Positions 1-64,000 of a DNA stretch of 64,000 bases are shown one piece after another. Numbering within the stretch: position 1 is the stretch's first letter; each line of letters starts with the position of its first letter. The notes beneath the pieces were generated by a model that ran no database searches, was not told the origin of the DNA, and was given only the letters and a program-made list of their open reading frames with translations. This DNA is from Bifidobacterium breve (GTDB lineage: Bacteria; Actinomycetota; Acidimicrobiia; Acidimicrobiales; Microtrichaceae). The DNA lies in contig CAMDLX010000003.1 in the NCBI GenBank assembly GCA_945901935.1, positions 1-64,000 on the forward strand, in the 5' to 3' direction. A program made the position numbers and the translations under genes.

Positions 1-2
1 CA

Positions 3-80
3 GAACGCATGAGCAGTGCACTCTCAAAGAGCCTGTTCGGCCTTCGTCCCGGTGGTTTGCAGATCCCGAGCAAGGCCTAA
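3..80 (+). CDS. C-terminal end of an upstream CDS (truncated by window start), unknown product
   Basis: Open frame ...ERMSSALSKSLFGLRPGGLQIPSKA* ending at TAA 78-80, immediately upstream of the next CDS. Confidence 0.35.
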   Translation, partial: ERMSSALSKSLFGLRPGGLQIPSKA

Positions 81-84
81 GAAG

Positions 85-921
85 GTGTCCTCGCTTCAAT
101 CCCAAGAGTTCGAGACCCTTCTCTACGAGGAGCAAGATGGTGTTGCCACGGTCACGCTCAATCGACCCGAAGTTGCAAATGCTTTCGATTCGAGGATGCA
201 GCGTGAGCTTCGCCACCTGTGGCGGTCGCTGCGTCACCATGACGATGTCCGATGCATTGTCCTGACCGCAGCGGGGGATCGCGCATTCTGTACTGGAATC
301 GATCGCACCGAACAGATGGGTAGCGAGTCAGAGCGCGACTCGGAAGTACACATTGGCTCGCGAAGCACGCCGTTCCATTTTGACGACCCCGGTGAGTGGA
401 TCGGCCCCAAGGCCAACGACTTGTGGAAACCGGTCATCGCTGCAGTAAACGGGATGGCCTGCGGCGGGGCGTTTTACCTGCTTGGCGAAGTGGAATTCAT
501 TCTTGCCGCCGAACACGCAACCTTTTTTGACCCACACGTGACCTACGGCATGTGCGCAACTTTCGAACCCATTCAGATGTTGCAGAAAATGCCGTTCGGA
601 GAGGTCATGAGGATGTCTCTCATGGGGAATCACGAGCGCCTCTCTGCAGAGCGAGCACACCAGATTGGTATGGTCTCAGAAGTTGTGCCAGCTGATGAGC
701 TAGCAGCGGCCGCCGCACACTGTGCACAGGTGATTGCCTCGGCTCCCGCGCTAGCCGTGCAAGGAACCGTGAGGTCGATCTGGGCTGGCCAAGAACTCAG
801 CAGAAGCCAAGCGCTCGGCTCCGGATACTCATTTATTGGCTTGGGGACAAGCCAGGAATCCATCAAAGAAGGTCAACAATTCTTTGCATCGGGACAACGC
901 ATCGAGTGGCGATTGCGGTGA
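85..921 (+). CDS. Enoyl-CoA hydratase/isomerase (crotonase) family
   Basis: GVATVTLNRPEVANAF and AVNGMACGGAFYL crotonase signatures; GTG start at 85 chosen over the longer ORF from 16. Confidence 0.85.
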   Translation: MSSLQSQEFETLLYEEQDGVATVTLNRPEVANAFDSRMQRELRHLWRSLRHHDDVRCIVLTAAGDRAFCTGIDRTEQMGSESERDSEVHIGSRSTPFHFDDPGEWIGPKANDLWKPVIAAVNGMACGGAFYLLGEVEFILAAEHATFFDPHVTYGMCATFEPIQMLQKMPFGEVMRMSLMGNHERLSAERAHQIGMVSEVVPADELAAAAAHCAQVIASAPALAVQGTVRSIWAGQELSRSQALGSGYSFIGLGTSQESIKEGQQFFASGQRIEWRLR

Positions 922-935
922 TTGTCTGGGCAACC

Positions 936-1532
936 TCAGGCGGGAACGTCTGCAAAGAATCCGCGGTGAATCACGGTGGCAGCCGTGTCGAGAACGAGAC
1001 CCTCATCACCCAAGTCTTGGTTCACAATCAGCGAGGTGAATCGTTCCATCATCGAGACCAAAGCGACCACCCTCAGCAGACCATCCTCGGGGTGCGAGCG
1101 AGACATGCGCTCGGTCAGCGATTCTGCAATCGAAGCAAACGAGTCCAGCCCCAGTTGGGTGAGCTCGGGATTATTAAATTGGTTCTCAACCCAGGCGCGC
1201 ACCACAACCCCATAGGAGCGGTAGATACTCACAAACTCGGTCAGCCATTCGCGCAACGCTTGCCGACCGGCAGCATCGGCGGAGATGTCTCCAAGGGCTT
1301 TGGTCATTGCGCCGAGCTCATCTGCGCAGCTTCTAGCCAACTCGAGAATCAGGGCTTCTTTGTTCGCGAAGTACAAGTAGAAGCTGCCGTGCGAGACCTG
1401 AGCAACAGAAACCACATCGTCTACTCGCGCAGCGTGATATCCGCGTTCGGCCAATACCTGCATGCCCGCCTGAAGCAATTTGGTGCGAGTTGCGGCGCCT
1501 TGTTGACGCTGAGGTGGTTTCGTAGTTGCCAT
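936..1532 (-). CDS. TetR/AcrR family transcriptional regulator
   Basis: N-terminal HTH TRTKLLQAGMQVLAERGYHAARVDDVVSVAQVSHGSFYLYFANKEAL. Confidence 0.9.
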   Translation of the reverse strand: MATTKPPQRQQGAATRTKLLQAGMQVLAERGYHAARVDDVVSVAQVSHGSFYLYFANKEALILELARSCADELGAMTKALGDISADAAGRQALREWLTEFVSIYRSYGVVVRAWVENQFNNPELTQLGLDSFASIAESLTERMSRSHPEDGLLRVVALVSMMERFTSLIVNQDLGDEGLVLDTAATVIHRGFFADVPA

Positions 1533-1543
1533 AAGGGATTCCT

Positions 1544-3070
1544 GTGCTTGCCACTACCGTAAGACAAGCGGGTCGTCGGTTCGCTAAGCGTAGCTTCCAA
1601 ATCGCCCCATCTGGATGGGGTATGAGTTACGAGCAACTAGACCGATGGTCAGAGGAAGCAGCCGTTGGGCTGGCGGATCGCGGCGTGGCTGAATCCTCGG
1701 TGGTCGCACTCGTGCTTCCCTCATGCCCCGAGTACACGGTGCTCTACGCGGCTTGCGCCAAATTGGGTGCAATAACTGCAGGTATTAACCACCGTCTGAC
1801 ACCCCTTGAACGCGACCGCGTGGTGACGTTGGCTCAGCCCGACCTCATCCTGAGCACGGCCGATCTTCTGGATCGGCGAGAGTCTGCGGAACTCATTCAA
1901 CCCTGTGGCTACGTACCTACAGATTCTGATGTGCCTGAGTCTGAGGAAACTGAAGCAGAGGTGCTGGCCGGGCTGCGAGTTGTGGGTGGGGTTGTTGCAC
2001 CGCTGGCCGAAGACCTTGACCGACCGATCTGCATCGTGTTCACATCTGGAACCACTGGCACCCCCAAAGGAGCTGTCTTTTGCGGCCGGCAACTGCAGTT
2101 CATCTGCCAGGTTGATACCCAGCACAAATGGAACAGCCCGCAGGACCTTGGCCTTCATTCCTCCGCAGGAACCTCGCTCACGCATCTCGGGCCGATGACA
2201 AAACTGCTGGGTAATCTGCATGGCGGTGGGACCAGCCACCTCATGAAGAAGTGGACTGCTCTCGGGGGACTTGAAGCTGTCGAGCAGTTTCGCATGCCTG
2301 TCATTGCGGGAATCCCGACTCAGCTTGCATTGATGCTGCACCACGACTCGTTTGATCAGTTCGACTTGTCTTGCGTGCAGGCGGTGATTGTTGGTGGCGG
2401 TCCCGCCACTCCGGCACTGATTACAGAAGCCAGAGAGCGCCTTGGTGTTCCCGTTGCAGTCCGCTACTCATGCACCGAGGCCGGAATTGGAGTGGGAACC
2501 TCGTTCCAAGATCCCCCCGAGGATGCTCTGCAGTCAGTCGGTCGCCCGCACCTAGGGGTGGATCTCACCGTTCGGTCAGAGACTGGCGAACTCCTCGCAC
2601 ACGGCAAGATCGGCGAGATCACACTGAAATCACCTGCCGTTATGTCTGGGTATTACAAGGATCCAGCCGCTAGCAGCGCCGCTTTTTGGCCCGATGGCGC
2701 ACTCCGCACCGGCGACTTGGGCCACCTCGATACGGCTGGCCGTTTACACCTTGTGGGTCGATCCAAGGAGATGTACATCCGCGGTGGCAACAACGTGTAC
2801 CCAATGGAAGTCGAATCCGTACTCTCTCAACATGACGGTGTGGCTCAACTAGTCATTGTGCCGCGGCCGGACCCCACCATGGGAGAGATCGGCGTGGCTG
2901 TTCTCGTACCCAGCGATCCGCTGAATCCGCCCACGCTGGAAGAACTGAGGGGCTTCGCGGCTGAGCAGATCGCTCCGTTCAAGTTGCCCTCGGAGTTAGT
3001 GCTGCGGGATTCATTGCCGCTCACGCCTATGGAAAAAATTGACCGTAACGCAATCAGGGAGGAACTGTGA
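1544..3070 (+). CDS. AMP-dependent acyl-CoA synthetase/ligase
   Basis: CIVFTSGTTGTPKGAVF P-loop; YKDPAA..FWPDGALRTGDLG; GRSKEMYIRGGNNVYPMEVE. Confidence 0.9.
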   Translation: MLATTVRQAGRRFAKRSFQIAPSGWGMSYEQLDRWSEEAAVGLADRGVAESSVVALVLPSCPEYTVLYAACAKLGAITAGINHRLTPLERDRVVTLAQPDLILSTADLLDRRESAELIQPCGYVPTDSDVPESEETEAEVLAGLRVVGGVVAPLAEDLDRPICIVFTSGTTGTPKGAVFCGRQLQFICQVDTQHKWNSPQDLGLHSSAGTSLTHLGPMTKLLGNLHGGGTSHLMKKWTALGGLEAVEQFRMPVIAGIPTQLALMLHHDSFDQFDLSCVQAVIVGGGPATPALITEARERLGVPVAVRYSCTEAGIGVGTSFQDPPEDALQSVGRPHLGVDLTVRSETGELLAHGKIGEITLKSPAVMSGYYKDPAASSAAFWPDGALRTGDLGHLDTAGRLHLVGRSKEMYIRGGNNVYPMEVESVLSQHDGVAQLVIVPRPDPTMGEIGVAVLVPSDPLNPPTLEELRGFAAEQIAPFKLPSELVLRDSLPLTPMEKIDRNAIREEL

Positions 3071-4074
3071 CAAAGAGACTCAGTGCAGTCCAAGTGCAGG
3101 GGCCACATCGAGCATTGGTGACTGCACCGTTCCGTGGAGAGGGCCTTGACCAACTCCGGCAGGTGGCGGATGTAGTGCTCGACCCGTGGATCGAGCATGT
3201 TCCTCTGCGCATTTGGGATGGCGTCAAGTTGGCCGAGCGGGTTCAGGACTGCTCGGCCAATATTCTGATCGTCGAGTCGGACTTTGTGATGGGTCCAGAG
3301 ATCATGGATATCGGCCTGCAGATCATCGGCTCGTGCAGGGGTGATCCAAACAATGTTGACGTTGCCGCTGCTACAGAACGCGGAATTCCGGTGCTGTATG
3401 CGCCGGGTCGCAATGCTGACGGGGTTGCCGAGATAACAGTGGCGCTGCTGTTCGCCGTAACCCGTCACATATTGCAAGCCGATGCAGACCTGCGTGCCGG
3501 ACAGGTATTCAAAGAAGAAACCATCCCGTATCAGAGGTTCCGTGCCTGGCAACTTGCAGGCCAAACCGTAGGCATCATTGGTCTTGGGGCAGTTGGACGC
3601 GCAGCAGCTTGGCGGTTTGCAGGCTTAGGCATGAATGTCTTGTCATTCGACCCGTTCAACCCTGCGGCCTCCCACACAAACCTTGATGAGATGCTTCCTC
3701 ACTGCCAGGTGGTGTCGATGCACGCTGCGCCCAATCCCAACACGCTCGGCATGATGGGTGCCGAACAGTTTGCGGCCATGCCTGAAGGCTCGGTCTACCT
3801 GAACTCCGCCCGCGCCGGTCTACACGACTTGACGGCGCTCCTTGAGGCTCTTGAGTCCGGACATCTCTGCGGTGCCGGGCTCGACCATTTTGATGGCGAG
3901 CAGCTTCCGCCGGGCCACGGGCTCTTGACCCGAAGCGATGTCGTACTCACGCCACACATTGGCGGAGCTACCTATGACACCGAAGTGAACCATTCCCTGA
4001 TGATCGCCGCAGATGTGGCAGCGATCCTCACAGGAGAAACCCCGCAACACTGTGTCAACCCGGAGGTGCTCTAA
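3067..4074 (+). CDS. D-isomer-specific 2-hydroxyacid dehydrogenase (NAD-binding)
   Basis: GQTVGIIGLGAVGRAAAWRFAGLGMNVLSFDP Rossmann motif; LTPHIGGAT. Confidence 0.88.
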   Translation: MTKRLSAVQVQGPHRALVTAPFRGEGLDQLRQVADVVLDPWIEHVPLRIWDGVKLAERVQDCSANILIVESDFVMGPEIMDIGLQIIGSCRGDPNNVDVAAATERGIPVLYAPGRNADGVAEITVALLFAVTRHILQADADLRAGQVFKEETIPYQRFRAWQLAGQTVGIIGLGAVGRAAAWRFAGLGMNVLSFDPFNPAASHTNLDEMLPHCQVVSMHAAPNPNTLGMMGAEQFAAMPEGSVYLNSARAGLHDLTALLEALESGHLCGAGLDHFDGEQLPPGHGLLTRSDVVLTPHIGGATYDTEVNHSLMIAADVAAILTGETPQHCVNPEVL

Positions 4075-4734
4075 ATGAAGGATCTTGCCCAGGTACAGGC
4101 CGCCGTACTGGCTGCGTCAAAAACAATGTACAAACGAGGACTGGTTGAGGGCACTGCCGGAAACGTCTCGGGCCGCGTCGGCACCGATAGCGTTGTGGTG
4201 ACCCCCTCTTCGGTGGGGTACGAGGAGATGACACTAGAAGACCTAGTTCTGGTGGATCTAGATGGGAACACCATCGAGGGCAGCAGGTCGCCCACCTCTG
4301 AAAAGGCCCTTCATCTTGAGTGCTACCGCGCCTACCCAGAAGTGCGCGGAGTTGTCCACTGCCACGCCACCTATGCCTCAATGTTTGCTGCAGCTCAACG
4401 ACCGATCCCGGCAGGGATTGACGAGTTCGTGATCTACATCGGCGGCGATGTTCCTTGCGCTGAGTACCGTCAGAGCGGATCAGACGAGTTGGCAGCAGAG
4501 CTCGCTCCGCACCTACAGAACCGGTCAGCCGCCCTGATGGCAAACCACGGCATGGTCTGTGTTGGAAGCTCGGTAGAGGATGCGTTGAACTCGGCGCTCA
4601 TCGTTGAGCACAACGCCGAAATCATGTGGGGAGCAGAGCTACTTGGTGGAGTAGTGGCGCTGCCTGAGAAAGCTGTCACGGACTTTCGAAATATCTACGC
4701 GTTTGTTCGATCAGATATCTGGTCCACCCGATAA
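4075..4734 (+). CDS. Class II aldolase/adducin family (fuculose-phosphate aldolase-like)
   Basis: GLVEGTAGNVSGRVG; EKALHLECYRAYPEVRGVVHCHATYASMFA; MANHGMVCVG. Confidence 0.88.
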   Translation: MKDLAQVQAAVLAASKTMYKRGLVEGTAGNVSGRVGTDSVVVTPSSVGYEEMTLEDLVLVDLDGNTIEGSRSPTSEKALHLECYRAYPEVRGVVHCHATYASMFAAAQRPIPAGIDEFVIYIGGDVPCAEYRQSGSDELAAELAPHLQNRSAALMANHGMVCVGSSVEDALNSALIVEHNAEIMWGAELLGGVVALPEKAVTDFRNIYAFVRSDIWSTR

Positions 4735-4750
4735 GCAAAGGCAGTGCCGC

Positions 4751-5521
4751 TCAGCGCAGGGCGCCTGGTTCCTCTAACCACAAGTTGAGCGCTTGGGCTC
4801 GAGCGTTACGCAGCGTGAACACGTGGCGGACAGCCCTGCGAACGCGATGTTGCACAGCAGCCGTAGTTACGACCTGTCGCAGCAGATAGTCAGCGGCATC
4901 TCCGTGATCGACCTCGGCGTAGGCGTGAACTGCAAAATTTGGTACTTCAATCCCGTAGTGATCTCGGAGACCCTCGTACATGAGTTGCGCATAGCCCGTA
5001 GATGCGGCGAATCGCTCCCCCGCCCAACCGAAGGCAGCCAAACCCTCTTCGTAGCTACGGCGCATGTAATACATCGTTCCGAGCACTGCCCCAAGAGTTG
5101 CTGGAACTGGAACGTAGCTCAGCAAATCCTCGTCACTAATCCCCAACATGCGTGCCCACTCGACCTTCATGGTTACGTGGTTCGCATCACCGGCATAGCC
5201 AGTCTCGTCCGCCAGGTTTTGGATCCAGTGCGCAAAGTGTTCGCTCTGATCCAAGGTGAGTGCGTCTGGGTCAGGAGCGTTCGCCACAAGCGAAGCGAAC
5301 TCACCTGTGTACGTCACCCCTAAGAAGTAGTACTCCTTGCAATACCGGCGGAGGTGCTCCTCAGAGAGGGTCCCGTCAGCGACATGAGACCAGAGTTGAT
5401 TCCGTGTGACACAGACGCTGCCCTGTATGTGATCAAGTTCAGCCATGAACTCGTCAACCGGCAGCGACTCAGTAGTCAGCCCTACCCGAATGTCCTTGAA
5501 CTTGCGGATCTCATCGGCCAT
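4751..5521 (-). CDS. Heme-oxygenase-like / TenA-PqqC-like iron-containing redox enzyme
   Basis: Helical protein with YTGEFASLV, ADETGYAGDANHVTMKVEWARMLG and AYAEVDHGDAADYLLRQVV, resembling the E/E..H/D..H ligand pattern of heme-oxygenase-like oxidases. Confidence 0.7.
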   Translation of the reverse strand: MADEIRKFKDIRVGLTTESLPVDEFMAELDHIQGSVCVTRNQLWSHVADGTLSEEHLRRYCKEYYFLGVTYTGEFASLVANAPDPDALTLDQSEHFAHWIQNLADETGYAGDANHVTMKVEWARMLGISDEDLLSYVPVPATLGAVLGTMYYMRRSYEEGLAAFGWAGERFAASTGYAQLMYEGLRDHYGIEVPNFAVHAYAEVDHGDAADYLLRQVVTTAAVQHRVRRAVRHVFTLRNARAQALNLWLEEPGALR

Positions 5522-5537
5522 CTCTCTACCATAGAAG

Positions 5538-5561
5538 GTAACTGACGCTCATGTCAGTTAC
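5538..5561. promoter_or_regulatory. Operator site 1: GTAACTGAC-gctcat-GTCAGTTAC
   Basis: Perfect 9-bp arms, 6-bp spacer; upstream of CDS 4751..5521(-) and overlapping the stop codon of 5554..6567(-). Confidence 0.85.
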
Positions 5562-6567
5562 CTCGAAGGTCGTTGCGTTCAAGCGCCGCAAAACCAGGTG
5601 CGCAGGCGGCATTCAAAGCGTTTGCAGACTCGGCATCAAGCAGGTTGAAGCGGGTTGGAGGGAGTCCTCGTACCAAGGCTGCTGCAGTTTGCGAAAAGCG
5701 AGTATCAACGGGCAACTCAAAGAAGTCTGCTGCCCGTGCGATGACCTCGGCCGGTTGCTCGACAAGGTCTTCAAATGCGACTGTCTGCAAAGTGGTGTCG
5801 GACAGCAGCTGAGTTGCCTCGAGGCCACGCACAAGTTGCTCTGACCAGTAGCGCCCAAAGAGTTCCACCGGGGGTTCAGACTCGAGCCAAGCCCGAATGA
5901 GGCGGTCTACCCCTTCGGCGGAGTCATCGGCGGGATCAACTCCTTGCGGGATCTGCCCGTAGTACAACTGAACGGCTAGGCGATAGAAGGGGTGCTCCCT
6001 CATACTGAGCGCCACCTCTCGACCATCGCGAAACAAGTGCAAGATCTTGGCCTCTGGGAACAGTCGAAGAAGTTCCCCGAGATAGTCAACAGAAGAGCCG
6101 GAGCGTTCGATCCACACTGTTGCTTGCACAGTGCCAGCCCAGAAGGCAAACAGAGCTCGATAATGATCGGCCAACGAAGCCGACGGGCGGTTGTTCAGCC
6201 AATTCATCGATGTGTCAAACAGGGCATCGGGCTGCTCAGTCAGTGCTGGCAACGTTGAGACCAGAATCCAAGGCAGCGGGTCTGCGGGGCTAAAGCGATC
6301 CTGCGGGCGAAATGGGTATGTGACCTCTTCCGCTCGGTACCCTCGCGACAGCACATCTGTCATGACTTGGTTCGGAGCTGCCAACATCTCTGCCACTGCA
6401 GCACCCTGATGGACTCCCTCGGCGAATCGCGCCCCCCAGTCAAGGCCAGTGAACACCTCGTGAAGGCTGACGACTTCACGGTGTTGAGCCAGCATTCGCG
6501 ACAACAGGGTGGAACCGCATCTGCCAGTTCCCACCACAAAGCGTGCTGGTGACGGGGTAGAAATCAT
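5554..6567 (-). CDS. Sulfotransferase family protein
   Basis: N-terminal PAPS-binding-like loop VVGTGRCGSTLLSRMLAQH; KILHLFRDGREVALSMREHPFYR. Confidence 0.82.
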   Translation of the reverse strand: MISTPSPARFVVGTGRCGSTLLSRMLAQHREVVSLHEVFTGLDWGARFAEGVHQGAAVAEMLAAPNQVMTDVLSRGYRAEEVTYPFRPQDRFSPADPLPWILVSTLPALTEQPDALFDTSMNWLNNRPSASLADHYRALFAFWAGTVQATVWIERSGSSVDYLGELLRLFPEAKILHLFRDGREVALSMREHPFYRLAVQLYYGQIPQGVDPADDSAEGVDRLIRAWLESEPPVELFGRYWSEQLVRGLEATQLLSDTTLQTVAFEDLVEQPAEVIARAADFFELPVDTRFSQTAAALVRGLPPTRFNLLDAESANALNAACAPGFAALERNDLRGN

Positions 6568-7766
6568 CGACGGAGCCTGCGTTGCAAATCAGCGCGCCGC
6601 GATCGGAGGATTTGTGAGCGCTGCTCAGGAGTCACAACTTTTGTGCCAGGTGGCAGCTCCCGTTGCACGTGCTCGAAAGGGACTTGCCGGTAGCTCAGCG
6701 CTGGAAGTTGATCTGCCCACAGGAAGCGAACGGCGAGCGTGCCTTGTTCGTAGCCAGCGGGATCTAGCCAATTCGCAACGCCAGGATCGCGCTGCGCTAT
6801 CACGAACCGGACCACTCCGTCTTCATCAGTAACTGCTTGGGTGTGATTCAGTGACACTTGCCGCGAACCCACTGCTGCTGACTCCCAGAACCATGTGGCT
6901 AATTGGACTGACCAGTACGCACATGTCGGGGGAACCAGTTCAAGGATCACAGCCTGATCTGGCTCGCAGGCATAGCCACCCATTCCGTATGCCTGACCTG
7001 TAAGGCCAGTGGCATTGCTCGGCGGCAAGAATGCCTGAACTGGTCCAGGGTCGGACTGAGCCAAGGCGCGTCCCCATTCGGACCAGCATCTCGCCCCCGC
7101 GGTGAGCCATAAGCCAAGGAGATCAAGCCGCCGGCCAAACTCCTGTTTGTCAAGCGCAGGTGGCGGGAGCAATAGGTCCAACCGTTCCACACAGAGTGAG
7201 GCCGGTTCCTCAGTGGCCCAGTCCCCAAAATATTGCCGAAGGAAAAGGTGTGTGGCTTGTGGTTCAGTCTGCAGCCAATATGCCCAGGGTTCTGGGGCAT
7301 CACTCGGAGTCGGTGGCTCAGGACTTACCCAGATCTCAATCGACCCGTCCGGTCCTCGATTGAGCCGGTCGCCCTGAACCGAAGAAACTGACTTCCACTC
7401 CGTGGCGCGCCCATCTGCAAAGTGTCCCGTGTTGAGCTGCAATTCGAAGGTCAGCGCACTACCAGGACTGCCCCAAATGCGGTAGCTACCACTTGGGTCA
7501 ACACCGCAGAGGGCGTAATTGCAGTCGGGGTTATCTAGCCCCCAGGACATGCGCGGATCGATACAAGGAACGAACTCGGGATCGTACGGGTCCATGTACT
7601 CAACGCAGTCAAGAATCCCTGCTGCTAGAAAGCGCAACGCATACCTACTGCCCTCGGTTCGGTGCAGTTCCGAGTCTGGAAGTTCGCTTGAGAAAAGCAC
7701 TGAACCCAACTCGTTGAGATTCTCTACAAACTCTGCCCAAGACTGCGAACCAAGAGGTTGAGACAT
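6564..7766 (-). CDS. DUF1214-type protein
   Basis: LDNPDCNYALCGVDPSGSYRIWGSPG ... GSIEIWVSPEPP; start MSQPLGSQ at 7766; ATGA overlap with the downstream sulfotransferase. Confidence 0.65.
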   Translation of the reverse strand: MSQPLGSQSWAEFVENLNELGSVLFSSELPDSELHRTEGSRYALRFLAAGILDCVEYMDPYDPEFVPCIDPRMSWGLDNPDCNYALCGVDPSGSYRIWGSPGSALTFELQLNTGHFADGRATEWKSVSSVQGDRLNRGPDGSIEIWVSPEPPTPSDAPEPWAYWLQTEPQATHLFLRQYFGDWATEEPASLCVERLDLLLPPPALDKQEFGRRLDLLGLWLTAGARCWSEWGRALAQSDPGPVQAFLPPSNATGLTGQAYGMGGYACEPDQAVILELVPPTCAYWSVQLATWFWESAAVGSRQVSLNHTQAVTDEDGVVRFVIAQRDPGVANWLDPAGYEQGTLAVRFLWADQLPALSYRQVPFEHVQRELPPGTKVVTPEQRSQILRSRRADLQRRLRR

Positions 7767-7770
7767 TCGC

Positions 7771-8526
7771 CTACTCGTCCCTGAACTGCGGGAGGCGACC
7801 CTCAAGAGATGCTCGAACTCCCTCGGCTGTGTCAGACATCGACATGAGGTCAACGGCTTGTTCCATACCTCGCGCTAACGACTCCTGTGGTTCAGTGAAG
7901 TTGCTAGCCAGAACAAGTTCTTTGAAGTGCCGCACTGCTCTCGGCGCCATCTGCCCAATCCGGTGTGCCAGGTCAAGCGCAGTAGCCCGTGCTGTCCCAT
8001 CCTCAACCACTCGGGCGACCCATCCCATCTCATAGAGACGCTTCGCTGGGAGACGTGCATCCCCAAGCATTGCTAGCTCGAGGGCATGAGCGGGAAGCAA
8101 CTGACGACCTAACGCACCAAGCCACTGTGCTGGCAGATTCCATCGCGACTCGGGCAAGCCAAACACGGCAGACTCACCTGCCACACGAAGGTCGCATCCG
8201 CAGGCGAGCATCATTCCTCCGCCTAAACAGAAGCCCTCGATAGCGGCAAGAACCGGCTTCACCGACACATTCTCTGCGAGTTCTGGATAGGGCGGATCAC
8301 TGAACCCACCGGCAGCAATCGACTGAAGGTTCGCCCCAGCACAAAACGATCGCGTCCCTGAAGCTGTCAGAACGGCAACGCGCAGTTCTGCAGTGCGATC
8401 AAGTTCTTTCCATGCATCACCGAGTGCTTTCAGGGTTGCTCCGTCATAGGTATTCAGAGCGTCAGGGTCGTCCAAGGTAACGACCAAAACAGTCTGGATT
8501 TGTTCGAGGAGCACCGCTGCGGCCAA
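7771..8526 (-). CDS. Enoyl-CoA hydratase/isomerase family
   Basis: VLVVTLDDPDALNTYDGATL; FCAGANLQSI; AIEGFCLGGGMMLACGCDLRVA. Confidence 0.87.
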   Translation of the reverse strand: MAAAVLLEQIQTVLVVTLDDPDALNTYDGATLKALGDAWKELDRTAELRVAVLTASGTRSFCAGANLQSIAAGGFSDPPYPELAENVSVKPVLAAIEGFCLGGGMMLACGCDLRVAGESAVFGLPESRWNLPAQWLGALGRQLLPAHALELAMLGDARLPAKRLYEMGWVARVVEDGTARATALDLAHRIGQMAPRAVRHFKELVLASNFTEPQESLARGMEQAVDLMSMSDTAEGVRASLEGRLPQFRDE

Positions 8527-8531
8527 GAGAC

Positions 8532-9755
8532 TTACACCCTGTCGAGAGACAACATCTTGATGGCGTTACCGCGAAGCACCTTGTAGATAACCTCGTCGGA
8601 CAACCCCACGACCATCTTCTCGACATACTCCTTTGTAAATGGCCAAGAAGTGTCTGTATGTGGGTAGTCAGTCTCGAAGCATATGTTGTTCTCGCCCACT
8701 GAACTGAGGTTGACAAGGCCGTGATGATCTGCAGTGAAACAACCGAAAATACGGTCCCAGTAATAGGTCGACGGGGGCTCCGGAATACGTTCCTTTGTAT
8801 GCATCCACGCATCGTGATGCTCCCAGACCATGTCAGCACGCTCGAGGACATAGGGAATCCATCCGATCTGGCCTTCTGAATAGGCCAGGCGGAGTTCGGG
8901 GAACTCAATGAGTTTGCCCGAGAACAACCAGTCCACCATCGAGGTAAACGCGTTGTTGAATGCCAGCGTTCCACCTACAGCAGGAGGAGAGTCAGGGGAT
9001 GCTGCTGGGTTTGTCGAGGAGGAACCGATGTGCATGCAGATGGTGACGGCATGATCGTTGCAAGCCGCAAAGAACGGATCCCAGTAACCAGTGTGAATGC
9101 TCGGAAGCTTGAGCTTGGTGGGGATCTCTGAGAAGCAGACAGCATGCACCCCCCGCTTGGCGTTACGAATCACTTCCTGAGCAGCTAGTTGCGGGTCCCA
9201 CATCGGGATGATGCAGAGTGGAATGTTGACCCCGTTCGATGGCTCGCACCATTCCTCAACCATCCAGTCGTTGTAGGCACGCACGCAGGCCAGAGCCAGA
9301 TCTTTGTCTTGGCCTTCCATAAATGTCTGCCCACAAAAACGTGGAAACGTTGGGAACGGCAGCGACCCATCAACCCAGTTGACCTCGAACTCTTTCACTC
9401 GCGCATCCCGGTCGTAGCAGCCCGGTCGCATCTCGTCATAGGTAAGAGGCACCATCTGCATAACGGTTCGATCGAACTTGCTCAGATCGCCGCCTGGAGT
9501 TGCAGAAAGCGGGATGGCAACAAAGCTCTTATGCACATAAATAACGCGATCCTCGTACACCCAGTAGTCCCCTGGTTGCCCGTCTGGATCCATCGTGTTG
9601 TCGTAGCGAGCTCCCGCTTTATGAACGAATGGCCCCCAGTTGGCGCGCTCCACGCGGGGACCTTTCTCGCGATGCTTTTCGGGCAGCCAGGTCTGCCAGA
9701 CATGCGGCGGCTCCACCACATGGTCGTCCACACTGATGATCTTTGGTAGCTCCAT
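8532..9755 (-). CDS. Amidohydrolase family (amidohydrolase 2-like, TIM-barrel)
   Basis: MELPKIISVDDHVVEPPHVWQTWLP; CFETDYPHTDTSWPFTKEYVEKM C-terminal signature. Confidence 0.87.
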   Translation of the reverse strand: MELPKIISVDDHVVEPPHVWQTWLPEKHREKGPRVERANWGPFVHKAGARYDNTMDPDGQPGDYWVYEDRVIYVHKSFVAIPLSATPGGDLSKFDRTVMQMVPLTYDEMRPGCYDRDARVKEFEVNWVDGSLPFPTFPRFCGQTFMEGQDKDLALACVRAYNDWMVEEWCEPSNGVNIPLCIIPMWDPQLAAQEVIRNAKRGVHAVCFSEIPTKLKLPSIHTGYWDPFFAACNDHAVTICMHIGSSSTNPAASPDSPPAVGGTLAFNNAFTSMVDWLFSGKLIEFPELRLAYSEGQIGWIPYVLERADMVWEHHDAWMHTKERIPEPPSTYYWDRIFGCFTADHHGLVNLSSVGENNICFETDYPHTDTSWPFTKEYVEKMVVGLSDEVIYKVLRGNAIKMLSLDRV

Positions 9756-9805
9756 TGCCAGCGACTCCACTCAGTAGCGATTCTTTACCCGTCCCAACAG
9801 GGTAG

Positions 9806-9837
9806 CCTTCTAACTGACGTCCATGTCAGTTAGAAGG
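9806..9837. promoter_or_regulatory. Operator site 2: CCTTCTAACTGAC-gtccat-GTCAGTTAGAAGG
   Basis: Perfect 13-bp arms; divergent region between amidohydrolase (-) and hydantoinase B (+). Confidence 0.88.
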
Positions 9838-9846
9838 GGAGCAACT

Positions 9847-11697
9847 ATGCACATTGATCCAAGAACGCTCGCCGCACCACGCGAACGCAAGGTTCCTTCT
9901 GTGGCAGTTGACCCCGTCACTTCCGAGGTGATTCGTGGCGAAATGGAGACCGTCTGTTTTGAGATGGCCGTGTTCGTCTCGCGGACTGCAACCACACCGA
10001 TCCTGAATCAGTCCAACGAGCGAAATGCAACCATCCTGGATGCAAGCGGCAGGCTTGCTGCGCTCTCGGTGGGTATCCCGCAATTCATGCTGACTTCAAC
10101 CTTGCCCGTTCGTTTTGCTCTCGACTTTCTAGGGTCTGATGAGTTTCGGCCCGGCGATGTATTCGTTTCCAACGACCCGTATCACGGTGGTGGGCACCTG
10201 CCTGACTACAACGTGTTCGCACCAATTTTTGCCAAAGAGCGCGATGGCAGTTCACGGATGGTGCTCATCGCAAGCATTCAGTGCCATCACGGAGATACCG
10301 GTGGTGCAGTACCGGGTGGCTACAACGTGACAGCGAACGACGTGTGGGGTGAGGGTTCTCGTTGGCCAGTTGTCAAAGTGGTGGACCAAGGAGTCGAGCG
10401 CCGCGACGTGCTCTACGCCATGGCGGTGAACAACCGCCTCCCCGATCACGCCGGCGACCTGCGTGCGCAGATCGGCGCAGCGCAGTTAGCAGTTCGACGG
10501 CTTGAAGACATGATTTTGCGTCACAGCCCCCAGACCGTTGAGGCCTCGGTAGACCACATGATTGACTACGCATCGCGCCGCTTTCGAGAAGAAGTGGCTG
10601 CTTGGCCTGATGGTTCCTACTCGGCCGAGTGCTTTGTTGATCATGATCCCCTCGGAAACCCTGACGTGCGATTGGCCTGCACTGTCACAGTGGATGGCGA
10701 GAACCTGTGCATCGATTTTACGGGATCAGATACCCGACAAGAGCTTCAGGCGTGGTCAACGTTTGGTAACACCCGTGGCTACACCGTCGGACAGATTGCA
10801 GCGATGATGGACCCCGACATTCCCAAGAATGAAGGCTTCTTTGAGTCAATCGAACTCATCATCCCCGAAGGCTGCGTTCTGAATCCAGTCGCTAATCGCC
10901 CAGTGTCGGCGGGGACTCACCACCCGGGTGCTGAAGTCGGAGAGGTTATTGCGCTTGCGCTTCAGGGAGCGCTTCCCAAGCGAGCCGTACCTCAGGTGTA
11001 CAAGACCGGGATTCCGACCGTCATTATGGGAACAGACCCGCACACCGGACTTCAATTCACAGATCATTCAGCCGAGGTGTACGCCGGGTGGTGCAACGCT
11101 GCGTATGGGATGGACGCCTGGGGTTGCCAAGCTGCAGCCTTTGGCAACCTCTGGAAAGCCACAGCCGAGATCAATGAAAGCTTGTACCCGCATATTCAAT
11201 GGGCCCGCGATTACCGAACGGACTCTGGTGGCGCTGGCGAGTGGCGAGGTCTCTGCGGAAGCCATTACGTCAAAGAGGTTCGAGTTGACGCTCGCGTCTA
11301 CACCTATGTGGTTGGCATGAAGTACCCCATGCCTGGGATCGCAGGTGGACTGAGCGGAGAGCCCAACAAGTTGGTGCTTCGAGACGGCGACGCCGATGAG
11401 GTAGTGGTCGCGCACACTGCTGACTGGCTTGCGCTGGCTGCCGGACAACGAATTCGTTATGACTACGGCGGGGGTGGCGGATGGGGCGATCCGCTCAATC
11501 GAGATCCTCAAGCTGTGCTTGATGATGTGCTCGACGAGTATGTCTCGCATGAAGCTGCCGAGCGCGAGTACGGGGTTGTGCTGACTGGATCACTCGATGA
11601 TCTGAGTTTGGCGCTCGACTTAGCTCAAACCACAGCGCTGCGAGCCGAACGCCGCTCCAAGCGTGCAGACAGTGCTCAGACAAGCGGTGCTCAGTGA
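9847..11697 (+). CDS. Hydantoinase B/oxoprolinase family (HyuB-like)
   Basis: VFVSNDPYHGGGHLPDYNVFAPIF; PVSAGTHHPGAEVGEVI; ATG at 9847 preceded by AAGGGGAGC RBS (ORF start at 9823 lies in the operator). Confidence 0.88.
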   Translation: MHIDPRTLAAPRERKVPSVAVDPVTSEVIRGEMETVCFEMAVFVSRTATTPILNQSNERNATILDASGRLAALSVGIPQFMLTSTLPVRFALDFLGSDEFRPGDVFVSNDPYHGGGHLPDYNVFAPIFAKERDGSSRMVLIASIQCHHGDTGGAVPGGYNVTANDVWGEGSRWPVVKVVDQGVERRDVLYAMAVNNRLPDHAGDLRAQIGAAQLAVRRLEDMILRHSPQTVEASVDHMIDYASRRFREEVAAWPDGSYSAECFVDHDPLGNPDVRLACTVTVDGENLCIDFTGSDTRQELQAWSTFGNTRGYTVGQIAAMMDPDIPKNEGFFESIELIIPEGCVLNPVANRPVSAGTHHPGAEVGEVIALALQGALPKRAVPQVYKTGIPTVIMGTDPHTGLQFTDHSAEVYAGWCNAAYGMDAWGCQAAAFGNLWKATAEINESLYPHIQWARDYRTDSGGAGEWRGLCGSHYVKEVRVDARVYTYVVGMKYPMPGIAGGLSGEPNKLVLRDGDADEVVVAHTADWLALAAGQRIRYDYGGGGGWGDPLNRDPQAVLDDVLDEYVSHEAAEREYGVVLTGSLDDLSLALDLAQTTALRAERRSKRADSAQTSGAQ

Positions 11698-13757
11698 GCG
11701 GGTACCGAGTCGGGATCGACGTAGGTGGCACGTTTACTGACCTCATCTGCGTCACTCCGCAGGGAGCGGTGCTGCTTGACAAAACAGCTACCACCCCAGA
11801 GGACCAATCCGTAGGAGTGATGAACGGGCTCGCACTTCTTGCGCAACGCGAAGGTCGAGAGGCCGACGAGTTTTGCTCAATGATCGAAGTGCTTGTCCAC
11901 GGGACCACCACTGCCGATAACACAATGATAGAGATGGATGGAGCCGTCACAGGCATGCTTGTGACCGAAGGCCACCGCGATGAAATCGAGATGAGGCGGG
12001 TCCACAAGGAACAAATCTGGGACCCCGCCTATCCCGCACCAGTCCCAATCGCTCGGCGAAGGGCCCGAATTCCGATTCCGCAACGCATGGACTACCTAGG
12101 GGAGGAACTCCTCGCTCTAGACGAGGCCGCCGTGCGCGCTGGTGTTCAGAGACTCCGACAGCTTGGAGTCGAGTCGATAGCGGTGGTCTTTTTATTCTCG
12201 TTCGTTGACCCATCCCACGAGCTTCGGGCCAGAGAAATCATTCTGGAGGAGTACCCCGAGGTTGCTCATATTTCACTGTCTCATGAGGTCATGGCTCGCG
12301 GTCCTGAGTTTGAGCGCAGCTCGACCACCTTGGTCAATGCCTATACCGCTCCAAGAATCACCTCATATGTGGCACAGCTCGAACAAAAACTCCACAGCGC
12401 AGGCTGCACAGCCCCGCTGCTATTAATGCAAGCAACGGGTGGCGTCATGCCTCCTTCGTATGTTTCGCATCGAGCCGTGACGCTGCTTGGATCTGGTCCA
12501 ACAGGTGGTGTGATCGGAGCTGCTCGAGCTGCGGCCGAGGCAGGGGTCACTGAGTTTGTAGCAGTCGATATGGGCGGAACAAGCTTTGACATTTGCCTAG
12601 TCCGAGATGGCTTACCCGAGGTAAAGGCCGATTGGAACTGGCGTTACCGCTACTACATCGGCCTACCTATGGTCGATATTCAGTGCATCGGGGCTGGTGG
12701 CGGATCAATCGCCCGAGTTCGGCAAGGAAGCCTTCTGGTCGGGCCCGAATCTGCCGGGGCGCAACCTGGACCTGTATGTTTCGCTCGGGGCGGAACGCTC
12801 CCAACAGTGACCGACGCCGATGCAGTGCTGGGCTACTTACGACCCACCGGTTTTGCCGATGGTCGCATGGACCTCGACCTCGAGGCTGCGCGAAAGGCCA
12901 TTCGCAGCGAGGTCGCCGAGCCGCTTGACATTGATCTGATCGCTGCCGCTTGGGGGATCGAAAGAATCGTCAATGCGAATATGGCCACTGCAACGCGGAA
13001 GGTTCTCGCTGGCTACGGTGCGGATGCCCGAGAGTTGTCGCTGATTGCTTACGGTGGAAACGGTGCCGTGCATGCCTGGGCGATAGCCGAAGAACTCGGA
13101 GTCACTCGAATCTTGGTTCCGCGTGCTGCTCCCGTGTTCTCGGCACTTGGACTACTCATTGCCGACTACCGAGTCGACCTGCAACTTGCGCAGGTCTCAC
13201 CCATGGCCCTGGTTGACCCAGAACAACTTCGCCGAATGCTTGTGGACCTCTCTTCAGAAGCCGTTGCCGAACTTGATCCTGCTCAACTCGACCCGCAACA
13301 GATCGATGTGCAGCGCTTCGTGCAAATGGCGTACCCAGGACAAAATTTCGACCTGAGCATTGCCGCCCCACTCGTCGGCGAGTCCTCGGATTTTCTCGCA
13401 GAACTGATCGAGAGGTTCCACGATCAGCATCTTGCAGAGCGTGGGTTTGCCTTCCGAGAAAACAGCCCCGTGCTGCGCGGGGTTCGTGCACTTGTTACCG
13501 GCCATACTCCTCACCCACCGACCCTTGCCGAGTCCGCAGGAGCGAAAGATCTAGAGGGTGCTCGGACCGGTTCTCGGCCTGTGTACTTTGGTTCTGGATT
13601 TGTAGAGGCGCCCACTTTCGACGGGGGACTCCTTGGGGTTGGAGTCAGAGTCAGCGGACCAGCCTTGATTGAGGAACGGTTCACCGTGATTGTGATTCCT
13701 CCCGGGTGGACCGCCGAGCTGCTCGAGAGTTCCTCCTTCGAGCTGACCAAGGACTGA
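11694..13757 (+). CDS. Hydantoinase A/oxoprolinase family (HyuA-like)
   Basis: YRVGIDVGGTFTDLICV; HGTTTADNTMIE; GAGGGSIARV; QPGPVCFARGG; 4-bp overlap with upstream gene. Confidence 0.9.
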   Translation: MSGYRVGIDVGGTFTDLICVTPQGAVLLDKTATTPEDQSVGVMNGLALLAQREGREADEFCSMIEVLVHGTTTADNTMIEMDGAVTGMLVTEGHRDEIEMRRVHKEQIWDPAYPAPVPIARRRARIPIPQRMDYLGEELLALDEAAVRAGVQRLRQLGVESIAVVFLFSFVDPSHELRAREIILEEYPEVAHISLSHEVMARGPEFERSSTTLVNAYTAPRITSYVAQLEQKLHSAGCTAPLLLMQATGGVMPPSYVSHRAVTLLGSGPTGGVIGAARAAAEAGVTEFVAVDMGGTSFDICLVRDGLPEVKADWNWRYRYYIGLPMVDIQCIGAGGGSIARVRQGSLLVGPESAGAQPGPVCFARGGTLPTVTDADAVLGYLRPTGFADGRMDLDLEAARKAIRSEVAEPLDIDLIAAAWGIERIVNANMATATRKVLAGYGADARELSLIAYGGNGAVHAWAIAEELGVTRILVPRAAPVFSALGLLIADYRVDLQLAQVSPMALVDPEQLRRMLVDLSSEAVAELDPAQLDPQQIDVQRFVQMAYPGQNFDLSIAAPLVGESSDFLAELIERFHDQHLAERGFAFRENSPVLRGVRALVTGHTPHPPTLAESAGAKDLEGARTGSRPVYFGSGFVEAPTFDGGLLGVGVRVSGPALIEERFTVIVIPPGWTAELLESSSFELTKD

Positions 13758-13760
13758 CTC

Positions 13761-14282
13761 ATGTCTGCTGGCCTCACCCCATTACAGGCTCGAAATTTGA
13801 TTGCGCTGATGAACCAACTCGTTCCCGGAGATGAGCTCTCGCCGGCAGCAGGAGATTCGGGCGGGGCCGACTATGTGAACGGATTGCTCACAGCGTTTGA
13901 CTTTGACCCTCCCCATATCTGGGCTGGGGGGCCCTTCTCTGGCCGGCACGGGGGCGCAGCGAGTTTCGAGAACTGGATTGCACTCGCCCCTTGGGAGCTA
14001 GTCGCTTGGAGGTCTCGCATTGAAGACCTCAACGCGCAGTACCACACGGGCTTGGACTCATTGGGTGCCGAGTTTGCAGAGATGCCTGCCGACGCTCAGA
14101 CCGAAGCGGTCGCAGCAGCCTCTGATGGGTTCCGCGAACTGGTCTTCACTCATGCCTGCGAGGCCCTGTACGGGGACCCGGTCTATGGCGGTAATCGCAA
14201 GATGAGCGGATGGCTCGCAATCGACTACCGCGGAGACTCTCAGCCAAGTGGGTACTCCGACCAAGAGGTGAGTGCCCCATGA
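13761..14282 (+). CDS. Gluconate 2-dehydrogenase subunit 3-like protein
   Basis: Size, position directly before a GMC oxidoreductase, and C-terminal ALYGDPVYGGNRKMSGWLAIDYRGD motif. Confidence 0.7.
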   Translation: MSAGLTPLQARNLIALMNQLVPGDELSPAAGDSGGADYVNGLLTAFDFDPPHIWAGGPFSGRHGGAASFENWIALAPWELVAWRSRIEDLNAQYHTGLDSLGAEFAEMPADAQTEAVAAASDGFRELVFTHACEALYGDPVYGGNRKMSGWLAIDYRGDSQPSGYSDQEVSAP

Positions 14283-16018
14283 TGCACGGTGCCGTAGATG
14301 GGGTCGACGCCGACGCGATCATCATCGGATCTGGCCCTGGCGGGGCCGCTGTTGCGCACGCGCTCACACAAGCGGGTTGGTCAGTGATCTTGTTAGAAAA
14401 GGGGCAGAACCACCTGTTATCTCTGCAGGCTCCCTTTGCGCCACTCGGCCACTTCTCGAATGACGAGATCAAGTTCACGCAGCGGCATTTTTTGGGGCCT
14501 GATCCGCTTCTCGAACCCAGGACATTCAGGCGCTCATCTGAAGACGGCGACCGCATCCTCACGGGAGAGGTCAACAACTTGCCCTCGACCCTGGGCGGTG
14601 GGGGCGTGCACGCTGATGGCAAGTTGCCAAGATTTCGGGAGATCGACTTCCAGCTTCTTAGCGAGCTAGGCCCGGTCGAGGGTGCGGACATCGCTGACTG
14701 GCCGCTGAGCTATGCAGACCTAGAGCCCTATTACGCCGAGGCTGAGAAGCTCGTCGGTGTTGCGGGCGAAGAGACGAACCCCTTCGCCGCTTGGAGGTCT
14801 GGGCCGTTCCCCATGCCACCCGGGGTGGATATGTTCGGTGCACAAATTTCTTCGGCGGCCGCTGAGCGCGCCGGGCTTCACCCGTACCGAGCACCAACAG
14901 GCGTGAACTCGGTGGAGTACCAAGGACGCCCCGCTTGCAACAACTGTGGATTCTGCGCCTTTTATGGTTGCCCGATTGAAGCCAAAGGCGACCCCGTGAG
15001 CATGCTGCGCGCGGCGCTAGCCACTGGCCGCTGTCAGATCATTCCTTTGGCCTACGCAACCGAGATCACCACTGATCCGGCGAAAAATAGGGCCACCGGT
15101 GTTCGGTACTTGGACTTGTCAGCCGCGCCCACCGCCCAGGGAGAAGCACCGGTTCGGGAGCTTCGCTCACATCACCTGGTGCTAGCGGGTGGCGCATTCG
15201 AAACCCCGCGACTACTTCTGCGTAATGAGCTTGGAAATTCCTCGGGTCGAGTTGGCCAACACCTGATGTTTCATTTTCAAACTCTGGTAGTTGGTGCAGT
15301 TCGGGAGCGCCTCTGGGGTGCGAGCCGTGGGCGGTCGGTTACGCATCTGCACGACGATCACATTGACGGAGACCAAGCTTCTCGTGCTGCAGCGCACGCT
15401 GCTGGACTGCCATGGATCCGGGGCGGGATCGTCGAACACGGCAGCTCAACAGGCCCCGTCAACGAAGCACTTCTACAAGGCGCTGGCGCTCATCATCCAC
15501 TTGCCATGCGCAACTCGGAACTACGCGAACGCCTCTGGGTGTTCACGATGCAGGGAGAGGACCTGTCGCAGCGAACCAACCGCGTGGATCTTGACCCGAC
15601 AGTCCGCGACGCATGGGGGCTTGCTGCGGGCCGCGTGACCTATCAGCCACATCAACACGAGCTTGTGACTTCGAATCATGTGGCACCCATTCTGGAAGGT
15701 GTTATGCGTGATTCGGGGGCAGTCTGGACTGCAGCAAGCACCTCGCCCCCCGTTGGCGACCATGCAGGAACGTCCCCATTGGGACTTGCACCTGCGACTT
15801 ACCACATCATGGGTACGGCAAAAATGGGCTTCGATCCACTCAACTCTGTTGTTGATCCGACCGGTCGACTCTGGGATCTTCCCAACGTGATCATCGCTGA
15901 CAGTTCGGTGTTTCCGACCTCTGCCGGCTACGGACCAACCTTGACTCTGGTTGCACTGGCTACTCGGGCGGCAAGACTCCTGACCGGCAATCCGCTCGCA
16001 CAATCACAACCCACCTAG
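14279..16018 (+). CDS. GMC family oxidoreductase
   Basis: DAIIIGSGPGGAAVAHALTQAGWSVILLEKG FAD motif; CNNCGFCAFYGCPIEAKGDP; ATGA overlap with upstream stop. Confidence 0.88.
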   Translation: MMHGAVDGVDADAIIIGSGPGGAAVAHALTQAGWSVILLEKGQNHLLSLQAPFAPLGHFSNDEIKFTQRHFLGPDPLLEPRTFRRSSEDGDRILTGEVNNLPSTLGGGGVHADGKLPRFREIDFQLLSELGPVEGADIADWPLSYADLEPYYAEAEKLVGVAGEETNPFAAWRSGPFPMPPGVDMFGAQISSAAAERAGLHPYRAPTGVNSVEYQGRPACNNCGFCAFYGCPIEAKGDPVSMLRAALATGRCQIIPLAYATEITTDPAKNRATGVRYLDLSAAPTAQGEAPVRELRSHHLVLAGGAFETPRLLLRNELGNSSGRVGQHLMFHFQTLVVGAVRERLWGASRGRSVTHLHDDHIDGDQASRAAAHAAGLPWIRGGIVEHGSSTGPVNEALLQGAGAHHPLAMRNSELRERLWVFTMQGEDLSQRTNRVDLDPTVRDAWGLAAGRVTYQPHQHELVTSNHVAPILEGVMRDSGAVWTAASTSPPVGDHAGTSPLGLAPATYHIMGTAKMGFDPLNSVVDPTGRLWDLPNVIIADSSVFPTSAGYGPTLTLVALATRAARLLTGNPLAQSQPT

Positions 16019-16019
16019 G

Positions 16020-17171
16020 TCAAGAACGTGGCAGGCCCAGTATGCGGTCACCAATAATCGTTTTTTGAATCTCCGAGGTTCCGCCAGCAATCGAGGCCGC
16101 CATCGACCACAGGTACTGCCGCTGCCATGGACCGGCCAGCGGACTGGCATCAGCTAGAACATCAAGAGCAGCCGCAGACATCTGTTGAGTCATCTCGGTC
16201 CAAGCAAGCTTGATGTAACTCGATTCGGGCCCTGGCTCCTCTCCATGAGAGAGCCGAGTCAACGTGCGCCAATTGTGAAGCTTGAGCAACCGAAGTTGTA
16301 TAAACGCAGTTGCTAATTGCTCACTGACCTCAGGGTCTTCCAGCGTTCCCGAGTCTGCGGCCAAACGGTATAACTCGTCCAAGAAAACCTCGTGCACTAC
16401 CTGTTCTTTGAACGGAAAGTTCGTGCCACGCTCATGCGCAAGAGTCGTGTTCGCAACGGCCCAGCCGGCATCGAGCTCGCCAACTAGGTGATCAGCGGGC
16501 ACGAATACCTGATCCAGAAAGACTTCGTTGAATTCGGCCTCTCCCGTCATCTGCACCAGCGGTCGGATTTCGATGCCTGGGGAGTCCATGTCAATGACGA
16601 GATAGGAAATCCCCCGATGCTTCGGAGCCTCTGCATTCGTCCGAGCCAAACAGATTCCCCAGCGCGCATGTTGGGCATAGCTCGTCCAGACTTTTTGCCC
16701 CGTAACCAGCCAACCAGATCGCCCATCAGACAAGGTTGTCGGCTCGGCGATAGTTCGTAGCGAAGCCAAATCGGAACCCGCATCAGGTTCGCTAAACAAC
16801 TGACACCAGATCTCGGAAGCATCCAAAATGCTAGGAAGCCACCGAGTTCGCTGCTCCTGCGTGCCATGAGCCAACAGGGTGGGCCCAGCCAGGTTCAGAC
16901 CCACGCGATTGACGAGTTGCGGAGCTCCGGAGCGGGCATATTCCATGTTGAACAGAGCCACTTGCACTGGTGTGGCATCGCGCCCGCCCACAGCTGTTGG
17001 CCAGGTGATCCCAACCCAATTTGTGGACGCCAATCTTGCCTGCCAGACGCGTCCCCACTCAATCTCGGCATCAAGGTCCGGAAATTTTGGGGCGAGTTGC
17101 ACATTCGCGGCAAGAAACTCTCGGGCTTCAGAAGCAAAGGCAAGTTCAGACTCGGTAAATGACAGGTCCAT
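16020..17171 (-). CDS. Acyl-CoA dehydrogenase
   Basis: CQLFSEPDAGSDLASLRT; VTGQKVWTSYAQHA; C-terminal AGGTSEIQKTIIGDRILGLPR. Confidence 0.92.
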   Translation of the reverse strand: MDLSFTESELAFASEAREFLAANVQLAPKFPDLDAEIEWGRVWQARLASTNWVGITWPTAVGGRDATPVQVALFNMEYARSGAPQLVNRVGLNLAGPTLLAHGTQEQRTRWLPSILDASEIWCQLFSEPDAGSDLASLRTIAEPTTLSDGRSGWLVTGQKVWTSYAQHARWGICLARTNAEAPKHRGISYLVIDMDSPGIEIRPLVQMTGEAEFNEVFLDQVFVPADHLVGELDAGWAVANTTLAHERGTNFPFKEQVVHEVFLDELYRLAADSGTLEDPEVSEQLATAFIQLRLLKLHNWRTLTRLSHGEEPGPESSYIKLAWTEMTQQMSAAALDVLADASPLAGPWQRQYLWSMAASIAGGTSEIQKTIIGDRILGLPRS

Positions 17172-17180
17172 TTTGTGTCC

Positions 17181-18992
17181 CTAGATGTCCCAAAATCTCA
17201 GGCGACCTGCCTGTTGTAACTCTGAGCGCAACCGTTGCTCATCGCTGTCGGTGAATTCCCGGTAGACAGAATCCCCGCGTTCACGCACCCAGAGTTGGTC
17301 GCTACCAATCTCGGACCTGCGGTATTTCTGCGTGGATAGCCGTCGGGTGAGCACCTTATTGGTGCCAGTGGTAGGCAGGGTTTGAGCCACCCTGACATAG
17401 CGCGGCCGCCACTTGGTCATAACCGCAGCGGAACCGTCCAGCCAGACAGCGAATTCTGAGGGGTCAAACGTTTGATCCGGGCGCATCACCACTGCTGCCA
17501 TGACCTGATCCCCAGCATGCACATCGGGAACCCCATAGGCCACTGCAAGAACAAAATCGGGGTGAGTGGAGAGCGCCGCATCAATCGGGCCAGAGGCAAA
17601 ATTCTCGCCATCTACACGGATCCAATCGGAAGTCCTACCTGCAAAGTACAAGTAGCGATCCTGGTCTAGGTAGCCCAGGTCTCCTGACCAGTACCAGCCC
17701 TTGCGCGTAGCTGCAGCAGTGGCTTCGTCGTTGTTGTAGTAGCCCTCGAATGGCCCTGCACCGGCAGTGTTGACAATCTCACCAATACATTCGGCCGGAT
17801 TGAGCAGAGACCCAGCGGCATCTAACTCCGCTGCCGCACACGGCTCGCCTTGCTCAGAAATAATTGCAATTGACTCCCCCGCAATTCCCATCGCACCCTG
17901 ACGTGGGTCTGCGTCACGGTTCACGGCAATGGCGCCTTCAGTAGATCCAAAAGCGTCAATCACCTTGACCCCGAATCGCTCAGAGAACTGCTCAATGACT
18001 TGCGGCGATCCTTCGTTGCCGAAGGCAACTCGCAAAGAATTCTCTGCGTCATCAGCCAACTCGGCAGTCGCAACGAGGTACGACAGGGGCTTACCCGTGT
18101 AGTTGAAATACGTGGCTTGATACTGACGCACATCCTCTAGCCAGCGAGAAGCAGAGAACTTGCGGCGAAGCCCCACCGCGCAGCCAGCCACAAGCGAAGG
18201 CATCCAGCCGACCATGAGAGCATTGGAGTGGAAGAGCGGCATGCAGATGTACCCAACATCCGTTGGGCCTAGCTCGAGCAAAGAAGCCAACCGATTGCCC
18301 GTCGTGAGCAACCTTCTCTGCGAACAGATCACGGCCTTCGGCGCCGATGTCGTTCCCGAGGTGAAGATCAACGCCCAAGGCGTCTCTGCCGAAGGTTGGA
18401 TGCCGGGGTCTGCATCGGAGACCACATTGAGGGCAGCCTCTAGGTCATCAGCTTTGATCCCTTTAGGCTGATCGGCAGCAGTCTCACTGGGGAACCGGTT
18501 CGATACCAGCAGCTCACAATGGTTGAGCTGCCCGGCAATCACTTCGACCTCTGGCAAGTGCGTGGGTTCGGTAATCAGAAGATCAACATCGGTATGAACC
18601 AGATCTCGAAGCAGATGCTCTCCAACTCGGGTGTGATTTAGCCCCACTACCGTTGACCCGCTCAGCGCTGCACCACCTAGAGCAAAAAGGTAATCAGGTG
18701 AGTTGTCGAGCAGTAGCCCCACGTGTAGTGGCCGGTGATCACTACCGTCACCTCGCGACTGCCGACGGCTCAAGAACAGCTGCGCCCAGCGCTGCGACTC
18801 GGCCACGTACTCACCGTGGGTCCAGGTCTGCGCTGCCCAGTGGATTGCTGGCCTGGCAGCGATGACAGGGTCAGAAGCGTTCGCCCTAAGCAGTTCAGCA
18901 GCATTGGGGGCTGGAAGATTTGCCTGGCCCGGAGCTGGAACTGTGACGCCCAGAGCTGGAGCTGTGATGATTGAGTCCTGCACGACCCGCAT
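17181..18992 (-). CDS. AMP-dependent acyl-CoA synthetase/ligase
   Basis: WALIFTSGTTSAPKAVI; GWYWSGDLGYLDQDRYLYFAGRTSDWIRVDGENFASGPID. Confidence 0.88.
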   Translation of the reverse strand: MRVVQDSIITAPALGVTVPAPGQANLPAPNAAELLRANASDPVIAARPAIHWAAQTWTHGEYVAESQRWAQLFLSRRQSRGDGSDHRPLHVGLLLDNSPDYLFALGGAALSGSTVVGLNHTRVGEHLLRDLVHTDVDLLITEPTHLPEVEVIAGQLNHCELLVSNRFPSETAADQPKGIKADDLEAALNVVSDADPGIQPSAETPWALIFTSGTTSAPKAVICSQRRLLTTGNRLASLLELGPTDVGYICMPLFHSNALMVGWMPSLVAGCAVGLRRKFSASRWLEDVRQYQATYFNYTGKPLSYLVATAELADDAENSLRVAFGNEGSPQVIEQFSERFGVKVIDAFGSTEGAIAVNRDADPRQGAMGIAGESIAIISEQGEPCAAAELDAAGSLLNPAECIGEIVNTAGAGPFEGYYNNDEATAAATRKGWYWSGDLGYLDQDRYLYFAGRTSDWIRVDGENFASGPIDAALSTHPDFVLAVAYGVPDVHAGDQVMAAVVMRPDQTFDPSEFAVWLDGSAAVMTKWRPRYVRVAQTLPTTGTNKVLTRRLSTQKYRRSEIGSDQLWVRERGDSVYREFTDSDEQRLRSELQQAGRLRFWDI

Positions 18993-18995
18993 TGT

Positions 18996-19013
18996 ACTGA
19001 CACCGGCGTCAGT
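18996..19013. promoter_or_regulatory. Operator site 3: ACTGAC-accggc-GTCAGT
   Basis: Palindrome in the divergent region between the acyl-CoA ligase (-) and the TetR gene (+). Confidence 0.83.
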
Positions 19014-19054
19014 GATGTATTGGGCATTCTGTCTTCATCATCTACTCTGCAGTT

Positions 19055-19651
19055 ATGTCGACTAGTCCGAGTACCCCCACTCGCGCTCGTGGACGAGCGA
19101 CGAAGGCAAAACTGATGACGGCTGGCGTTGCCGTGTTTTCGGCTAGGGGCTTCAGAGCGACGCGAGTCGACGACATTGTGAAGCGGGCGCGAATTTCACA
19201 CGGAACGTTTTACTTGTACTTCAGTTCCAAGGATGACCTGTTTGAGCAACTTGTGGCTGAGGTGGCTAGCGAGCTCAGTTCTCTGACCGATTCACTCCCA
19301 GCAATTCGCCCGACCACAGAAAGTCGCGCCGACCTTGAGTTGTGGTTGGTGTCCTTTATTGAGCTCTATTCCAAGTACGGCCCACTCATCCGCAGTTGGA
19401 CCGAAGCAGAGCGCGGCGGGATGTCTACCGCAGAGGACGTGCTTGGAACAGTCGCTGACGCGCTGACGGCCAAGGTAAAGATTCGCAAGCGCAAAGACTT
19501 TGATCCGCGGATAGCCTCGCTGGCGTTGCTGGCAATGGTCGAGCGAGTGAACTACTTCTCTGTCACGGGTCAAGTGGATGAAGAGGTCGAGCAACTTGCC
19601 CGCACATTGGCCGACATCATGCTGGATGCATTTTTTGGAGCACAAATTTAG
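19055..19651 (+). CDS. TetR/AcrR family transcriptional regulator; candidate regulator of the island
   Basis: HTH TKAKLMTAGVAVFSARGFRATRVDDIVKRARISHGTFYLYFSSKDDLFEQ; operator copy upstream. Confidence 0.9.
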   Translation: MSTSPSTPTRARGRATKAKLMTAGVAVFSARGFRATRVDDIVKRARISHGTFYLYFSSKDDLFEQLVAEVASELSSLTDSLPAIRPTTESRADLELWLVSFIELYSKYGPLIRSWTEAERGGMSTAEDVLGTVADALTAKVKIRKRKDFDPRIASLALLAMVERVNYFSVTGQVDEEVEQLARTLADIMLDAFFGAQI

Positions 19652-19677
19652 AGATCGAACCCGCATGAGCCGGTAAC

Positions 19678-19691
19678 TGACGCTAGTGTCA
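19678..19691. promoter_or_regulatory. Operator site 4: (C)TGAC-gctagt-GTCA(t)
   Basis: Core TGAC-N6-GTCA upstream of the ABC transporter operon. Confidence 0.72.
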
Positions 19692-19720
19692 TGTTTCGTC
19701 ATCTGATACCAGGGGGTTTC

Positions 19721-21025
19721 ATGCGATCCAGAATTTTGGTCTCTGCGATATTCGTTTCTCTACTGGCTGCAGCCTGCAGCAATTCCAGCTCGGAGGGGAC
19801 GACAACCACCTCTGCTGCCAAAGGCGGGGATAGCTCCGCTACCCAGGTGGCAGTCACTGCTCCGGGGGTGACGGCGGACGAGATTCGGGTTGGGGGCGTC
19901 GCATCGACGACCAATCCACTCGGCGGCAAGTACGGGGAGTCCTTTGATGGGGTACAGGCATATTTTGCGATGGTGAACTCAGAGGGCGGAATCTACGGAC
20001 GCGACCTCACGCTGGCATCAGAACGAGACGACCAACTCAGCAACAATGATGCCGAGGTACAAGGCCTCCTCGAACAAGACAATGTCTTTGCTGCACTTCC
20101 CATGACCACGTTGTTGTTCACCGGTTCTGACCGACTCGTTCAGTCCGGGATTCCTACCTTTGGTTGGACCATCAACCCTGAATGGCAAGGCACCACAGAG
20201 GTACCCAAGTTGAACCTTTTTGGTCAGGCGGGGTCATACCTCTGCCTCGGATGCGAGCAACCACAGGTTGCCTACGTAGCCAAGATCTCTGACAGTCACA
20301 AGATCGGCGTCCTGGCCTACAACGTTCCTCAGTCCACCGAATGCGCCGAGGGTTGGGAGAAAACCTTCGACATCTACGGGGAAGAAGCCGACGCAGAAGT
20401 GGTGTTCTCGGACAAGTCTCTGAGCTACGGGATTACCGATCTCTCCGTGCAAGTGTCAAAGATGAAAGATGCCGGGGTGGACATGGTGGTCACCTGCATG
20501 GACACCAACGCAGTTGTAGCACTGGGCAAGGAACTTAAAAAACAGGCCGTTGAGGCCATTCAGTTTCTGCCCAACGGGTATGACCAAGCCTTCTTAGACG
20601 AGTTCGGAGACCTGTTCGAGGGTTCCTACGCCTGGACCTCTTTTGCTCCCTTTGAAACCACACCACAGCCGAAAGGCCTGAAAAACTACCTGAAGTGGAT
20701 GGAAGCCACTGACGGGCGAATCGGTGAAAACAGTCTGGTGGGTTGGCTCAACGCTGATCTATTCGTTACTGGCCTGCAAAAAGCAGGGCCAAACTTTGAT
20801 CAGCAGAAGGTTGTCTCCTCGATCAACGAACTCACCGATTACAACGCTGACGGCCTGCTGAGTTCAATCGACTGGTCAAACGAGCACAACAAGCGCGGTG
20901 AAACCACATGTGGAGCCGTTCTGATCGTGAAGGACTCAGAGTTCGTCCCCGTCACCATTGCAAAGGGCAAACCCTTCTCCTGCTTCGCGTTGAATACAGG
21001 CGTACTCACCACCACGGCTCAGTAA
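19721..21025 (+). CDS. Branched-chain amino-acid-type ABC transporter substrate-binding lipoprotein
   Basis: Signal peptide and lipobox LLAAAC; APGVTADEIRVGGVASTTNPLGG; start ATG 19721 after AGGGGG RBS. Confidence 0.85.
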   Translation: MRSRILVSAIFVSLLAAACSNSSSEGTTTTSAAKGGDSSATQVAVTAPGVTADEIRVGGVASTTNPLGGKYGESFDGVQAYFAMVNSEGGIYGRDLTLASERDDQLSNNDAEVQGLLEQDNVFAALPMTTLLFTGSDRLVQSGIPTFGWTINPEWQGTTEVPKLNLFGQAGSYLCLGCEQPQVAYVAKISDSHKIGVLAYNVPQSTECAEGWEKTFDIYGEEADAEVVFSDKSLSYGITDLSVQVSKMKDAGVDMVVTCMDTNAVVALGKELKKQAVEAIQFLPNGYDQAFLDEFGDLFEGSYAWTSFAPFETTPQPKGLKNYLKWMEATDGRIGENSLVGWLNADLFVTGLQKAGPNFDQQKVVSSINELTDYNADGLLSSIDWSNEHNKRGETTCGAVLIVKDSEFVPVTIAKGKPFSCFALNTGVLTTTAQ

Positions 21026-21031
21026 TCACCC

Positions 21032-23098
21032 GTGGTCGACCTGCTGGAATACGCAGTCAGGGGCATCCCGACGGGGTGCGTATTTGCCCTGCTTGCCGTT
21101 GGTCTAGTCCTGACCTACAAAACCTCTGGTGTGTTTAACCTGGCATTTGCTGCTCAGGCCTACACCAGTGCCGCAGTTTTTTACGTGCTCAGAAAAGAGC
21201 AGGAATGGCCGCTGTTCTGGTCAGCATTCATAGCGATTGTGATTGTGGGGCCGGCGCTAGGGCTGCTACTAGAGAGGGTGCTATTCCGACACCTACGAGG
21301 TGCGGGATCCCTAGCCAAAATGGTGACCTCCCTTGGCTTGCTGATCGCAATACCCGAGGTTGTCAAACTGTTCTTCGGATCTGACGCCAAATCGAACCCT
21401 CCTCCCTTGTGGTACGTCCGCCGGACCGACGAATGGCTCTGGCCTCAGGGCAGCAAATTCGTCTTGGATGCAGGACAAGTCACAACCATCGTCTCTACGT
21501 TGGTTGTGGTTGTGGGCCTCACCGTGTTGTTCCGGTATACCAATCTGGGACTTCGGATGCGGGCGGTAGTGGAGAGCCCGCGACTTGCAGAACTCAACGG
21601 GGTGAACGCTGAGCGGGTCTCGATGGCATCTTGGATGCTCTCATCCATGATGGCCGGACTTGCCGGTGTGCTCGTCGCACCTCTCTTCGCATCGCTCAAT
21701 CCGATTGATCTGTTTACGCTCCTCGTAGCGGCCCTTGCAGCAACCGTGGTGGGTGGCCTGAGCAGCATCCCGCTGACATTCTTCGGCGCCATTGGCTTGG
21801 GAATGTTGCAGGCGGTTCTTGCAGGATCGCTGCCGACAAACAGTGTCTTGGCAACGGGCCTGCGGCCAGGATTGCCATTCCTAGTGCTGTTTGCGCTGCT
21901 CATCTTTCGGCCCGGGCTTCGTTCAAATTCTGAGACGGCTGACCCACTCGCCACCGTTGACCCTCCTCTACCCGTGCCCGTTGCAGTCAGTCGGCCAAGG
22001 TGGATGAGCATCTCCTCTCGCACAGTCGGGGTTGTTGCCACGATATTTGGATTGCTTGTCTCGTGGTTTCTGCTGGATGGGTTTTGGCTCGCAATCGTGA
22101 TCTCTGGGGTAGTCCTTGCCGTCATCATGCTGTCATTGACCGTGGTCACTGGGATCGGCGGGATGTTGTCCTTAGCTCAAGCTGCACTCGCAGCGATTGG
22201 CGCCTTCACCACAGCTCAAGTCGTAACAGCCACGGGTCTTCCAGTGCTCGTGGCCATGCTGATCGGGGCCGCAGTGGCCGCAGCATGTGGGGCTCTGCTC
22301 GCTATTCCTGTGGTCCGCCTTGACGGGGTCTACTTGGCTTTGGCAACACTGGCTTTCGCTCTGATGTTCGAGAGCATTCTGGTTCCCCTGTCTTGGGTGA
22401 GCGGAGGCTCGGTCCCACTGGCAGTTCCTCGGCCAGTGATCGGGCCATGGGACCTAGCCGACGACCGATACTTTCTGCTGTTTGCGGCGCTCTGCCTGAC
22501 CGTGATTGCACTAGCCGTTATTCGGGTGAGACAAGGCACAACCGGCAGATTCCTCCAAGCCATCCAAAGCTCCCCAACAGCCGCGAACTCAATCGGAATT
22601 AGCGGAGGCCGCTCCCGAATAATCGCCTTTACGCTCGCTGCCGGAATCGCCGGATTTGGAGGAGGCCTGCTCGCATCATTCGCGGGTCGCGCGAACTACC
22701 AGGCAAGCTTCCCGTATGTAGTCGGCCTTGTCTGGGTAGCCCTGGTCATCTCAGCCGGGGCACGAAGCATTCAAGCTGCCGTGTTCTCTGGGATCATGTT
22801 CTTCTTATTGCCAGCCACGCTGAACCGAGTCTTTTCTTGGCCAGAAAACTATCTGGAAGCCCACCAGCAGGCTCCAGAGTGGATGCAGAACCTCCTGGGC
22901 CTGGTTCAACCTAATTGGGCTTTACCGGTGTCGTTCATCCTGTTCGGGATCGGTGCATTTACCTATGCCAAGCACCCCGAGGGAATCATCGAGGCGCGGA
23001 CAAACTCCTCGGTCACAGCACTACTGCGTTGGACTGAACGGCGTAAGGCGAAAGTCGACGCATCCAGCAGCGTGGATGCGCCACAGGTATCTGCCTGA
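21032..23098 (+). CDS. Fused LivH-LivM-type ABC transporter permease
   Basis: 688 aa; N-half GIPTGCVFALLAVGLVLTYKTSGVFNLAF (LivH-like), C-half LSLTVVTGIGGMLSLAQAALAAIGAF (LivM-like). Confidence 0.87.
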   Translation: MVDLLEYAVRGIPTGCVFALLAVGLVLTYKTSGVFNLAFAAQAYTSAAVFYVLRKEQEWPLFWSAFIAIVIVGPALGLLLERVLFRHLRGAGSLAKMVTSLGLLIAIPEVVKLFFGSDAKSNPPPLWYVRRTDEWLWPQGSKFVLDAGQVTTIVSTLVVVVGLTVLFRYTNLGLRMRAVVESPRLAELNGVNAERVSMASWMLSSMMAGLAGVLVAPLFASLNPIDLFTLLVAALAATVVGGLSSIPLTFFGAIGLGMLQAVLAGSLPTNSVLATGLRPGLPFLVLFALLIFRPGLRSNSETADPLATVDPPLPVPVAVSRPRWMSISSRTVGVVATIFGLLVSWFLLDGFWLAIVISGVVLAVIMLSLTVVTGIGGMLSLAQAALAAIGAFTTAQVVTATGLPVLVAMLIGAAVAAACGALLAIPVVRLDGVYLALATLAFALMFESILVPLSWVSGGSVPLAVPRPVIGPWDLADDRYFLLFAALCLTVIALAVIRVRQGTTGRFLQAIQSSPTAANSIGISGGRSRIIAFTLAAGIAGFGGGLLASFAGRANYQASFPYVVGLVWVALVISAGARSIQAAVFSGIMFFLLPATLNRVFSWPENYLEAHQQAPEWMQNLLGLVQPNWALPVSFILFGIGAFTYAKHPEGIIEARTNSSVTALLRWTERRKAKVDASSSVDAPQVSA

Positions 23099-23901
23099 TG
23101 ACCCCGACAACAGACTCGACCGAACATCCAAACGAACAGCCGGCACCGCTTCTTCAGGCCTCCGGTATCAGCAAACGATTTGCTGGGCTCATGGCCCTTG
23201 CCGACGTCTCGATTCAGGTTGGCGCAGGCGAGACAGTGGCTGTGATTGGTCCGAACGGTGCAGGAAAGAGCACCCTGTTCAACTGCTTGAGCGGAGTACT
23301 GCGAGCAGACCGGGGGACGGTGACGTTCGATGGGCAGCGCCTCGAGTCCCTAGGCCCGACTCAACGTTCCCGTCTGGGAATCGCCCGAACCTTCCAGCGA
23401 ATCGAACTGTTTGGTGGCATGACTGTTCGCGATCATTTGATGGTGGCTGAACGTGCCCGCTCAGGACGCGGTGGGCTTTGGTCTGATCTCTTTCGATCCT
23501 CCAAGCCGACCGAAGAGGAGTATGCCCGTTGCCAAGCAGTACTTGACCTGCTCGGACTCGATGATGTCGAGGACCGCTCCGCAGACTCGCTCTCGTTAGG
23601 CAAGGGCCGGCTCGTAGAACTGGGACGCGCCCTGATGTGCGAGCCGCGACTCCTCTTCCTTGATGAACCCTCCTCTGGCCTAGACCGCAACGAAACCGAA
23701 GAGATGAGCCTGGCCCTAGAGACAGTGCAACGAGAACACGGCACAGCCGTCGTGCTCATTGAGCACGACGTTCCGATGGTGCAGCGCCTAGCAACTCGCA
23801 TCTATGTGCTCGACTACGGAAGCTTGATTGCAAGTGGCAACACCATGGATGTGCTCGAGGACGAGGTCGTTCGCGCTGCCTACCTTGGAGTAGCCACATG
23901 A
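23098..23901 (+). CDS. LivG-type ABC transporter ATP-binding protein
   Basis: IGPNGAGKSTLFNCLSGVL Walker A; SLSLGKGRLVELGRALMCEPRLLFLDEPSSGLD. Confidence 0.92.
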   Translation: MTPTTDSTEHPNEQPAPLLQASGISKRFAGLMALADVSIQVGAGETVAVIGPNGAGKSTLFNCLSGVLRADRGTVTFDGQRLESLGPTQRSRLGIARTFQRIELFGGMTVRDHLMVAERARSGRGGLWSDLFRSSKPTEEEYARCQAVLDLLGLDDVEDRSADSLSLGKGRLVELGRALMCEPRLLFLDEPSSGLDRNETEEMSLALETVQREHGTAVVLIEHDVPMVQRLATRIYVLDYGSLIASGNTMDVLEDEVVRAAYLGVAT

Positions 23902-24641
23902 GCACTCCTGTGTTGAGCTGCGAGAATCTCGAGGCTGGCTACGGCCCGTTCCGCGCCCTATTTGGAATTTCCTTCGAGGTCGCTGAGGGAACTGCAACAG
24001 CCTTGATCGGCCCCAACGGTGCCGGCAAGTCAACAGTGGCACGAGTAGCGAGCGGACTCGTTGCTCCTTCTGCGGGTCGGGTGCTGGTCAAGGGCGTGGA
24101 CATGTCCGGCAAGGCCCCCCACGAGTTCGCTGAGGCAGGGATCGCTCACGCCCCAGAAGGGCGGGCTGTCTTTGCGACTTTGACGGTGCAAGAGAATCTG
24201 GAACTCGCCTTCCGAGAGGCGCTCGGCCGCAAGGGTGTTGGGGCTGCACTCGATGAGGCGTACGAGATGTTTCCTCGCCTGAAGGAACGGCGCACGCAGC
24301 TCGCTGGCACTCTCTCGGGGGGCGAGCAACGAATTTTGACGCTGGCACGAGTCATGATTCTGCGACCCGCCCTTCTGATTGCAGACGAGCTCTCATTGGG
24401 GTTAGCCCCGATGATCACCACCGAGGTCTACCGAATTCTTGAAAGAATCAAGGCGGCTGGCTGCGCCCTTCTCATCGTGGAACAACACATGGATTATGCG
24501 CTGGCCTTATCTGATGAGGTGCTGCTGTTACGTCAGGGAGAGGTCACCTTTCGGGGTCCACCAAGTGAGCTGGACCGAAGATCCGCCTCGCTCCTTTCAG
24601 AGTCACTACCCAAGAACTCACCACCGAAGGACGACTCATAA
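23898..24641 (+). CDS. LivF-type ABC transporter ATP-binding protein
   Basis: IGPNGAGKSTVARVASGLVAP; LSGGEQRILTLARVMILRPALLIADELSLGLAP. Confidence 0.92.
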   Translation: MSTPVLSCENLEAGYGPFRALFGISFEVAEGTATALIGPNGAGKSTVARVASGLVAPSAGRVLVKGVDMSGKAPHEFAEAGIAHAPEGRAVFATLTVQENLELAFREALGRKGVGAALDEAYEMFPRLKERRTQLAGTLSGGEQRILTLARVMILRPALLIADELSLGLAPMITTEVYRILERIKAAGCALLIVEQHMDYALALSDEVLLLRQGEVTFRGPPSELDRRSASLLSESLPKNSPPKDDS

Positions 24642-25702
24642 TGACCACCGACCCGACCCCAGTTCCCGAGTCGATCCCCGCAGCGGTGTACCAATCACAG
24701 CGTGTGGTCACCATCGAACAGCGACCACTAGCGGAGCCCACCCCCGCTCAAGTAGTCGTCGAGGTCAGTCACTGCGGAATCTGTGGAAGCGACCTTCACC
24801 TGATTGACGAGGGTTGGGGACAATCAGGAGACGTGTTGGGCCATGAGTGGAGCGGAATCGTTCGCTCTGTGGGTGACGCTGCGGTTGCGTTCAAACCTGG
24901 GGATCGAGTCATCGGTGTCGATTCGCCAACGTGCGGAGTCTGCGCCGCTTGCGTAGCTGGAAAGCCCTCGCAATGCGAGGATCGCGAGCCAACCACGGGC
25001 CATTTCGACGGCGCCTTTGCGACTCATGTGCTGGCCGATGCCACTACTTTGCTGCACATACCAGATGGGCTCGGGCTTCGCGAGGCCGCTCTTGCCGAGC
25101 CATTAGCTGTGGCTCTGCACGCAATCACGCGCTCTGGAATACAACAGGGGAATAGCGCAATTGTCTTTGGTGCCGGGCCAATCGGTGCCCTCATTGCAGC
25201 AGTACTCATAGGGGATGGACATCAGGTGACTGTGGTGGAGCCGGCCGAGCAACGCCAAGAACTAGCCCGCGGACTTGGCGCTACCGCCGTGCTGCGGCCC
25301 GAGGACTTGCCGAGCTTCGACATGAGCCAGGTAGATACGCTCGCCGAGAATGCCGTGCATGTGGTGTTCGAATGCTCGGGGCGTCGCGATGCAATGGAAT
25401 CCGGGTTTCAGCAGTTGCGGCGGGGCGGGGTGCTCGTGGTAGTTGGCACTGGAATCGACCGCCCTAGGTTTGATCCAAATCGCATGATCCTCTTGGAGCT
25501 GACGGTATGCGGAGCGTTCATCTATGACGCCGACGGGTTTGAGACGGCACTCGAACTATTGAGAAGCGGTTCTCTGCGTACGGATCTGCTCATAGATCAG
25601 GCCGAATACGACCTCACTGGCGTTGCAGAAGCCGTGGACAAACTTGTTCGGGGCGAACATTCCGGAAAAGTAATGATCACACCAGGAGGAGTTAGAGAAT
25701 GA
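24641..25702 (+). CDS. Zinc-dependent alcohol dehydrogenase (MDR family)
   Basis: CGICGSDLHLIDEG; GHEWSGIVRSVGDAA; AIVFGAGPIGALIAAVL. Confidence 0.88.
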   Translation: MTTDPTPVPESIPAAVYQSQRVVTIEQRPLAEPTPAQVVVEVSHCGICGSDLHLIDEGWGQSGDVLGHEWSGIVRSVGDAAVAFKPGDRVIGVDSPTCGVCAACVAGKPSQCEDREPTTGHFDGAFATHVLADATTLLHIPDGLGLREAALAEPLAVALHAITRSGIQQGNSAIVFGAGPIGALIAAVLIGDGHQVTVVEPAEQRQELARGLGATAVLRPEDLPSFDMSQVDTLAENAVHVVFECSGRRDAMESGFQQLRRGGVLVVVGTGIDRPRFDPNRMILLELTVCGAFIYDADGFETALELLRSGSLRTDLLIDQAEYDLTGVAEAVDKLVRGEHSGKVMITPGGVRE

Positions 25703-26205
25703 CTGATCAAACCGACAACCAAACCAGCAGCAGCAGCAGCAAAACTACAAGCAGCCAAGCTGACGCGCAGCAGCTCTTTCCGGCTGGGATCCCTCGGCTG
25801 AATCACATCGGGTTATCTCTCCCTGCTGACGCCCTGAGCGCAGAAGGCCGAGCTGAAATTCTTGCTTTTTACGGCGAGTGTTTCGGCTGGAACGAGCTGC
25901 CTACCGAGACTCTTGATCGAACCAGAATGGTGCTTGCAGTTGGCCACTGGGATCAGTTCGTATTTCTTCACGCAGACGAAGAGCCTATGGACTGCCCGCG
26001 ACTTGATCATTTCGGCGTCTCGGTGCAATCCCGAGCCGATCTTGACTCAGCCTGGTCTCGCGTGGCTAGTTGGGCTGAGCGTGACAGTCGAGTCGATGTC
26101 ATAGAGCCCGCAGTGGACGACTTTGAGGTACTGAAGATTCACTCGTTCTACGTTCGATTCTTATTGCCAATGATGGTTGAAGTTCAATACTGGGAGTTTG
26201 CCTAA
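25699..26205 (+). CDS. VOC/glyoxalase-fold protein
   Basis: LNHIGLSL ... ILAFYGECFGW ... LDHFGVSV; Ser-rich N-terminus. Confidence 0.6.
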   Translation: MTDQTDNQTSSSSSKTTSSQADAQQLFPAGIPRLNHIGLSLPADALSAEGRAEILAFYGECFGWNELPTETLDRTRMVLAVGHWDQFVFLHADEEPMDCPRLDHFGVSVQSRADLDSAWSRVASWAERDSRVDVIEPAVDDFEVLKIHSFYVRFLLPMMVEVQYWEFA

Positions 26206-26206
26206 C

Positions 26207-27187
26207 ATGTCGAGTCATCCGATCAGACACGGAGCTTTTGTCCCTCAGGGATGGAAGCTTGAGTACACCGGCATCGATCCTCGTCAGGCTTGGCTGACCT
26301 CGGTCGGCTGGGCCCAGCATGCCGAGGGACTCGGATATGACCACCTCTGGGTCTATGACCATGTAGAGACGGTTCCTCGCCGTGAGCGAACTCACTGTTT
26401 TGAGGCATTCACCATGCTGGCAGCGCTGTCACAGGTAACCGAGAAGGCAGAGCTCGGGCAACTCGTCACCTGCGTGGGATACCGCAATGTGGGACTGCTA
26501 GCTAAAGAGGCCGCCTGCGTAGACGTGATGTCGAATGGTCGGCTCATCCTTGGAATCGGCGCCGGCTGGTTTGAGCGTGAGTATGAGGCCTATGGATACG
26601 AGTACCCATCGAATCGGGACCGCCTGGCTCTGCTCAACGAGGCCCTTGAGGTGATTCCACAACTCTGGTCAGAGGAGGTGGTCAGCTACGAGGGACAACA
26701 CATTCAACTTGATGGTGCCTACTGCGAACCACAACCGCTTCGTTCCCCTCGGCCGCCGATCTTGGTGGGCGGTGGCGGCGAAAAAGTGACACTGCGGATC
26801 GCCGCTCGTCATGCAGATATGACCAACTGGCAGGTAGGGCTGGACTCATACATTCATAAGTCGAGCCTGCTTGACGGCTACTGCGAAGACATCGGACGAG
26901 ACCCTGAGTCAATCATTCGCACTCACGGGCCAGACTGTCTCATAGTCAACTCACAGGCCGAGCTTGATCAGTGGCTCGAGACCAAAGATGGAGGCCATCT
27001 TTGGGGTGCTACGGACCATGAGGAGTACCTGCGAGACAACTTTGTGGGCACGGTAGAGCAGGTTGCAGAAAAGGCCCAAGCCTTTATCGATGCCGGTTGC
27101 TCCGAATTCATTCTCTGGTTTCGGGATGCACCTTCTTATGACTCCATGACTGCGTGGATGCAAGGTGTCGTGCCATTACTCCACTGA
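26207..27187 (+). CDS. LLM-class (F420-dependent) oxidoreductase
   Basis: GLGYDHLWVYDHVETVP; NGRLILGIGAGWFEREYEAYGYEYPS; RPPILVGGGGEKVTLRIAARHAD. Confidence 0.87.
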   Translation: MSSHPIRHGAFVPQGWKLEYTGIDPRQAWLTSVGWAQHAEGLGYDHLWVYDHVETVPRRERTHCFEAFTMLAALSQVTEKAELGQLVTCVGYRNVGLLAKEAACVDVMSNGRLILGIGAGWFEREYEAYGYEYPSNRDRLALLNEALEVIPQLWSEEVVSYEGQHIQLDGAYCEPQPLRSPRPPILVGGGGEKVTLRIAARHADMTNWQVGLDSYIHKSSLLDGYCEDIGRDPESIIRTHGPDCLIVNSQAELDQWLETKDGGHLWGATDHEEYLRDNFVGTVEQVAEKAQAFIDAGCSEFILWFRDAPSYDSMTAWMQGVVPLLH

Positions 27188-27200
27188 CGCTGGTGTCAGT
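27183..27200. promoter_or_regulatory. Operator site 5: ACTGAC-gctggt-GTCAGT, plus a downstream half-site GTCAG at 27211-27215
   Basis: Overlaps the stop codon of 26207..27187 and lies upstream of the thiolase-fold gene at 27229. Confidence 0.83.
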
Positions 27201-27228
27201 TAGGGCCGGTGTCAGGTAGTGTGTTGAC

Positions 27229-28389
27229 ATGTCGCGTCGAGTAGCAATAGTGGGAGTCGCGTTGTCCGACACAGGACGCGTAGATGAACTCACCCCGTTT
27301 CATTTGCATGCCCAAGCTGTGCGGGGAGCCATTGCAGATGCAGGGCTAAAAAAGGAAGACATAGATGGGTTTGCCTCGCATGGAACTGGCACGCTGCCAC
27401 CAATCGAGGTAGCTGAATACCTCGGATTACGGCCGACTTGGTTCGACTCCACTGGGATTGGTGGGGGAACCTGGGAGGTCATGGCGGCCCATGCAGTTGA
27501 TGCCATTAGCAACGGCCATGCCGATGTGATTGTGCTGTCCTATGGATCAACGACTCGAGCCGATCTCAAAAAGGGTCGCCGCACAGCAAACCTGAGCTTT
27601 GGCGCCCGTGGACCGATTCAATATGAGGTCCCCTACGGCCACACACTGATTGCGAAGTACGGCATGGCAACGAACCGCCACCGCTACGAGTACGGAACCA
27701 CGATGGAGCAGCTAGCCGAAATAGCGGTCTCGCACCGTTATAACGCCAGCTTCAATCCAGATGCCTACTACCGCGAGCCAATCACTATCGAGGAAGTACT
27801 CGATGGTCCAATGATTGCCGACCCGTTCACCAAACTTCAGTGCTGTATCCGCTCAGACGGTGGCTGCGCAGTTGTGTTTGCTGCCGAGGATCGCGTGGAT
27901 GATTGCAAGACTGATCCAGTCTGGGTTCTCGGTTCAGGCCAGCATGCCTCGCACAGTTCCATGTCGGAATGGGATGACTTCTGTGTTGGCCCAGCAGCCA
28001 AAGCGGGGGCCGACGCGTTTGCTCGCGCAGGTGTGACTCCTGCAGACATCGACCTGTGCTGCATCTATGACGCATTCACCTTCATGGTGCTTGAGACTCT
28101 CGAAGATCTGGGGTTCTGCGCCAAAGGCGAGGGCGGGTCATTTGTTGAAGATGGCAAGCTCCGCATCGGAGGCGCGTTACCCACAAACCCCGATGGCGGT
28201 GGGCTCTCTGCCTGTCACCCAGGGATGCGCGGGCTGTTTCTGATCGTGGAGGCCACTCGTCAGCTACGAGGGGATTACGCCGCTGCCGGCACACCGGAGC
28301 GGCAAGTGGCTGCAGCCGAACTGGCCTGCGTCTCGGGCACCGGCGGCTGGTTCTGCGCCAATGGCACGATGATCCTGGGATCTGCCTAA
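27229..28389 (+). CDS. Thiolase-fold lipid-transfer-like protein (Ltp2-like), no nucleophilic Cys at the usual position
   Basis: DSTGIGGGTWEVMAAHAVDAI in place of the CxSG motif; IYDAFTFMVLETLEDLGFCAKGEGGSFVE. Confidence 0.83.
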   Translation: MSRRVAIVGVALSDTGRVDELTPFHLHAQAVRGAIADAGLKKEDIDGFASHGTGTLPPIEVAEYLGLRPTWFDSTGIGGGTWEVMAAHAVDAISNGHADVIVLSYGSTTRADLKKGRRTANLSFGARGPIQYEVPYGHTLIAKYGMATNRHRYEYGTTMEQLAEIAVSHRYNASFNPDAYYREPITIEEVLDGPMIADPFTKLQCCIRSDGGCAVVFAAEDRVDDCKTDPVWVLGSGQHASHSSMSEWDDFCVGPAAKAGADAFARAGVTPADIDLCCIYDAFTFMVLETLEDLGFCAKGEGGSFVEDGKLRIGGALPTNPDGGGLSACHPGMRGLFLIVEATRQLRGDYAAAGTPERQVAAAELACVSGTGGWFCANGTMILGSA

Positions 28390-28419
28390 ATCAGTTCTGG
28401 CTCAATCAGTTCTGGCTCA
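28390..28419. repeat. 2 x 15-bp perfect tandem repeat (ATCAGTTCTGGCTCA)
   Basis: Direct reading of 28390-28404 and 28405-28419. Confidence 0.9.
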
Positions 28420-28836
28420 GGGCAGTTCGGGAGCAAATACTGCCATCGTGACTTCATCGGTGACGGGCTCGGTGCGAAAGCTCAGTCTCATCCCGATGCT
28501 CAGCTGATCGGGAGCGCAGTCCACTACTCGAGTCATCATTCGGGGACCTTCGTCTAGGTCCACCATCGCAGCGATATACGGAACTTGTTCCCCGAATGGA
28601 GGCAGGTCATTTCGGTAGACCACCGAGTGCGAGTACAACACCGCTCCCCCGCCGGCTTCAACCCAACTCACATCCTCGCTCCAGCAAAAGGGGCAAAACG
28701 GTCGAGGGTAGGAATGGTACTGAGAACAGCTTGCACACAACTTGAGCAGGAGCCGTCCTTCTCTGAGGGCAGACCAATAAGGCTCGGACTCTGGCTCAAT
28801 GGTGGGGAGGTCAAATCTGGGGCCGGTAACTGACAC
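28417..28836 (-). CDS. DUF35 OB-fold/Zn-ribbon protein (acyl-CoA-associated)
   Basis: LKLCASCSQYHSYPRPFCPFCWSEDVSWVEAGGGAVLYSHSVVYR; GTG start lies inside operator 6. Confidence 0.85.
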   Translation of the reverse strand: MSVTGPRFDLPTIEPESEPYWSALREGRLLLKLCASCSQYHSYPRPFCPFCWSEDVSWVEAGGGAVLYSHSVVYRNDLPPFGEQVPYIAAMVDLDEGPRMMTRVVDCAPDQLSIGMRLSFRTEPVTDEVTMAVFAPELP

Positions 28837-28845
28837 GAGCGTCAG
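28830..28845. promoter_or_regulatory. Operator site 6: CTGAC-acgagc-GTCAG
   Basis: Palindrome overlapping the 5' end of the DUF35 gene. Confidence 0.82.
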
Positions 28846-28874
28846 ATTACCATCACCGCGCTGCCTTCGCTGCC

Positions 28875-30374
28875 CTACGCGCTCCTAGCAAGATTTCGGT
28901 CGTTCTGAGCTGTCATACGAACCTCGGAACCGACCATCTCTTCGGCCTCTAATCGAGCTAGAAAGCCAGCCTCTTCAACCCGGCCGTACGCTCGGCCGGC
29001 ACCATGTGGAAGATCAACCACGAGTAGCCCCCACTGAGCAGAACCATCACGGCCGTGCACCACTGAATACGTCGCAATTTTGGCAGGGCCGGAATAGCTA
29101 TCGACGAGTGGAAGCGCAGTCGGCGCAGCCTGCGGCCCTGCTGGCTCAACTGCTGGCTCAGCTGCAGCCGAGGCAGGCTCAGTGCAGTACACCGCTGCGA
29201 TGTGCTTGGTCATGTGCATGCCCACCCCAGATACCAACCCGAATGAGCCAGGGTCTGCACGTAACACCTCAACCATCGCAGCAATTGAGTGCGACAGGTA
29301 GTTACTTGCAGGACCGCCCGCATAGGGCAGGCCGCCTGTCACGGTAAGCGAGCGGTCTGCACTCAGTAGGTCTATTCCAAGGGCATCAGCCGCAAAGTGA
29401 ACCGAAGAAGCAAAGCAGGAGTACAGGTCGAGGTGATCGATTTCTTCGATGCTCACATCGGCTTGCTGCAGAGCAGAACCAAAGGCTGTAGTCATCGCCT
29501 CTGAACGAGACAAGTCCGGATGCTCTGCGAGATACACCGCGTCAGTCGCATAGGAGGAGCCACGCAGATACACGCGACGATCTTGAGGGACTCCTAGGCG
29601 GTCAGCCGCTTCGTGGCTAGCGATGATCACTGCTGCAGACATGTCCACATCCATAAAGGCCACTGTTCGCTTGGTATAGGGATAGCCCACCAGGCGATTC
29701 TCTGCTGTCACATCAACTAGGTCTGCTGCCGAGCGGACCTGCGGAAACCACGCGTTGGGATTGTTTGCCGCTGTGTGAGTCATCGGGGCAAAGAGTTCAC
29801 CTATCTGGCGGCGATACAGCTCCGGTTCCACACTGAGTCGAGCTCGGCGCGCAATATCTCGTGCAGCAAACGTGAGCCAAGCTTGAAACACCTCATGGGC
29901 AATTTCGCTTGGGTGGAACGGTGCTTCAAAGGGAATCCCTTCTGGCTTTGCATGCCGGTAGGACCAGTTCGGCCTCTCTCCAGCACGCTTCAGACGCCTC
30001 TTTGTATCCAGCGCTTCTGCTCCGACCACGGCCGCAACCTCGAGTTGTCCAGCCGAAATCTGTGCTGCAGCAGCAGAGAGCAGTTGTTGCGGAACAGTGC
30101 CGCCGATTCCTGAGTAGGCAAGCCGTTGCGGTGTTATCCCAAGCTCGGCTGCTAAGCGCCCTGCGGGGTCGTCGTATGGCCAGGACATGCAGTACACGAG
30201 GTCAAGACTCTGCACTGCCGCTAGTGGATCGGAGGTCGCCTGGCAATCCTTCGCTGCGGATCGCAGCACCTCTGCAGCCATCAGGAGCGGCTCGGGTGCC
30301 TGCTCCTCGCCGGACAGATGCCAGGTGCGTTGGGATACGCCAATAATGCAGGGGGACTGAGGGTTGATGCTCAC
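28875..30374 (-). CDS. Acetyl-CoA acetyltransferase-like (thiolase-fold) protein
   Basis: IIGVSQRTW; AYSGIGGTVPQQLLSAAAAQISAGQLEVAAVVGAEAL; VTGGLPYAGGPASNYLSHSIAAM. Confidence 0.82.
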   Translation of the reverse strand: MSINPQSPCIIGVSQRTWHLSGEEQAPEPLLMAAEVLRSAAKDCQATSDPLAAVQSLDLVYCMSWPYDDPAGRLAAELGITPQRLAYSGIGGTVPQQLLSAAAAQISAGQLEVAAVVGAEALDTKRRLKRAGERPNWSYRHAKPEGIPFEAPFHPSEIAHEVFQAWLTFAARDIARRARLSVEPELYRRQIGELFAPMTHTAANNPNAWFPQVRSAADLVDVTAENRLVGYPYTKRTVAFMDVDMSAAVIIASHEAADRLGVPQDRRVYLRGSSYATDAVYLAEHPDLSRSEAMTTAFGSALQQADVSIEEIDHLDLYSCFASSVHFAADALGIDLLSADRSLTVTGGLPYAGGPASNYLSHSIAAMVEVLRADPGSFGLVSGVGMHMTKHIAAVYCTEPASAAAEPAVEPAGPQAAPTALPLVDSYSGPAKIATYSVVHGRDGSAQWGLLVVDLPHGAGRAYGRVEEAGFLARLEAEEMVGSEVRMTAQNDRNLARSA

Positions 30375-30429
30375 CGAAGTGGACCGAGTTCTCGACTAGC
30401 TGGACCAATCGCTCGACCTGCGGGACTGG

Positions 30430-31260
30430 TCACTCGCCCTTCCAGTTGGGCTCGCGCTTCTCTTTGAAAGCCAAGGGCCCCTCTTTGGCATCCGCTGTTG
30501 AGAAGATCTTGGTAGAGAGTTCCTGTTCCACCTGATAGGCATCGCTCAGTGTGCCGTTCAATCCGCGAATGACCGACTCCTTGGTGGCCTGAACTGCCAG
30601 CGGCGCATTTGCCAGGATTCGTCGAGCCCACATGCCCGCCCGAGGCAGAAGGTCAGGCGGCGAGACAATCTCGTTGAGTAGACCAAGTTCCAAGGCATGC
30701 TCCGCAGAAAATGCTTCAGCAGTCAGGAGAAACTCCATGGCAGCCGGGAAATTCAGTTGCCGGGGTAGCCGCGCTGTGGTTCCGCCTCCTGCAAAGAGCC
30801 CTCGCTTTGGTTCCATCACACCGAAGGTTGCGCTTGGAGTCGCAAGGCGAATGTCGGTGCCGCCCAACATCTCCATGCCCCCAGCAACACAGGGGCCATC
30901 GATCGCCGCAATGATCGGCTTGTAGATCTTGGCATTTCTCAGAACTGCTCGGGTCCCGTCTTCAAGCTTGCATCCATCAATCTCGGTGACCTCACCCTTG
31001 GCGATCTGCTCGGAGAGCGCCGTGACCTGCGGGATGTACGTCTTGAGGTCTGCGCCCGACATGAAGTTTCCTGGCACCCCCGTGATAATCGCAACCCACA
31101 GGTCATCCTCGTAACGAAACTCCCTCCACGCGGCTGCGAGGTCGCGAAAATGGAACATATCAAGGGAGTTGCGCGACTCGGGTCGGTCGATCGTGATCAG
31201 CATCGCGTGTTCAATTGCGGACCCGCCAAGCACTGGGTTTCGTTCCACATGAATAGTCAC
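30430..31260 (-). CDS. Enoyl-CoA hydratase/isomerase family
   Basis: MLITIDRPESRNSLDMF; AIDGPCVAGGMEMLGGTDIRLA; GTG start at 31260. Confidence 0.88.
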   Translation of the reverse strand: MTIHVERNPVLGGSAIEHAMLITIDRPESRNSLDMFHFRDLAAAWREFRYEDDLWVAIITGVPGNFMSGADLKTYIPQVTALSEQIAKGEVTEIDGCKLEDGTRAVLRNAKIYKPIIAAIDGPCVAGGMEMLGGTDIRLATPSATFGVMEPKRGLFAGGGTTARLPRQLNFPAAMEFLLTAEAFSAEHALELGLLNEIVSPPDLLPRAGMWARRILANAPLAVQATKESVIRGLNGTLSDAYQVEQELSTKIFSTADAKEGPLAFKEKREPNWKGE

Positions 31261-31278
31261 GTTTGATGCCTTTCCAAG

Positions 31279-31300
31279 AACCTGACGCCCGTGTCAGGTT
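31279..31300. promoter_or_regulatory. Operator site 7: AACCTGAC-gcccgt-GTCAGGTT
   Basis: Perfect 8-bp arms in the divergent region 31260/31319; extra half-site GTCAG at 31305-31309. Confidence 0.86.
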
Positions 31301-31318
31301 TTCTGTCAGAATACCAGT

Positions 31319-32560
31319 ATGAACTGGACTCCACCACCACGTTCGGCTTGGGTCGACAAACTCGTACAGGTTGGCCAATCCCTTGGAGATGATGGCGCCG
31401 CGATGATCTCACTCGACCCCGAGGAACTCCTTGTTGGCGCACAGTCAGCAACAGGACTGCAGGATTTTGGGGATGACTGGTTTGAGGTCCCGTACCGCTG
31501 GCTCCTGGAATCAATGCAGAATGAGGCACAACTGCACCTCCCAGGCAGGCTGCGGGCGCGAACCGAAATTGACCGCATTCTTGCAAACCGACTGCGACTG
31601 GTTGAGCTCTGGAAAGAATCACCAACGCTGCTCACCGGCACAGTGGAGAAACCGATTTTTGTAACGGGCCTTGGCAGGTCCGGGACCACCTTGTTGCATG
31701 AATTACTAGCGCTCGATGACGGGGTCCGCTCCCCGCAACTCTGGGAGTTGATGTACTCAGTGCCGCCACCCCAAGCCGGCTCGTACGAAACCGACCTTCG
31801 TATTTCGCGTGCTGATGATGAGATCACGGTGATGGATGAGATGGTCCCGGCGTTTACCTCGATGCATGAGAACCGAGGTTTCTTGCCGACCGAATGCATC
31901 TTTGCTTTCGCACATCAATTCTCGAGCGACATGTTCACTGGCCTCTACAACGTGCCGAGCTACATGATTTCAAGATCGGGGCTTGATCACGCTCCCGAGT
32001 ACTCCTGGCACCGCAGGATGCTCACCACCCTCAGTTCTGCTCATCCCGGCCGGTGGGTACTGAAAGCGCCTTCGCACTTGTCCTCATTGCCCTTGCTATT
32101 CCAGGAGTATCCAGACGCCCGGGTGGTCATTACCCACCGCGACCCACTTCGCGTCATTGGATCACTAGCAGACCTCATGGCCACGCTTCACTGGATGCAC
32201 TCTGATCACGTCGACCACGCTGGAATCGCAGAGCTGCTTGGATTCGGTCTCGGCTACCTGATGGATGAGGTAACTGCTGTACGAGACTCTGCCGTACTAC
32301 CAGAGGACCAGATCTCTGACGTGATCTATCAGGACCTGATCGCTGACCCAGTTGCAGTGATTACTGCCTTGTACTCCGACTGGGACTTGGAACTCACCGA
32401 AGAATATCTAGAACGCGTTCGAAGCTATATCGCTGCCAGACACACCGACAGGTCAAATGCTCACGCATATCGGTTCGAAGATACTGGCCTGAACCTTGCC
32501 GAGAATCGGGAGCGCCTCGCCCCCTATCAAGAACGGTTCGGAGTTATCTCCGAGGTTTAG
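31319..32560 (+). CDS. Sulfotransferase family protein
   Basis: PIFVTGLGRSGTTLLHELLALD; PDARVVITHRDPLRVIGSLADLMATLHWMHSD. Confidence 0.85.
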   Translation: MNWTPPPRSAWVDKLVQVGQSLGDDGAAMISLDPEELLVGAQSATGLQDFGDDWFEVPYRWLLESMQNEAQLHLPGRLRARTEIDRILANRLRLVELWKESPTLLTGTVEKPIFVTGLGRSGTTLLHELLALDDGVRSPQLWELMYSVPPPQAGSYETDLRISRADDEITVMDEMVPAFTSMHENRGFLPTECIFAFAHQFSSDMFTGLYNVPSYMISRSGLDHAPEYSWHRRMLTTLSSAHPGRWVLKAPSHLSSLPLLFQEYPDARVVITHRDPLRVIGSLADLMATLHWMHSDHVDHAGIAELLGFGLGYLMDEVTAVRDSAVLPEDQISDVIYQDLIADPVAVITALYSDWDLELTEEYLERVRSYIAARHTDRSNAHAYRFEDTGLNLAENRERLAPYQERFGVISEV

Positions 32561-33684
32561 AGCTGAATGATTCGAGCTGTCGGATGAGGCGGATTCTCTG
32601 CGAGCACCCAACGCACAAGCATGTAGCCCTCGGTGCGGCCACCAGTATCAATCCAATTCGCCGTACCAGGGTCCTCGGCAGCAATCACTAGCCGCCAGGA
32701 GCCATCCTCGCTCCGCTGCGCATTCTGATCATTCAGGCAAGTGGTTGAGTAGCGGGAGTCGTAGGACTCCATCCACGGATTGGTCACGGTGAGACCCCAA
32801 TACGTGAAGGGTAATTCAGGCGCCTGCACGGTCACCTCGAGCGCCTCACCTTGCGCCAAGCGGAACAGGCCGCCGTGATAGGTCATGTCGGCATCGGAGT
32901 GACTCTGAAGCTCAGAGTCCTGATCTTCGACATGCTCAGCTCCGCTTTTGCCGCCAAAGTGATTCAGATTTGCCTCGGCCCCAGACCAAATCTCGGCGCA
33001 AGCGTGACCAACAAAGGACAAAAACATCGCGGCGAATTCAAGTTGCGGCGCAAACTCACTTGCAGTGCAACGAGGAGGGGGCACCTCGCCCACGAGTTGG
33101 ATTCTTAACTGTGATGGTCGCTGAGTTTGCTTGTCATGAAAGGTCTCACGAATAGCGACTTGACCGCAGTCTGGCTCTAGTTGAATCCAGTTTCGAACTC
33201 CCTCGGGGCGCACAGCAGAGAGCCAGATATCAACCTCACCATCGCTGCCGAGTTCGAAGCTATCTAGATGCACCTGCGAGAGCGTCCCGGTCCGACCCCC
33301 CATCGGCCCCTTGCCAACCGGAGTGCCAAAGGTAAGGCCCACGTACGGGGCCTCTCCTCGTGTTCCCGTCATGTGGTACGTCTGCGATGAGTCAAGTGCG
33401 CAGAACCAATAGGTCACATCAGGGTTATCCACCATCAGCTTTCGAAAGGGAGTCTGCGAGACAAAAAGCTCTGGGTGTAATGCATCGTTCTTCTCGATGA
33501 ACCACTCCTGTGCCAGTGAAGCCAACCGAGTTGCCCAGCGATACCCCTCCGCTAAATCTTGTGCAGTATGAGGAACCGGAGCCGCCAACATCCAGTCCAC
33601 TGCCGCTCGCTGCGCGTCCAGCCAACCCTCGAAGGCGCTTGCCAAGCGTTCAGTATCAGAAGCCACTGCTGCATCTTCAGTCAT
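32557..33684 (-). CDS. DUF1214-type protein, paralogue of CDS 6564..7766
   Basis: VDNPDVTYWFCALDSSQTYHMTGTRGEAPY ... GEVDIWLSAVRPEG; start MTEDAAVASD at 33684. Confidence 0.65.
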   Translation of the reverse strand: MTEDAAVASDTERLASAFEGWLDAQRAAVDWMLAAPVPHTAQDLAEGYRWATRLASLAQEWFIEKNDALHPELFVSQTPFRKLMVDNPDVTYWFCALDSSQTYHMTGTRGEAPYVGLTFGTPVGKGPMGGRTGTLSQVHLDSFELGSDGEVDIWLSAVRPEGVRNWIQLEPDCGQVAIRETFHDKQTQRPSQLRIQLVGEVPPPRCTASEFAPQLEFAAMFLSFVGHACAEIWSGAEANLNHFGGKSGAEHVEDQDSELQSHSDADMTYHGGLFRLAQGEALEVTVQAPELPFTYWGLTVTNPWMESYDSRYSTTCLNDQNAQRSEDGSWRLVIAAEDPGTANWIDTGGRTEGYMLVRWVLAENPPHPTARIIQL

Positions 33685-33688
33685 GAGT

Positions 33689-34639
33689 TCAACTTTCCGT
33701 TGGATCGATTGAAGGTAAAATTCCCAATGACGCAACTGCCTCGAGCTGCTCAACAAACTGAGGCAACGAGTTCTGCAGCATGCGCAGGTTCACATGAGTT
33801 GCGCCGAGTTCCTGCAGCGAGCGAAGACGGTCCAAACTGCGATGAGGATCGTTGACAGGGTCAAGTTCCTCTGCCCCGAGCACGACATCGAAAGGTAGGT
33901 CGCGCTCCTCCCAGAACTGCGAGTTCCTGAGTTCCGCCAGCAGGCCGGAAAGTTGCTGATCATTCAATCCAAACGGGACCCAGCCGCTGCCTAGTTCGCA
34001 GGCACGTCGTAGCGATCGAGCAGTCCGACCCCCGATCCAGATGGTCGGATCGGTAGTCAGTGCGCAGGGGTCAACGACAAGACTAGAGAAGCGGAAGAAT
34101 GCCCCGTCGTACTTTGGCTCTGCCACTCCCCAAGCTGAGCGAAGACCGCTCAGAAAGTCATCTGTTCGAGCACCGCGATCGGCGAACGGTACGTCGAGCA
34201 GTTCGAACTCCTCGTGCAGTGAGCCCACTCCGACACCAAGAATCACTCGCCCACCCGAGAGTACGTCAAGGGTGCCGTAGGTCTTCGCCACCTGGAGCGG
34301 ATGGTGGTACGAACCAACCAGAACATGGGTTGCTAGAGCAATCCGCGAGGTCACGGCGGCCATCCAACTGAGCGTGACTGCCGGGTCGTAGTACCGCGTT
34401 CCTCGTGCTTGACCCGTAGCTGAGACTGCCTGAGAGGGAACAGCCACGTGCTCGGAACACGTCAGGTGGTGAAACCCCAACCGATCTGCTTCCTGAGCAA
34501 TGACTCGAATGTCCTCGGGGGTAGCGGTGAGTTCCCAGGGTTGACCAACCCGGGGGTTCATCGAAAGTACTGGCGTCACGATGCCAAGCTTCAAGGGTGC
34601 TTCCTGCCCTGCGTACTTCTCCCCTGCATCGCTCACCAA
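33689..34639 (-). CDS. LLM-class (F420-dependent) oxidoreductase
   Basis: ADRLGFHHLTCSEHVAVP; GTLDVLSGGRVILGVGVGSLHEEFELL. Confidence 0.86.
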   Translation of the reverse strand: MVSDAGEKYAGQEAPLKLGIVTPVLSMNPRVGQPWELTATPEDIRVIAQEADRLGFHHLTCSEHVAVPSQAVSATGQARGTRYYDPAVTLSWMAAVTSRIALATHVLVGSYHHPLQVAKTYGTLDVLSGGRVILGVGVGSLHEEFELLDVPFADRGARTDDFLSGLRSAWGVAEPKYDGAFFRFSSLVVDPCALTTDPTIWIGGRTARSLRRACELGSGWVPFGLNDQQLSGLLAELRNSQFWEERDLPFDVVLGAEELDPVNDPHRSLDRLRSLQELGATHVNLRMLQNSLPQFVEQLEAVASLGILPSIDPTES

Positions 34640-34695
34640 GTTGCTCCCTTCTGATTGCTCACTGCAAGTAGAAACTGGGCTGCTGCGAGGGCAGC

Positions 34696-36204
34696 TCAGA
34701 AGGGAGAGTCGCCAAGATTCATCATGATGGTCTTGGTCTCTAAGAACTCATCGATTCCTTCGTGGCCACCTTCGCGCCCCATACCCGAGGCTTTGAAGCC
34801 ACCGAAGGGAGCGTTTGGTAGCACTGTGTAACCGTTCACGCCGAAGGTGCCAGCACGAATGGACCGTGCAACCCGCATGGCCCTTGAAGAGTCAGCAGTA
34901 TGCACTGACGCACCAAGGCCGTAGTCGGTGTCGTTTGCCAACTCAATTGCATGGGCTTCGTCACGGAATGGGATGACTGCGAGCACGGGACCAAAAACTT
35001 CTTCTCGGGCGATACGCATCTGATTGGTGACTCCTGCAAACAGCGTCGGGTTGACGAAGTTTCCGGAGGCAAGGTCACCGGCCGGGCGATCCCCGCCGGT
35101 GATCAACTCGGCTCCCTCTTCTTGGGCAGAGGCAATCAGGCCCATCACCTTGTTGAGTTGCCGCTCATTGATCAGCGCTGACGAAGTAGTAGCAGGGTCA
35201 TACGGGTCGCCAAAGGTTGTCATGGCGGCCATCGCTGCGGCACGTTCTACAAGTGGATCGTGAATCGACTCATGTACGAGCAGGCGCGTATGACACACAC
35301 AGCCCTGGCCTGACAGTCCCATAGAGACCATCCCCATCGCCATAGCTGCCACTGCGTCGAGGTCGACATCAGGAAAGACAATGTTGGGACTCTTGCCACC
35401 AAGTTCCAAACTGACTCGAGCCACCCGGTCAGCTGCTGCATGCAGCATGCGAGAGCCAACAGCGCGGGAACCAGTAAAGGAGATTTTGTCTACACGAGGA
35501 TCAGTGATGAGTGCCTCGCCAGTGGGCTCGGGTGGGCCAGTCACTAGGTTGAACACACCATCAGGAATACCCGCCTCGGCCAGAAGCCCGGCAAGGCGAA
35601 TGGAGGTGAGCGAGGCCCACTCGGATGGTTTGAGTACCACGGTGCAGCCGGCAGCAAGTGCTGGCGCGACCTTTTGACCAAACAGCATCAGCGGGGCATT
35701 CCACGGAATGATCGCAGCTACGACCCCCACAGGCTCACGCACTGTCATCGGGAACCAATCGTTATTCAGATACGAGGGCAGGGTCTCTCCGCTAATGCGA
35801 TCCACCCATCCAGCTTGGTAGTCAAAGATGTCGGCCAAAATCTCGCCCGAGAGTTGGTAGACCGCACCGAATGAGACTGGCACGCCATTGTCCATGGTCT
35901 GCAGATGAGCCAGATCTTCGGCCTGTTCGCCAATCAATTGCGAAACCCGCTGAAGGATGCGCTTGCGTTCCCGAGCAGCCATCCGACCCCAAGGTCCAGA
36001 ATCGAATGCAGTTCGTGCCGCAGTAACTGCGGCAGCCACATCCTCGGCCTCGGCCACTGCGATCGTGGTGATCTCTTCATTGGTTGCTGGATGGATATGG
36101 GTCCAGGTTTGGCCACCTGAGGCGGGAACCCATTTGCCGTCAATAAAGAGTTGCCCAGGGCTAATGCCAAGGCGTTCACGCTGATTCAGAACAGAGACAG
36201 CCAT
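34696..36204 (-). CDS. Aldehyde dehydrogenase
   Basis: PWNAPLMLFGQKVAPALAAGCTVVLKPSE; VSLELGGKSPNIVFPDVD; GQGCVCHTRLLVHESI. Confidence 0.93.
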   Translation of the reverse strand: MAVSVLNQRERLGISPGQLFIDGKWVPASGGQTWTHIHPATNEEITTIAVAEAEDVAAAVTAARTAFDSGPWGRMAARERKRILQRVSQLIGEQAEDLAHLQTMDNGVPVSFGAVYQLSGEILADIFDYQAGWVDRISGETLPSYLNNDWFPMTVREPVGVVAAIIPWNAPLMLFGQKVAPALAAGCTVVLKPSEWASLTSIRLAGLLAEAGIPDGVFNLVTGPPEPTGEALITDPRVDKISFTGSRAVGSRMLHAAADRVARVSLELGGKSPNIVFPDVDLDAVAAMAMGMVSMGLSGQGCVCHTRLLVHESIHDPLVERAAAMAAMTTFGDPYDPATTSSALINERQLNKVMGLIASAQEEGAELITGGDRPAGDLASGNFVNPTLFAGVTNQMRIAREEVFGPVLAVIPFRDEAHAIELANDTDYGLGASVHTADSSRAMRVARSIRAGTFGVNGYTVLPNAPFGGFKASGMGREGGHEGIDEFLETKTIMMNLGDSPF

Positions 36205-36209
36205 GACCT

Positions 36210-36632
36210 CTACCTCGCCACTGCTACTGCGCTGCCCGAGATTTTGATCTCGCCGTCTGCATTGGTGACCTGACAATCTAGGTCGACAAGTCGCTCACCG
36301 TTTTCTTCGCGAGAAGCAGTGACCACGGTCTTTGTCGTCAGCACCTCATCGGGCCAGGTCTGCTTGGTAAAGCGAACCTTGTAGGACTTGAGGTTTCCTA
36401 CCCCGACATAGTTGGTCAGCGCCGTCGCGAGCAGACCAGCAGTGAACATCCCGTGGCCGAACACACTCGGCATGCCGGCAGCTTGCGCGCTGACCTCATC
36501 TGAATGCATCGGGTTGAAATCACCAGAGGCACCCGCGTACATCACCAGGTCCATTCGGGTGAGCTTGTGACTCGTCACGGGCCCCTCATCTCCCACTGCA
36601 ACCTCATCGAACTTCAGTCCTTCTTGCGACAT
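36210..36632 (-). CDS. MaoC-like dehydratase
   Basis: YAGASGDFNPMHSDEVSAQAAGMPSVFGHGMFTAGLLA hot-dog hydratase motif. Confidence 0.9.
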   Translation of the reverse strand: MSQEGLKFDEVAVGDEGPVTSHKLTRMDLVMYAGASGDFNPMHSDEVSAQAAGMPSVFGHGMFTAGLLATALTNYVGVGNLKSYKVRFTKQTWPDEVLTTKTVVTASREENGERLVDLDCQVTNADGEIKISGSAVAVAR

Positions 36633-36690
36633 GCGAACCCCCTAGTACTCGGTGTGTGCTTCTACTCGAACCGACTTTGACAAAGTGTAC

Positions 36691-36706
36691 CTGACACGAG
36701 CGTCAG
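36691..36706. promoter_or_regulatory. Operator site 8: CTGAC-acgagc-GTCAG
   Basis: Upstream of the MaoC/ALDH/LLM/DUF1214 (-) operon; identical N6 to site 6. Confidence 0.82.
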
Positions 36707-36729
36707 TTTCTCAAGACCTAGACGAAGCC

Positions 36730-37749
36730 TCAGCCTGTTGAGAAGATCAGCTCGGCTAGTCGATCGTGATGCCAGCTAGCGCTGCCGAGCAACTGCTCGC
36801 TCGCCTGAGCGCGCCGCAATCTCAGATGAAGGTCATGCTCCCAAGTGAATCCAATCCCACCCAGGCTTTGCAGGCCATCTCGGGCCCACCTACGCGCTGC
36901 AGCGCCAGCGGCCGCCTTCGCAACATGCACTGCGTGATGCTGCTCAGCGGCATCCGAATCCAAACACATTGCTGCGAAATACACCGCAGCATCAGCGCGT
37001 TCGAGCAAGAGAGCAGCATCAACCAGCTTCCACTGCAGACCTTGGAAGGAACCCACCGGGCGATCAAACTGCACCCGCTCGCGTACGTATTCAAGGGTTG
37101 CATCCATCAACCATCGGCCCACCCCAATGAGTTCAGCGGCTAGCGCTACCGTGCCCCGGTTCAGCACAGCAGCAAGTTCCTCTGCGCTTACGTCGGTTGT
37201 ATCTAACCCAACTGGAACATCGAATTGAAACACCGGCCGGGAGCGATCAAGTGTTGCCACTTCCTGAAGGCTCAACTCTGTAGTCGGCACACAGCTCACC
37301 GCGTTCTGTGCGCTCAGAATGGCAACCAGATCTACTTCCTTGGCGTGTGGCACAAAGCTGCGCACGGGATCTTCGCTGAGTACCCAATAACCATCGCTAC
37401 CGCAGACTGCCACCGTTCCCGTTATCTCCCCCGCAGCCACTTGGTCGGCTAAGGGATGCTCAATCAAACGGAGGAGCGGCAAAAACATAGAGGTGTTGAC
37501 CCACCCTGGCCCAGGTGCCAGAACGCGACCCGCTTCTTCCATAAACAGACAGAGATCGACAACTGGGGCATCTCCGAGTGCAGCCCAGTCGCGCAGGTGC
37601 CGGTCAAAGAAAGTACGCGCGTCTTCTGGCCCCGCACTTGTCACATCGTAGAAGGCATCTCGGATCAGGCTCGGTGGGCATTCATTGCCAAACATCGACC
37701 GAGCCGTCTCACGAAGCAGCACCTGCTCCTCATTCAGCGTGAAGTCCAC
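36730..37749 (-). CDS. Acyl-CoA dehydrogenase (short, partner-type subunit)
   Basis: YVRERVQFDRPVGSFQGLQWKLVDAALLLERADAAVYFAA; LGGIGFTWEHDLHLRLRRAQ. Confidence 0.88.
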   Translation of the reverse strand: MDFTLNEEQVLLRETARSMFGNECPPSLIRDAFYDVTSAGPEDARTFFDRHLRDWAALGDAPVVDLCLFMEEAGRVLAPGPGWVNTSMFLPLLRLIEHPLADQVAAGEITGTVAVCGSDGYWVLSEDPVRSFVPHAKEVDLVAILSAQNAVSCVPTTELSLQEVATLDRSRPVFQFDVPVGLDTTDVSAEELAAVLNRGTVALAAELIGVGRWLMDATLEYVRERVQFDRPVGSFQGLQWKLVDAALLLERADAAVYFAAMCLDSDAAEQHHAVHVAKAAAGAAARRWARDGLQSLGGIGFTWEHDLHLRLRRAQASEQLLGSASWHHDRLAELIFSTG

Positions 37750-37788
37750 GGTAACCCCCTTCTCAATCGGAACTCTCTCGGCAGGACC

Positions 37789-38973
37789 TCAACCACGGGG
37801 AAGGCCCAACACACGGGTTGCAACAACGTTGCGTTGAATCTCTGAGGTTCCGCCGCCGATGGTTGCGGCAAGCGAGATCTGCCAGGACTGCTGCCAGCGG
37901 CCGCCCTCCTCAACAAGCTCGGGGTCAACTACTGCGGCATACGGGCCTTGCAGTTCCATGCCGAAGGCGTACAGACGCTGTCGTAGTTCAGAGGTTGCCA
38001 GCTTCATAAACGAGTGCTCTGGAGCAGAAGACCCCTGAGCGAATGAGGCAAACCCCTTGTAGCCAAGGGCCCGAAGCGAATGCACCTCCTCGTACAGTTC
38101 AGCAAGCTTGCGGCGCACTACCCCATCGTTTTCAAGGCCTTGTCTACGGGCGATCTCTACAAGACCCTCGAGTGCGCGCTGTGCGCTCGAGACGCTTTCC
38201 ACCCAGAGCGCACCGCGCTCATGTGCCAGAGAGCCCATCGTTATTCGCCAGCCCGAATTGAGGTCTCCTACAAGGTTCTCTTTAGGAACGACCACCTCGT
38301 TCAAGAACACTTCGGCAAACTCGATCGCCCCAGTTAGGTGCCGCAAGGGCCGAACCTCAAGACCAGGAGAATCCATGTCAATGATGAGCACAGAGATTCC
38401 CTTGTGCTTAGCAACGCTGGTATCGGTACGGACGTAGCAGAAACATTTTTCTGCCACCATCGCGTAACTCGTCCAGACCTTCTGCCCGGTGACAATAAAG
38501 CTGTCCCCGTCAGGAACGGCTCGAGTTTGCAGACTCGCTAAGTCAGACCCAGCATCTGGTTCACTCATGCCGACACACCACACCGTGTCGCCCCGAATTG
38601 CTGACGGCGCCATGCTCTTTTGTTGCTCGTTTCCGAACTCCAACAGGCTGGGCCCAACGATTGCATACCCGCCGAAATGGACTGACCGTGAGACTCCGCG
38701 GCTTGCCAGTTCCTCCATAAATATCAGGGTCTGTAGCGGGGTTGCATTGCGGCCACCAAGCTCTGGCGGGTAGCTCGGTACCATCCACCCGCTATCAAAT
38801 AACTTGGCCTGAAACTCACTGGCCCACTGAGGAATCTCGGGTGACTCATCACCGATCCAGTCCCGTCCACCCTTCATCTCCTCGGGAACTTCAGCGTCCA
38901 AGAACGCAACAAGTTCGGCACGAAATGCTTCTTCTTCTGCCCCCCAGGCCAGTTGCACCGGATCAACCCACAT
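37789..38973 (-). CDS. Acyl-CoA dehydrogenase
   Basis: MSEPDAGSDLASLQT; VTGQKVWTSYAMVAE; GGGTSEIQRNVVATRVLGLPRG. Confidence 0.9.
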   Translation of the reverse strand: MWVDPVQLAWGAEEEAFRAELVAFLDAEVPEEMKGGRDWIGDESPEIPQWASEFQAKLFDSGWMVPSYPPELGGRNATPLQTLIFMEELASRGVSRSVHFGGYAIVGPSLLEFGNEQQKSMAPSAIRGDTVWCVGMSEPDAGSDLASLQTRAVPDGDSFIVTGQKVWTSYAMVAEKCFCYVRTDTSVAKHKGISVLIIDMDSPGLEVRPLRHLTGAIEFAEVFLNEVVVPKENLVGDLNSGWRITMGSLAHERGALWVESVSSAQRALEGLVEIARRQGLENDGVVRRKLAELYEEVHSLRALGYKGFASFAQGSSAPEHSFMKLATSELRQRLYAFGMELQGPYAAVVDPELVEEGGRWQQSWQISLAATIGGGTSEIQRNVVATRVLGLPRG

Positions 38974-39934
38974 CCATCTGCGGGTAGCGCTCACGGTTAG
39001 CGGGTGGAGGACCGAAAAAGAAAGGCGGAACCACTCCATCAGCTGCAGTCGGAAAGAGTTCTTCTCTGCGAGCCGCTACCGAGTCAAGGGTCCACGTCTT
39101 GTCGTCGGTGATCTCGACTAACGGTCGCCAGCCTTCTAGTAACTGGATCTGTCCACCCTGAACCTTGATGACTTGTCCCGATATTCCCTGTGCCAAGTCC
39201 GATGCCAGCCAGCAGGTCACTGCCGCCACGTTGTCGGGGCTGAATCGATCAAACCCAGACTCATCCGGCAACATGTAGTCGCCAGCAATTGCCTCGGTCA
39301 GGCGAGTTCGAGCGACCGGTGCAATGGCGTTCACTCTCACTCCCATGCGCTCGCATTCGCGAGCCATCACGATGGTGAGCGAGGCAATGGCAGCCTTGGC
39401 AGCGGCATAGTTGACCTGGCCTGCATTGCCATACAAACCAGATTCTGATGCCGTGTTGACGATTGCTGCTCCTACGGGCTCGCCCGTAGTTTTGCTGCGC
39501 TGTTTCCAATAGGCCGCCGCATGACGGGCCACGGAGAAGTGGCCCTTCAGATGCACAGCCATCACTGAATCCCAGTCCTCCTCGGACATGTTGAAGCTCA
39601 TCCGGTCACGAAGGATTCCGGCATTGTTGATAACCACATCAAGTCCACCGTAAGTCTGCACTGCTTGGTCGATCAGAGACTCAGCACCACTCCAGGACGA
39701 GATGTCATCAGTGTTTGCCGCGGCCGTGCCGCCGGCGGCAACAATCTCATTGACAACTACTTGCGCTGCTCCAACAACGGCAGCCTCGGAATCCGAAGCA
39801 CCATCAGCTGAACCACCTAGGTCATTGACGACCACCGATGCCCCCTCGCTAGCAAGCAGGAGTGCTTCCTCACGGCCAATTCCGCGTCCTGCGCCAGTGA
39901 CGACGGCTACCTTTCCCTCAAATAACGTGCCCAT
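38963..39934 (-). CDS. Short-chain dehydrogenase/reductase
   Basis: VAVVTGAGRGIGREEALLLASEGASVVVNDLGG; NNAGILRDRM; YAAAKAAI. Confidence 0.92.
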   Translation of the reverse strand: MGTLFEGKVAVVTGAGRGIGREEALLLASEGASVVVNDLGGSADGASDSEAAVVGAAQVVVNEIVAAGGTAAANTDDISSWSGAESLIDQAVQTYGGLDVVINNAGILRDRMSFNMSEEDWDSVMAVHLKGHFSVARHAAAYWKQRSKTTGEPVGAAIVNTASESGLYGNAGQVNYAAAKAAIASLTIVMARECERMGVRVNAIAPVARTRLTEAIAGDYMLPDESGFDRFSPDNVAAVTCWLASDLAQGISGQVIKVQGGQIQLLEGWRPLVEITDDKTWTLDSVAARREELFPTAADGVVPPFFFGPPPANRERYPQMDVG

Positions 39935-39978
39935 AGCTGCCCAGATCTCCCTATTTTATGCCTGCGAGCTTCCTCTAA

Positions 39979-39994
39979 CTGACGTCCATGTCAG
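39979..39994. promoter_or_regulatory. Operator site 9: CTGAC-gtccat-GTCAG
   Basis: Upstream of SDR/ACAD/ACAD (-) operon; identical N6 to site 2. Confidence 0.83.
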
Positions 39995-40092
39995 CATCGG
40001 GACTGTAGCGGTTCTCTGCGCCATAAGTCGGCTGTTCCGAAGCCGACTCGTGTGATGCCTGAGGTGGAGGAGGAGGGCGAAGGCGAGAAAGC

Positions 40093-40106
40093 TGACACAG
40101 GCGTCA
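40093..40106. promoter_or_regulatory. Operator site 10: TGAC-acaggc-GTCA
   Basis: Upstream of arylsulfatase gene. Confidence 0.7.
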
Positions 40107-40129
40107 CCTAACGCTCCGGACCGATAGCC

Positions 40130-42412
40130 TTGCTCAACGTGGACTCCGAACCGTTCGACGGCACGATCGGCCGATATTTCTGGGAATCAACTCCATCTTG
40201 GCCAGAGCCTGTTCGGCCCAACCCTGGTTCCCCGAACGTTCTCATTGTTCTGCTTGATGATGTTGGGTTTGCGCAGTTGGGTTGCTTTGGCTCCCAGATC
40301 GACACGCCCGTCATGGACGGCCTCGCTGCGAACGGTTTGCGGTACAGCAATTTTCATACAACAGGGCTGTGTTCACCCACTCGGTCTTGTGTGCTGACCG
40401 GAAGAAATCATCATTCAAATGGCATGGGTCGAATCACTGATCTGGCAACGGGTTTCCCTGGCTACTCAGGGCGCATTCCGCGGTCCAACGGCTTCTTGTC
40501 ACAGATCCTCGTGGAGCGCGGGTATGCAACTTTTGCCGTCGGTAAATGGCATCTCACCCCCGATGAAGACATGCACCTAGCAGCGGCAAGAACCTCTTGG
40601 CCGCTCGGCCGCGGGTTTGAACGGTTCTACGGATTTCACGGAGGCGAAACCCATCAGTTCGCCCCTTGGCTTGTGCACGATAACCACTTTGTAGAGCAGC
40701 CTCGCTCAATCAAAGAGGGGTACCACCTCACAGAAGACTTGGTGGATCATGCCATTGAGGATGTCTTCGACCTGCGCGCAGTCGATGCCGACAAACCCTT
40801 CTTTTTGTACCTCGCAACGGGTGCCTGCCACTCCCCCCATCACGCCCCGCAAACCTGGTTGGATCACTATCGCGGCCGATTCGATCACGGGTGGGATGTT
40901 GAACGCGAGCAGACTGTGCAACGGCAGCGCGAGTTAGGAGTCATCCCCGCTCACACAGAACTCTCTCCTCGGCCGGACTGGGTTCCTGCCTGGGATTCGC
41001 TCGAAAATACTGAGCAGCAGTTGTACGCAAGATTTATGGAAGCTTTCGGGGCATACCTGTCCCACACCGACGCTCAGATCGGCCGCCTGCTTGAAGCCCT
41101 TGAGGAAACAGGTGATCTAGACAACACCGTGGTGCTGCTCTTATCGGACAACGGGGCATCCTCCGAGGGTGGACCGAACGGCTCAGTCAATGACGCCCGT
41201 CCGTGGAATCTGGTTGGGAGACCACTAGATGAGGCACTTGAGCGGATCGACGAGATAGGCGGGCCACGGCTTCACAACAACTATCCGTGGGGTTGGACCG
41301 TGGCCGGCAACACCCCGTTTCGAAGGTGGAAACGAGAGGTGCACGAGGGCGGAGTTGCAGACCCGCTGATTGTGTCCTGGCCAGCCGGTCTGGCCTCGGT
41401 GGGCGAAGTACGTACTCAATACACCCATGCCATTGATCTGGTTCCGACCTTGCTCGAACTACTCGATATCGACCCGCCCGAGGCACTTAGCGGAGTTACG
41501 CAAACCGCAATGGCGGGGAGCAGCTTTGCGCACACGCTTGTCGATCCCGAAGCCCCAAGTAATCGGCACACGCAATACTTCGAGATGTTTGGCTGCCAAG
41601 CGCTCTATCAGGATGGATGGAAAGCAGTTTCCTTTCACCCGATCCACACGGCCGAGCCCGGTTTAGATCACGTCAGCTGGGAGCTCTACGACCTGGTCAA
41701 CGACCCCGCCGAATGCAACGATCTGAGTGATCAGGACCCAGTACGTCTTGCCCGCATGATCGAGAAATGGTGGGAAGAAGCCGAGAAGTATCAGGTGCTG
41801 CCGCTCGATAATCGACCGTTCTCGGAATTCACCTTGGGCCGGCCGCTCGGGCCAGCAGCACACCGCAGCTTGGCAACCTACTGGCCGGGTACCGGCATGG
41901 TCCCCGAAGAAGCTGTGCCGCCGCTCTTCAACCGGTCACATGCCTTGCGCGCCGACGTAGAGATTCCTGAGTCAGGCTGCGAAGGCGTCTTGTTGTCCCT
42001 TGGCAATCTGCAAGGCGGGTTTAGCTTCTTTGTTCAACAGAATCGCCTTGTGTACGTGCACAATCTGGTCGGCAAGCAGTGGGTGCGCATTGAGGCCGAG
42101 ACGGAACTTCTTCCGGGGGAGCAGTGCCTTGAGGCTCGGTTTACTCTCACCGGGTTACACCAAGGGCAGCTGCAGCTTTTCTCGGATGACCGCTTGCTCG
42201 GCACTGGGCAGATCGATCGCTTTACGCCTATGCGCTGGAACCTCACCGGAGCAGGGTTGCACTGCGGAGCCGACCCTGGGCTTCCCGTCTGTGATGACTA
42301 CGAGTCCCCGTTTGCGTTCACAGCCACACTGCACCGTGTGGCGCTCGAAGTGTTCGGTGACGCAACCCTCGACCAAAAAGCCCAAGCAGAGGTCGCTGTC
42401 ATCCGCCAATAA
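40130..42412 (+). CDS. Type I arylsulfatase, Cys-type formylglycine motif, no evident signal peptide
   Basis: PNVLIVLLDDVGFAQLGCFGS; CSPTRSCVLTGRNHH (CxPxR); VGKWHLTP; TTG start assumed. Confidence 0.9.
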   Translation: MLNVDSEPFDGTIGRYFWESTPSWPEPVRPNPGSPNVLIVLLDDVGFAQLGCFGSQIDTPVMDGLAANGLRYSNFHTTGLCSPTRSCVLTGRNHHSNGMGRITDLATGFPGYSGRIPRSNGFLSQILVERGYATFAVGKWHLTPDEDMHLAAARTSWPLGRGFERFYGFHGGETHQFAPWLVHDNHFVEQPRSIKEGYHLTEDLVDHAIEDVFDLRAVDADKPFFLYLATGACHSPHHAPQTWLDHYRGRFDHGWDVEREQTVQRQRELGVIPAHTELSPRPDWVPAWDSLENTEQQLYARFMEAFGAYLSHTDAQIGRLLEALEETGDLDNTVVLLLSDNGASSEGGPNGSVNDARPWNLVGRPLDEALERIDEIGGPRLHNNYPWGWTVAGNTPFRRWKREVHEGGVADPLIVSWPAGLASVGEVRTQYTHAIDLVPTLLELLDIDPPEALSGVTQTAMAGSSFAHTLVDPEAPSNRHTQYFEMFGCQALYQDGWKAVSFHPIHTAEPGLDHVSWELYDLVNDPAECNDLSDQDPVRLARMIEKWWEEAEKYQVLPLDNRPFSEFTLGRPLGPAAHRSLATYWPGTGMVPEEAVPPLFNRSHALRADVEIPESGCEGVLLSLGNLQGGFSFFVQQNRLVYVHNLVGKQWVRIEAETELLPGEQCLEARFTLTGLHQGQLQLFSDDRLLGTGQIDRFTPMRWNLTGAGLHCGADPGLPVCDDYESPFAFTATLHRVALEVFGDATLDQKAQAEVAVIRQ

Positions 42413-42428
42413 ATGCCCCGCCTGTTGG

Positions 42429-44132
42429 TTAGGAGGTGAGCAAGAATGAGGCGGCAAGCGGGCCGCCGCCGGCAGCAGCAATACCAACTTGCGGAGTTCC
42501 ACCCGAGGGAAGGGTGCACTGACGTTCACCGGCCTCACCCCACAGCTGCAAGCAAGCCTCATGCAGGAATCCAAACCCATGCAGGCGGCCAGCAGAAAGT
42601 TGGCCTCCGTGAGTATTCAGGGCAACTCCCCCAGAGCGACCAGCTGCTTCACGAGCGATGCGCTCACCGCCGTCGACAAAAGGACCGCCCTCACCTTTGC
42701 CGCAGAACCCCAGCGCCTCGAGCCAGCACAACGCAATAAAGCTGAACCCGTCATAGAGCTCTGCAACATCAACATCTCCGGGCTTCAGATCGGTGCGTTC
42801 CCACATCATCGCCGAGGCATCACGCAGTGCCATTGTGGTCAGATCATCGAACTGGTCCCAGCTCGGGCGACCCCGCAGGGCGGTTCCCATCGCCTCGATC
42901 TTGATGGGTGCCTTACGTAAGTCATCTGCGGAATCACTCCGGGACACGATGAAGGCCGTGGACCCATCAGCTGGAACGTCGCAGTCATACAGGCACAGGG
43001 GATCAGAGATCATGCGAACATCCAGGTAATCCTGAAGCGACATGGGGCTGCGGTAGATCGCCTGGGGATTTACCTGCGCGTTTCGCCTGGAGTTCAGTGC
43101 AATCCAAGCCAGCTGTTCTCTGGTTGTTCCAAACTCACAGAAGTGACGATTGGCCATCATGCCAATCCAATTTGCAGCCGAGGGCGCACCGAACGGCAGC
43201 GTCCATTGCATAAAGCTGTCAGCTCGATACCCGCCACCACCGCCACCGCCCATCGTGACCGAGGACCGACTCCGATCGCCTTGAGCCGAGGCCTCCCAGA
43301 CAGTTCGGAAACACAGCACATGCGAACACAGTCCGGTTGCAACCGCGGCCACAGCGTTTGCCACTGCACCGAGTTGGCCAGGCAGTTCAAGGCCACCGGA
43401 AAACCAATTCAGCTCAAGACGTAGTGCGTCTTGAAGTTCTGTTATACCCACACCCGAAAACCCTGGAGGGACATTCATGTTGCCGGGGTAGGTAGCAAGA
43501 CCATCTATTTGTGAACGGTCCAGCCCCGCGTCTTCAATCGCTCGGAGGGCCGCCTCAATGGTGAGGTCCAGAGGCTGCCGGTAGATTCTGCGCCCGATCT
43601 GCGACTGGCCGATGCCAGAAATGACTGCCTGCCGCTCGCCAATATGCGACCAAGTTCTTGGTTCTGGTGCAACAAAAGCAACAGCGGCTGAGTCAGTCGA
43701 ATTTGCAGTCAGATCCTGTTCGAAAAAGGGAAGCCAGACGGCATCTTCGCCATCTCCGTACTTCTCGAACAACACCTTGACTGCCTGACCAATCGCAACA
43801 TCTTCAGGGTCGGTTCCGACCAGATTGGTGGTCAGTCTCAACCCTGGCTGATCTGCCAATTCGATAATCGCAACCACGTAAGGCGGATCCAAATCCGGGT
43901 ACCACAGCTGCCGGTTGATCGTGAACGCATGGACAACTCCCCGACCCGAGGACACCTGAGGTGCAACTTCGGTACTGAGGCATGCTGGGCAGATGGGGGC
44001 TGGCGGGTGAATCCATTCACCACACGGGGCGCACTGCAAAAAGCACAGCTCTTCACGCTCTCCCCCGGTCCAGAAATGCTGATTCTCTTCAGTCACTCGT
44101 GGAAGTACCCGGAAGGGCTGAGGCGTGCTCAT
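42429..44132 (-). CDS. Fusion of N-terminal DUF35 OB/Zn-ribbon with thiolase-fold lipid-transfer-like domain
   Basis: N-terminal FLQCAPCGEWIHPPAPICPAC Zn ribbon; C-terminal QAVISGIGQSQIGRR ... LYDGFSFIALCWLEALGFCGKGEGGPFV. Confidence 0.85.
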   Translation of the reverse strand: MSTPQPFRVLPRVTEENQHFWTGGEREELCFLQCAPCGEWIHPPAPICPACLSTEVAPQVSSGRGVVHAFTINRQLWYPDLDPPYVVAIIELADQPGLRLTTNLVGTDPEDVAIGQAVKVLFEKYGDGEDAVWLPFFEQDLTANSTDSAAVAFVAPEPRTWSHIGERQAVISGIGQSQIGRRIYRQPLDLTIEAALRAIEDAGLDRSQIDGLATYPGNMNVPPGFSGVGITELQDALRLELNWFSGGLELPGQLGAVANAVAAVATGLCSHVLCFRTVWEASAQGDRSRSSVTMGGGGGGGYRADSFMQWTLPFGAPSAANWIGMMANRHFCEFGTTREQLAWIALNSRRNAQVNPQAIYRSPMSLQDYLDVRMISDPLCLYDCDVPADGSTAFIVSRSDSADDLRKAPIKIEAMGTALRGRPSWDQFDDLTTMALRDASAMMWERTDLKPGDVDVAELYDGFSFIALCWLEALGFCGKGEGGPFVDGGERIAREAAGRSGGVALNTHGGQLSAGRLHGFGFLHEACLQLWGEAGERQCTLPSGGTPQVGIAAAGGGPLAASFLLTS

Positions 44133-44133
44133 T

Positions 44134-44502
44134 TCACTCCTCGGAAATCGCTTGCCGGCCCTCTTCGAACCCCTCTTGCGCAAAGGGCAACATTTCTCGT
44201 GCCGGTACCAGCCCAAAGCTCGGTTGGGTCAGCACCATCGTGCCGAGTACTTCTTGCCAGGTTGCTCCGAACTCTGCTGCCAGCATCGCGTGCCGGCGAA
44301 CCGCTGGCCCATGACGCAAAATCACTGTGCAAGCCAAGCGAATGAGTTCGTGGGTCTTGCGATCGATCCCTGGCAAGCCGTCCAGAGCCGAGAGATAGCC
44401 CGACAACCCTTCTGCAAGCGCCGGGAACGCTTCTTGCATAGAGCCGAGTTCGTCTCGAAACTCGCCCTGGTTGTCTGCTTGAGCGTTGGGTTGACCAGCC
44501 AT
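44134..44502 (-). CDS. Carboxymuconolactone decarboxylase/AhpD-like family protein
   Basis: GIDRKTHELIRLACTVILRHGPAVRRHAMLAAEFGATWQEVLGTMVL; start MAGQPNA at 44502 favoured over upstream Met codons in the repeat. Confidence 0.75.
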   Translation of the reverse strand: MAGQPNAQADNQGEFRDELGSMQEAFPALAEGLSGYLSALDGLPGIDRKTHELIRLACTVILRHGPAVRRHAMLAAEFGATWQEVLGTMVLTQPSFGLVPAREMLPFAQEGFEEGRQAISEE

Positions 44503-44556
44503 GACCTTCTCCATTTTGAAAGTGAGCTCCATCTGGAACGTGAGCTCCATCTTGAA
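44503..44556. repeat. 3 x 18-bp imperfect tandem repeat upstream of the AhpD-like gene
   Basis: gaccttctccattttgaa / agtgagctccatctggaa / cgtgagctccatcttgaa. Confidence 0.85.
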
Positions 44557-44571
44557 CTTGAGTTTCCAGCA

Positions 44572-45480
44572 TCAGTCGCGGGCCTGATCTTGGCTGAGAC
44601 CTTTCGGCATCACCATCCCCACAGGCTGCAGGTGCTGTCCCAGCATCGTATCGAACTGCTCCACTACGCCGGGTACGTCCCAGCCTCCGTCACGATGCAT
44701 CCAAGCTATTTGCTTCGGATGCTGAAAGATCGTGTAGCTAAAGTCGGTGCGCCCGAAGATCTGTCCGTTCACGTGTCCCGCCTGCTCAGAAGCAAGAAAT
44801 GCGATGAGTGGAGCATTGAGCGAAGGGTCCAAGGTCGCCGGCATCTCTGCGACCGCATCCGCATCGGAAAGGTCCGCAGTCATTCGAGTAACACCGGCGG
44901 GTGCGAGGGCGTTTACGGTGATCCCCGACTTTGCAAGCTCGAGTGCCCACACAAACGTCATCCCCATAATCCCCGCCTTAGCGGCCCCGTAGTTAGTTTG
45001 GCCAAAGTTGCCCCTCAGTCCAGCAGATGAGGTGATGTTCAAGATGCGCCCGTACCCCGCCTCTTTCATGATCGGAGCAGCGTGGCGCGTCAGGTTGAAC
45101 GTGCCTTTCAGATGCGTTCCAATCACTGCATCAAAATCCTCTTCTTGCATTTTGACCAGTGTTCGATCTCGAACGATCCCAGCGTTGTTGACCAAGATGT
45201 CGATCCGCCCAAACTGCTCGATGGCCGTGTTCACAATTCGACCAGCCGCCTCGAAATCTGCCACTGACTCATACGCAGCTACTGCCCTGCCGCCCGCTGC
45301 TTCTATCTCGGCCACCACCTGCCCAGCCGGGTCGTCCTCGGTGGAGTCTCCTCGCAGAGTGACCCCAAGGTCATTGACGACTACTGCAGCACCTTCGCTC
45401 GCCAAGGCAAGCGCGAACTCGCGCCCGAGCCCTCGTCCCGACCCAGTCACCACTGCTACTCGGTCCTGTAAAATCCCCAT
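44572..45480 (-). CDS. Short-chain dehydrogenase/reductase
   Basis: MGILQDRVAVVTGSGRGLGREFALALASEGAAVVVNDLG; NNAGIVRDRTLVKM; NYGAAKAGIMGMT. Confidence 0.92.
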   Translation of the reverse strand: MGILQDRVAVVTGSGRGLGREFALALASEGAAVVVNDLGVTLRGDSTEDDPAGQVVAEIEAAGGRAVAAYESVADFEAAGRIVNTAIEQFGRIDILVNNAGIVRDRTLVKMQEEDFDAVIGTHLKGTFNLTRHAAPIMKEAGYGRILNITSSAGLRGNFGQTNYGAAKAGIMGMTFVWALELAKSGITVNALAPAGVTRMTADLSDADAVAEMPATLDPSLNAPLIAFLASEQAGHVNGQIFGRTDFSYTIFQHPKQIAWMHRDGGWDVPGVVEQFDTMLGQHLQPVGMVMPKGLSQDQARD

Positions 45481-45543
45481 GCTTGAATCCTTCCCGGCGG
45501 GCGTGAACACCCGTGGCCGCATCGTAGTCACCTGCGGCGAGCT

Positions 45544-45565
45544 AAACTGACGCAAGCGTCAGTTT
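45544..45565. promoter_or_regulatory. Operator site 11: AAACTGACGC-aa-GCGTCAGTTT
   Basis: 10-bp perfect arms, divergent region between SDR (-) and MaoC-like (+). Confidence 0.88.
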
Positions 45566-45595
45566 GTTGGCGTTTCACACTGACTAGGGGGATTC

Positions 45596-46045
45596 GTGGC
45601 GCTCACGGAATTGATCGGGACTGATCTAGGCACCCAAACCATCCGCATAGAACAGGGCCCCGTTCGGGCCTTTGCTTCGGCGGTGAAGGACGACCCCGAT
45701 AGATACACCGGTGAACAAGCAAACACACCACCAACATGGCCATTCGTGATGAGCTACTGGGGCTCATCCGGGACCGGTGGGGCGGCCGGATTACCAATGG
45801 ACAAACTGCGTGGGCCGGGGCGCATGATCCTTCACGGCGAGCAAGAGTTTGAGTACAGCCGCTCACCACTCGTTGGGGAGACGCTCACTGGCACTGGCAG
45901 CATTTCGGATGTGTACGAGCGCGAAACAGGCTCCGCCGTCATGGAGTTCTACGTGCGAGAGATGAACTGGCGTGATGAATCGGGCAGCCCTGTGGTGACA
46001 GAGCGGTTCACCCTGATCGTGCGCCGCAAGAAAGAGACGGCCTAG
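45596..46045 (+). CDS. MaoC-like / N-terminal dehydratase-domain protein
   Basis: GPVRAFASAVKDDPDRYTGEQANTPPTWPFVMSYWG; LHGEQEFEYSRSPLVGETLTGTG. Confidence 0.8.
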   Translation: MALTELIGTDLGTQTIRIEQGPVRAFASAVKDDPDRYTGEQANTPPTWPFVMSYWGSSGTGGAAGLPMDKLRGPGRMILHGEQEFEYSRSPLVGETLTGTGSISDVYERETGSAVMEFYVREMNWRDESGSPVVTERFTLIVRRKKETA

Positions 46046-46048
46046 ACC

Positions 46049-47272
46049 ATGGCCGGAGCGGTTGGTCACGATCCCTATGAAGAGACCGAGGACCAACTCG
46101 CTCTTCGAGAGCTGGCTCGCAGCGTAGCGATTCGTGTCGTTGAACCAAGCGCCGCACAAGGCGATCAGACTGGCGAACCACCGCTCGCAGCCGCTCAGGC
46201 CATGGCTCAGGCGGATCTCTTGCGGGTCACGATCGGTGAGGAGTGGGGCGGGTTTGGCTACGGGGACGTCGAAGCTTCAATCGTTCTTGAAGAGATTGCT
46301 CGAGCAGATGTCTCAACTGCAATCTGGTGTCAGCTCACCTTCAACGGCCCGCCACGAGGTATCGAACATCTTGGACCTCCCGCAATGAAAGAGCGTTGGC
46401 TTCCCGCGGTTGCTTCCGGCGAGGCATTGCTTTCTATCGGTATTACCGAACCCGACGCTGGGTCAGCAGTGCAAGACATGCGCACCTCTCTCACCGACAC
46501 GGGCAACGGGACTTACCTTCTGAACGGCTACAAGAACTACTCGACTCTGGGTCACGCGGCCCACGGAATCCTGGTCTGGTGTCGTTGGCCCGGTGGCTCT
46601 GGAGCCCGCGGTATCGGTGCAGTACTCATCGAGATGGACCGGCCCGGGGTGGCACTCACTGGGGTACATCACTCCATGGGAGTGCATGCCGCAACCGAGG
46701 CAGAGATTGCATTCGAGGATGTCCAGATTGCAGCAGATGATGTTCTGATCGCTGGGCAGCCTGAGGACACATCTGCATTCAAACTCCTCCTCTCGCATCT
46801 CAATCACGAACGCTGCGGAAATGCATCCATGTGTATCGGCGCGGCTCAGGGTTCTTTGGAATACGCCACGCGTTACCTGAATGAACGAGTGATTGGCGGA
46901 CGGGCATTAGCTGATCTTCAAGGCCTTCAGTGGAAGCTGGCCGAGATGGCCATCGAGCTTGACGGAGCCCGCCTGCTGCTACGTCGCGCTGTTCACTTGG
47001 CGGGAGCTGGCGGAACGCCCCCGGCAATGGAAACAGCCATGGCAAAAACCGCAGCGAACAGAGCAGCAAAGCACGTGTGCGACGAGGCCATCCAACTGCT
47101 CGGGGGCTACGGATACAGCCGCGAATACCCCGTGGAGCGCGTGTATCGAGATATCCGCGGCTTATGCATTGGGGCAGGCACCATCGAGGCGCAGTTGAAT
47201 TACATCGGCAGTAACGTGGCTCGCGGTCGCACCTCAAACTCACCCGGCTGGATTCCCCAGAACTTCACATGA
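46049..47272 (+). CDS. Acyl-CoA dehydrogenase
   Basis: SIGITEPDAGSAVQDMRT; LLGGYGYSREYPVERVYRDIRGLCIGAGTIEAQLNYI. Confidence 0.9.
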   Translation: MAGAVGHDPYEETEDQLALRELARSVAIRVVEPSAAQGDQTGEPPLAAAQAMAQADLLRVTIGEEWGGFGYGDVEASIVLEEIARADVSTAIWCQLTFNGPPRGIEHLGPPAMKERWLPAVASGEALLSIGITEPDAGSAVQDMRTSLTDTGNGTYLLNGYKNYSTLGHAAHGILVWCRWPGGSGARGIGAVLIEMDRPGVALTGVHHSMGVHAATEAEIAFEDVQIAADDVLIAGQPEDTSAFKLLLSHLNHERCGNASMCIGAAQGSLEYATRYLNERVIGGRALADLQGLQWKLAEMAIELDGARLLLRRAVHLAGAGGTPPAMETAMAKTAANRAAKHVCDEAIQLLGGYGYSREYPVERVYRDIRGLCIGAGTIEAQLNYIGSNVARGRTSNSPGWIPQNFT

Positions 47273-48675
47273 CACATGCTGGACTGGCTCCAACCTGGCT
47301 GCAGGTAGACCACTCCCCTTCTGCGGCCTCGCTGAGCAACATCGCCCCGAGCGACACTCGCATTCACCGCCTAGCTGGAGGGCTCCGCACACTTGGGGTA
47401 CGCCCAGGAGACCTAGTCTCATGGCAGCTCCCCAATAGTACGGAGGCGGCCCTGCTGCTCTGGGCCTGCTGGCAACTCGGTGCGACTGCAGTCCCGCTAC
47501 ATCATCGAGCATCCGCTCAAGAGGTCGACGTCATGCTGGCAGCAATTCCAGATGCATTCAGCATCACAGCCAGCGAAACACAGCACATGATTCGCACCGA
47601 ATCAGCGTTACTCGAAGTGGTTCCACCTCCGTACGGTATTGCTCTCATTCTGCATACTTCCGGGTCTTCAGGTTCCCCAAAAGCCGTGATTCATACTCAT
47701 GACTCGCTCTACTTCAAAGCGAAGAGCATGGCTCAGGTCCACGCCCTCGGGGCAGAAGATGTTGTGCTCATGCCTGCACCGATGGCTCACATCTCGGGAA
47801 TCTTGAACGGGGTGACCTTGGTAGCAGCAGCAGGCATGAGGAGCGTGCTGATGAATCGTTGGGACCCCGAGCGAGCGCTCGCCCTCATTGCGGCCGAGCG
47901 AGTCAGCTTCATGGTCGGACCACCGACGTTCTTCTTGAGTCTGCTCCAAACCTCGGGGTTCACCTCTGAGAAGGTGAGATCACTCCGCCTGATCTCAGCA
48001 GGTGGCACGGGTGTGAGTCCCGCATTCTGCGAAGAAATCAGTCAGCGTTTTTCGGCAGTGGTCAAGCGAAGCTACGGATCTACAGAAGCCCCAACGGTCA
48101 CCACCTCTTGGGCGGGAGACCCAAGCGAGTGCATGCACGCCACTGATGGTCGAGCAACACCAGGCACTCAGCTCCGGCTGAGTGAGACGGGCGAACTTCA
48201 ACTGCGAGGAGATGGACTCTTTGCGGGCTACACCGATGCAGCGCTCACCGCTCAGAGCATCACCGCGGATGACTGGTTCTGCACGGGGGATCTGGCGCAG
48301 ATCACCGACGGATGGATCACCGTAACTGGACGAACCTCGTCGATGATCATCCGAGGCGGCGAAAACATCAGTCCCACGCAAGTTGAATCAATTCTCACTG
48401 CTCATCCTGACGTGTTGCAGGCAGTTGTAGTGGGCTTGAAGGATGCTCGGCTCGGTCAGCGGGTGGCCGCAGCGCTCACCACTCGAAACGGCTTGCCTTT
48501 TGGTCTTGAGGATTGTCACCGCTGGTGTGCCGAGCAGGGGCTGAGTCGCTTCAAATGGCCCGAGGTGATCCACCGAGTCGAAACCATTCCATTGCTGGGA
48601 TCAGGCAAAGCTGACCTCGTCGCAGTGCGCGAACTCCTCGAGCAGAGTTCCGGCGCTAGCTCACAGACTTCTTAA
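47269..48675 (+). CDS. AMP-dependent acyl-CoA synthetase/ligase
   Basis: ALILHTSGSSGSPKAVIHTH; GRTSSMIIRGGENISPTQVESIL. Confidence 0.88.
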   Translation: MTHAGLAPTWLQVDHSPSAASLSNIAPSDTRIHRLAGGLRTLGVRPGDLVSWQLPNSTEAALLLWACWQLGATAVPLHHRASAQEVDVMLAAIPDAFSITASETQHMIRTESALLEVVPPPYGIALILHTSGSSGSPKAVIHTHDSLYFKAKSMAQVHALGAEDVVLMPAPMAHISGILNGVTLVAAAGMRSVLMNRWDPERALALIAAERVSFMVGPPTFFLSLLQTSGFTSEKVRSLRLISAGGTGVSPAFCEEISQRFSAVVKRSYGSTEAPTVTTSWAGDPSECMHATDGRATPGTQLRLSETGELQLRGDGLFAGYTDAALTAQSITADDWFCTGDLAQITDGWITVTGRTSSMIIRGGENISPTQVESILTAHPDVLQAVVVGLKDARLGQRVAAALTTRNGLPFGLEDCHRWCAEQGLSRFKWPEVIHRVETIPLLGSGKADLVAVRELLEQSSGASSQTS

Positions 48676-50402
48676 GGACGCAGAAAGAACCCCTGAGGAT
48701 CCCACCCGCGAAGACGTTGAAGCTCCTGTGCTGTTGGTGGTTCAAGTTCTACGCAGTCGTCAGCAATGACAAGGTCCCAGCCGAGCCGCTCACGAATCGT
48801 TGCCTCCATACCGGAAGCGACTGCAATCAACTCGAAGAGCGTCCGGCTACTTCCTGCTTCCCCGTTCGCAGTTTCTCGCCTACGGAACACTCCCAATTCG
48901 GTCGCAATTCTGGTCACCCGGTCCCCCGGTGACGTGATGTACGGAACCTGACTCACGGTTCGCTTTGCGCTCAGCGTGGTCACAATCACGACCTCGTCGG
49001 CTGTGGTTGCAACATCGTTGCCTCCTCCTGATCCCACCAAAAAAACCTTGCCCGGAATAACGGTGGAATTGATGTTTCCTGCAGCGTCAACCTGAGCCGC
49101 ACCAAGACAGGCAACGCAGCTGGTATTGGGGCCGGGAATCATCGCCCCCAGCACCCAATCACTATCCGCCAGCATGGTCGCCGATGGGAAGGCTCGGTGA
49201 TTAAACACAAAAGGGTCAGCAAGAGTGGGTTCATATCCCAGCAAGCCAAGCTCTGCAGTGAGCACAGTTGGGGCGCCGCGTTCACGAGCCATTTCTGCGC
49301 CCAGCCAAGTTGCAAGGTTGGCAACTCCAGCACCTGCGAGCACCGTGTCTGCCTGCGTGGCTACGAGTCGATCGGCGAGTGTGCGCGCACCAAAAATCGC
49401 CGCGCGCTCCCAGTCATTCGCCGGGGAGTCAAGGTCGGGCGGCATCGAAGCCGCCTCGGCTTTCCAGGAGTCGCTCTGAGCGCGCTGGCGCAAACGACTG
49501 ATGCGTTCAGACCCAAGAAGCTCCAGATACTCAGTCTGGTCTGCGGGTTCAAGCACCCATTTGTTAATCCACTCATCGAATGCCGCGTCATCTTGACGGC
49601 TGACCTCTCGAACCTGAGACCAGAACTGCAGGTCTTCTCCGTAGGGCTCGGCCGAAGTAAACCTCCCGTACAGTCCTCCGGGATGAGCTCCGAGCGGACA
49701 CTCTGCAACGGCCAAGACCTGATGGGCTGGGATACGAACGAGGTGGGCCCATGGGCGAATGTCGTCCACAATTCTCTCTACCGTTGCAACCACGCCGCGC
49801 TTGGCAGCGAGGGCGCCCCAGACACCTTCGAGCATTGGCGGGTGAAAGGCGATGTTCCCGGCTGCGTCGGCAATCGCGCCATGCACGAATGCAATATCAG
49901 GAGCGTAGGCCTGCAGCATCCCTACTGTTCCAAATGGTGTGTCCACAGTCGCATAGCCCTGATTTGCCTCCATTGAAGATCCTGCAAGTGAATGAGTCGT
50001 GATGGCCGAAAGGCCTCGGGCTGCGGCCTCCATCCGTTGAGCAAAGCTCAGAAAGGACCAGTGCTCAACCTGCACCTCACCAGAGAGATACGCGGTTCCA
50101 AAGCGAGGGTTGGGACTGAAATTTGGGAACACATCGCCCGAATACCCGGTCACGACCTTGCTGACGAGTCCACCTCGAAAGAACAAGGTGCCCAGGCTCG
50201 ATAAAGACAGCATCACCAGAGTCCACTCTGGGTCCTGACCCCACCACTTTCGAATCAGGGCACGCGCAGCAGCCGACCAGCGGGTATGTGAACACAACAG
50301 GTGCACCGAATCGCCGGCCTGAACATGGCCGATGGCCTCCTCCAAACTGCAGACCTTGTTTGCCCTATTCCCCTGCGACTGATCGAACAGTGACTCATCC
50401 AT
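48672..50402 (-). CDS. Class I CoA-transferase-fold protein, alpha and beta halves fused
   Basis: 576 aa; FVHGAIADAAGNIAFHPPMLEG and LTAELGLLGYEP ... CLGAAQVDAAGNINSTVIPGKVFLVGSGGGNDVAT. Confidence 0.8.
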   Translation of the reverse strand: MDESLFDQSQGNRANKVCSLEEAIGHVQAGDSVHLLCSHTRWSAAARALIRKWWGQDPEWTLVMLSLSSLGTLFFRGGLVSKVVTGYSGDVFPNFSPNPRFGTAYLSGEVQVEHWSFLSFAQRMEAAARGLSAITTHSLAGSSMEANQGYATVDTPFGTVGMLQAYAPDIAFVHGAIADAAGNIAFHPPMLEGVWGALAAKRGVVATVERIVDDIRPWAHLVRIPAHQVLAVAECPLGAHPGGLYGRFTSAEPYGEDLQFWSQVREVSRQDDAAFDEWINKWVLEPADQTEYLELLGSERISRLRQRAQSDSWKAEAASMPPDLDSPANDWERAAIFGARTLADRLVATQADTVLAGAGVANLATWLGAEMARERGAPTVLTAELGLLGYEPTLADPFVFNHRAFPSATMLADSDWVLGAMIPGPNTSCVACLGAAQVDAAGNINSTVIPGKVFLVGSGGGNDVATTADEVVIVTTLSAKRTVSQVPYITSPGDRVTRIATELGVFRRRETANGEAGSSRTLFELIAVASGMEATIRERLGWDLVIADDCVELEPPTAQELQRLRGWDPQGFFLRP

Positions 50403-50408
50403 ATCTAA

Positions 50409-50424
50409 CTGACACTAACGTCAG
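50409..50424. promoter_or_regulatory. Operator site 12: CTGAC-actaac-GTCAG
   Basis: Occupies most of the 27-bp divergent intergenic region between 50402 (-) and 50430 (+). Confidence 0.85.
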
Positions 50425-50429
50425 GTTGC

Positions 50430-51947
50430 ATGAATGGCTACGAAGGCAACCGAACTCTGCGCGGTAATCACATCGCTGTCCGGAGCGAAGCACGAAGCTT
50501 GACCTATTCCCAACTCCACGATCGAGCCTCTCGATTGGCTCAGGTACTCGCTACAGAAGGTCTCGCCGAGGGCCACCGGATAGCAATCATGATGCCCAAC
50601 ATTGTTGAGTTCATCGAGTGCCTAGCCGCTAGCGCCAAGCTGGGCTGCGCAGCGCTATCGGTGAACTTTCACCTTGCTCCGGCCGAGTTGGCCTACGTGT
50701 TGGCCGACTCGCAGGCCAGCGTTCTGATCGCCCATACGGATCTGAAAGAAGTTGTGTCTGCAGCCGAGCCGACTTGCACAGTGATCTTCATCGGGGATGA
50801 GTCCAGTTCTGGCTATGAGGCCAGATTGGCTGCCGCTAGCGCCGAACCGGTCCACTATCTGTGGCCCGCACCTTGGCCAGTGATCTACACCTCAGGCACC
50901 ACTGGTCGACCAAAGGGAGTCGTGCATGGCGCCTTAGCAAGCGCCGAGGTGCTGGCCTATTCGCAAAACATGATGGCGCAAATGTGGGGTTACACAGAGG
51001 CGGACATTCACCTTGTAGCTGGTCCGCTGTATCACGGTGGCCCACAGGGATACGCAAACCTGACGCTGTTTGCTGGCGGCACCGTGGTGCTGATGACCAA
51101 GTGGGATGCCCGCGAATTCTGTCGCCTCGTTGAGCAGCATCAGGTGACCACCACGTTTCTTACTCCCGCGCATTTCATCCGGCTCTTGGAGTTGCCTCCA
51201 CAGGAGTTCGCTGAGTTTGACCTCACGAGTTTGCGCCACGTTCTCCATGCCGGCGCACCCTGTCCGATCTCGGTCAAGCTACGCATGATTGAAGCGCTGC
51301 CCCATGCTGAAATCTGGGAGTTCTACGGAATGAGCGAGGGAGGAGCAACCCGGGCTTCGCCTACGCAGTTCGAGGAAAGGCCAGGCACCGTTGGGCCACC
51401 CTGGCCGGGAGTGGAACTGCAGATCATCGACCCCGAGACACAACAGGTTCTACCGGCTGGGCAGGCGGGGTTGGTCTATGTGAAACCGGCCTATGGCCGC
51501 TTTCACTACCACCAAGATGAAGCCAAAACCGAAGACGCCTGGCTGGCAGACTCATTCACGGTTGGCGACATTGGCTATTTGGATTCCGAAGGCTGGCTCT
51601 ATCTCACGGATCGCCACGTAGATCTGGTGATCAAGGGAGGGGTGAACATCTACCCGCGGCAGATTGAAGAGGTACTGCATCAGCACCCCGAGGTGGTTGA
51701 TTGCGCGGTGTTTGGAATCCCGCACGAACGCGATGGCGAGCACCTGCACGCCGTTGTTGAACTGCGTGCAGGCCAAAGCCAAGCCACCCCCCAGCAGTTG
51801 CAAGACTTCTGTGCATCACACCTTGACCGCTGGTCATGCCCCGACAGTTTCGAGATCATCGAAGAGCTCCCCAGAGACCCTAACGGTAAGGTCCTCAAGA
51901 GGGTGCTCCGCCAACAAGCCTGGTCCGATGCGGGTAGGAGTATTTGA
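50430..51947 (+). CDS. AMP-dependent acyl-CoA synthetase/ligase
   Basis: PVIYTSGTTGRPKGVVHG; DSFTVGDIGYLDSEGWLYLTDRHVDLVIKGGVNIYPRQIEEVL. Confidence 0.92.
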   Translation: MNGYEGNRTLRGNHIAVRSEARSLTYSQLHDRASRLAQVLATEGLAEGHRIAIMMPNIVEFIECLAASAKLGCAALSVNFHLAPAELAYVLADSQASVLIAHTDLKEVVSAAEPTCTVIFIGDESSSGYEARLAAASAEPVHYLWPAPWPVIYTSGTTGRPKGVVHGALASAEVLAYSQNMMAQMWGYTEADIHLVAGPLYHGGPQGYANLTLFAGGTVVLMTKWDAREFCRLVEQHQVTTTFLTPAHFIRLLELPPQEFAEFDLTSLRHVLHAGAPCPISVKLRMIEALPHAEIWEFYGMSEGGATRASPTQFEERPGTVGPPWPGVELQIIDPETQQVLPAGQAGLVYVKPAYGRFHYHQDEAKTEDAWLADSFTVGDIGYLDSEGWLYLTDRHVDLVIKGGVNIYPRQIEEVLHQHPEVVDCAVFGIPHERDGEHLHAVVELRAGQSQATPQQLQDFCASHLDRWSCPDSFEIIEELPRDPNGKVLKRVLRQQAWSDAGRSI

Positions 51948-52375
51948 TGGCAGACCTCGCCGCAATGACCGACCCGATGCTCGGAAAGAACAGCGCCGGC
52001 CAAACAGTCCTCCTAGGTGGGTTCTCGGAGCAGAGTCAGCGAAGCCACTTTCCGCGAGGCTCGGTGTGTCCCTATACCGCGGCAGAGGATGTTGTGGATC
52101 ACGAGTTGCCACAAACTGGCGTGCTCTGGGCATGCACGGTCATCAACTCTGCGCCGCCGGGATACTTCGGCAAAGTCCCCTTCGGGTTCGGTGTTGTGCA
52201 ACTCGATGACGGTCTACGAATCGTGACTCGGATTGCGGCAGACCTGCCCGGAGAATTGCAGATCGGGCAACCCATGCAGCTCGTGGTAGAGGATCTGCCG
52301 CTCGGTACAAGCGAAGAGGATGGGACCATGAAAATCTGGGCTTTCACCCCCACCCTCGATCAGGCAGCGACATGA
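51944..52375 (+). CDS. DUF35 OB-fold-like protein
   Basis: Position between ligase and thiolase with 4-bp overlaps; VWDHELPQTGVLWACTVINSAPPGYFGKVPFGFGVVQLDDGLRIVTRI-type OB region. Confidence 0.72.
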   Translation: MMADLAAMTDPMLGKNSAGQTVLLGGFSEQSQRSHFPRGSVCPYTAAEDVVDHELPQTGVLWACTVINSAPPGYFGKVPFGFGVVQLDDGLRIVTRIAADLPGELQIGQPMQLVVEDLPLGTSEEDGTMKIWAFTPTLDQAAT

Positions 52376-53535
52376 GGCGGGTAGCTATAGCCGGGGTAGG
52401 GATGTACCCATTTGGACGACACGGTGAGCTGACCGCTACCGAAATGGGAGCCACAGCACTTCGCGCCGCCCTCGCCCAGGCCGGAATACGTCGAGGAGAG
52501 TTCCAGGCCACGTTCTGCGCCACGGCCTATGGCGGAGTCGCCGCCGGGCATCGCGTGCTCAGCAGTCTTGCGCTCACTGGTGGTCCGATCATCGATGTTG
52601 AGGCAGGCTGCGCGTCCGGTGGCGCAGCGCTAGGACTCGGGGCCGCGGCAATCGAGTCGGGCCAATACGACACCGTCATAGTTCTTGGCATTGAAAAGAT
52701 GCCGAAAGGGATTATCCGCTCCTCGTTCTTTCCTAGTTGGATGGAAGCCGCTGGCCTTGCCGCCACCCCGGCATATTTTGCGCTTCGAGCTCAACGCCTG
52801 ATGATCGAGCAAGGCATTACATCGCAGGACCTTGCCGACCTTGTCGTGAAGAACCGAGCCAATGGCGTTCTGAACCCCAACGCCATGTTTCGCTCGGCTG
52901 TCACTCGTGAGCAAGTCCTTGGGTCGACCTTGGTCTGTGACCCGCTCCATCTCTGGATGCTGTGCTCACCAAATGAGGGTGCTGCGGCTGTCGTGCTGCA
53001 GCGAGCAGATCTGGCCCCGGCCGCTTCGGTTCGCCTGCTTGCCACAGCTTTACGAAGTCACCTCCCAGGCTCGGTTCTCGATGAATCAACCCCCTTAGCT
53101 GGGCTCAGCGCCGACCAAATCACACCGCCATCCACCCTTGCTGCTGATGCGGCCTACGAAGAGGCAGGCCTCGGCCCCACCGACCTTGACGTGATCGAAT
53201 GCCAAGACACTGACGCCGCTCGGGAACTCTTGACCTGGCCCGAGCTGGGGCTGTGTGATGGGGGCCAGCAACCACAGATTTTGGCTGAGGGGTCCTTTGC
53301 CCTTGGCGGCCGCCTGCCCGTGAATCCCTCGGGCGGGTTGCTGTCAAAAGGTGAGCCTCTTGGAGCATCTGCGCTGGGTCAGGTTGTTGAACTCGTGCAT
53401 CAGCTTCGAGGTGACGCAGGCCCTCGCCAAGTTGAGTCGGCCAGAGTTGGCTTGGCGCATACGATCGGTCGTGGCGCCAACGCCTCGGTCACCATCTTGC
53501 AGGCCGCAGAGCAAGGGGCACTAGGCGGCCGCTAG
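52372..53535 (+). CDS. Thiolase family protein (catalytic Cys motif retained)
   Basis: VEAGCASGGAALGLGAAAIESGQYDTVIVLGIEKM. Confidence 0.85.
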   Translation: MRRVAIAGVGMYPFGRHGELTATEMGATALRAALAQAGIRRGEFQATFCATAYGGVAAGHRVLSSLALTGGPIIDVEAGCASGGAALGLGAAAIESGQYDTVIVLGIEKMPKGIIRSSFFPSWMEAAGLAATPAYFALRAQRLMIEQGITSQDLADLVVKNRANGVLNPNAMFRSAVTREQVLGSTLVCDPLHLWMLCSPNEGAAAVVLQRADLAPAASVRLLATALRSHLPGSVLDESTPLAGLSADQITPPSTLAADAAYEEAGLGPTDLDVIECQDTDAARELLTWPELGLCDGGQQPQILAEGSFALGGRLPVNPSGGLLSKGEPLGASALGQVVELVHQLRGDAGPRQVESARVGLAHTIGRGANASVTILQAAEQGALGGR

Positions 53536-53537
53536 AA

Positions 53538-53553
53538 CTGACGCCAGCGTCAG
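53538..53553. promoter_or_regulatory. Operator site 13: CTGACGC-ca-GCGTCAG
   Basis: Directly after stop of 52372..53535; upstream of the gene at 53567. Confidence 0.85.
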
Positions 53554-53566
53554 GTAAGCTAGCTAG

Positions 53567-55003
53567 GTGAACACACCTCGTGAATGTCACAGCGCAATCC
53601 TGTCTATCGGTGTAGCGGCACCCTCCCTTCGCCTTCCTGCTGCGCAAGTGGCAGCCGGCTGGGGCAGAGCCGGCGGTCGCGGTCAGGTCGCTGTCTGTAG
53701 CCCATCTGAAGATGCCCTCACACTTGCTTGGCTAGCAGCGCGGCGAGCACTCGATTCTGCAAGCATTCCTCCTGAAGAAATCGGCGGGATCTGGTGGGGG
53801 TGCACCCGAGCACCCTTCGCAGAAGGTCCAAGCCTGAGCTTTCTTGGAGCAGCGCTCAGGCTGCAAACAAACAGCGAGGCCGCACTGCTATCAGGCTCGC
53901 CTCATGCCGGGATCGATGCACTACTTGCCGCCGATGATGCGATCACCTCTGGACGGGTCCGCACGGCCCTCGTCATTGCCTCAGACTCAATCCTCCCAGC
54001 CCTTGGATCCGGGCTAGAGGCTGCGAGTGGTGCCGGCGCAGTGGCAGTGCTGCTGTCAGCAGAGGGACCTGCCTTACTGGGCCAAGTCACCACTCAGTGG
54101 TCACCGGTTCTGGACCGCTACAGAGGAGACCTAGAAACCGAGACGCGAGAGGTCTACGACGGCCGCCTCTTTCGAGAGCAAGTGTTCTTGCCCCTGTGTC
54201 AGACAGTTGGGTCGGCGCTCACAGCAGACCCGAGCAGCCGCTGGTCGCTACCTGATCCAGATGGTCGCCTTGGTCGAACACTCGGTGAGCGACTCGGGTC
54301 AGTGAAGGTTGTGTCGACTGCAGCCCGATCCGAACTTGGCGATACAGGGGCGGCTGCGCCGCTTCTTGGCCTTGCGGCTGCCATGGGAGACCCCGGAACT
54401 CTGATTGCTGTTGGTTTCGGTGGTGGGCGTGCCACTGCCATCTCGATTCAGATCAACGCTCCAGTTCCTGGATCCTCCCTAGTGGAGCAACATCTGAGCG
54501 GTGGCCAAGAGGTGTCCTACACCGAGGCACTCCGCTGCCGTGGCCAACTCTCTGCCTCTGGCGAAACCGTAGAGATGGCCGTGCCCCCTGGTTCTGCCAT
54601 GTTTGTTCGCGGCTCACATGAGATGTTGGCCCTTCTCGGCGCCCGTTGCTTGGCCTGTGCGACAGTCAACACTCCTCCTAATGTCCACCCGACTTGTATT
54701 AGTTGTGGGGCAATCGAGTTTGAGATCGTTCCGCTTCCCCTGCACGGAACCGTGCAAACTTTCGTGGTCAACCAGACCATGCCCGCACCGTTCGTCGCAC
54801 CGTTGCCGCTGATCGTGCTCGACTTAGAAGATGGCTCTCGAATCTCCGTTCAGGGAGCGAGCGATGGGTCAGACCTGCATATCGGGGTAGCTGTAGACCT
54901 GCAGTTACGTCGATACGCCCTTGAGAGGGGCGTCCCCATTTATGGCTACGCGGCCCTGGTATCTACTGCGAGCGAGAACACAATCGAGAGGCCATCAGCA
55001 TGA
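53567..55003 (+). CDS. HMG-CoA synthase/KAS III-like thiolase-fold protein fused to a C-terminal DUF35 Zn-ribbon/OB domain
   Basis: ILSIGVAAPSLRLP ... SITSGRVRTALVIASDS-type core; C-terminal GARCLACATVNTPPNVHPTCISCG zinc ribbon. Confidence 0.75.
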   Translation: MNTPRECHSAILSIGVAAPSLRLPAAQVAAGWGRAGGRGQVAVCSPSEDALTLAWLAARRALDSASIPPEEIGGIWWGCTRAPFAEGPSLSFLGAALRLQTNSEAALLSGSPHAGIDALLAADDAITSGRVRTALVIASDSILPALGSGLEAASGAGAVAVLLSAEGPALLGQVTTQWSPVLDRYRGDLETETREVYDGRLFREQVFLPLCQTVGSALTADPSSRWSLPDPDGRLGRTLGERLGSVKVVSTAARSELGDTGAAAPLLGLAAAMGDPGTLIAVGFGGGRATAISIQINAPVPGSSLVEQHLSGGQEVSYTEALRCRGQLSASGETVEMAVPPGSAMFVRGSHEMLALLGARCLACATVNTPPNVHPTCISCGAIEFEIVPLPLHGTVQTFVVNQTMPAPFVAPLPLIVLDLEDGSRISVQGASDGSDLHIGVAVDLQLRRYALERGVPIYGYAALVSTASENTIERPSA

Positions 55004-56190
55004 AAACCCCAGGGCCATGGAACAAAGTTGCCGTTGTTGGCGCAGGAATGATTCGCTTCGGCGAACTGTTCGATCAGAGCTACGAGCAGATGGCCGCCGG
55101 AGCTTGGCGTGCCTGCCGAGAGTCGGTTGACTTAGGTCTCGACCCGTCACAGGTCGAGGCCATGTTCGTCGCCACTCAACGAGGCACCCTGTGGGGCCAA
55201 GAAGGCATCGGTGGCAACACCGTGCCAAGCGCAATCGGGCTGAGCGGTGTTGCCTGCACCCGCATCGAAAACGCTTGCCCGACTGGGTCTGATGCGTTCC
55301 GAGTGGGTGCCATGGCGGTGGCCTCTGGGGTGCACGACGTGGTGCTTGTCATCGGTGTCGAGAAGATGCGAGATAAGTCCGCCGAGGAGGGCTTGCTAGC
55401 GCGAGCTGCCGGTGGACACCCGATCTACACACGAGGCGAATCTGCACCCGTGCTCTTTGCCCCGTTCGCCACGCGTCACATGCACGAGTACGGCACCACA
55501 AAAGAGATGTTGGCATCTGTTGCAGTCAAAAATCACTACAACGGCGCACTCGACCCCTTCGCTCACTTCCAGAACGAAATCACCGTTGATCAAGTTCTGG
55601 CTGCTCCAGAAGTCTGCTCCCCGCTCGGGCTACTCGACTGCTGCCCCCAAACCGATGGTGCCGCAGCCGTGTTGCTCGTTTCTGCCGAGCGCGCTCACGA
55701 GTTCACCGACACTCCCGTGTTCGTAGCGGGCTTTGGAGTCGCCACCGATCACCCCTACCTACATGAAAAACAGGACTATTTGGGACTGCTCGCTAGTCGA
55801 CTGGCCTCCACTCGGGCTTACGAAATGGCGGGGATCAACCCCAAACAGTTGGACTGTGCCGAGGTGCACGACTGCTTCACGATCACCGAGATTCTAGACA
55901 TTGAAGACCTCGGATTCTGTGAAAAAGGAAGTGGTGGTGCCTTCTCGGCCGCTGGAGAAACTGCAATCGGAGGCTCGATGCCAGTCAACACCTCGGGCGG
56001 GTTGCTGGCCAAGGGCCATCCCATCGGGGCCACCGGAATTGCCCAAATCATTGAACTCTGGTGGCAGCTGCGTGAAGAGGCCGGGCCTCGACAAGTGGCG
56101 CTAAGAAATGGCTACGCGTTGCAACACAATGTGGGCGGCCGCGGCTCAGGCGTATCCGTTGTGAACATCCTGACAAGGAATGCAAAATGA
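55000..56190 (+). CDS. Thiolase family protein / acetyl-CoA acetyltransferase (catalytic Cys retained)
   Basis: ENACPTGSDAFRVGAMAVASGVHDVVLVIGVEKM; GGLLAKGHPIGATG; NVGGRGSGVSVVNIL. Confidence 0.9.
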   Translation: MKTPGPWNKVAVVGAGMIRFGELFDQSYEQMAAGAWRACRESVDLGLDPSQVEAMFVATQRGTLWGQEGIGGNTVPSAIGLSGVACTRIENACPTGSDAFRVGAMAVASGVHDVVLVIGVEKMRDKSAEEGLLARAAGGHPIYTRGESAPVLFAPFATRHMHEYGTTKEMLASVAVKNHYNGALDPFAHFQNEITVDQVLAAPEVCSPLGLLDCCPQTDGAAAVLLVSAERAHEFTDTPVFVAGFGVATDHPYLHEKQDYLGLLASRLASTRAYEMAGINPKQLDCAEVHDCFTITEILDIEDLGFCEKGSGGAFSAAGETAIGGSMPVNTSGGLLAKGHPIGATGIAQIIELWWQLREEAGPRQVALRNGYALQHNVGGRGSGVSVVNILTRNAK

Positions 56191-56981
56191 TCTCGGTAGA
56201 ACTCGACTCTGGCCTCTTGCGAATCACGCTCGATCGACCTGAGGCACGTAACGCTCTTACCGTGGAGATGCGCGATCAGCTCGTGACAGCAGTTCAGCGG
56301 GCACGATCGGACGATATGGTCCGTGCTGTTCTCATTAGTGGGCGTGGTGGCTCCTTTTGCGCAGGTATGGACCTAGGAGCCTCGACCGTTTCACAAGCAG
56401 GCCGACCAGGCTTTGATCCACGAACCACATCTGAGGCACTCCGCGTGGGTGTGCAAACAATCGTGCAGCAACTCTGGCAGCTAGATAAGCCAACAGTTGC
56501 AGCTGTCGATGGCTACGCCGTCGGCCCCGGCGCCCATATTGCACTTGCCTGTGATCTAGTCCTCGTTCAGCCCGACAGCGCGTTTTTGTGGACCTTCGCC
56601 AAATGGGGACTCGTTGTCGATGCAGGAGGCGCCTACCTGCTGCCAAGATTGCTTGGCCCGGCACGAGCTAAAGAGCTTGTTCTGTTAGGCGGAAAGATTC
56701 TTGGTTCTCAGGCCGTAGCCGAGGGCCTAGCCATGAGATGTTTCGAGAACTCCGAGGAGCTTGCCCTCGAGGCTGAGCGCCTAGCTACACGACTAGCCAC
56801 GGGCCCCACAAGAAGCCTCGGCTTGTCGAAACAACTCCTCAATCGGAGTTTCGAGACTGATCTGGGAACCCTGCTCGAAGCCGAGGGGCACTTCCAAGCA
56901 CTGGCCACTGCCTCGAGCGATTTAGTTGAGGGAATGGCAGCTTTCACCGAGAAGCGCGACCCCAAGTTTACTGGTCACTAG
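56187..56981 (+). CDS. Enoyl-CoA hydratase/isomerase family
   Basis: LLRITLDRPEARNALTVEM; SFCAGMDLGA; AVDGYAVGPGAHIALACDLVLV. Confidence 0.9.
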   Translation: MISVELDSGLLRITLDRPEARNALTVEMRDQLVTAVQRARSDDMVRAVLISGRGGSFCAGMDLGASTVSQAGRPGFDPRTTSEALRVGVQTIVQQLWQLDKPTVAAVDGYAVGPGAHIALACDLVLVQPDSAFLWTFAKWGLVVDAGGAYLLPRLLGPARAKELVLLGGKILGSQAVAEGLAMRCFENSEELALEAERLATRLATGPTRSLGLSKQLLNRSFETDLGTLLEAEGHFQALATASSDLVEGMAAFTEKRDPKFTGH

Positions 56982-57001
56982 CCCCAGCAGGAGAAGGTCA
57001 C

Positions 57002-58171
57002 TCAGCCCGCAATCGCGGCTGACCGAGACCAGCCTTCACCGAGGTGAACCATCAGTTCATCCAGATCGATCCGATAGAACCGCGCCGGCGAGTCGACAAA
57101 AATGCTGCGCTTCTGCTCGCTGCTCAGATCAGAGCGCTCCTTCAGCAAGGCGATCGGATCAGGCCATGCACCATCTTGATGTGGCCAATCACTTGCCCAT
57201 AAAAGATTCTCTGCACCAATCAGATCAACCGTCGCCCCCAGTCCGGAATCGGCTGGCTCACCCGAAATCACGCACTGGGCCTTGAACTGATCCACTGCCG
57301 ATCGGGTTGGCACCTCCACGACCAAAGCCATCTTCTGATAGGTCTCGTCGAGACGTCCAAGCCAATGTGGCAGCCAGCCGACATCGCCCTCAAAGAAGCC
57401 GACCTCTAGGTTGGGATGGCGTTCAAGGACGCCACCATCGATCACATACATGATTCCGATTTGCAGCTGGAACGGAACACCCATTTGCCATTGCGCACGG
57501 TTCTTGAGCAGCTTGTGAATCCGCAGCGAGGGCGACCCCGGGTTTGAGGCATGCACAACCACTGGCAGACCGGCCTGCTCCATCAGCGACCAGAAGGGAT
57601 CCAGTTCGATACTTCCTAGGGTCTGGCCGGAGGGAGTGGGGATTGGCGACAGCATCACCGTGCTGGCACCAGCAGCCAACACGCGTTTGGTTTCGGCCAA
57701 GGCGAATTCCGGGTCTGCAAGTGGGATGACCCCGGCCCAACGCAGTCGGATGGGATCTTCGGCACAGAACTCGCAGATCCAGTCGTTATACGCCCTCGCA
57801 TAGGCATTGCGAAAATCAACCTCGGGGATGTCATCAAGGCCCAAAGTCATTGTGGGAAACAGCACGCTGACAGCAATGCCCTGTTCGTTCATCAGCTCAA
57901 TACGCCGCACTGGGTCATCGACTCCGCGATCAACTTCGGTGTCGAGATCAATGTCTAGGCGACCTCCCTCGGCAAGCCCGCCCGGGGTACACAGGGTGCC
58001 AACTGTCCACTCCATGGTGGTGGGGTGTCCGTAGAACAGAACTTGCTCGGTGCCATCTTCGGCTCGCTCGCGCCGCCAGGCCCTGTCGTGATATTCCTCC
58101 GGTAGCCGCTCCATCCACATATCAAACGGCTCAAACACATGACCGTCAGCATCGATGATGGGAAGTTTCAT
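57002..58171 (-). CDS. Amidohydrolase family (amidohydrolase 2-like)
   Basis: MKLPIIDADGHVFEPFDMWMERLP; NLLWASDWPHQDGAWPDPIALLKE. Confidence 0.88.
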   Translation of the reverse strand: MKLPIIDADGHVFEPFDMWMERLPEEYHDRAWRRERAEDGTEQVLFYGHPTTMEWTVGTLCTPGGLAEGGRLDIDLDTEVDRGVDDPVRRIELMNEQGIAVSVLFPTMTLGLDDIPEVDFRNAYARAYNDWICEFCAEDPIRLRWAGVIPLADPEFALAETKRVLAAGASTVMLSPIPTPSGQTLGSIELDPFWSLMEQAGLPVVVHASNPGSPSLRIHKLLKNRAQWQMGVPFQLQIGIMYVIDGGVLERHPNLEVGFFEGDVGWLPHWLGRLDETYQKMALVVEVPTRSAVDQFKAQCVISGEPADSGLGATVDLIGAENLLWASDWPHQDGAWPDPIALLKERSDLSSEQKRSIFVDSPARFYRIDLDELMVHLGEGWSRSAAIAG

Positions 58172-58184
58172 GCTGTCTCCTGAA

Positions 58185-58391
58185 TCATGCGGTCTCCTGA
58201 ATGGTGAGCGCGCCTTCTGGGCAGGTCGCAACGGCACGGCGGGCCGACTCGCGCAGTTCCTCGGGCGGCTCAGCGAGCAAGAGTTCGCAATGCCCTAGAT
58301 CATCAGAGCCAAAAACCTTTGGAGCTAGGGAATAGCAACGACCGTGGCCCGTGCACGCGTCAAGGTCCAAGAGAATCCTCATTCTGCTCAC
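58185..58391 (-). CDS. P450-associated small ferredoxin (3Fe-4S-type)
   Basis: DACTGHGRCYSLAPKVF ... CPEGAL; His at the position of the second cluster Cys. Confidence 0.88.
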   Translation of the reverse strand: MSRMRILLDLDACTGHGRCYSLAPKVFGSDDLGHCELLLAEPPEELRESARRAVATCPEGALTIQETA

Positions 58392-58395
58392 TGGG

Positions 58396-59625
58396 TCAGA
58401 CTCCCGGATTCAACTTGAGCGGCTTGAACTCGAGCGGCAACTTTTCTACCTCTCGGATTCCTGGTGAATATGCCAATTCAAACCCCTCGGTAATCTCATA
58501 CTCGGGGATCCGGCGATGCCACTCTTCGAGCGCCACACGAAGCTCGAGTCGAGCCAAATGAGAACCCAAGCACCGATGCGGCCCTCCCCCAAAGGCAAGG
58601 TGTCTGTTGACCTCTCTATCGATGCAATATTCCCCGGCAGTTTCGCCAAACTCGTCGGGATCAGTGTCGGCAGCCCCGAGCATCAACAGCACCGTGTCGC
58701 CCGTATTCATCTTGACGCCATGCAACTCAGTCGGCTGTTTGAGAACTCGGAGAATCTGCATGACGGGAGTATGAAAGCGGAGCAACTCCTCAACCGCAGC
58801 GGGGATCAGGCTCGGGTCCTGAACGAGTGCGGCCCGGTACTGCGGGTTTTGTGCAAGGTACGCAAGCGAGCAATCCAGCGTTGAAGTGACGGTATCGAGT
58901 CCTCCAAGAATGAAGAGGTAGCAGATGTCCAACATCTCATCGTTCGACATCTCCCTGCCGTCAACCTCAGTACCAAAGAATCTGCTGAGCAAGTCTGTGC
59001 CGGGATTCTCTGCCCGATCCTTCAGGACGTCAGCAAAGTAGCCATACAGGTCGGCGCCAGCTGCACGCCTGCGAGGGGTTGCTTCCTCGGGGGGTAGCAG
59101 GCCCCCACCTGGTCGGATGATCTCATCTTTCCAATTGAGCAGCAGGTCCAAGTCTTCTAGTGGCAGACCCGTCATCTGCAAGAAGACCCTGCCGGGAAGT
59201 GGAACCGAGAACTGTGCGTGTGCGTCGACCTGACCATCCGCTACGAACTGATCAATGACCTCATTCACCCGCATCCTGATCTCATCCTCGAGCGGCGCCA
59301 TCTCGTGCGGGCCGAGCGTTGGGTCAATCACCCGCCGGTACTTTGCATGCTCCGGCGGATCGATCTGCAGCGGAATCAGGGGGCGGTCTTGGCCGATGTC
59401 TACTGCAACAAGGTCGGAGCTAAAGATCTCGGGGTGCTTCAGCGCCCAACGGACATCCTCATAGCGGCTGATGATGTAGACGCCTGCACCGAGCATCCCC
59501 TCCATCGTGGCCACTGGGCAATGCGATCGAAGAGCATCGTAAAAAGGAATCGGGTCAGCGGCCACCGATGGCGTGTACGGGTTCGCTTCTCCTGTGGATA
59601 CGTTGACCTCTGTTGCCGAACTCAT
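58396..59625 (-). CDS. Cytochrome P450
   Basis: Heme-binding loop LAFGGGPHRCLGSHLARLEL; I-helix-like LFILGGLDTVTSTLD. Confidence 0.95.
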   Translation of the reverse strand: MSSATEVNVSTGEANPYTPSVAADPIPFYDALRSHCPVATMEGMLGAGVYIISRYEDVRWALKHPEIFSSDLVAVDIGQDRPLIPLQIDPPEHAKYRRVIDPTLGPHEMAPLEDEIRMRVNEVIDQFVADGQVDAHAQFSVPLPGRVFLQMTGLPLEDLDLLLNWKDEIIRPGGGLLPPEEATPRRRAAGADLYGYFADVLKDRAENPGTDLLSRFFGTEVDGREMSNDEMLDICYLFILGGLDTVTSTLDCSLAYLAQNPQYRAALVQDPSLIPAAVEELLRFHTPVMQILRVLKQPTELHGVKMNTGDTVLLMLGAADTDPDEFGETAGEYCIDREVNRHLAFGGGPHRCLGSHLARLELRVALEEWHRRIPEYEITEGFELAYSPGIREVEKLPLEFKPLKLNPGV

Positions 59626-59661
59626 TTGTTATGTCCCCCATTGACGTAAACCTTCACTGTA

Positions 59662-59675
59662 TGACACGCGTGTCA
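59662..59675. promoter_or_regulatory. Operator site 14: TGACACGCGTGTCA
   Basis: Perfect 14-bp palindrome upstream of P450/ferredoxin/amidohydrolase (-) operon. Confidence 0.82.
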
Positions 59676-59677
59676 GG

Positions 59678-61909
59678 TTATGTTGAGAGTTCGTCACGCG
59701 GAAGGCCTAATAGGCGTTCAGCAATGACGTTTCTCTGGATCTCGGAGGTACCCCCGGCGATGGACAGTGCTCGATTCCCAAGGAATCCTCCGAACCAAAC
59801 TGCACCTTCATTCTCGTCGATCACCGTGGTTGAGCCCAGCAACTCCATGCCAACCTCTTGCACCCGCTGTTCATGTTCGACACCAAGGAGCTTACGGATG
59901 CTCGCCTCGGGTCCCGGTCCGACTGCGGCCATCCCGAGCTCAGAACTCAGCGCACGAAGAGTGGTGCGCAACCCCATCACGGACAATGCCTGAGCTGAAG
60001 CGAGTAGTGCCCCCAAGACATCTACAACTCGAGCATCCGGGGTCGATCCAGTCCGGTGTGATAGGTCCAGGACGGACTCAAGCCCCGGACCAAAAGATGA
60101 CCCCGATCCCATCGACACTCGTTCATTTTCAAGCGTGGTTCTTGCACAACTCCAACCACCGTTGACTTCTCCCACAACGCAGTCATCCGGCACCAGAACC
60201 TGATCAAGGAACACCTCGTTGAACATGGCAAACCCAGTGAGTTCGCGAAGGGGGCGAATCTCAATGCCCGGGTTGCGCATATCTACCAAGAAACAGGTGA
60301 TGCCCTCATGTTTGGCTGCAGTGGGGTCAGTTCTCGCCAAGCAAATTCCCCAATCGGCTTCAGTAGCCAGAGTGGTCCAGACTTTCTGTCCGGTCAGTGA
60401 CCAACCACCTTCAACCCGCTCGGCGCGGGTCGTGACCGAAGCCAAATCAGAGCCAGCCTCGGGCTCCGAGAAGAGCTGGCACCAGCGCAGATCGAGGCGC
60501 AGAGAAGCACTGATAAATCGCTCCTGCTGGGCGCTGGTTCCATGAGCAATTAAGGTTGGCAAAACCCATCCAGCGATCTGGATATGTGGCCGCCGTATCC
60601 CGGCCTCGCGAAGTTCCTCGTCGATAACAAGTTGTTCTAATCCGCTTGCCGAACGACCCCAAGGCGTGGGCCAGTGAGGAGCGATCCACCCCCCGTCGGC
60701 AAGCTCTCTGTTCCAGTGTTCTCGGTCAACCTGCTGGAGTTGTGTAATCAGGCTGCGTACTTCAGGGCGAAAACTTTCTGCGGCTGCAGGAAGGTCAACG
60801 GCCATAGACCTGCGCAAACCGGACTGCACCTGTTGCCACACCCTTCGCCGCCAAGGTATTGGATCACCGTTCAGATGCCGCGCCACGGTGGCACGCCGAA
60901 GGTACAAGTGAGCATCGTGCTCCCAGGTGTACCCGATTCCACCCAAAATCTGAATTGCATCTTTGGCGCACTCAAAGGCCGCTGTTGCCCCCAACGCGCC
61001 TGCTACAGCAGCGGCCAACGGAAACTGCGCATCACTTGGATCTAGTTCGGCCGCATCCCAAGTTGCTGCTCGAGCTTCTTCTAACCGGCACAGCGCATCT
61101 GCGCAACGATGTTTGACCGCCTGGAACTGTCCGATCGGACGATCAAATTGCACCCGGTTTTTTGCGTACTCAGCGGCAGTACTGACACACCATGCAGCAA
61201 CACCCACACACTCAGCGGCCTGTACTACTGCAGCCAGATTGCGGACTTGGTGAGTCTGAACCGGGATACGGCGATCCGAGCCAACCGAGAGGTTGTGCGC
61301 TGTCACCGCTGCCAGTCTTCGCACCGGGTCCGCCGAACGAAGAGGGGTCACCTGCAGCTCATCGCGATGGATCAGATACCAGTCAGCATCCGCCTCGCTC
61401 TCGGTGGCATGTTCAACAACAACCGGCAGGAGAAACCACTCTGCTAGCGATCCACCGTCAACTGGTTTCACCTCACCCGTCAACAGAACCGTAGAACCAT
61501 GGTCGACCGCCTGCAGGGCGCCACCACCGACGGCCACAGCGCCCACCGCGCCCGCAATGATCGGTGCGAGAAATTCCGGAGCATGTGCATCCAGCAGGGT
61601 TGCAAGTAACGCTGAACTAGGAAAGGGCCCGGGCGCAACCGCCAGTCCCCACTCCTCAAGCACTGTTACCAGGTCGGCCAAAGTGCCCCCCTGACCACCA
61701 TGCTCTTCAGAAACGCTCAGGCCAATCCAACCCAGTTCCACCAATTCTGGCCAGAATTCTGGCATCACCTCAGTCTCTGATTCCAAGGCCTGTCGCACGA
61801 CCGAGATAGGCGAACTAGCGCCAAGCCATCGACGAGCAACTCGTGCCAACTCAAGACGATCTGGATTCAGGGTAGATGGTGCAGTTGCTCCCGAAAGTGG
61901 TGCGCTCAC
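59678..61909 (-). CDS. Fused two-domain acyl-CoA dehydrogenase (743 aa)
   Basis: Two ACAD modules: N-half YAKNRVQFDRPIGQFQAVKHRCADALCRLEEA, C-half CQLFSEPEAGSDLASVTTRAE ... AGGTSEIQRNVIAERLLGLPR; GTG start overlapping upstream stop. Confidence 0.9.
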   Translation of the reverse strand: MSAPLSGATAPSTLNPDRLELARVARRWLGASSPISVVRQALESETEVMPEFWPELVELGWIGLSVSEEHGGQGGTLADLVTVLEEWGLAVAPGPFPSSALLATLLDAHAPEFLAPIIAGAVGAVAVGGGALQAVDHGSTVLLTGEVKPVDGGSLAEWFLLPVVVEHATESEADADWYLIHRDELQVTPLRSADPVRRLAAVTAHNLSVGSDRRIPVQTHQVRNLAAVVQAAECVGVAAWCVSTAAEYAKNRVQFDRPIGQFQAVKHRCADALCRLEEARAATWDAAELDPSDAQFPLAAAVAGALGATAAFECAKDAIQILGGIGYTWEHDAHLYLRRATVARHLNGDPIPWRRRVWQQVQSGLRRSMAVDLPAAAESFRPEVRSLITQLQQVDREHWNRELADGGWIAPHWPTPWGRSASGLEQLVIDEELREAGIRRPHIQIAGWVLPTLIAHGTSAQQERFISASLRLDLRWCQLFSEPEAGSDLASVTTRAERVEGGWSLTGQKVWTTLATEADWGICLARTDPTAAKHEGITCFLVDMRNPGIEIRPLRELTGFAMFNEVFLDQVLVPDDCVVGEVNGGWSCARTTLENERVSMGSGSSFGPGLESVLDLSHRTGSTPDARVVDVLGALLASAQALSVMGLRTTLRALSSELGMAAVGPGPEASIRKLLGVEHEQRVQEVGMELLGSTTVIDENEGAVWFGGFLGNRALSIAGGTSEIQRNVIAERLLGLPRDELST

Positions 61910-63330
61910 GACTCCCTCGATTCTGGTTCAGGTTGGAATGGTGGACCGCTGAGTTCAACAAATCTTTCATAACGATTCAACGCCGCCTCAGACCAGGCCG
62001 AATCAGGCTCAATTCTTTTTCCGACGCGAGACCAGATGCCTGCGCCCGATGCGTCCGGCACTTCGCCGGCGGCCACGCGAGCCAGATATGCAGATCCCAG
62101 TGCGGCACCCTGAGGAACAGCCACACAGTCCGCCGCCAGACCAGTGACATCGGCAATCGCCTGCACCCAGCGATTGTCCTGCGACCCGCCGCCAGTAACA
62201 ACAAGGCGCTTCGCAACGGTGAGCCCGCCACCGCCCTCGAGCAGCCCCGCAAGCTCAAGGTGACGGCGAGTTACAAACCCGGCGGCTTCATAGACTGATC
62301 GCCACATGGATGCTGGGCCGTGTGTGATATCGACATCATGAAGCTCAGCCCGCCGAGTTGGGTCGTGTAGCGGAGTGCGCTCGCCGCGGATAAACGGCAG
62401 CCAGACCGGCACAGAAGTTGGTTCGATTTCTGCGTTTGCCGGCTGCTCGCTCAAAGATCCACCTGCCCAGTTTCTGAACAGCCCACCAGCATTTGAGGGT
62501 CCACCCACAAGGACCATCCCAGGCGCCGTGTGCGGAACAGTCCATAGTCCAGCTATCTCGACCCAGTCAGGAACAACCGCCCAGATGATCAAAGTGGCTC
62601 CAATGATGACCAGCACATCACCTGCTTGGTCGGCGCCTGCAACAAGCTGTTCCGCGAATGCATCGATTGTTCCACCGCCAATCACTGCGCCGCTGAGATC
62701 AGGGCCGAGCTGTTCTAGGGCCATGCCAGCAGGTTCAGACCCAAAGGAAATCCTTGGAAGCTGCCCAGCCGTAGCGCCGGCAGCATGGAGTACTCCCTCG
62801 TCCCAACCAGAAAAATTAAACAGTGGGACCATAGTCATTGCCGTGACGGAGTCCACAACTCCTGTACCGCACAGTGCAGCATTCGCAACTGCCTGAGCAG
62901 GCCAGTAGCCGGCTGCCTCGGGGTAGAGCTGAGTCAGCAGCGCCAACATGCGTTCCGACTCAGCAGAAGTTGAGGGGTCCGCTCCACGCTTCCCGCCGAT
63001 GGTGCGCTGATCGCCGTAGAGAAGACCCTCGCCGAGTGGAACCCCGGACTCATCTACAGCGCACATCGACGGGACCATGGCTGCAACCTGTACGCCAATC
63101 ACGCGGTGGCCGCTGCTCACCGCTTGATGCGCGAGCCCCGTCGCAGCCTCCAGCACAGACTCTCGCCAAACTCTTGCAGCATCATGTTCGACCCGGCCGA
63201 ATTCGCCACTCATGCTGGTAGACCGGTCGGCATGTTCGAGCCGCACCGAACCCAGCACGGTTCCGTCCTCAGACGCGATCACAGCCTTCACAGAGGTTGT
63301 TCCGATATCTATTCCAATCGTTACTTTCAT
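61906..63330 (-). CDS. FGGY-family carbohydrate kinase (xylulokinase-like)
   Basis: MKVTIGIDIGTTSVKAVIASEDG; RLVVTGGGSQDNRWVQAIADVTG; start at 63330. Confidence 0.85.
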   Translation of the reverse strand: MKVTIGIDIGTTSVKAVIASEDGTVLGSVRLEHADRSTSMSGEFGRVEHDAARVWRESVLEAATGLAHQAVSSGHRVIGVQVAAMVPSMCAVDESGVPLGEGLLYGDQRTIGGKRGADPSTSAESERMLALLTQLYPEAAGYWPAQAVANAALCGTGVVDSVTAMTMVPLFNFSGWDEGVLHAAGATAGQLPRISFGSEPAGMALEQLGPDLSGAVIGGGTIDAFAEQLVAGADQAGDVLVIIGATLIIWAVVPDWVEIAGLWTVPHTAPGMVLVGGPSNAGGLFRNWAGGSLSEQPANAEIEPTSVPVWLPFIRGERTPLHDPTRRAELHDVDITHGPASMWRSVYEAAGFVTRRHLELAGLLEGGGGLTVAKRLVVTGGGSQDNRWVQAIADVTGLAADCVAVPQGAALGSAYLARVAAGEVPDASGAGIWSRVGKRIEPDSAWSEAALNRYERFVELSGPPFQPEPESRES

Positions 63331-63368
63331 TGGCTCGCCACCTCCCCGAGAACCGATCTGGATAAAAC

Positions 63369-63384
63369 CTGACACACACGTCAG
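63369..63384. promoter_or_regulatory. Operator site 15: CTGAC-acacac-GTCAG
   Basis: Divergent region between kinase (-) and PaaK-like gene (+). Confidence 0.83.
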
Positions 63385-63435
63385 TTTGGGAGCGTATCCT
63401 GTCAACGCAGACACCACATCCGCCTTGGAGGAAAA

Positions 63436-64000
63436 ATGCCGTCCTACGGTCCAGAGGTCCTCGGACCACCAACACGCTCACTTGACCAAGTCCACTGGGA
63501 CCCAGAGATGCAAACGATGGACCCTGCCCAACGCAGGGAACTTCAGTTAGATCGCCTGCGAACCATGATCGGAAAGGTATTCGACTCCGATGTTGGTTTG
63601 TTCCGTCGCAAACTCGAATCCGCTGGGGTAAGCGGCCCCGGCGACATCAAGAGTCTGGATGACCTCAACTCAATCCCAACCACGCTCAAGCAAGATCTCC
63701 GAGACTCCGAGGCCGATCATCCACCACTCGGCGACTATCGATTCACCACAATCCACGACTGTGTGCGTGTCGGGCAATCCACTGGCACAACCGGTACCCC
63801 GACCGTCACCATGCTGACCCGGCACGACCTGTGGGTCGAATACGAATCAGCTGCCAGAAACTGGTGGCGCAACGGATGGAGACCTGGGCAAATTGTGACC
63901 CACAGCCATCCCGCCTACTTGTATGGCGGCGGACTCATGCTGTCGGGAACTCTTGAGTACTTTGGGTTTCTCAACTTGTGGGTGGCCCCGCCCGACACTG
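63436..64000 (+). CDS. Phenylacetate-CoA ligase-like (PaaK-type) adenylate-forming enzyme, truncated by window end
   Basis: ATG after TTGGAGGA RBS; MPSYGPEVLGPPTRSLDQVHWDPEMQTMDPAQRRELQLDRL ... QSTGTTGTPTVTMLTR; absent from ORF track because no stop is in the window. Confidence 0.8.
   Translation, partial: MPSYGPEVLGPPTRSLDQVHWDPEMQTMDPAQRRELQLDRLRTMIGKVFDSDVGLFRRKLESAGVSGPGDIKSLDDLNSIPTTLKQDLRDSEADHPPLGDYRFTTIHDCVRVGQSTGTTGTPTVTMLTRHDLWVEYESAARNWWRNGWRPGQIVTHSHPAYLYGGGLMLSGTLEYFGFLNLWVAPPDT

Follow-up and report, generated by a model that had tools for sequence, protein, structure and literature searches.

The window, by which we mean the whole 64,000-nucleotide stretch of DNA analysed here, contains a sulfatase gene within a catabolic gene island in which two sulfotransferase genes are also found (Table 1). 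This raises the question of which sulfate ester the enzyme acts on, i.e., one that is taken up from outside or one that is made by the cell itself, and in which compartment the ester would be cleaved.

The gene encodes an AtsA-like sulfatase of the cysteine type

Judged from its sequence, the gene product is a cysteine-type sulfatase, AtsA-like rather than AtsA, and the host is an uncultured aquatic actinobacterium. The likelier start is a GTG at 40139, which is conserved among the relatives in the genus and gives a protein of 757 aa. The protein matches the Pfam model Sulfatase (PF00884, E=2.5e-61). Among 103 homologues, the formylglycine motif reads CSPTR in 100 and CSPSR in 3. The catalytic set is present (D43, D44, C81, R85, K139, H141, H234, D340, N341 and K401), and these ten positions are invariant in an alignment of 48 homologues. 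In addition, an FGE homologue is encoded in the same genome (contig C74, E=2.4e-83). That is, the C/S-x-P-x-R motif, the PF00884 match, the metal- and sulfate-binding residues and the FGE all place the protein among the type I (S1, formylglycine) sulfatases, of which the genome holds four more.

Among proteins of solved structure, Pseudomonas aeruginosa AtsA is the closest relative (E=2.5e-79), and it also heads the fold search with the predicted structure (TMt 0.85), a confident model with a pLDDT of 85 and a pTM of 0.90. We call the protein AtsA-like and not AtsA because it has an extra C-terminal domain of ~200 residues, compared with a total of ~536 aa in AtsA. For these C-terminal ~200 aa, neither a Pfam model nor a sequence relative in the PDB was found. 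The protein also stays below the NCBIfam cut-offs for choline-sulfatase (TIGR03417, 79 vs 433 bits) and arylsulfatase (NF010322, 115 vs 481 bits).

Table 1 Features of the sulfatase locus and its regulon in the window
Feature	Coordinates	Strand	Details
Sulfatase ORF	40130-42412	+	760 aa from TTG; intact; 766-aa open frame
CSPTR formylglycine motif	40370-40384	+	residues 81-85; C81 predicted to be converted to formylglycine
Sulfatase C-terminal ~200 residues	41807-42409	+	missing in AtsA; mainly beta-sandwich in predicted structure
SDR oxidoreductase	38963-39934	-	PRK07791 subfamily; divergent from sulfatase
DUF35/ChsH2-OB domain fused to Ltp2-like thiolase	42429-44216	-	steroid side-chain aldolase type; convergent neighbour of sulfatase
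Paired FadE-like acyl-CoA dehydrogenase genes	36730-37749, 37789-39039		heteromeric
ABC importer	19691-24641	+	branched-chain-amino-acid type; binding protein, fused permease, two ATPase genes; in regulon
TetR-family gene	19055-19651	+	proposed regulon repressor; flanked by two operators
ST1	5554-6567	-	Sulfotransfer_3, E=3.2e-20
DUF1214 protein	6564-7853	-	in apparent operon with ST1
ST2	31319-32560	+	Sulfotransfer_3, 2zq5/2z6v-like, E=1.6e-32
DUF1214 protein	32557-33756	-	adjoins ST2
Operator	9814-9829		upstream of apparent operon 9770 to 5554 (-), last gene ST1
Operator	18997-19012		upstream of TetR gene and acyl-CoA ligase 17181-18992
Operator	19677-19692		5' of ABC importer operon
Operator	31282-31297		between enoyl-CoA hydratase gene 30430-31260 and ST2; arrangement kept in two genera
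Operator CTGACGTCCATGTCAG	39979-39994		SDR/sulfatase divergent promoter region; kept in four species of genus
Operator CTGACACAGGCGTCAC	40092-40107		24 bp 5' of sulfatase TTG; in window and L016 only

Maturation and catalysis are expected in the cytosol

The 34 residues preceding the sulfatase core are polar, and their top 10-residue Kyte-Doolittle mean is -0.16; the substrate-binding protein encoded in the same regulon, which served as the positive control of this hydropathy test, reaches 2.8. Since an in-frame stop lies six codons 5' of the TTG, no alternative start or upstream reading frame could add a signal. A hydrophobic N-terminus is also lacking in the 103 homologues whose core could be recognised, all of which stay below 1.6 over the 35 residues that precede it. 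Neither the FGE homologue nor, as far as their starts could be judged by eye, any of the other four S1 sulfatases in the genome begins with a hydrophobic stretch. As the sulfatase and the FGE are both signal-less, we expect both maturation and catalysis to take place in the cytosol.

An earlier note on this DNA had claimed a full formylglycine motif, the lack of a signal peptide and, as a likely consequence, desulfation in the cytoplasm. The motif indeed stands in an intact PF00884 protein, the hydropathy values and the upstream stop leave no room for a signal, and the signal-less FGE and the likeness to AtsA are in favour of cytoplasmic desulfation. On the other hand, the oddity that the note had implied in the missing signal is not real. 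According to a review (PMC3920027), the cytosol is the typical location of cysteine-type sulfatases and the periplasm that of the serine type, and a hydrophobic N-terminus is missing in 103 of 103 homologues here. The absence of a signal is thus the rule for this sulfatase family and is not evidence of an unusual role.

A conserved operator joins the sulfatase to the island

The palindrome TGAC-N6-GTCA is found 16 times in the window, while 1.4 occurrences are expected and no shuffle gave more than 4. Fifteen of the 16 fit TGACRYNNRYGTCA, spanning 5543-63383 of the window, and the recurrent form at the regulon promoters is CTGACRYNNRYGTCAG. Of these 15 refined operators, 14 lie no more than 60 bp from an annotated gene start. 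The exception (63370) falls slightly inside the annotated start of a sugar-kinase-like gene. The operator of ST2 is placed 23 bp upstream of that gene. A scan for sigma-70 promoters found nothing. Directly behind one operator, we also observe a gene for a haem-oxygenase-like iron enzyme (PF14518; 4751-5521, minus strand). The same-regulon claim of the earlier note holds well: operators are present at the sulfatase/SDR promoter, at ST2 and at the apparent operon of ST1, and the sulfatase and both sulfotransferases track the regulon among genomes, as described below.

We have surveyed 33 genomes of the family for the strict operator 16-mer, with the reversed 16-mer as the control. Eleven genomes carry 10-22 copies and the rest 0-5, against 0-2 for the control, in a strict count that misses sites such as GTGACGCCGGCGTCAG (L105) and CTGACACAGGCGTCAC (window 40092). 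A full-length orthologue of the TetR protein in Table 1, with at least 42% identity, occurs in 11/11 operator-rich genomes and in 0/22 of the others. Because it is present in exactly the operator-rich genomes, this protein is most likely the regulator that acts on CTGACRYNNRYGTCAG. A second TetR-family gene (936-1532, minus strand) is 33% identical to the first, and like paralogues are seen in the same regulon-bearing genomes.

Members of the sulfatase family (at least 850 bits) are found in 10 of the 11 operator-rich genomes and in 4 of the 22 others. Two of these four, G019 and G009, have 5 and 3 operators, respectively, and in both the sulfatase is surrounded by a regulon-like cluster; in a third, G032, as in G020, an operator lies 57 bp 5' of the family sulfatase. 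(L059 and G032, with the same contig coordinates, represent one genome and were counted once.) Sulfatases adjoin regulon genes in L020, L053, L064, G009, G014, G019, G024 and G029, the neighbours being importer, P450, GMC, LLM, thiolase and amidohydrolase genes. In the tree, the regulon-linked sulfatases fall on several separate branches, with those of G020 and G032 apart from that of the window, which rules out the idea that the regulon sulfatases form one orthologue group. From this separation, it appears that the operator and sulfatases of this family came together repeatedly, on three or more branches. Since the genomes share ancestry, Fisher values for co-occurrence overstate independence, and the repeated linkage is the safer argument.

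As for the sources of these loci, public MAG records titled Bifidobacterium breve (L015, L062 and L074) carry Acidimicrobiia-like sulfatase loci, and their names look wrong. The L015 locus shares its gene order with the window, at 93% identity.

The island and the proposed role of the sulfatase

Overall, the gene content of the island looks like a route by which a hydrophobic compound, either alicyclic or branched, is imported and undergoes side-chain-type degradation. Besides the genes in Table 1, the regulon holds alcohol, SDR and GMC oxidoreductases, a P450, acyl-CoA ligases and several Ltp/DUF35 thiolases. The fused DUF35-thiolase protein next to the sulfatase matches both chains (A and B) of the Ltp2-ChsH2 aldolase 6ok1, which are separate in that structure. 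In the importer, the binding protein is encoded at 19691-21025, and the second ATPase gene (23898-24641) was assigned by its position and conserved co-occurrence. A fused CoA-transferase (48672-50402) was considered as IpdAB and rejected, its PDB matches being only glutaconate and oxoacid CoA-transferases.

A search for the extradiol dioxygenase HsaC gave no match over the cut-off in four regulon-bearing genomes, three of which are at least 92% complete. Because HsaC is missing from these genomes, the classical 9,10-seco pathway of steroid-ring degradation is unlikely, and a sterol sulfate is weakened as the substrate of the sulfatase, being only a candidate. KshA_C-like Rieske proteins exist, none of them on the contig of the window, and they are not specific.

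Taken together, we regard it as somewhat probable that a cytosolic AtsA-type sulfatase under TetR control desulfates an imported ester before its CoA-dependent breakdown. In such a scheme, the signal-less FGE would oxidise Cys81 to formylglycine in the cytosol, and a terpenoid- or sterol-like hydrophobic alcohol would enter the cell by import in the form of its sulfate ester. The sulfatase would hydrolyse R-O-SO3- to R-OH and sulfate, which is the established chemistry of its family, so that desulfation inside the cell would be the entry step; the freed hydroxyl may then be oxidised, activated as a CoA ester and degraded, probably in this order. Through the CTGACRYNNRYGTCAG operators, the TetR protein would control the sulfatase together with the importer, the oxidoreductases, the P450, the ligases, the dehydrogenases and the Ltp/DUF35 retro-aldolases. 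Such co-control is most likely, given the sequence data and the conservation of the operator.

One of the two options in the earlier note was an imported sulfated substrate. This agrees with the ABC importer in the regulon and with the regulon sulfatases in genomes that have no sulfotransferase orthologues, while the steroid-sulfate form of the idea loses ground with the missing HsaC. The binding protein of the importer, being of the generic branched-chain-amino-acid type, counts against an import specific to sulfate esters.

The sulfotransferases and other explanations

Each sulfotransferase gene of the window is accompanied by a DUF1214 gene. The adjacency of the two gene types recurs in L170, L171, L172, L176 and L178, including distant paralogues outside the regulon. 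Such pairing suggests that sulfotransferase and DUF1214 proteins may act together. We have found little in the literature on DUF1214 with sulfotransferases, on the localisation of AtsA, or on the bacterial degradation of sterol sulfates.

With two sulfotransferases in the regulon, an internal sulfate ester is a possible alternative substrate. ST1 and/or ST2 would sulfate an intermediate with PAPS, and the sulfatase would later remove the sulfate, which might serve for protection, solubility, trapping or transport. We rank this cycle second, after import and desulfation, and consider it conceivable but unlikely. Both enzymes belong to the regulon and follow it closely, as orthologues of ST1 (at least 50% identity) occur in 10/11 operator-rich genomes and those of ST2 (at least 60% identity) in 7/11, each against 0/22 elsewhere; the genome also encodes APS kinase, which is required for PAPS. 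In addition, ST1 is present in 9 of 14 sulfatase-bearing family genomes and in 1 of 19 without the sulfatase, but this co-occurrence may reflect joint membership of the regulon alone. The two sets do separate, in draft genomes: ST1 and ST2 orthologues are missing in G025, G019, G009 and G032 despite their regulon-linked or family sulfatases, while G015 has both sulfotransferases and no close sulfatase. Of ~75 loci outside the genus, just one (L085) has the sulfatase and an ST2-like gene no more than 10 kb apart. The more far-reaching proposal, that in a TetR-controlled pathway of the Acidimicrobiia two sulfotransferase-DUF1214 pairs sulfate the pathway intermediates in the cytosol and the sulfatase closes the cycle by removing the sulfate again, we hold to be distinctly unlikely.

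It is improbable that the released sulfate is assimilated as a sulfur source and that the reaction does not serve to open a carbon pathway. Sulfur scavenging is a role commonly proposed for bacterial sulfatases, e.g., in M. tuberculosis (PMC3141025), and the four additional S1 sulfatases of the genome would fit with it; however, the sulfatase shares its operators with a carbon catabolic island in which no sulfate-starvation genes were seen, and three or more branches of related sulfatases have acquired a link to the same operator. The second option of the earlier note, a transient sulfate tag by which a sulfotransferase activates a beta-hydroxyl for elimination as in CurM and the olefin synthase, finds no support and is very hard to credit. 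Two intact Sulfotransfer_3 proteins do stand amid an acyl-CoA pathway, and ST1 has a marginal match to the sulfotransferase domain of CurM (E=0.0046). Yet elimination itself expels the sulfate without any sulfatase, which would merely restore the hydroxyl, the sulfatase and the sulfotransferases occur apart, and ST2 is closest to the 2zq5/2z6v-type sulfotransferases, not to CurM. No PKS, ACP or thioesterase domain was found in the scanned proteins of the window, save KR-type matches of ordinary SDRs. S1 enzymes can also promiscuously accept esters of phosphate and phosphonate, and the fold and the formylglycine cofactor of the S1 sulfatases are found in phosphonate monoester hydrolases as well. 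That our protein is mainly a phosphonate or phosphate ester hydrolase of this superfamily is nevertheless extremely improbable, as its match to the PehA model is weak (E=1.7e-15, score 56.6 against a cut-off of 900) and that to AtsA is far stronger.

Comparison with known systems

P. aeruginosa AtsA/PAS (PDB 1HDH) and the window sulfatase have the fold, the formylglycine motif, the catalytic residues and the lack of a signal peptide in common, at 31% identity. The window protein differs by a polar N-terminal extension of ~33 residues and by the C-terminal beta domain of ~200 residues, and its gene sits in a catabolic regulon of the TetR type. The type I sulfatases of M. tuberculosis (AtsA, AtsB, AtsD, AtsF and AtsG) are likewise actinobacterial and matured by an FGE; they are signal-less and of similar length, 780 aa. 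These sulfatases are not known to be co-regulated with a CoA catabolic island. Their substrates are unknown (PMC3675115).

In its layout, the regulon resembles the KstR cholesterol regulon of mycobacteria, where a TetR-type protein controls a large lipid and sterol catabolic gene set via a palindrome, and the window shares with it an Ltp2-ChsH2 side-chain aldolase and heteromeric acyl-CoA dehydrogenases. One KstR operon, Rv3531c/Rv3532, contains a sulfotransferase gene. The KstR sites include Rv3531c/Rv3532, and the KstR palindrome is TnnAACnnGTTnnA (PMC1995591), in contrast to CTGACRYNNRYGTCAG, the recurrent operator at the promoters of the window. The steroid-ring part differs as well, with HsaC missing in the regulon-bearing genomes. 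The sulfotransferase domain of CurM and the olefin synthase belongs to the same broad fold class as ST1 and ST2, with the similarity to ST1 marginal and ST2 nearer to 2zq5/2z6v; no PKS/TE context was seen among the scanned proteins of the window, and a sulfatase is no part of the CurM chemistry.

Implications

The sulfatase itself is ordinary, and is unusual only in sharing an operator with an import-and-breakdown island that includes two sulfotransferases. As this conserved operator ties the enzyme to an importer and a CoA island, its substrate becomes findable: the TetR repression is probably lifted by this substrate in its sulfated or desulfated form, or by one of its metabolites. If the proposed role is true, the sulfotransferase/DUF1214 gene pairs would gain a first pathway context, and sulfate esters of hydrophobic alcohols would be a likely carbon source for freshwater Acidimicrobiia.
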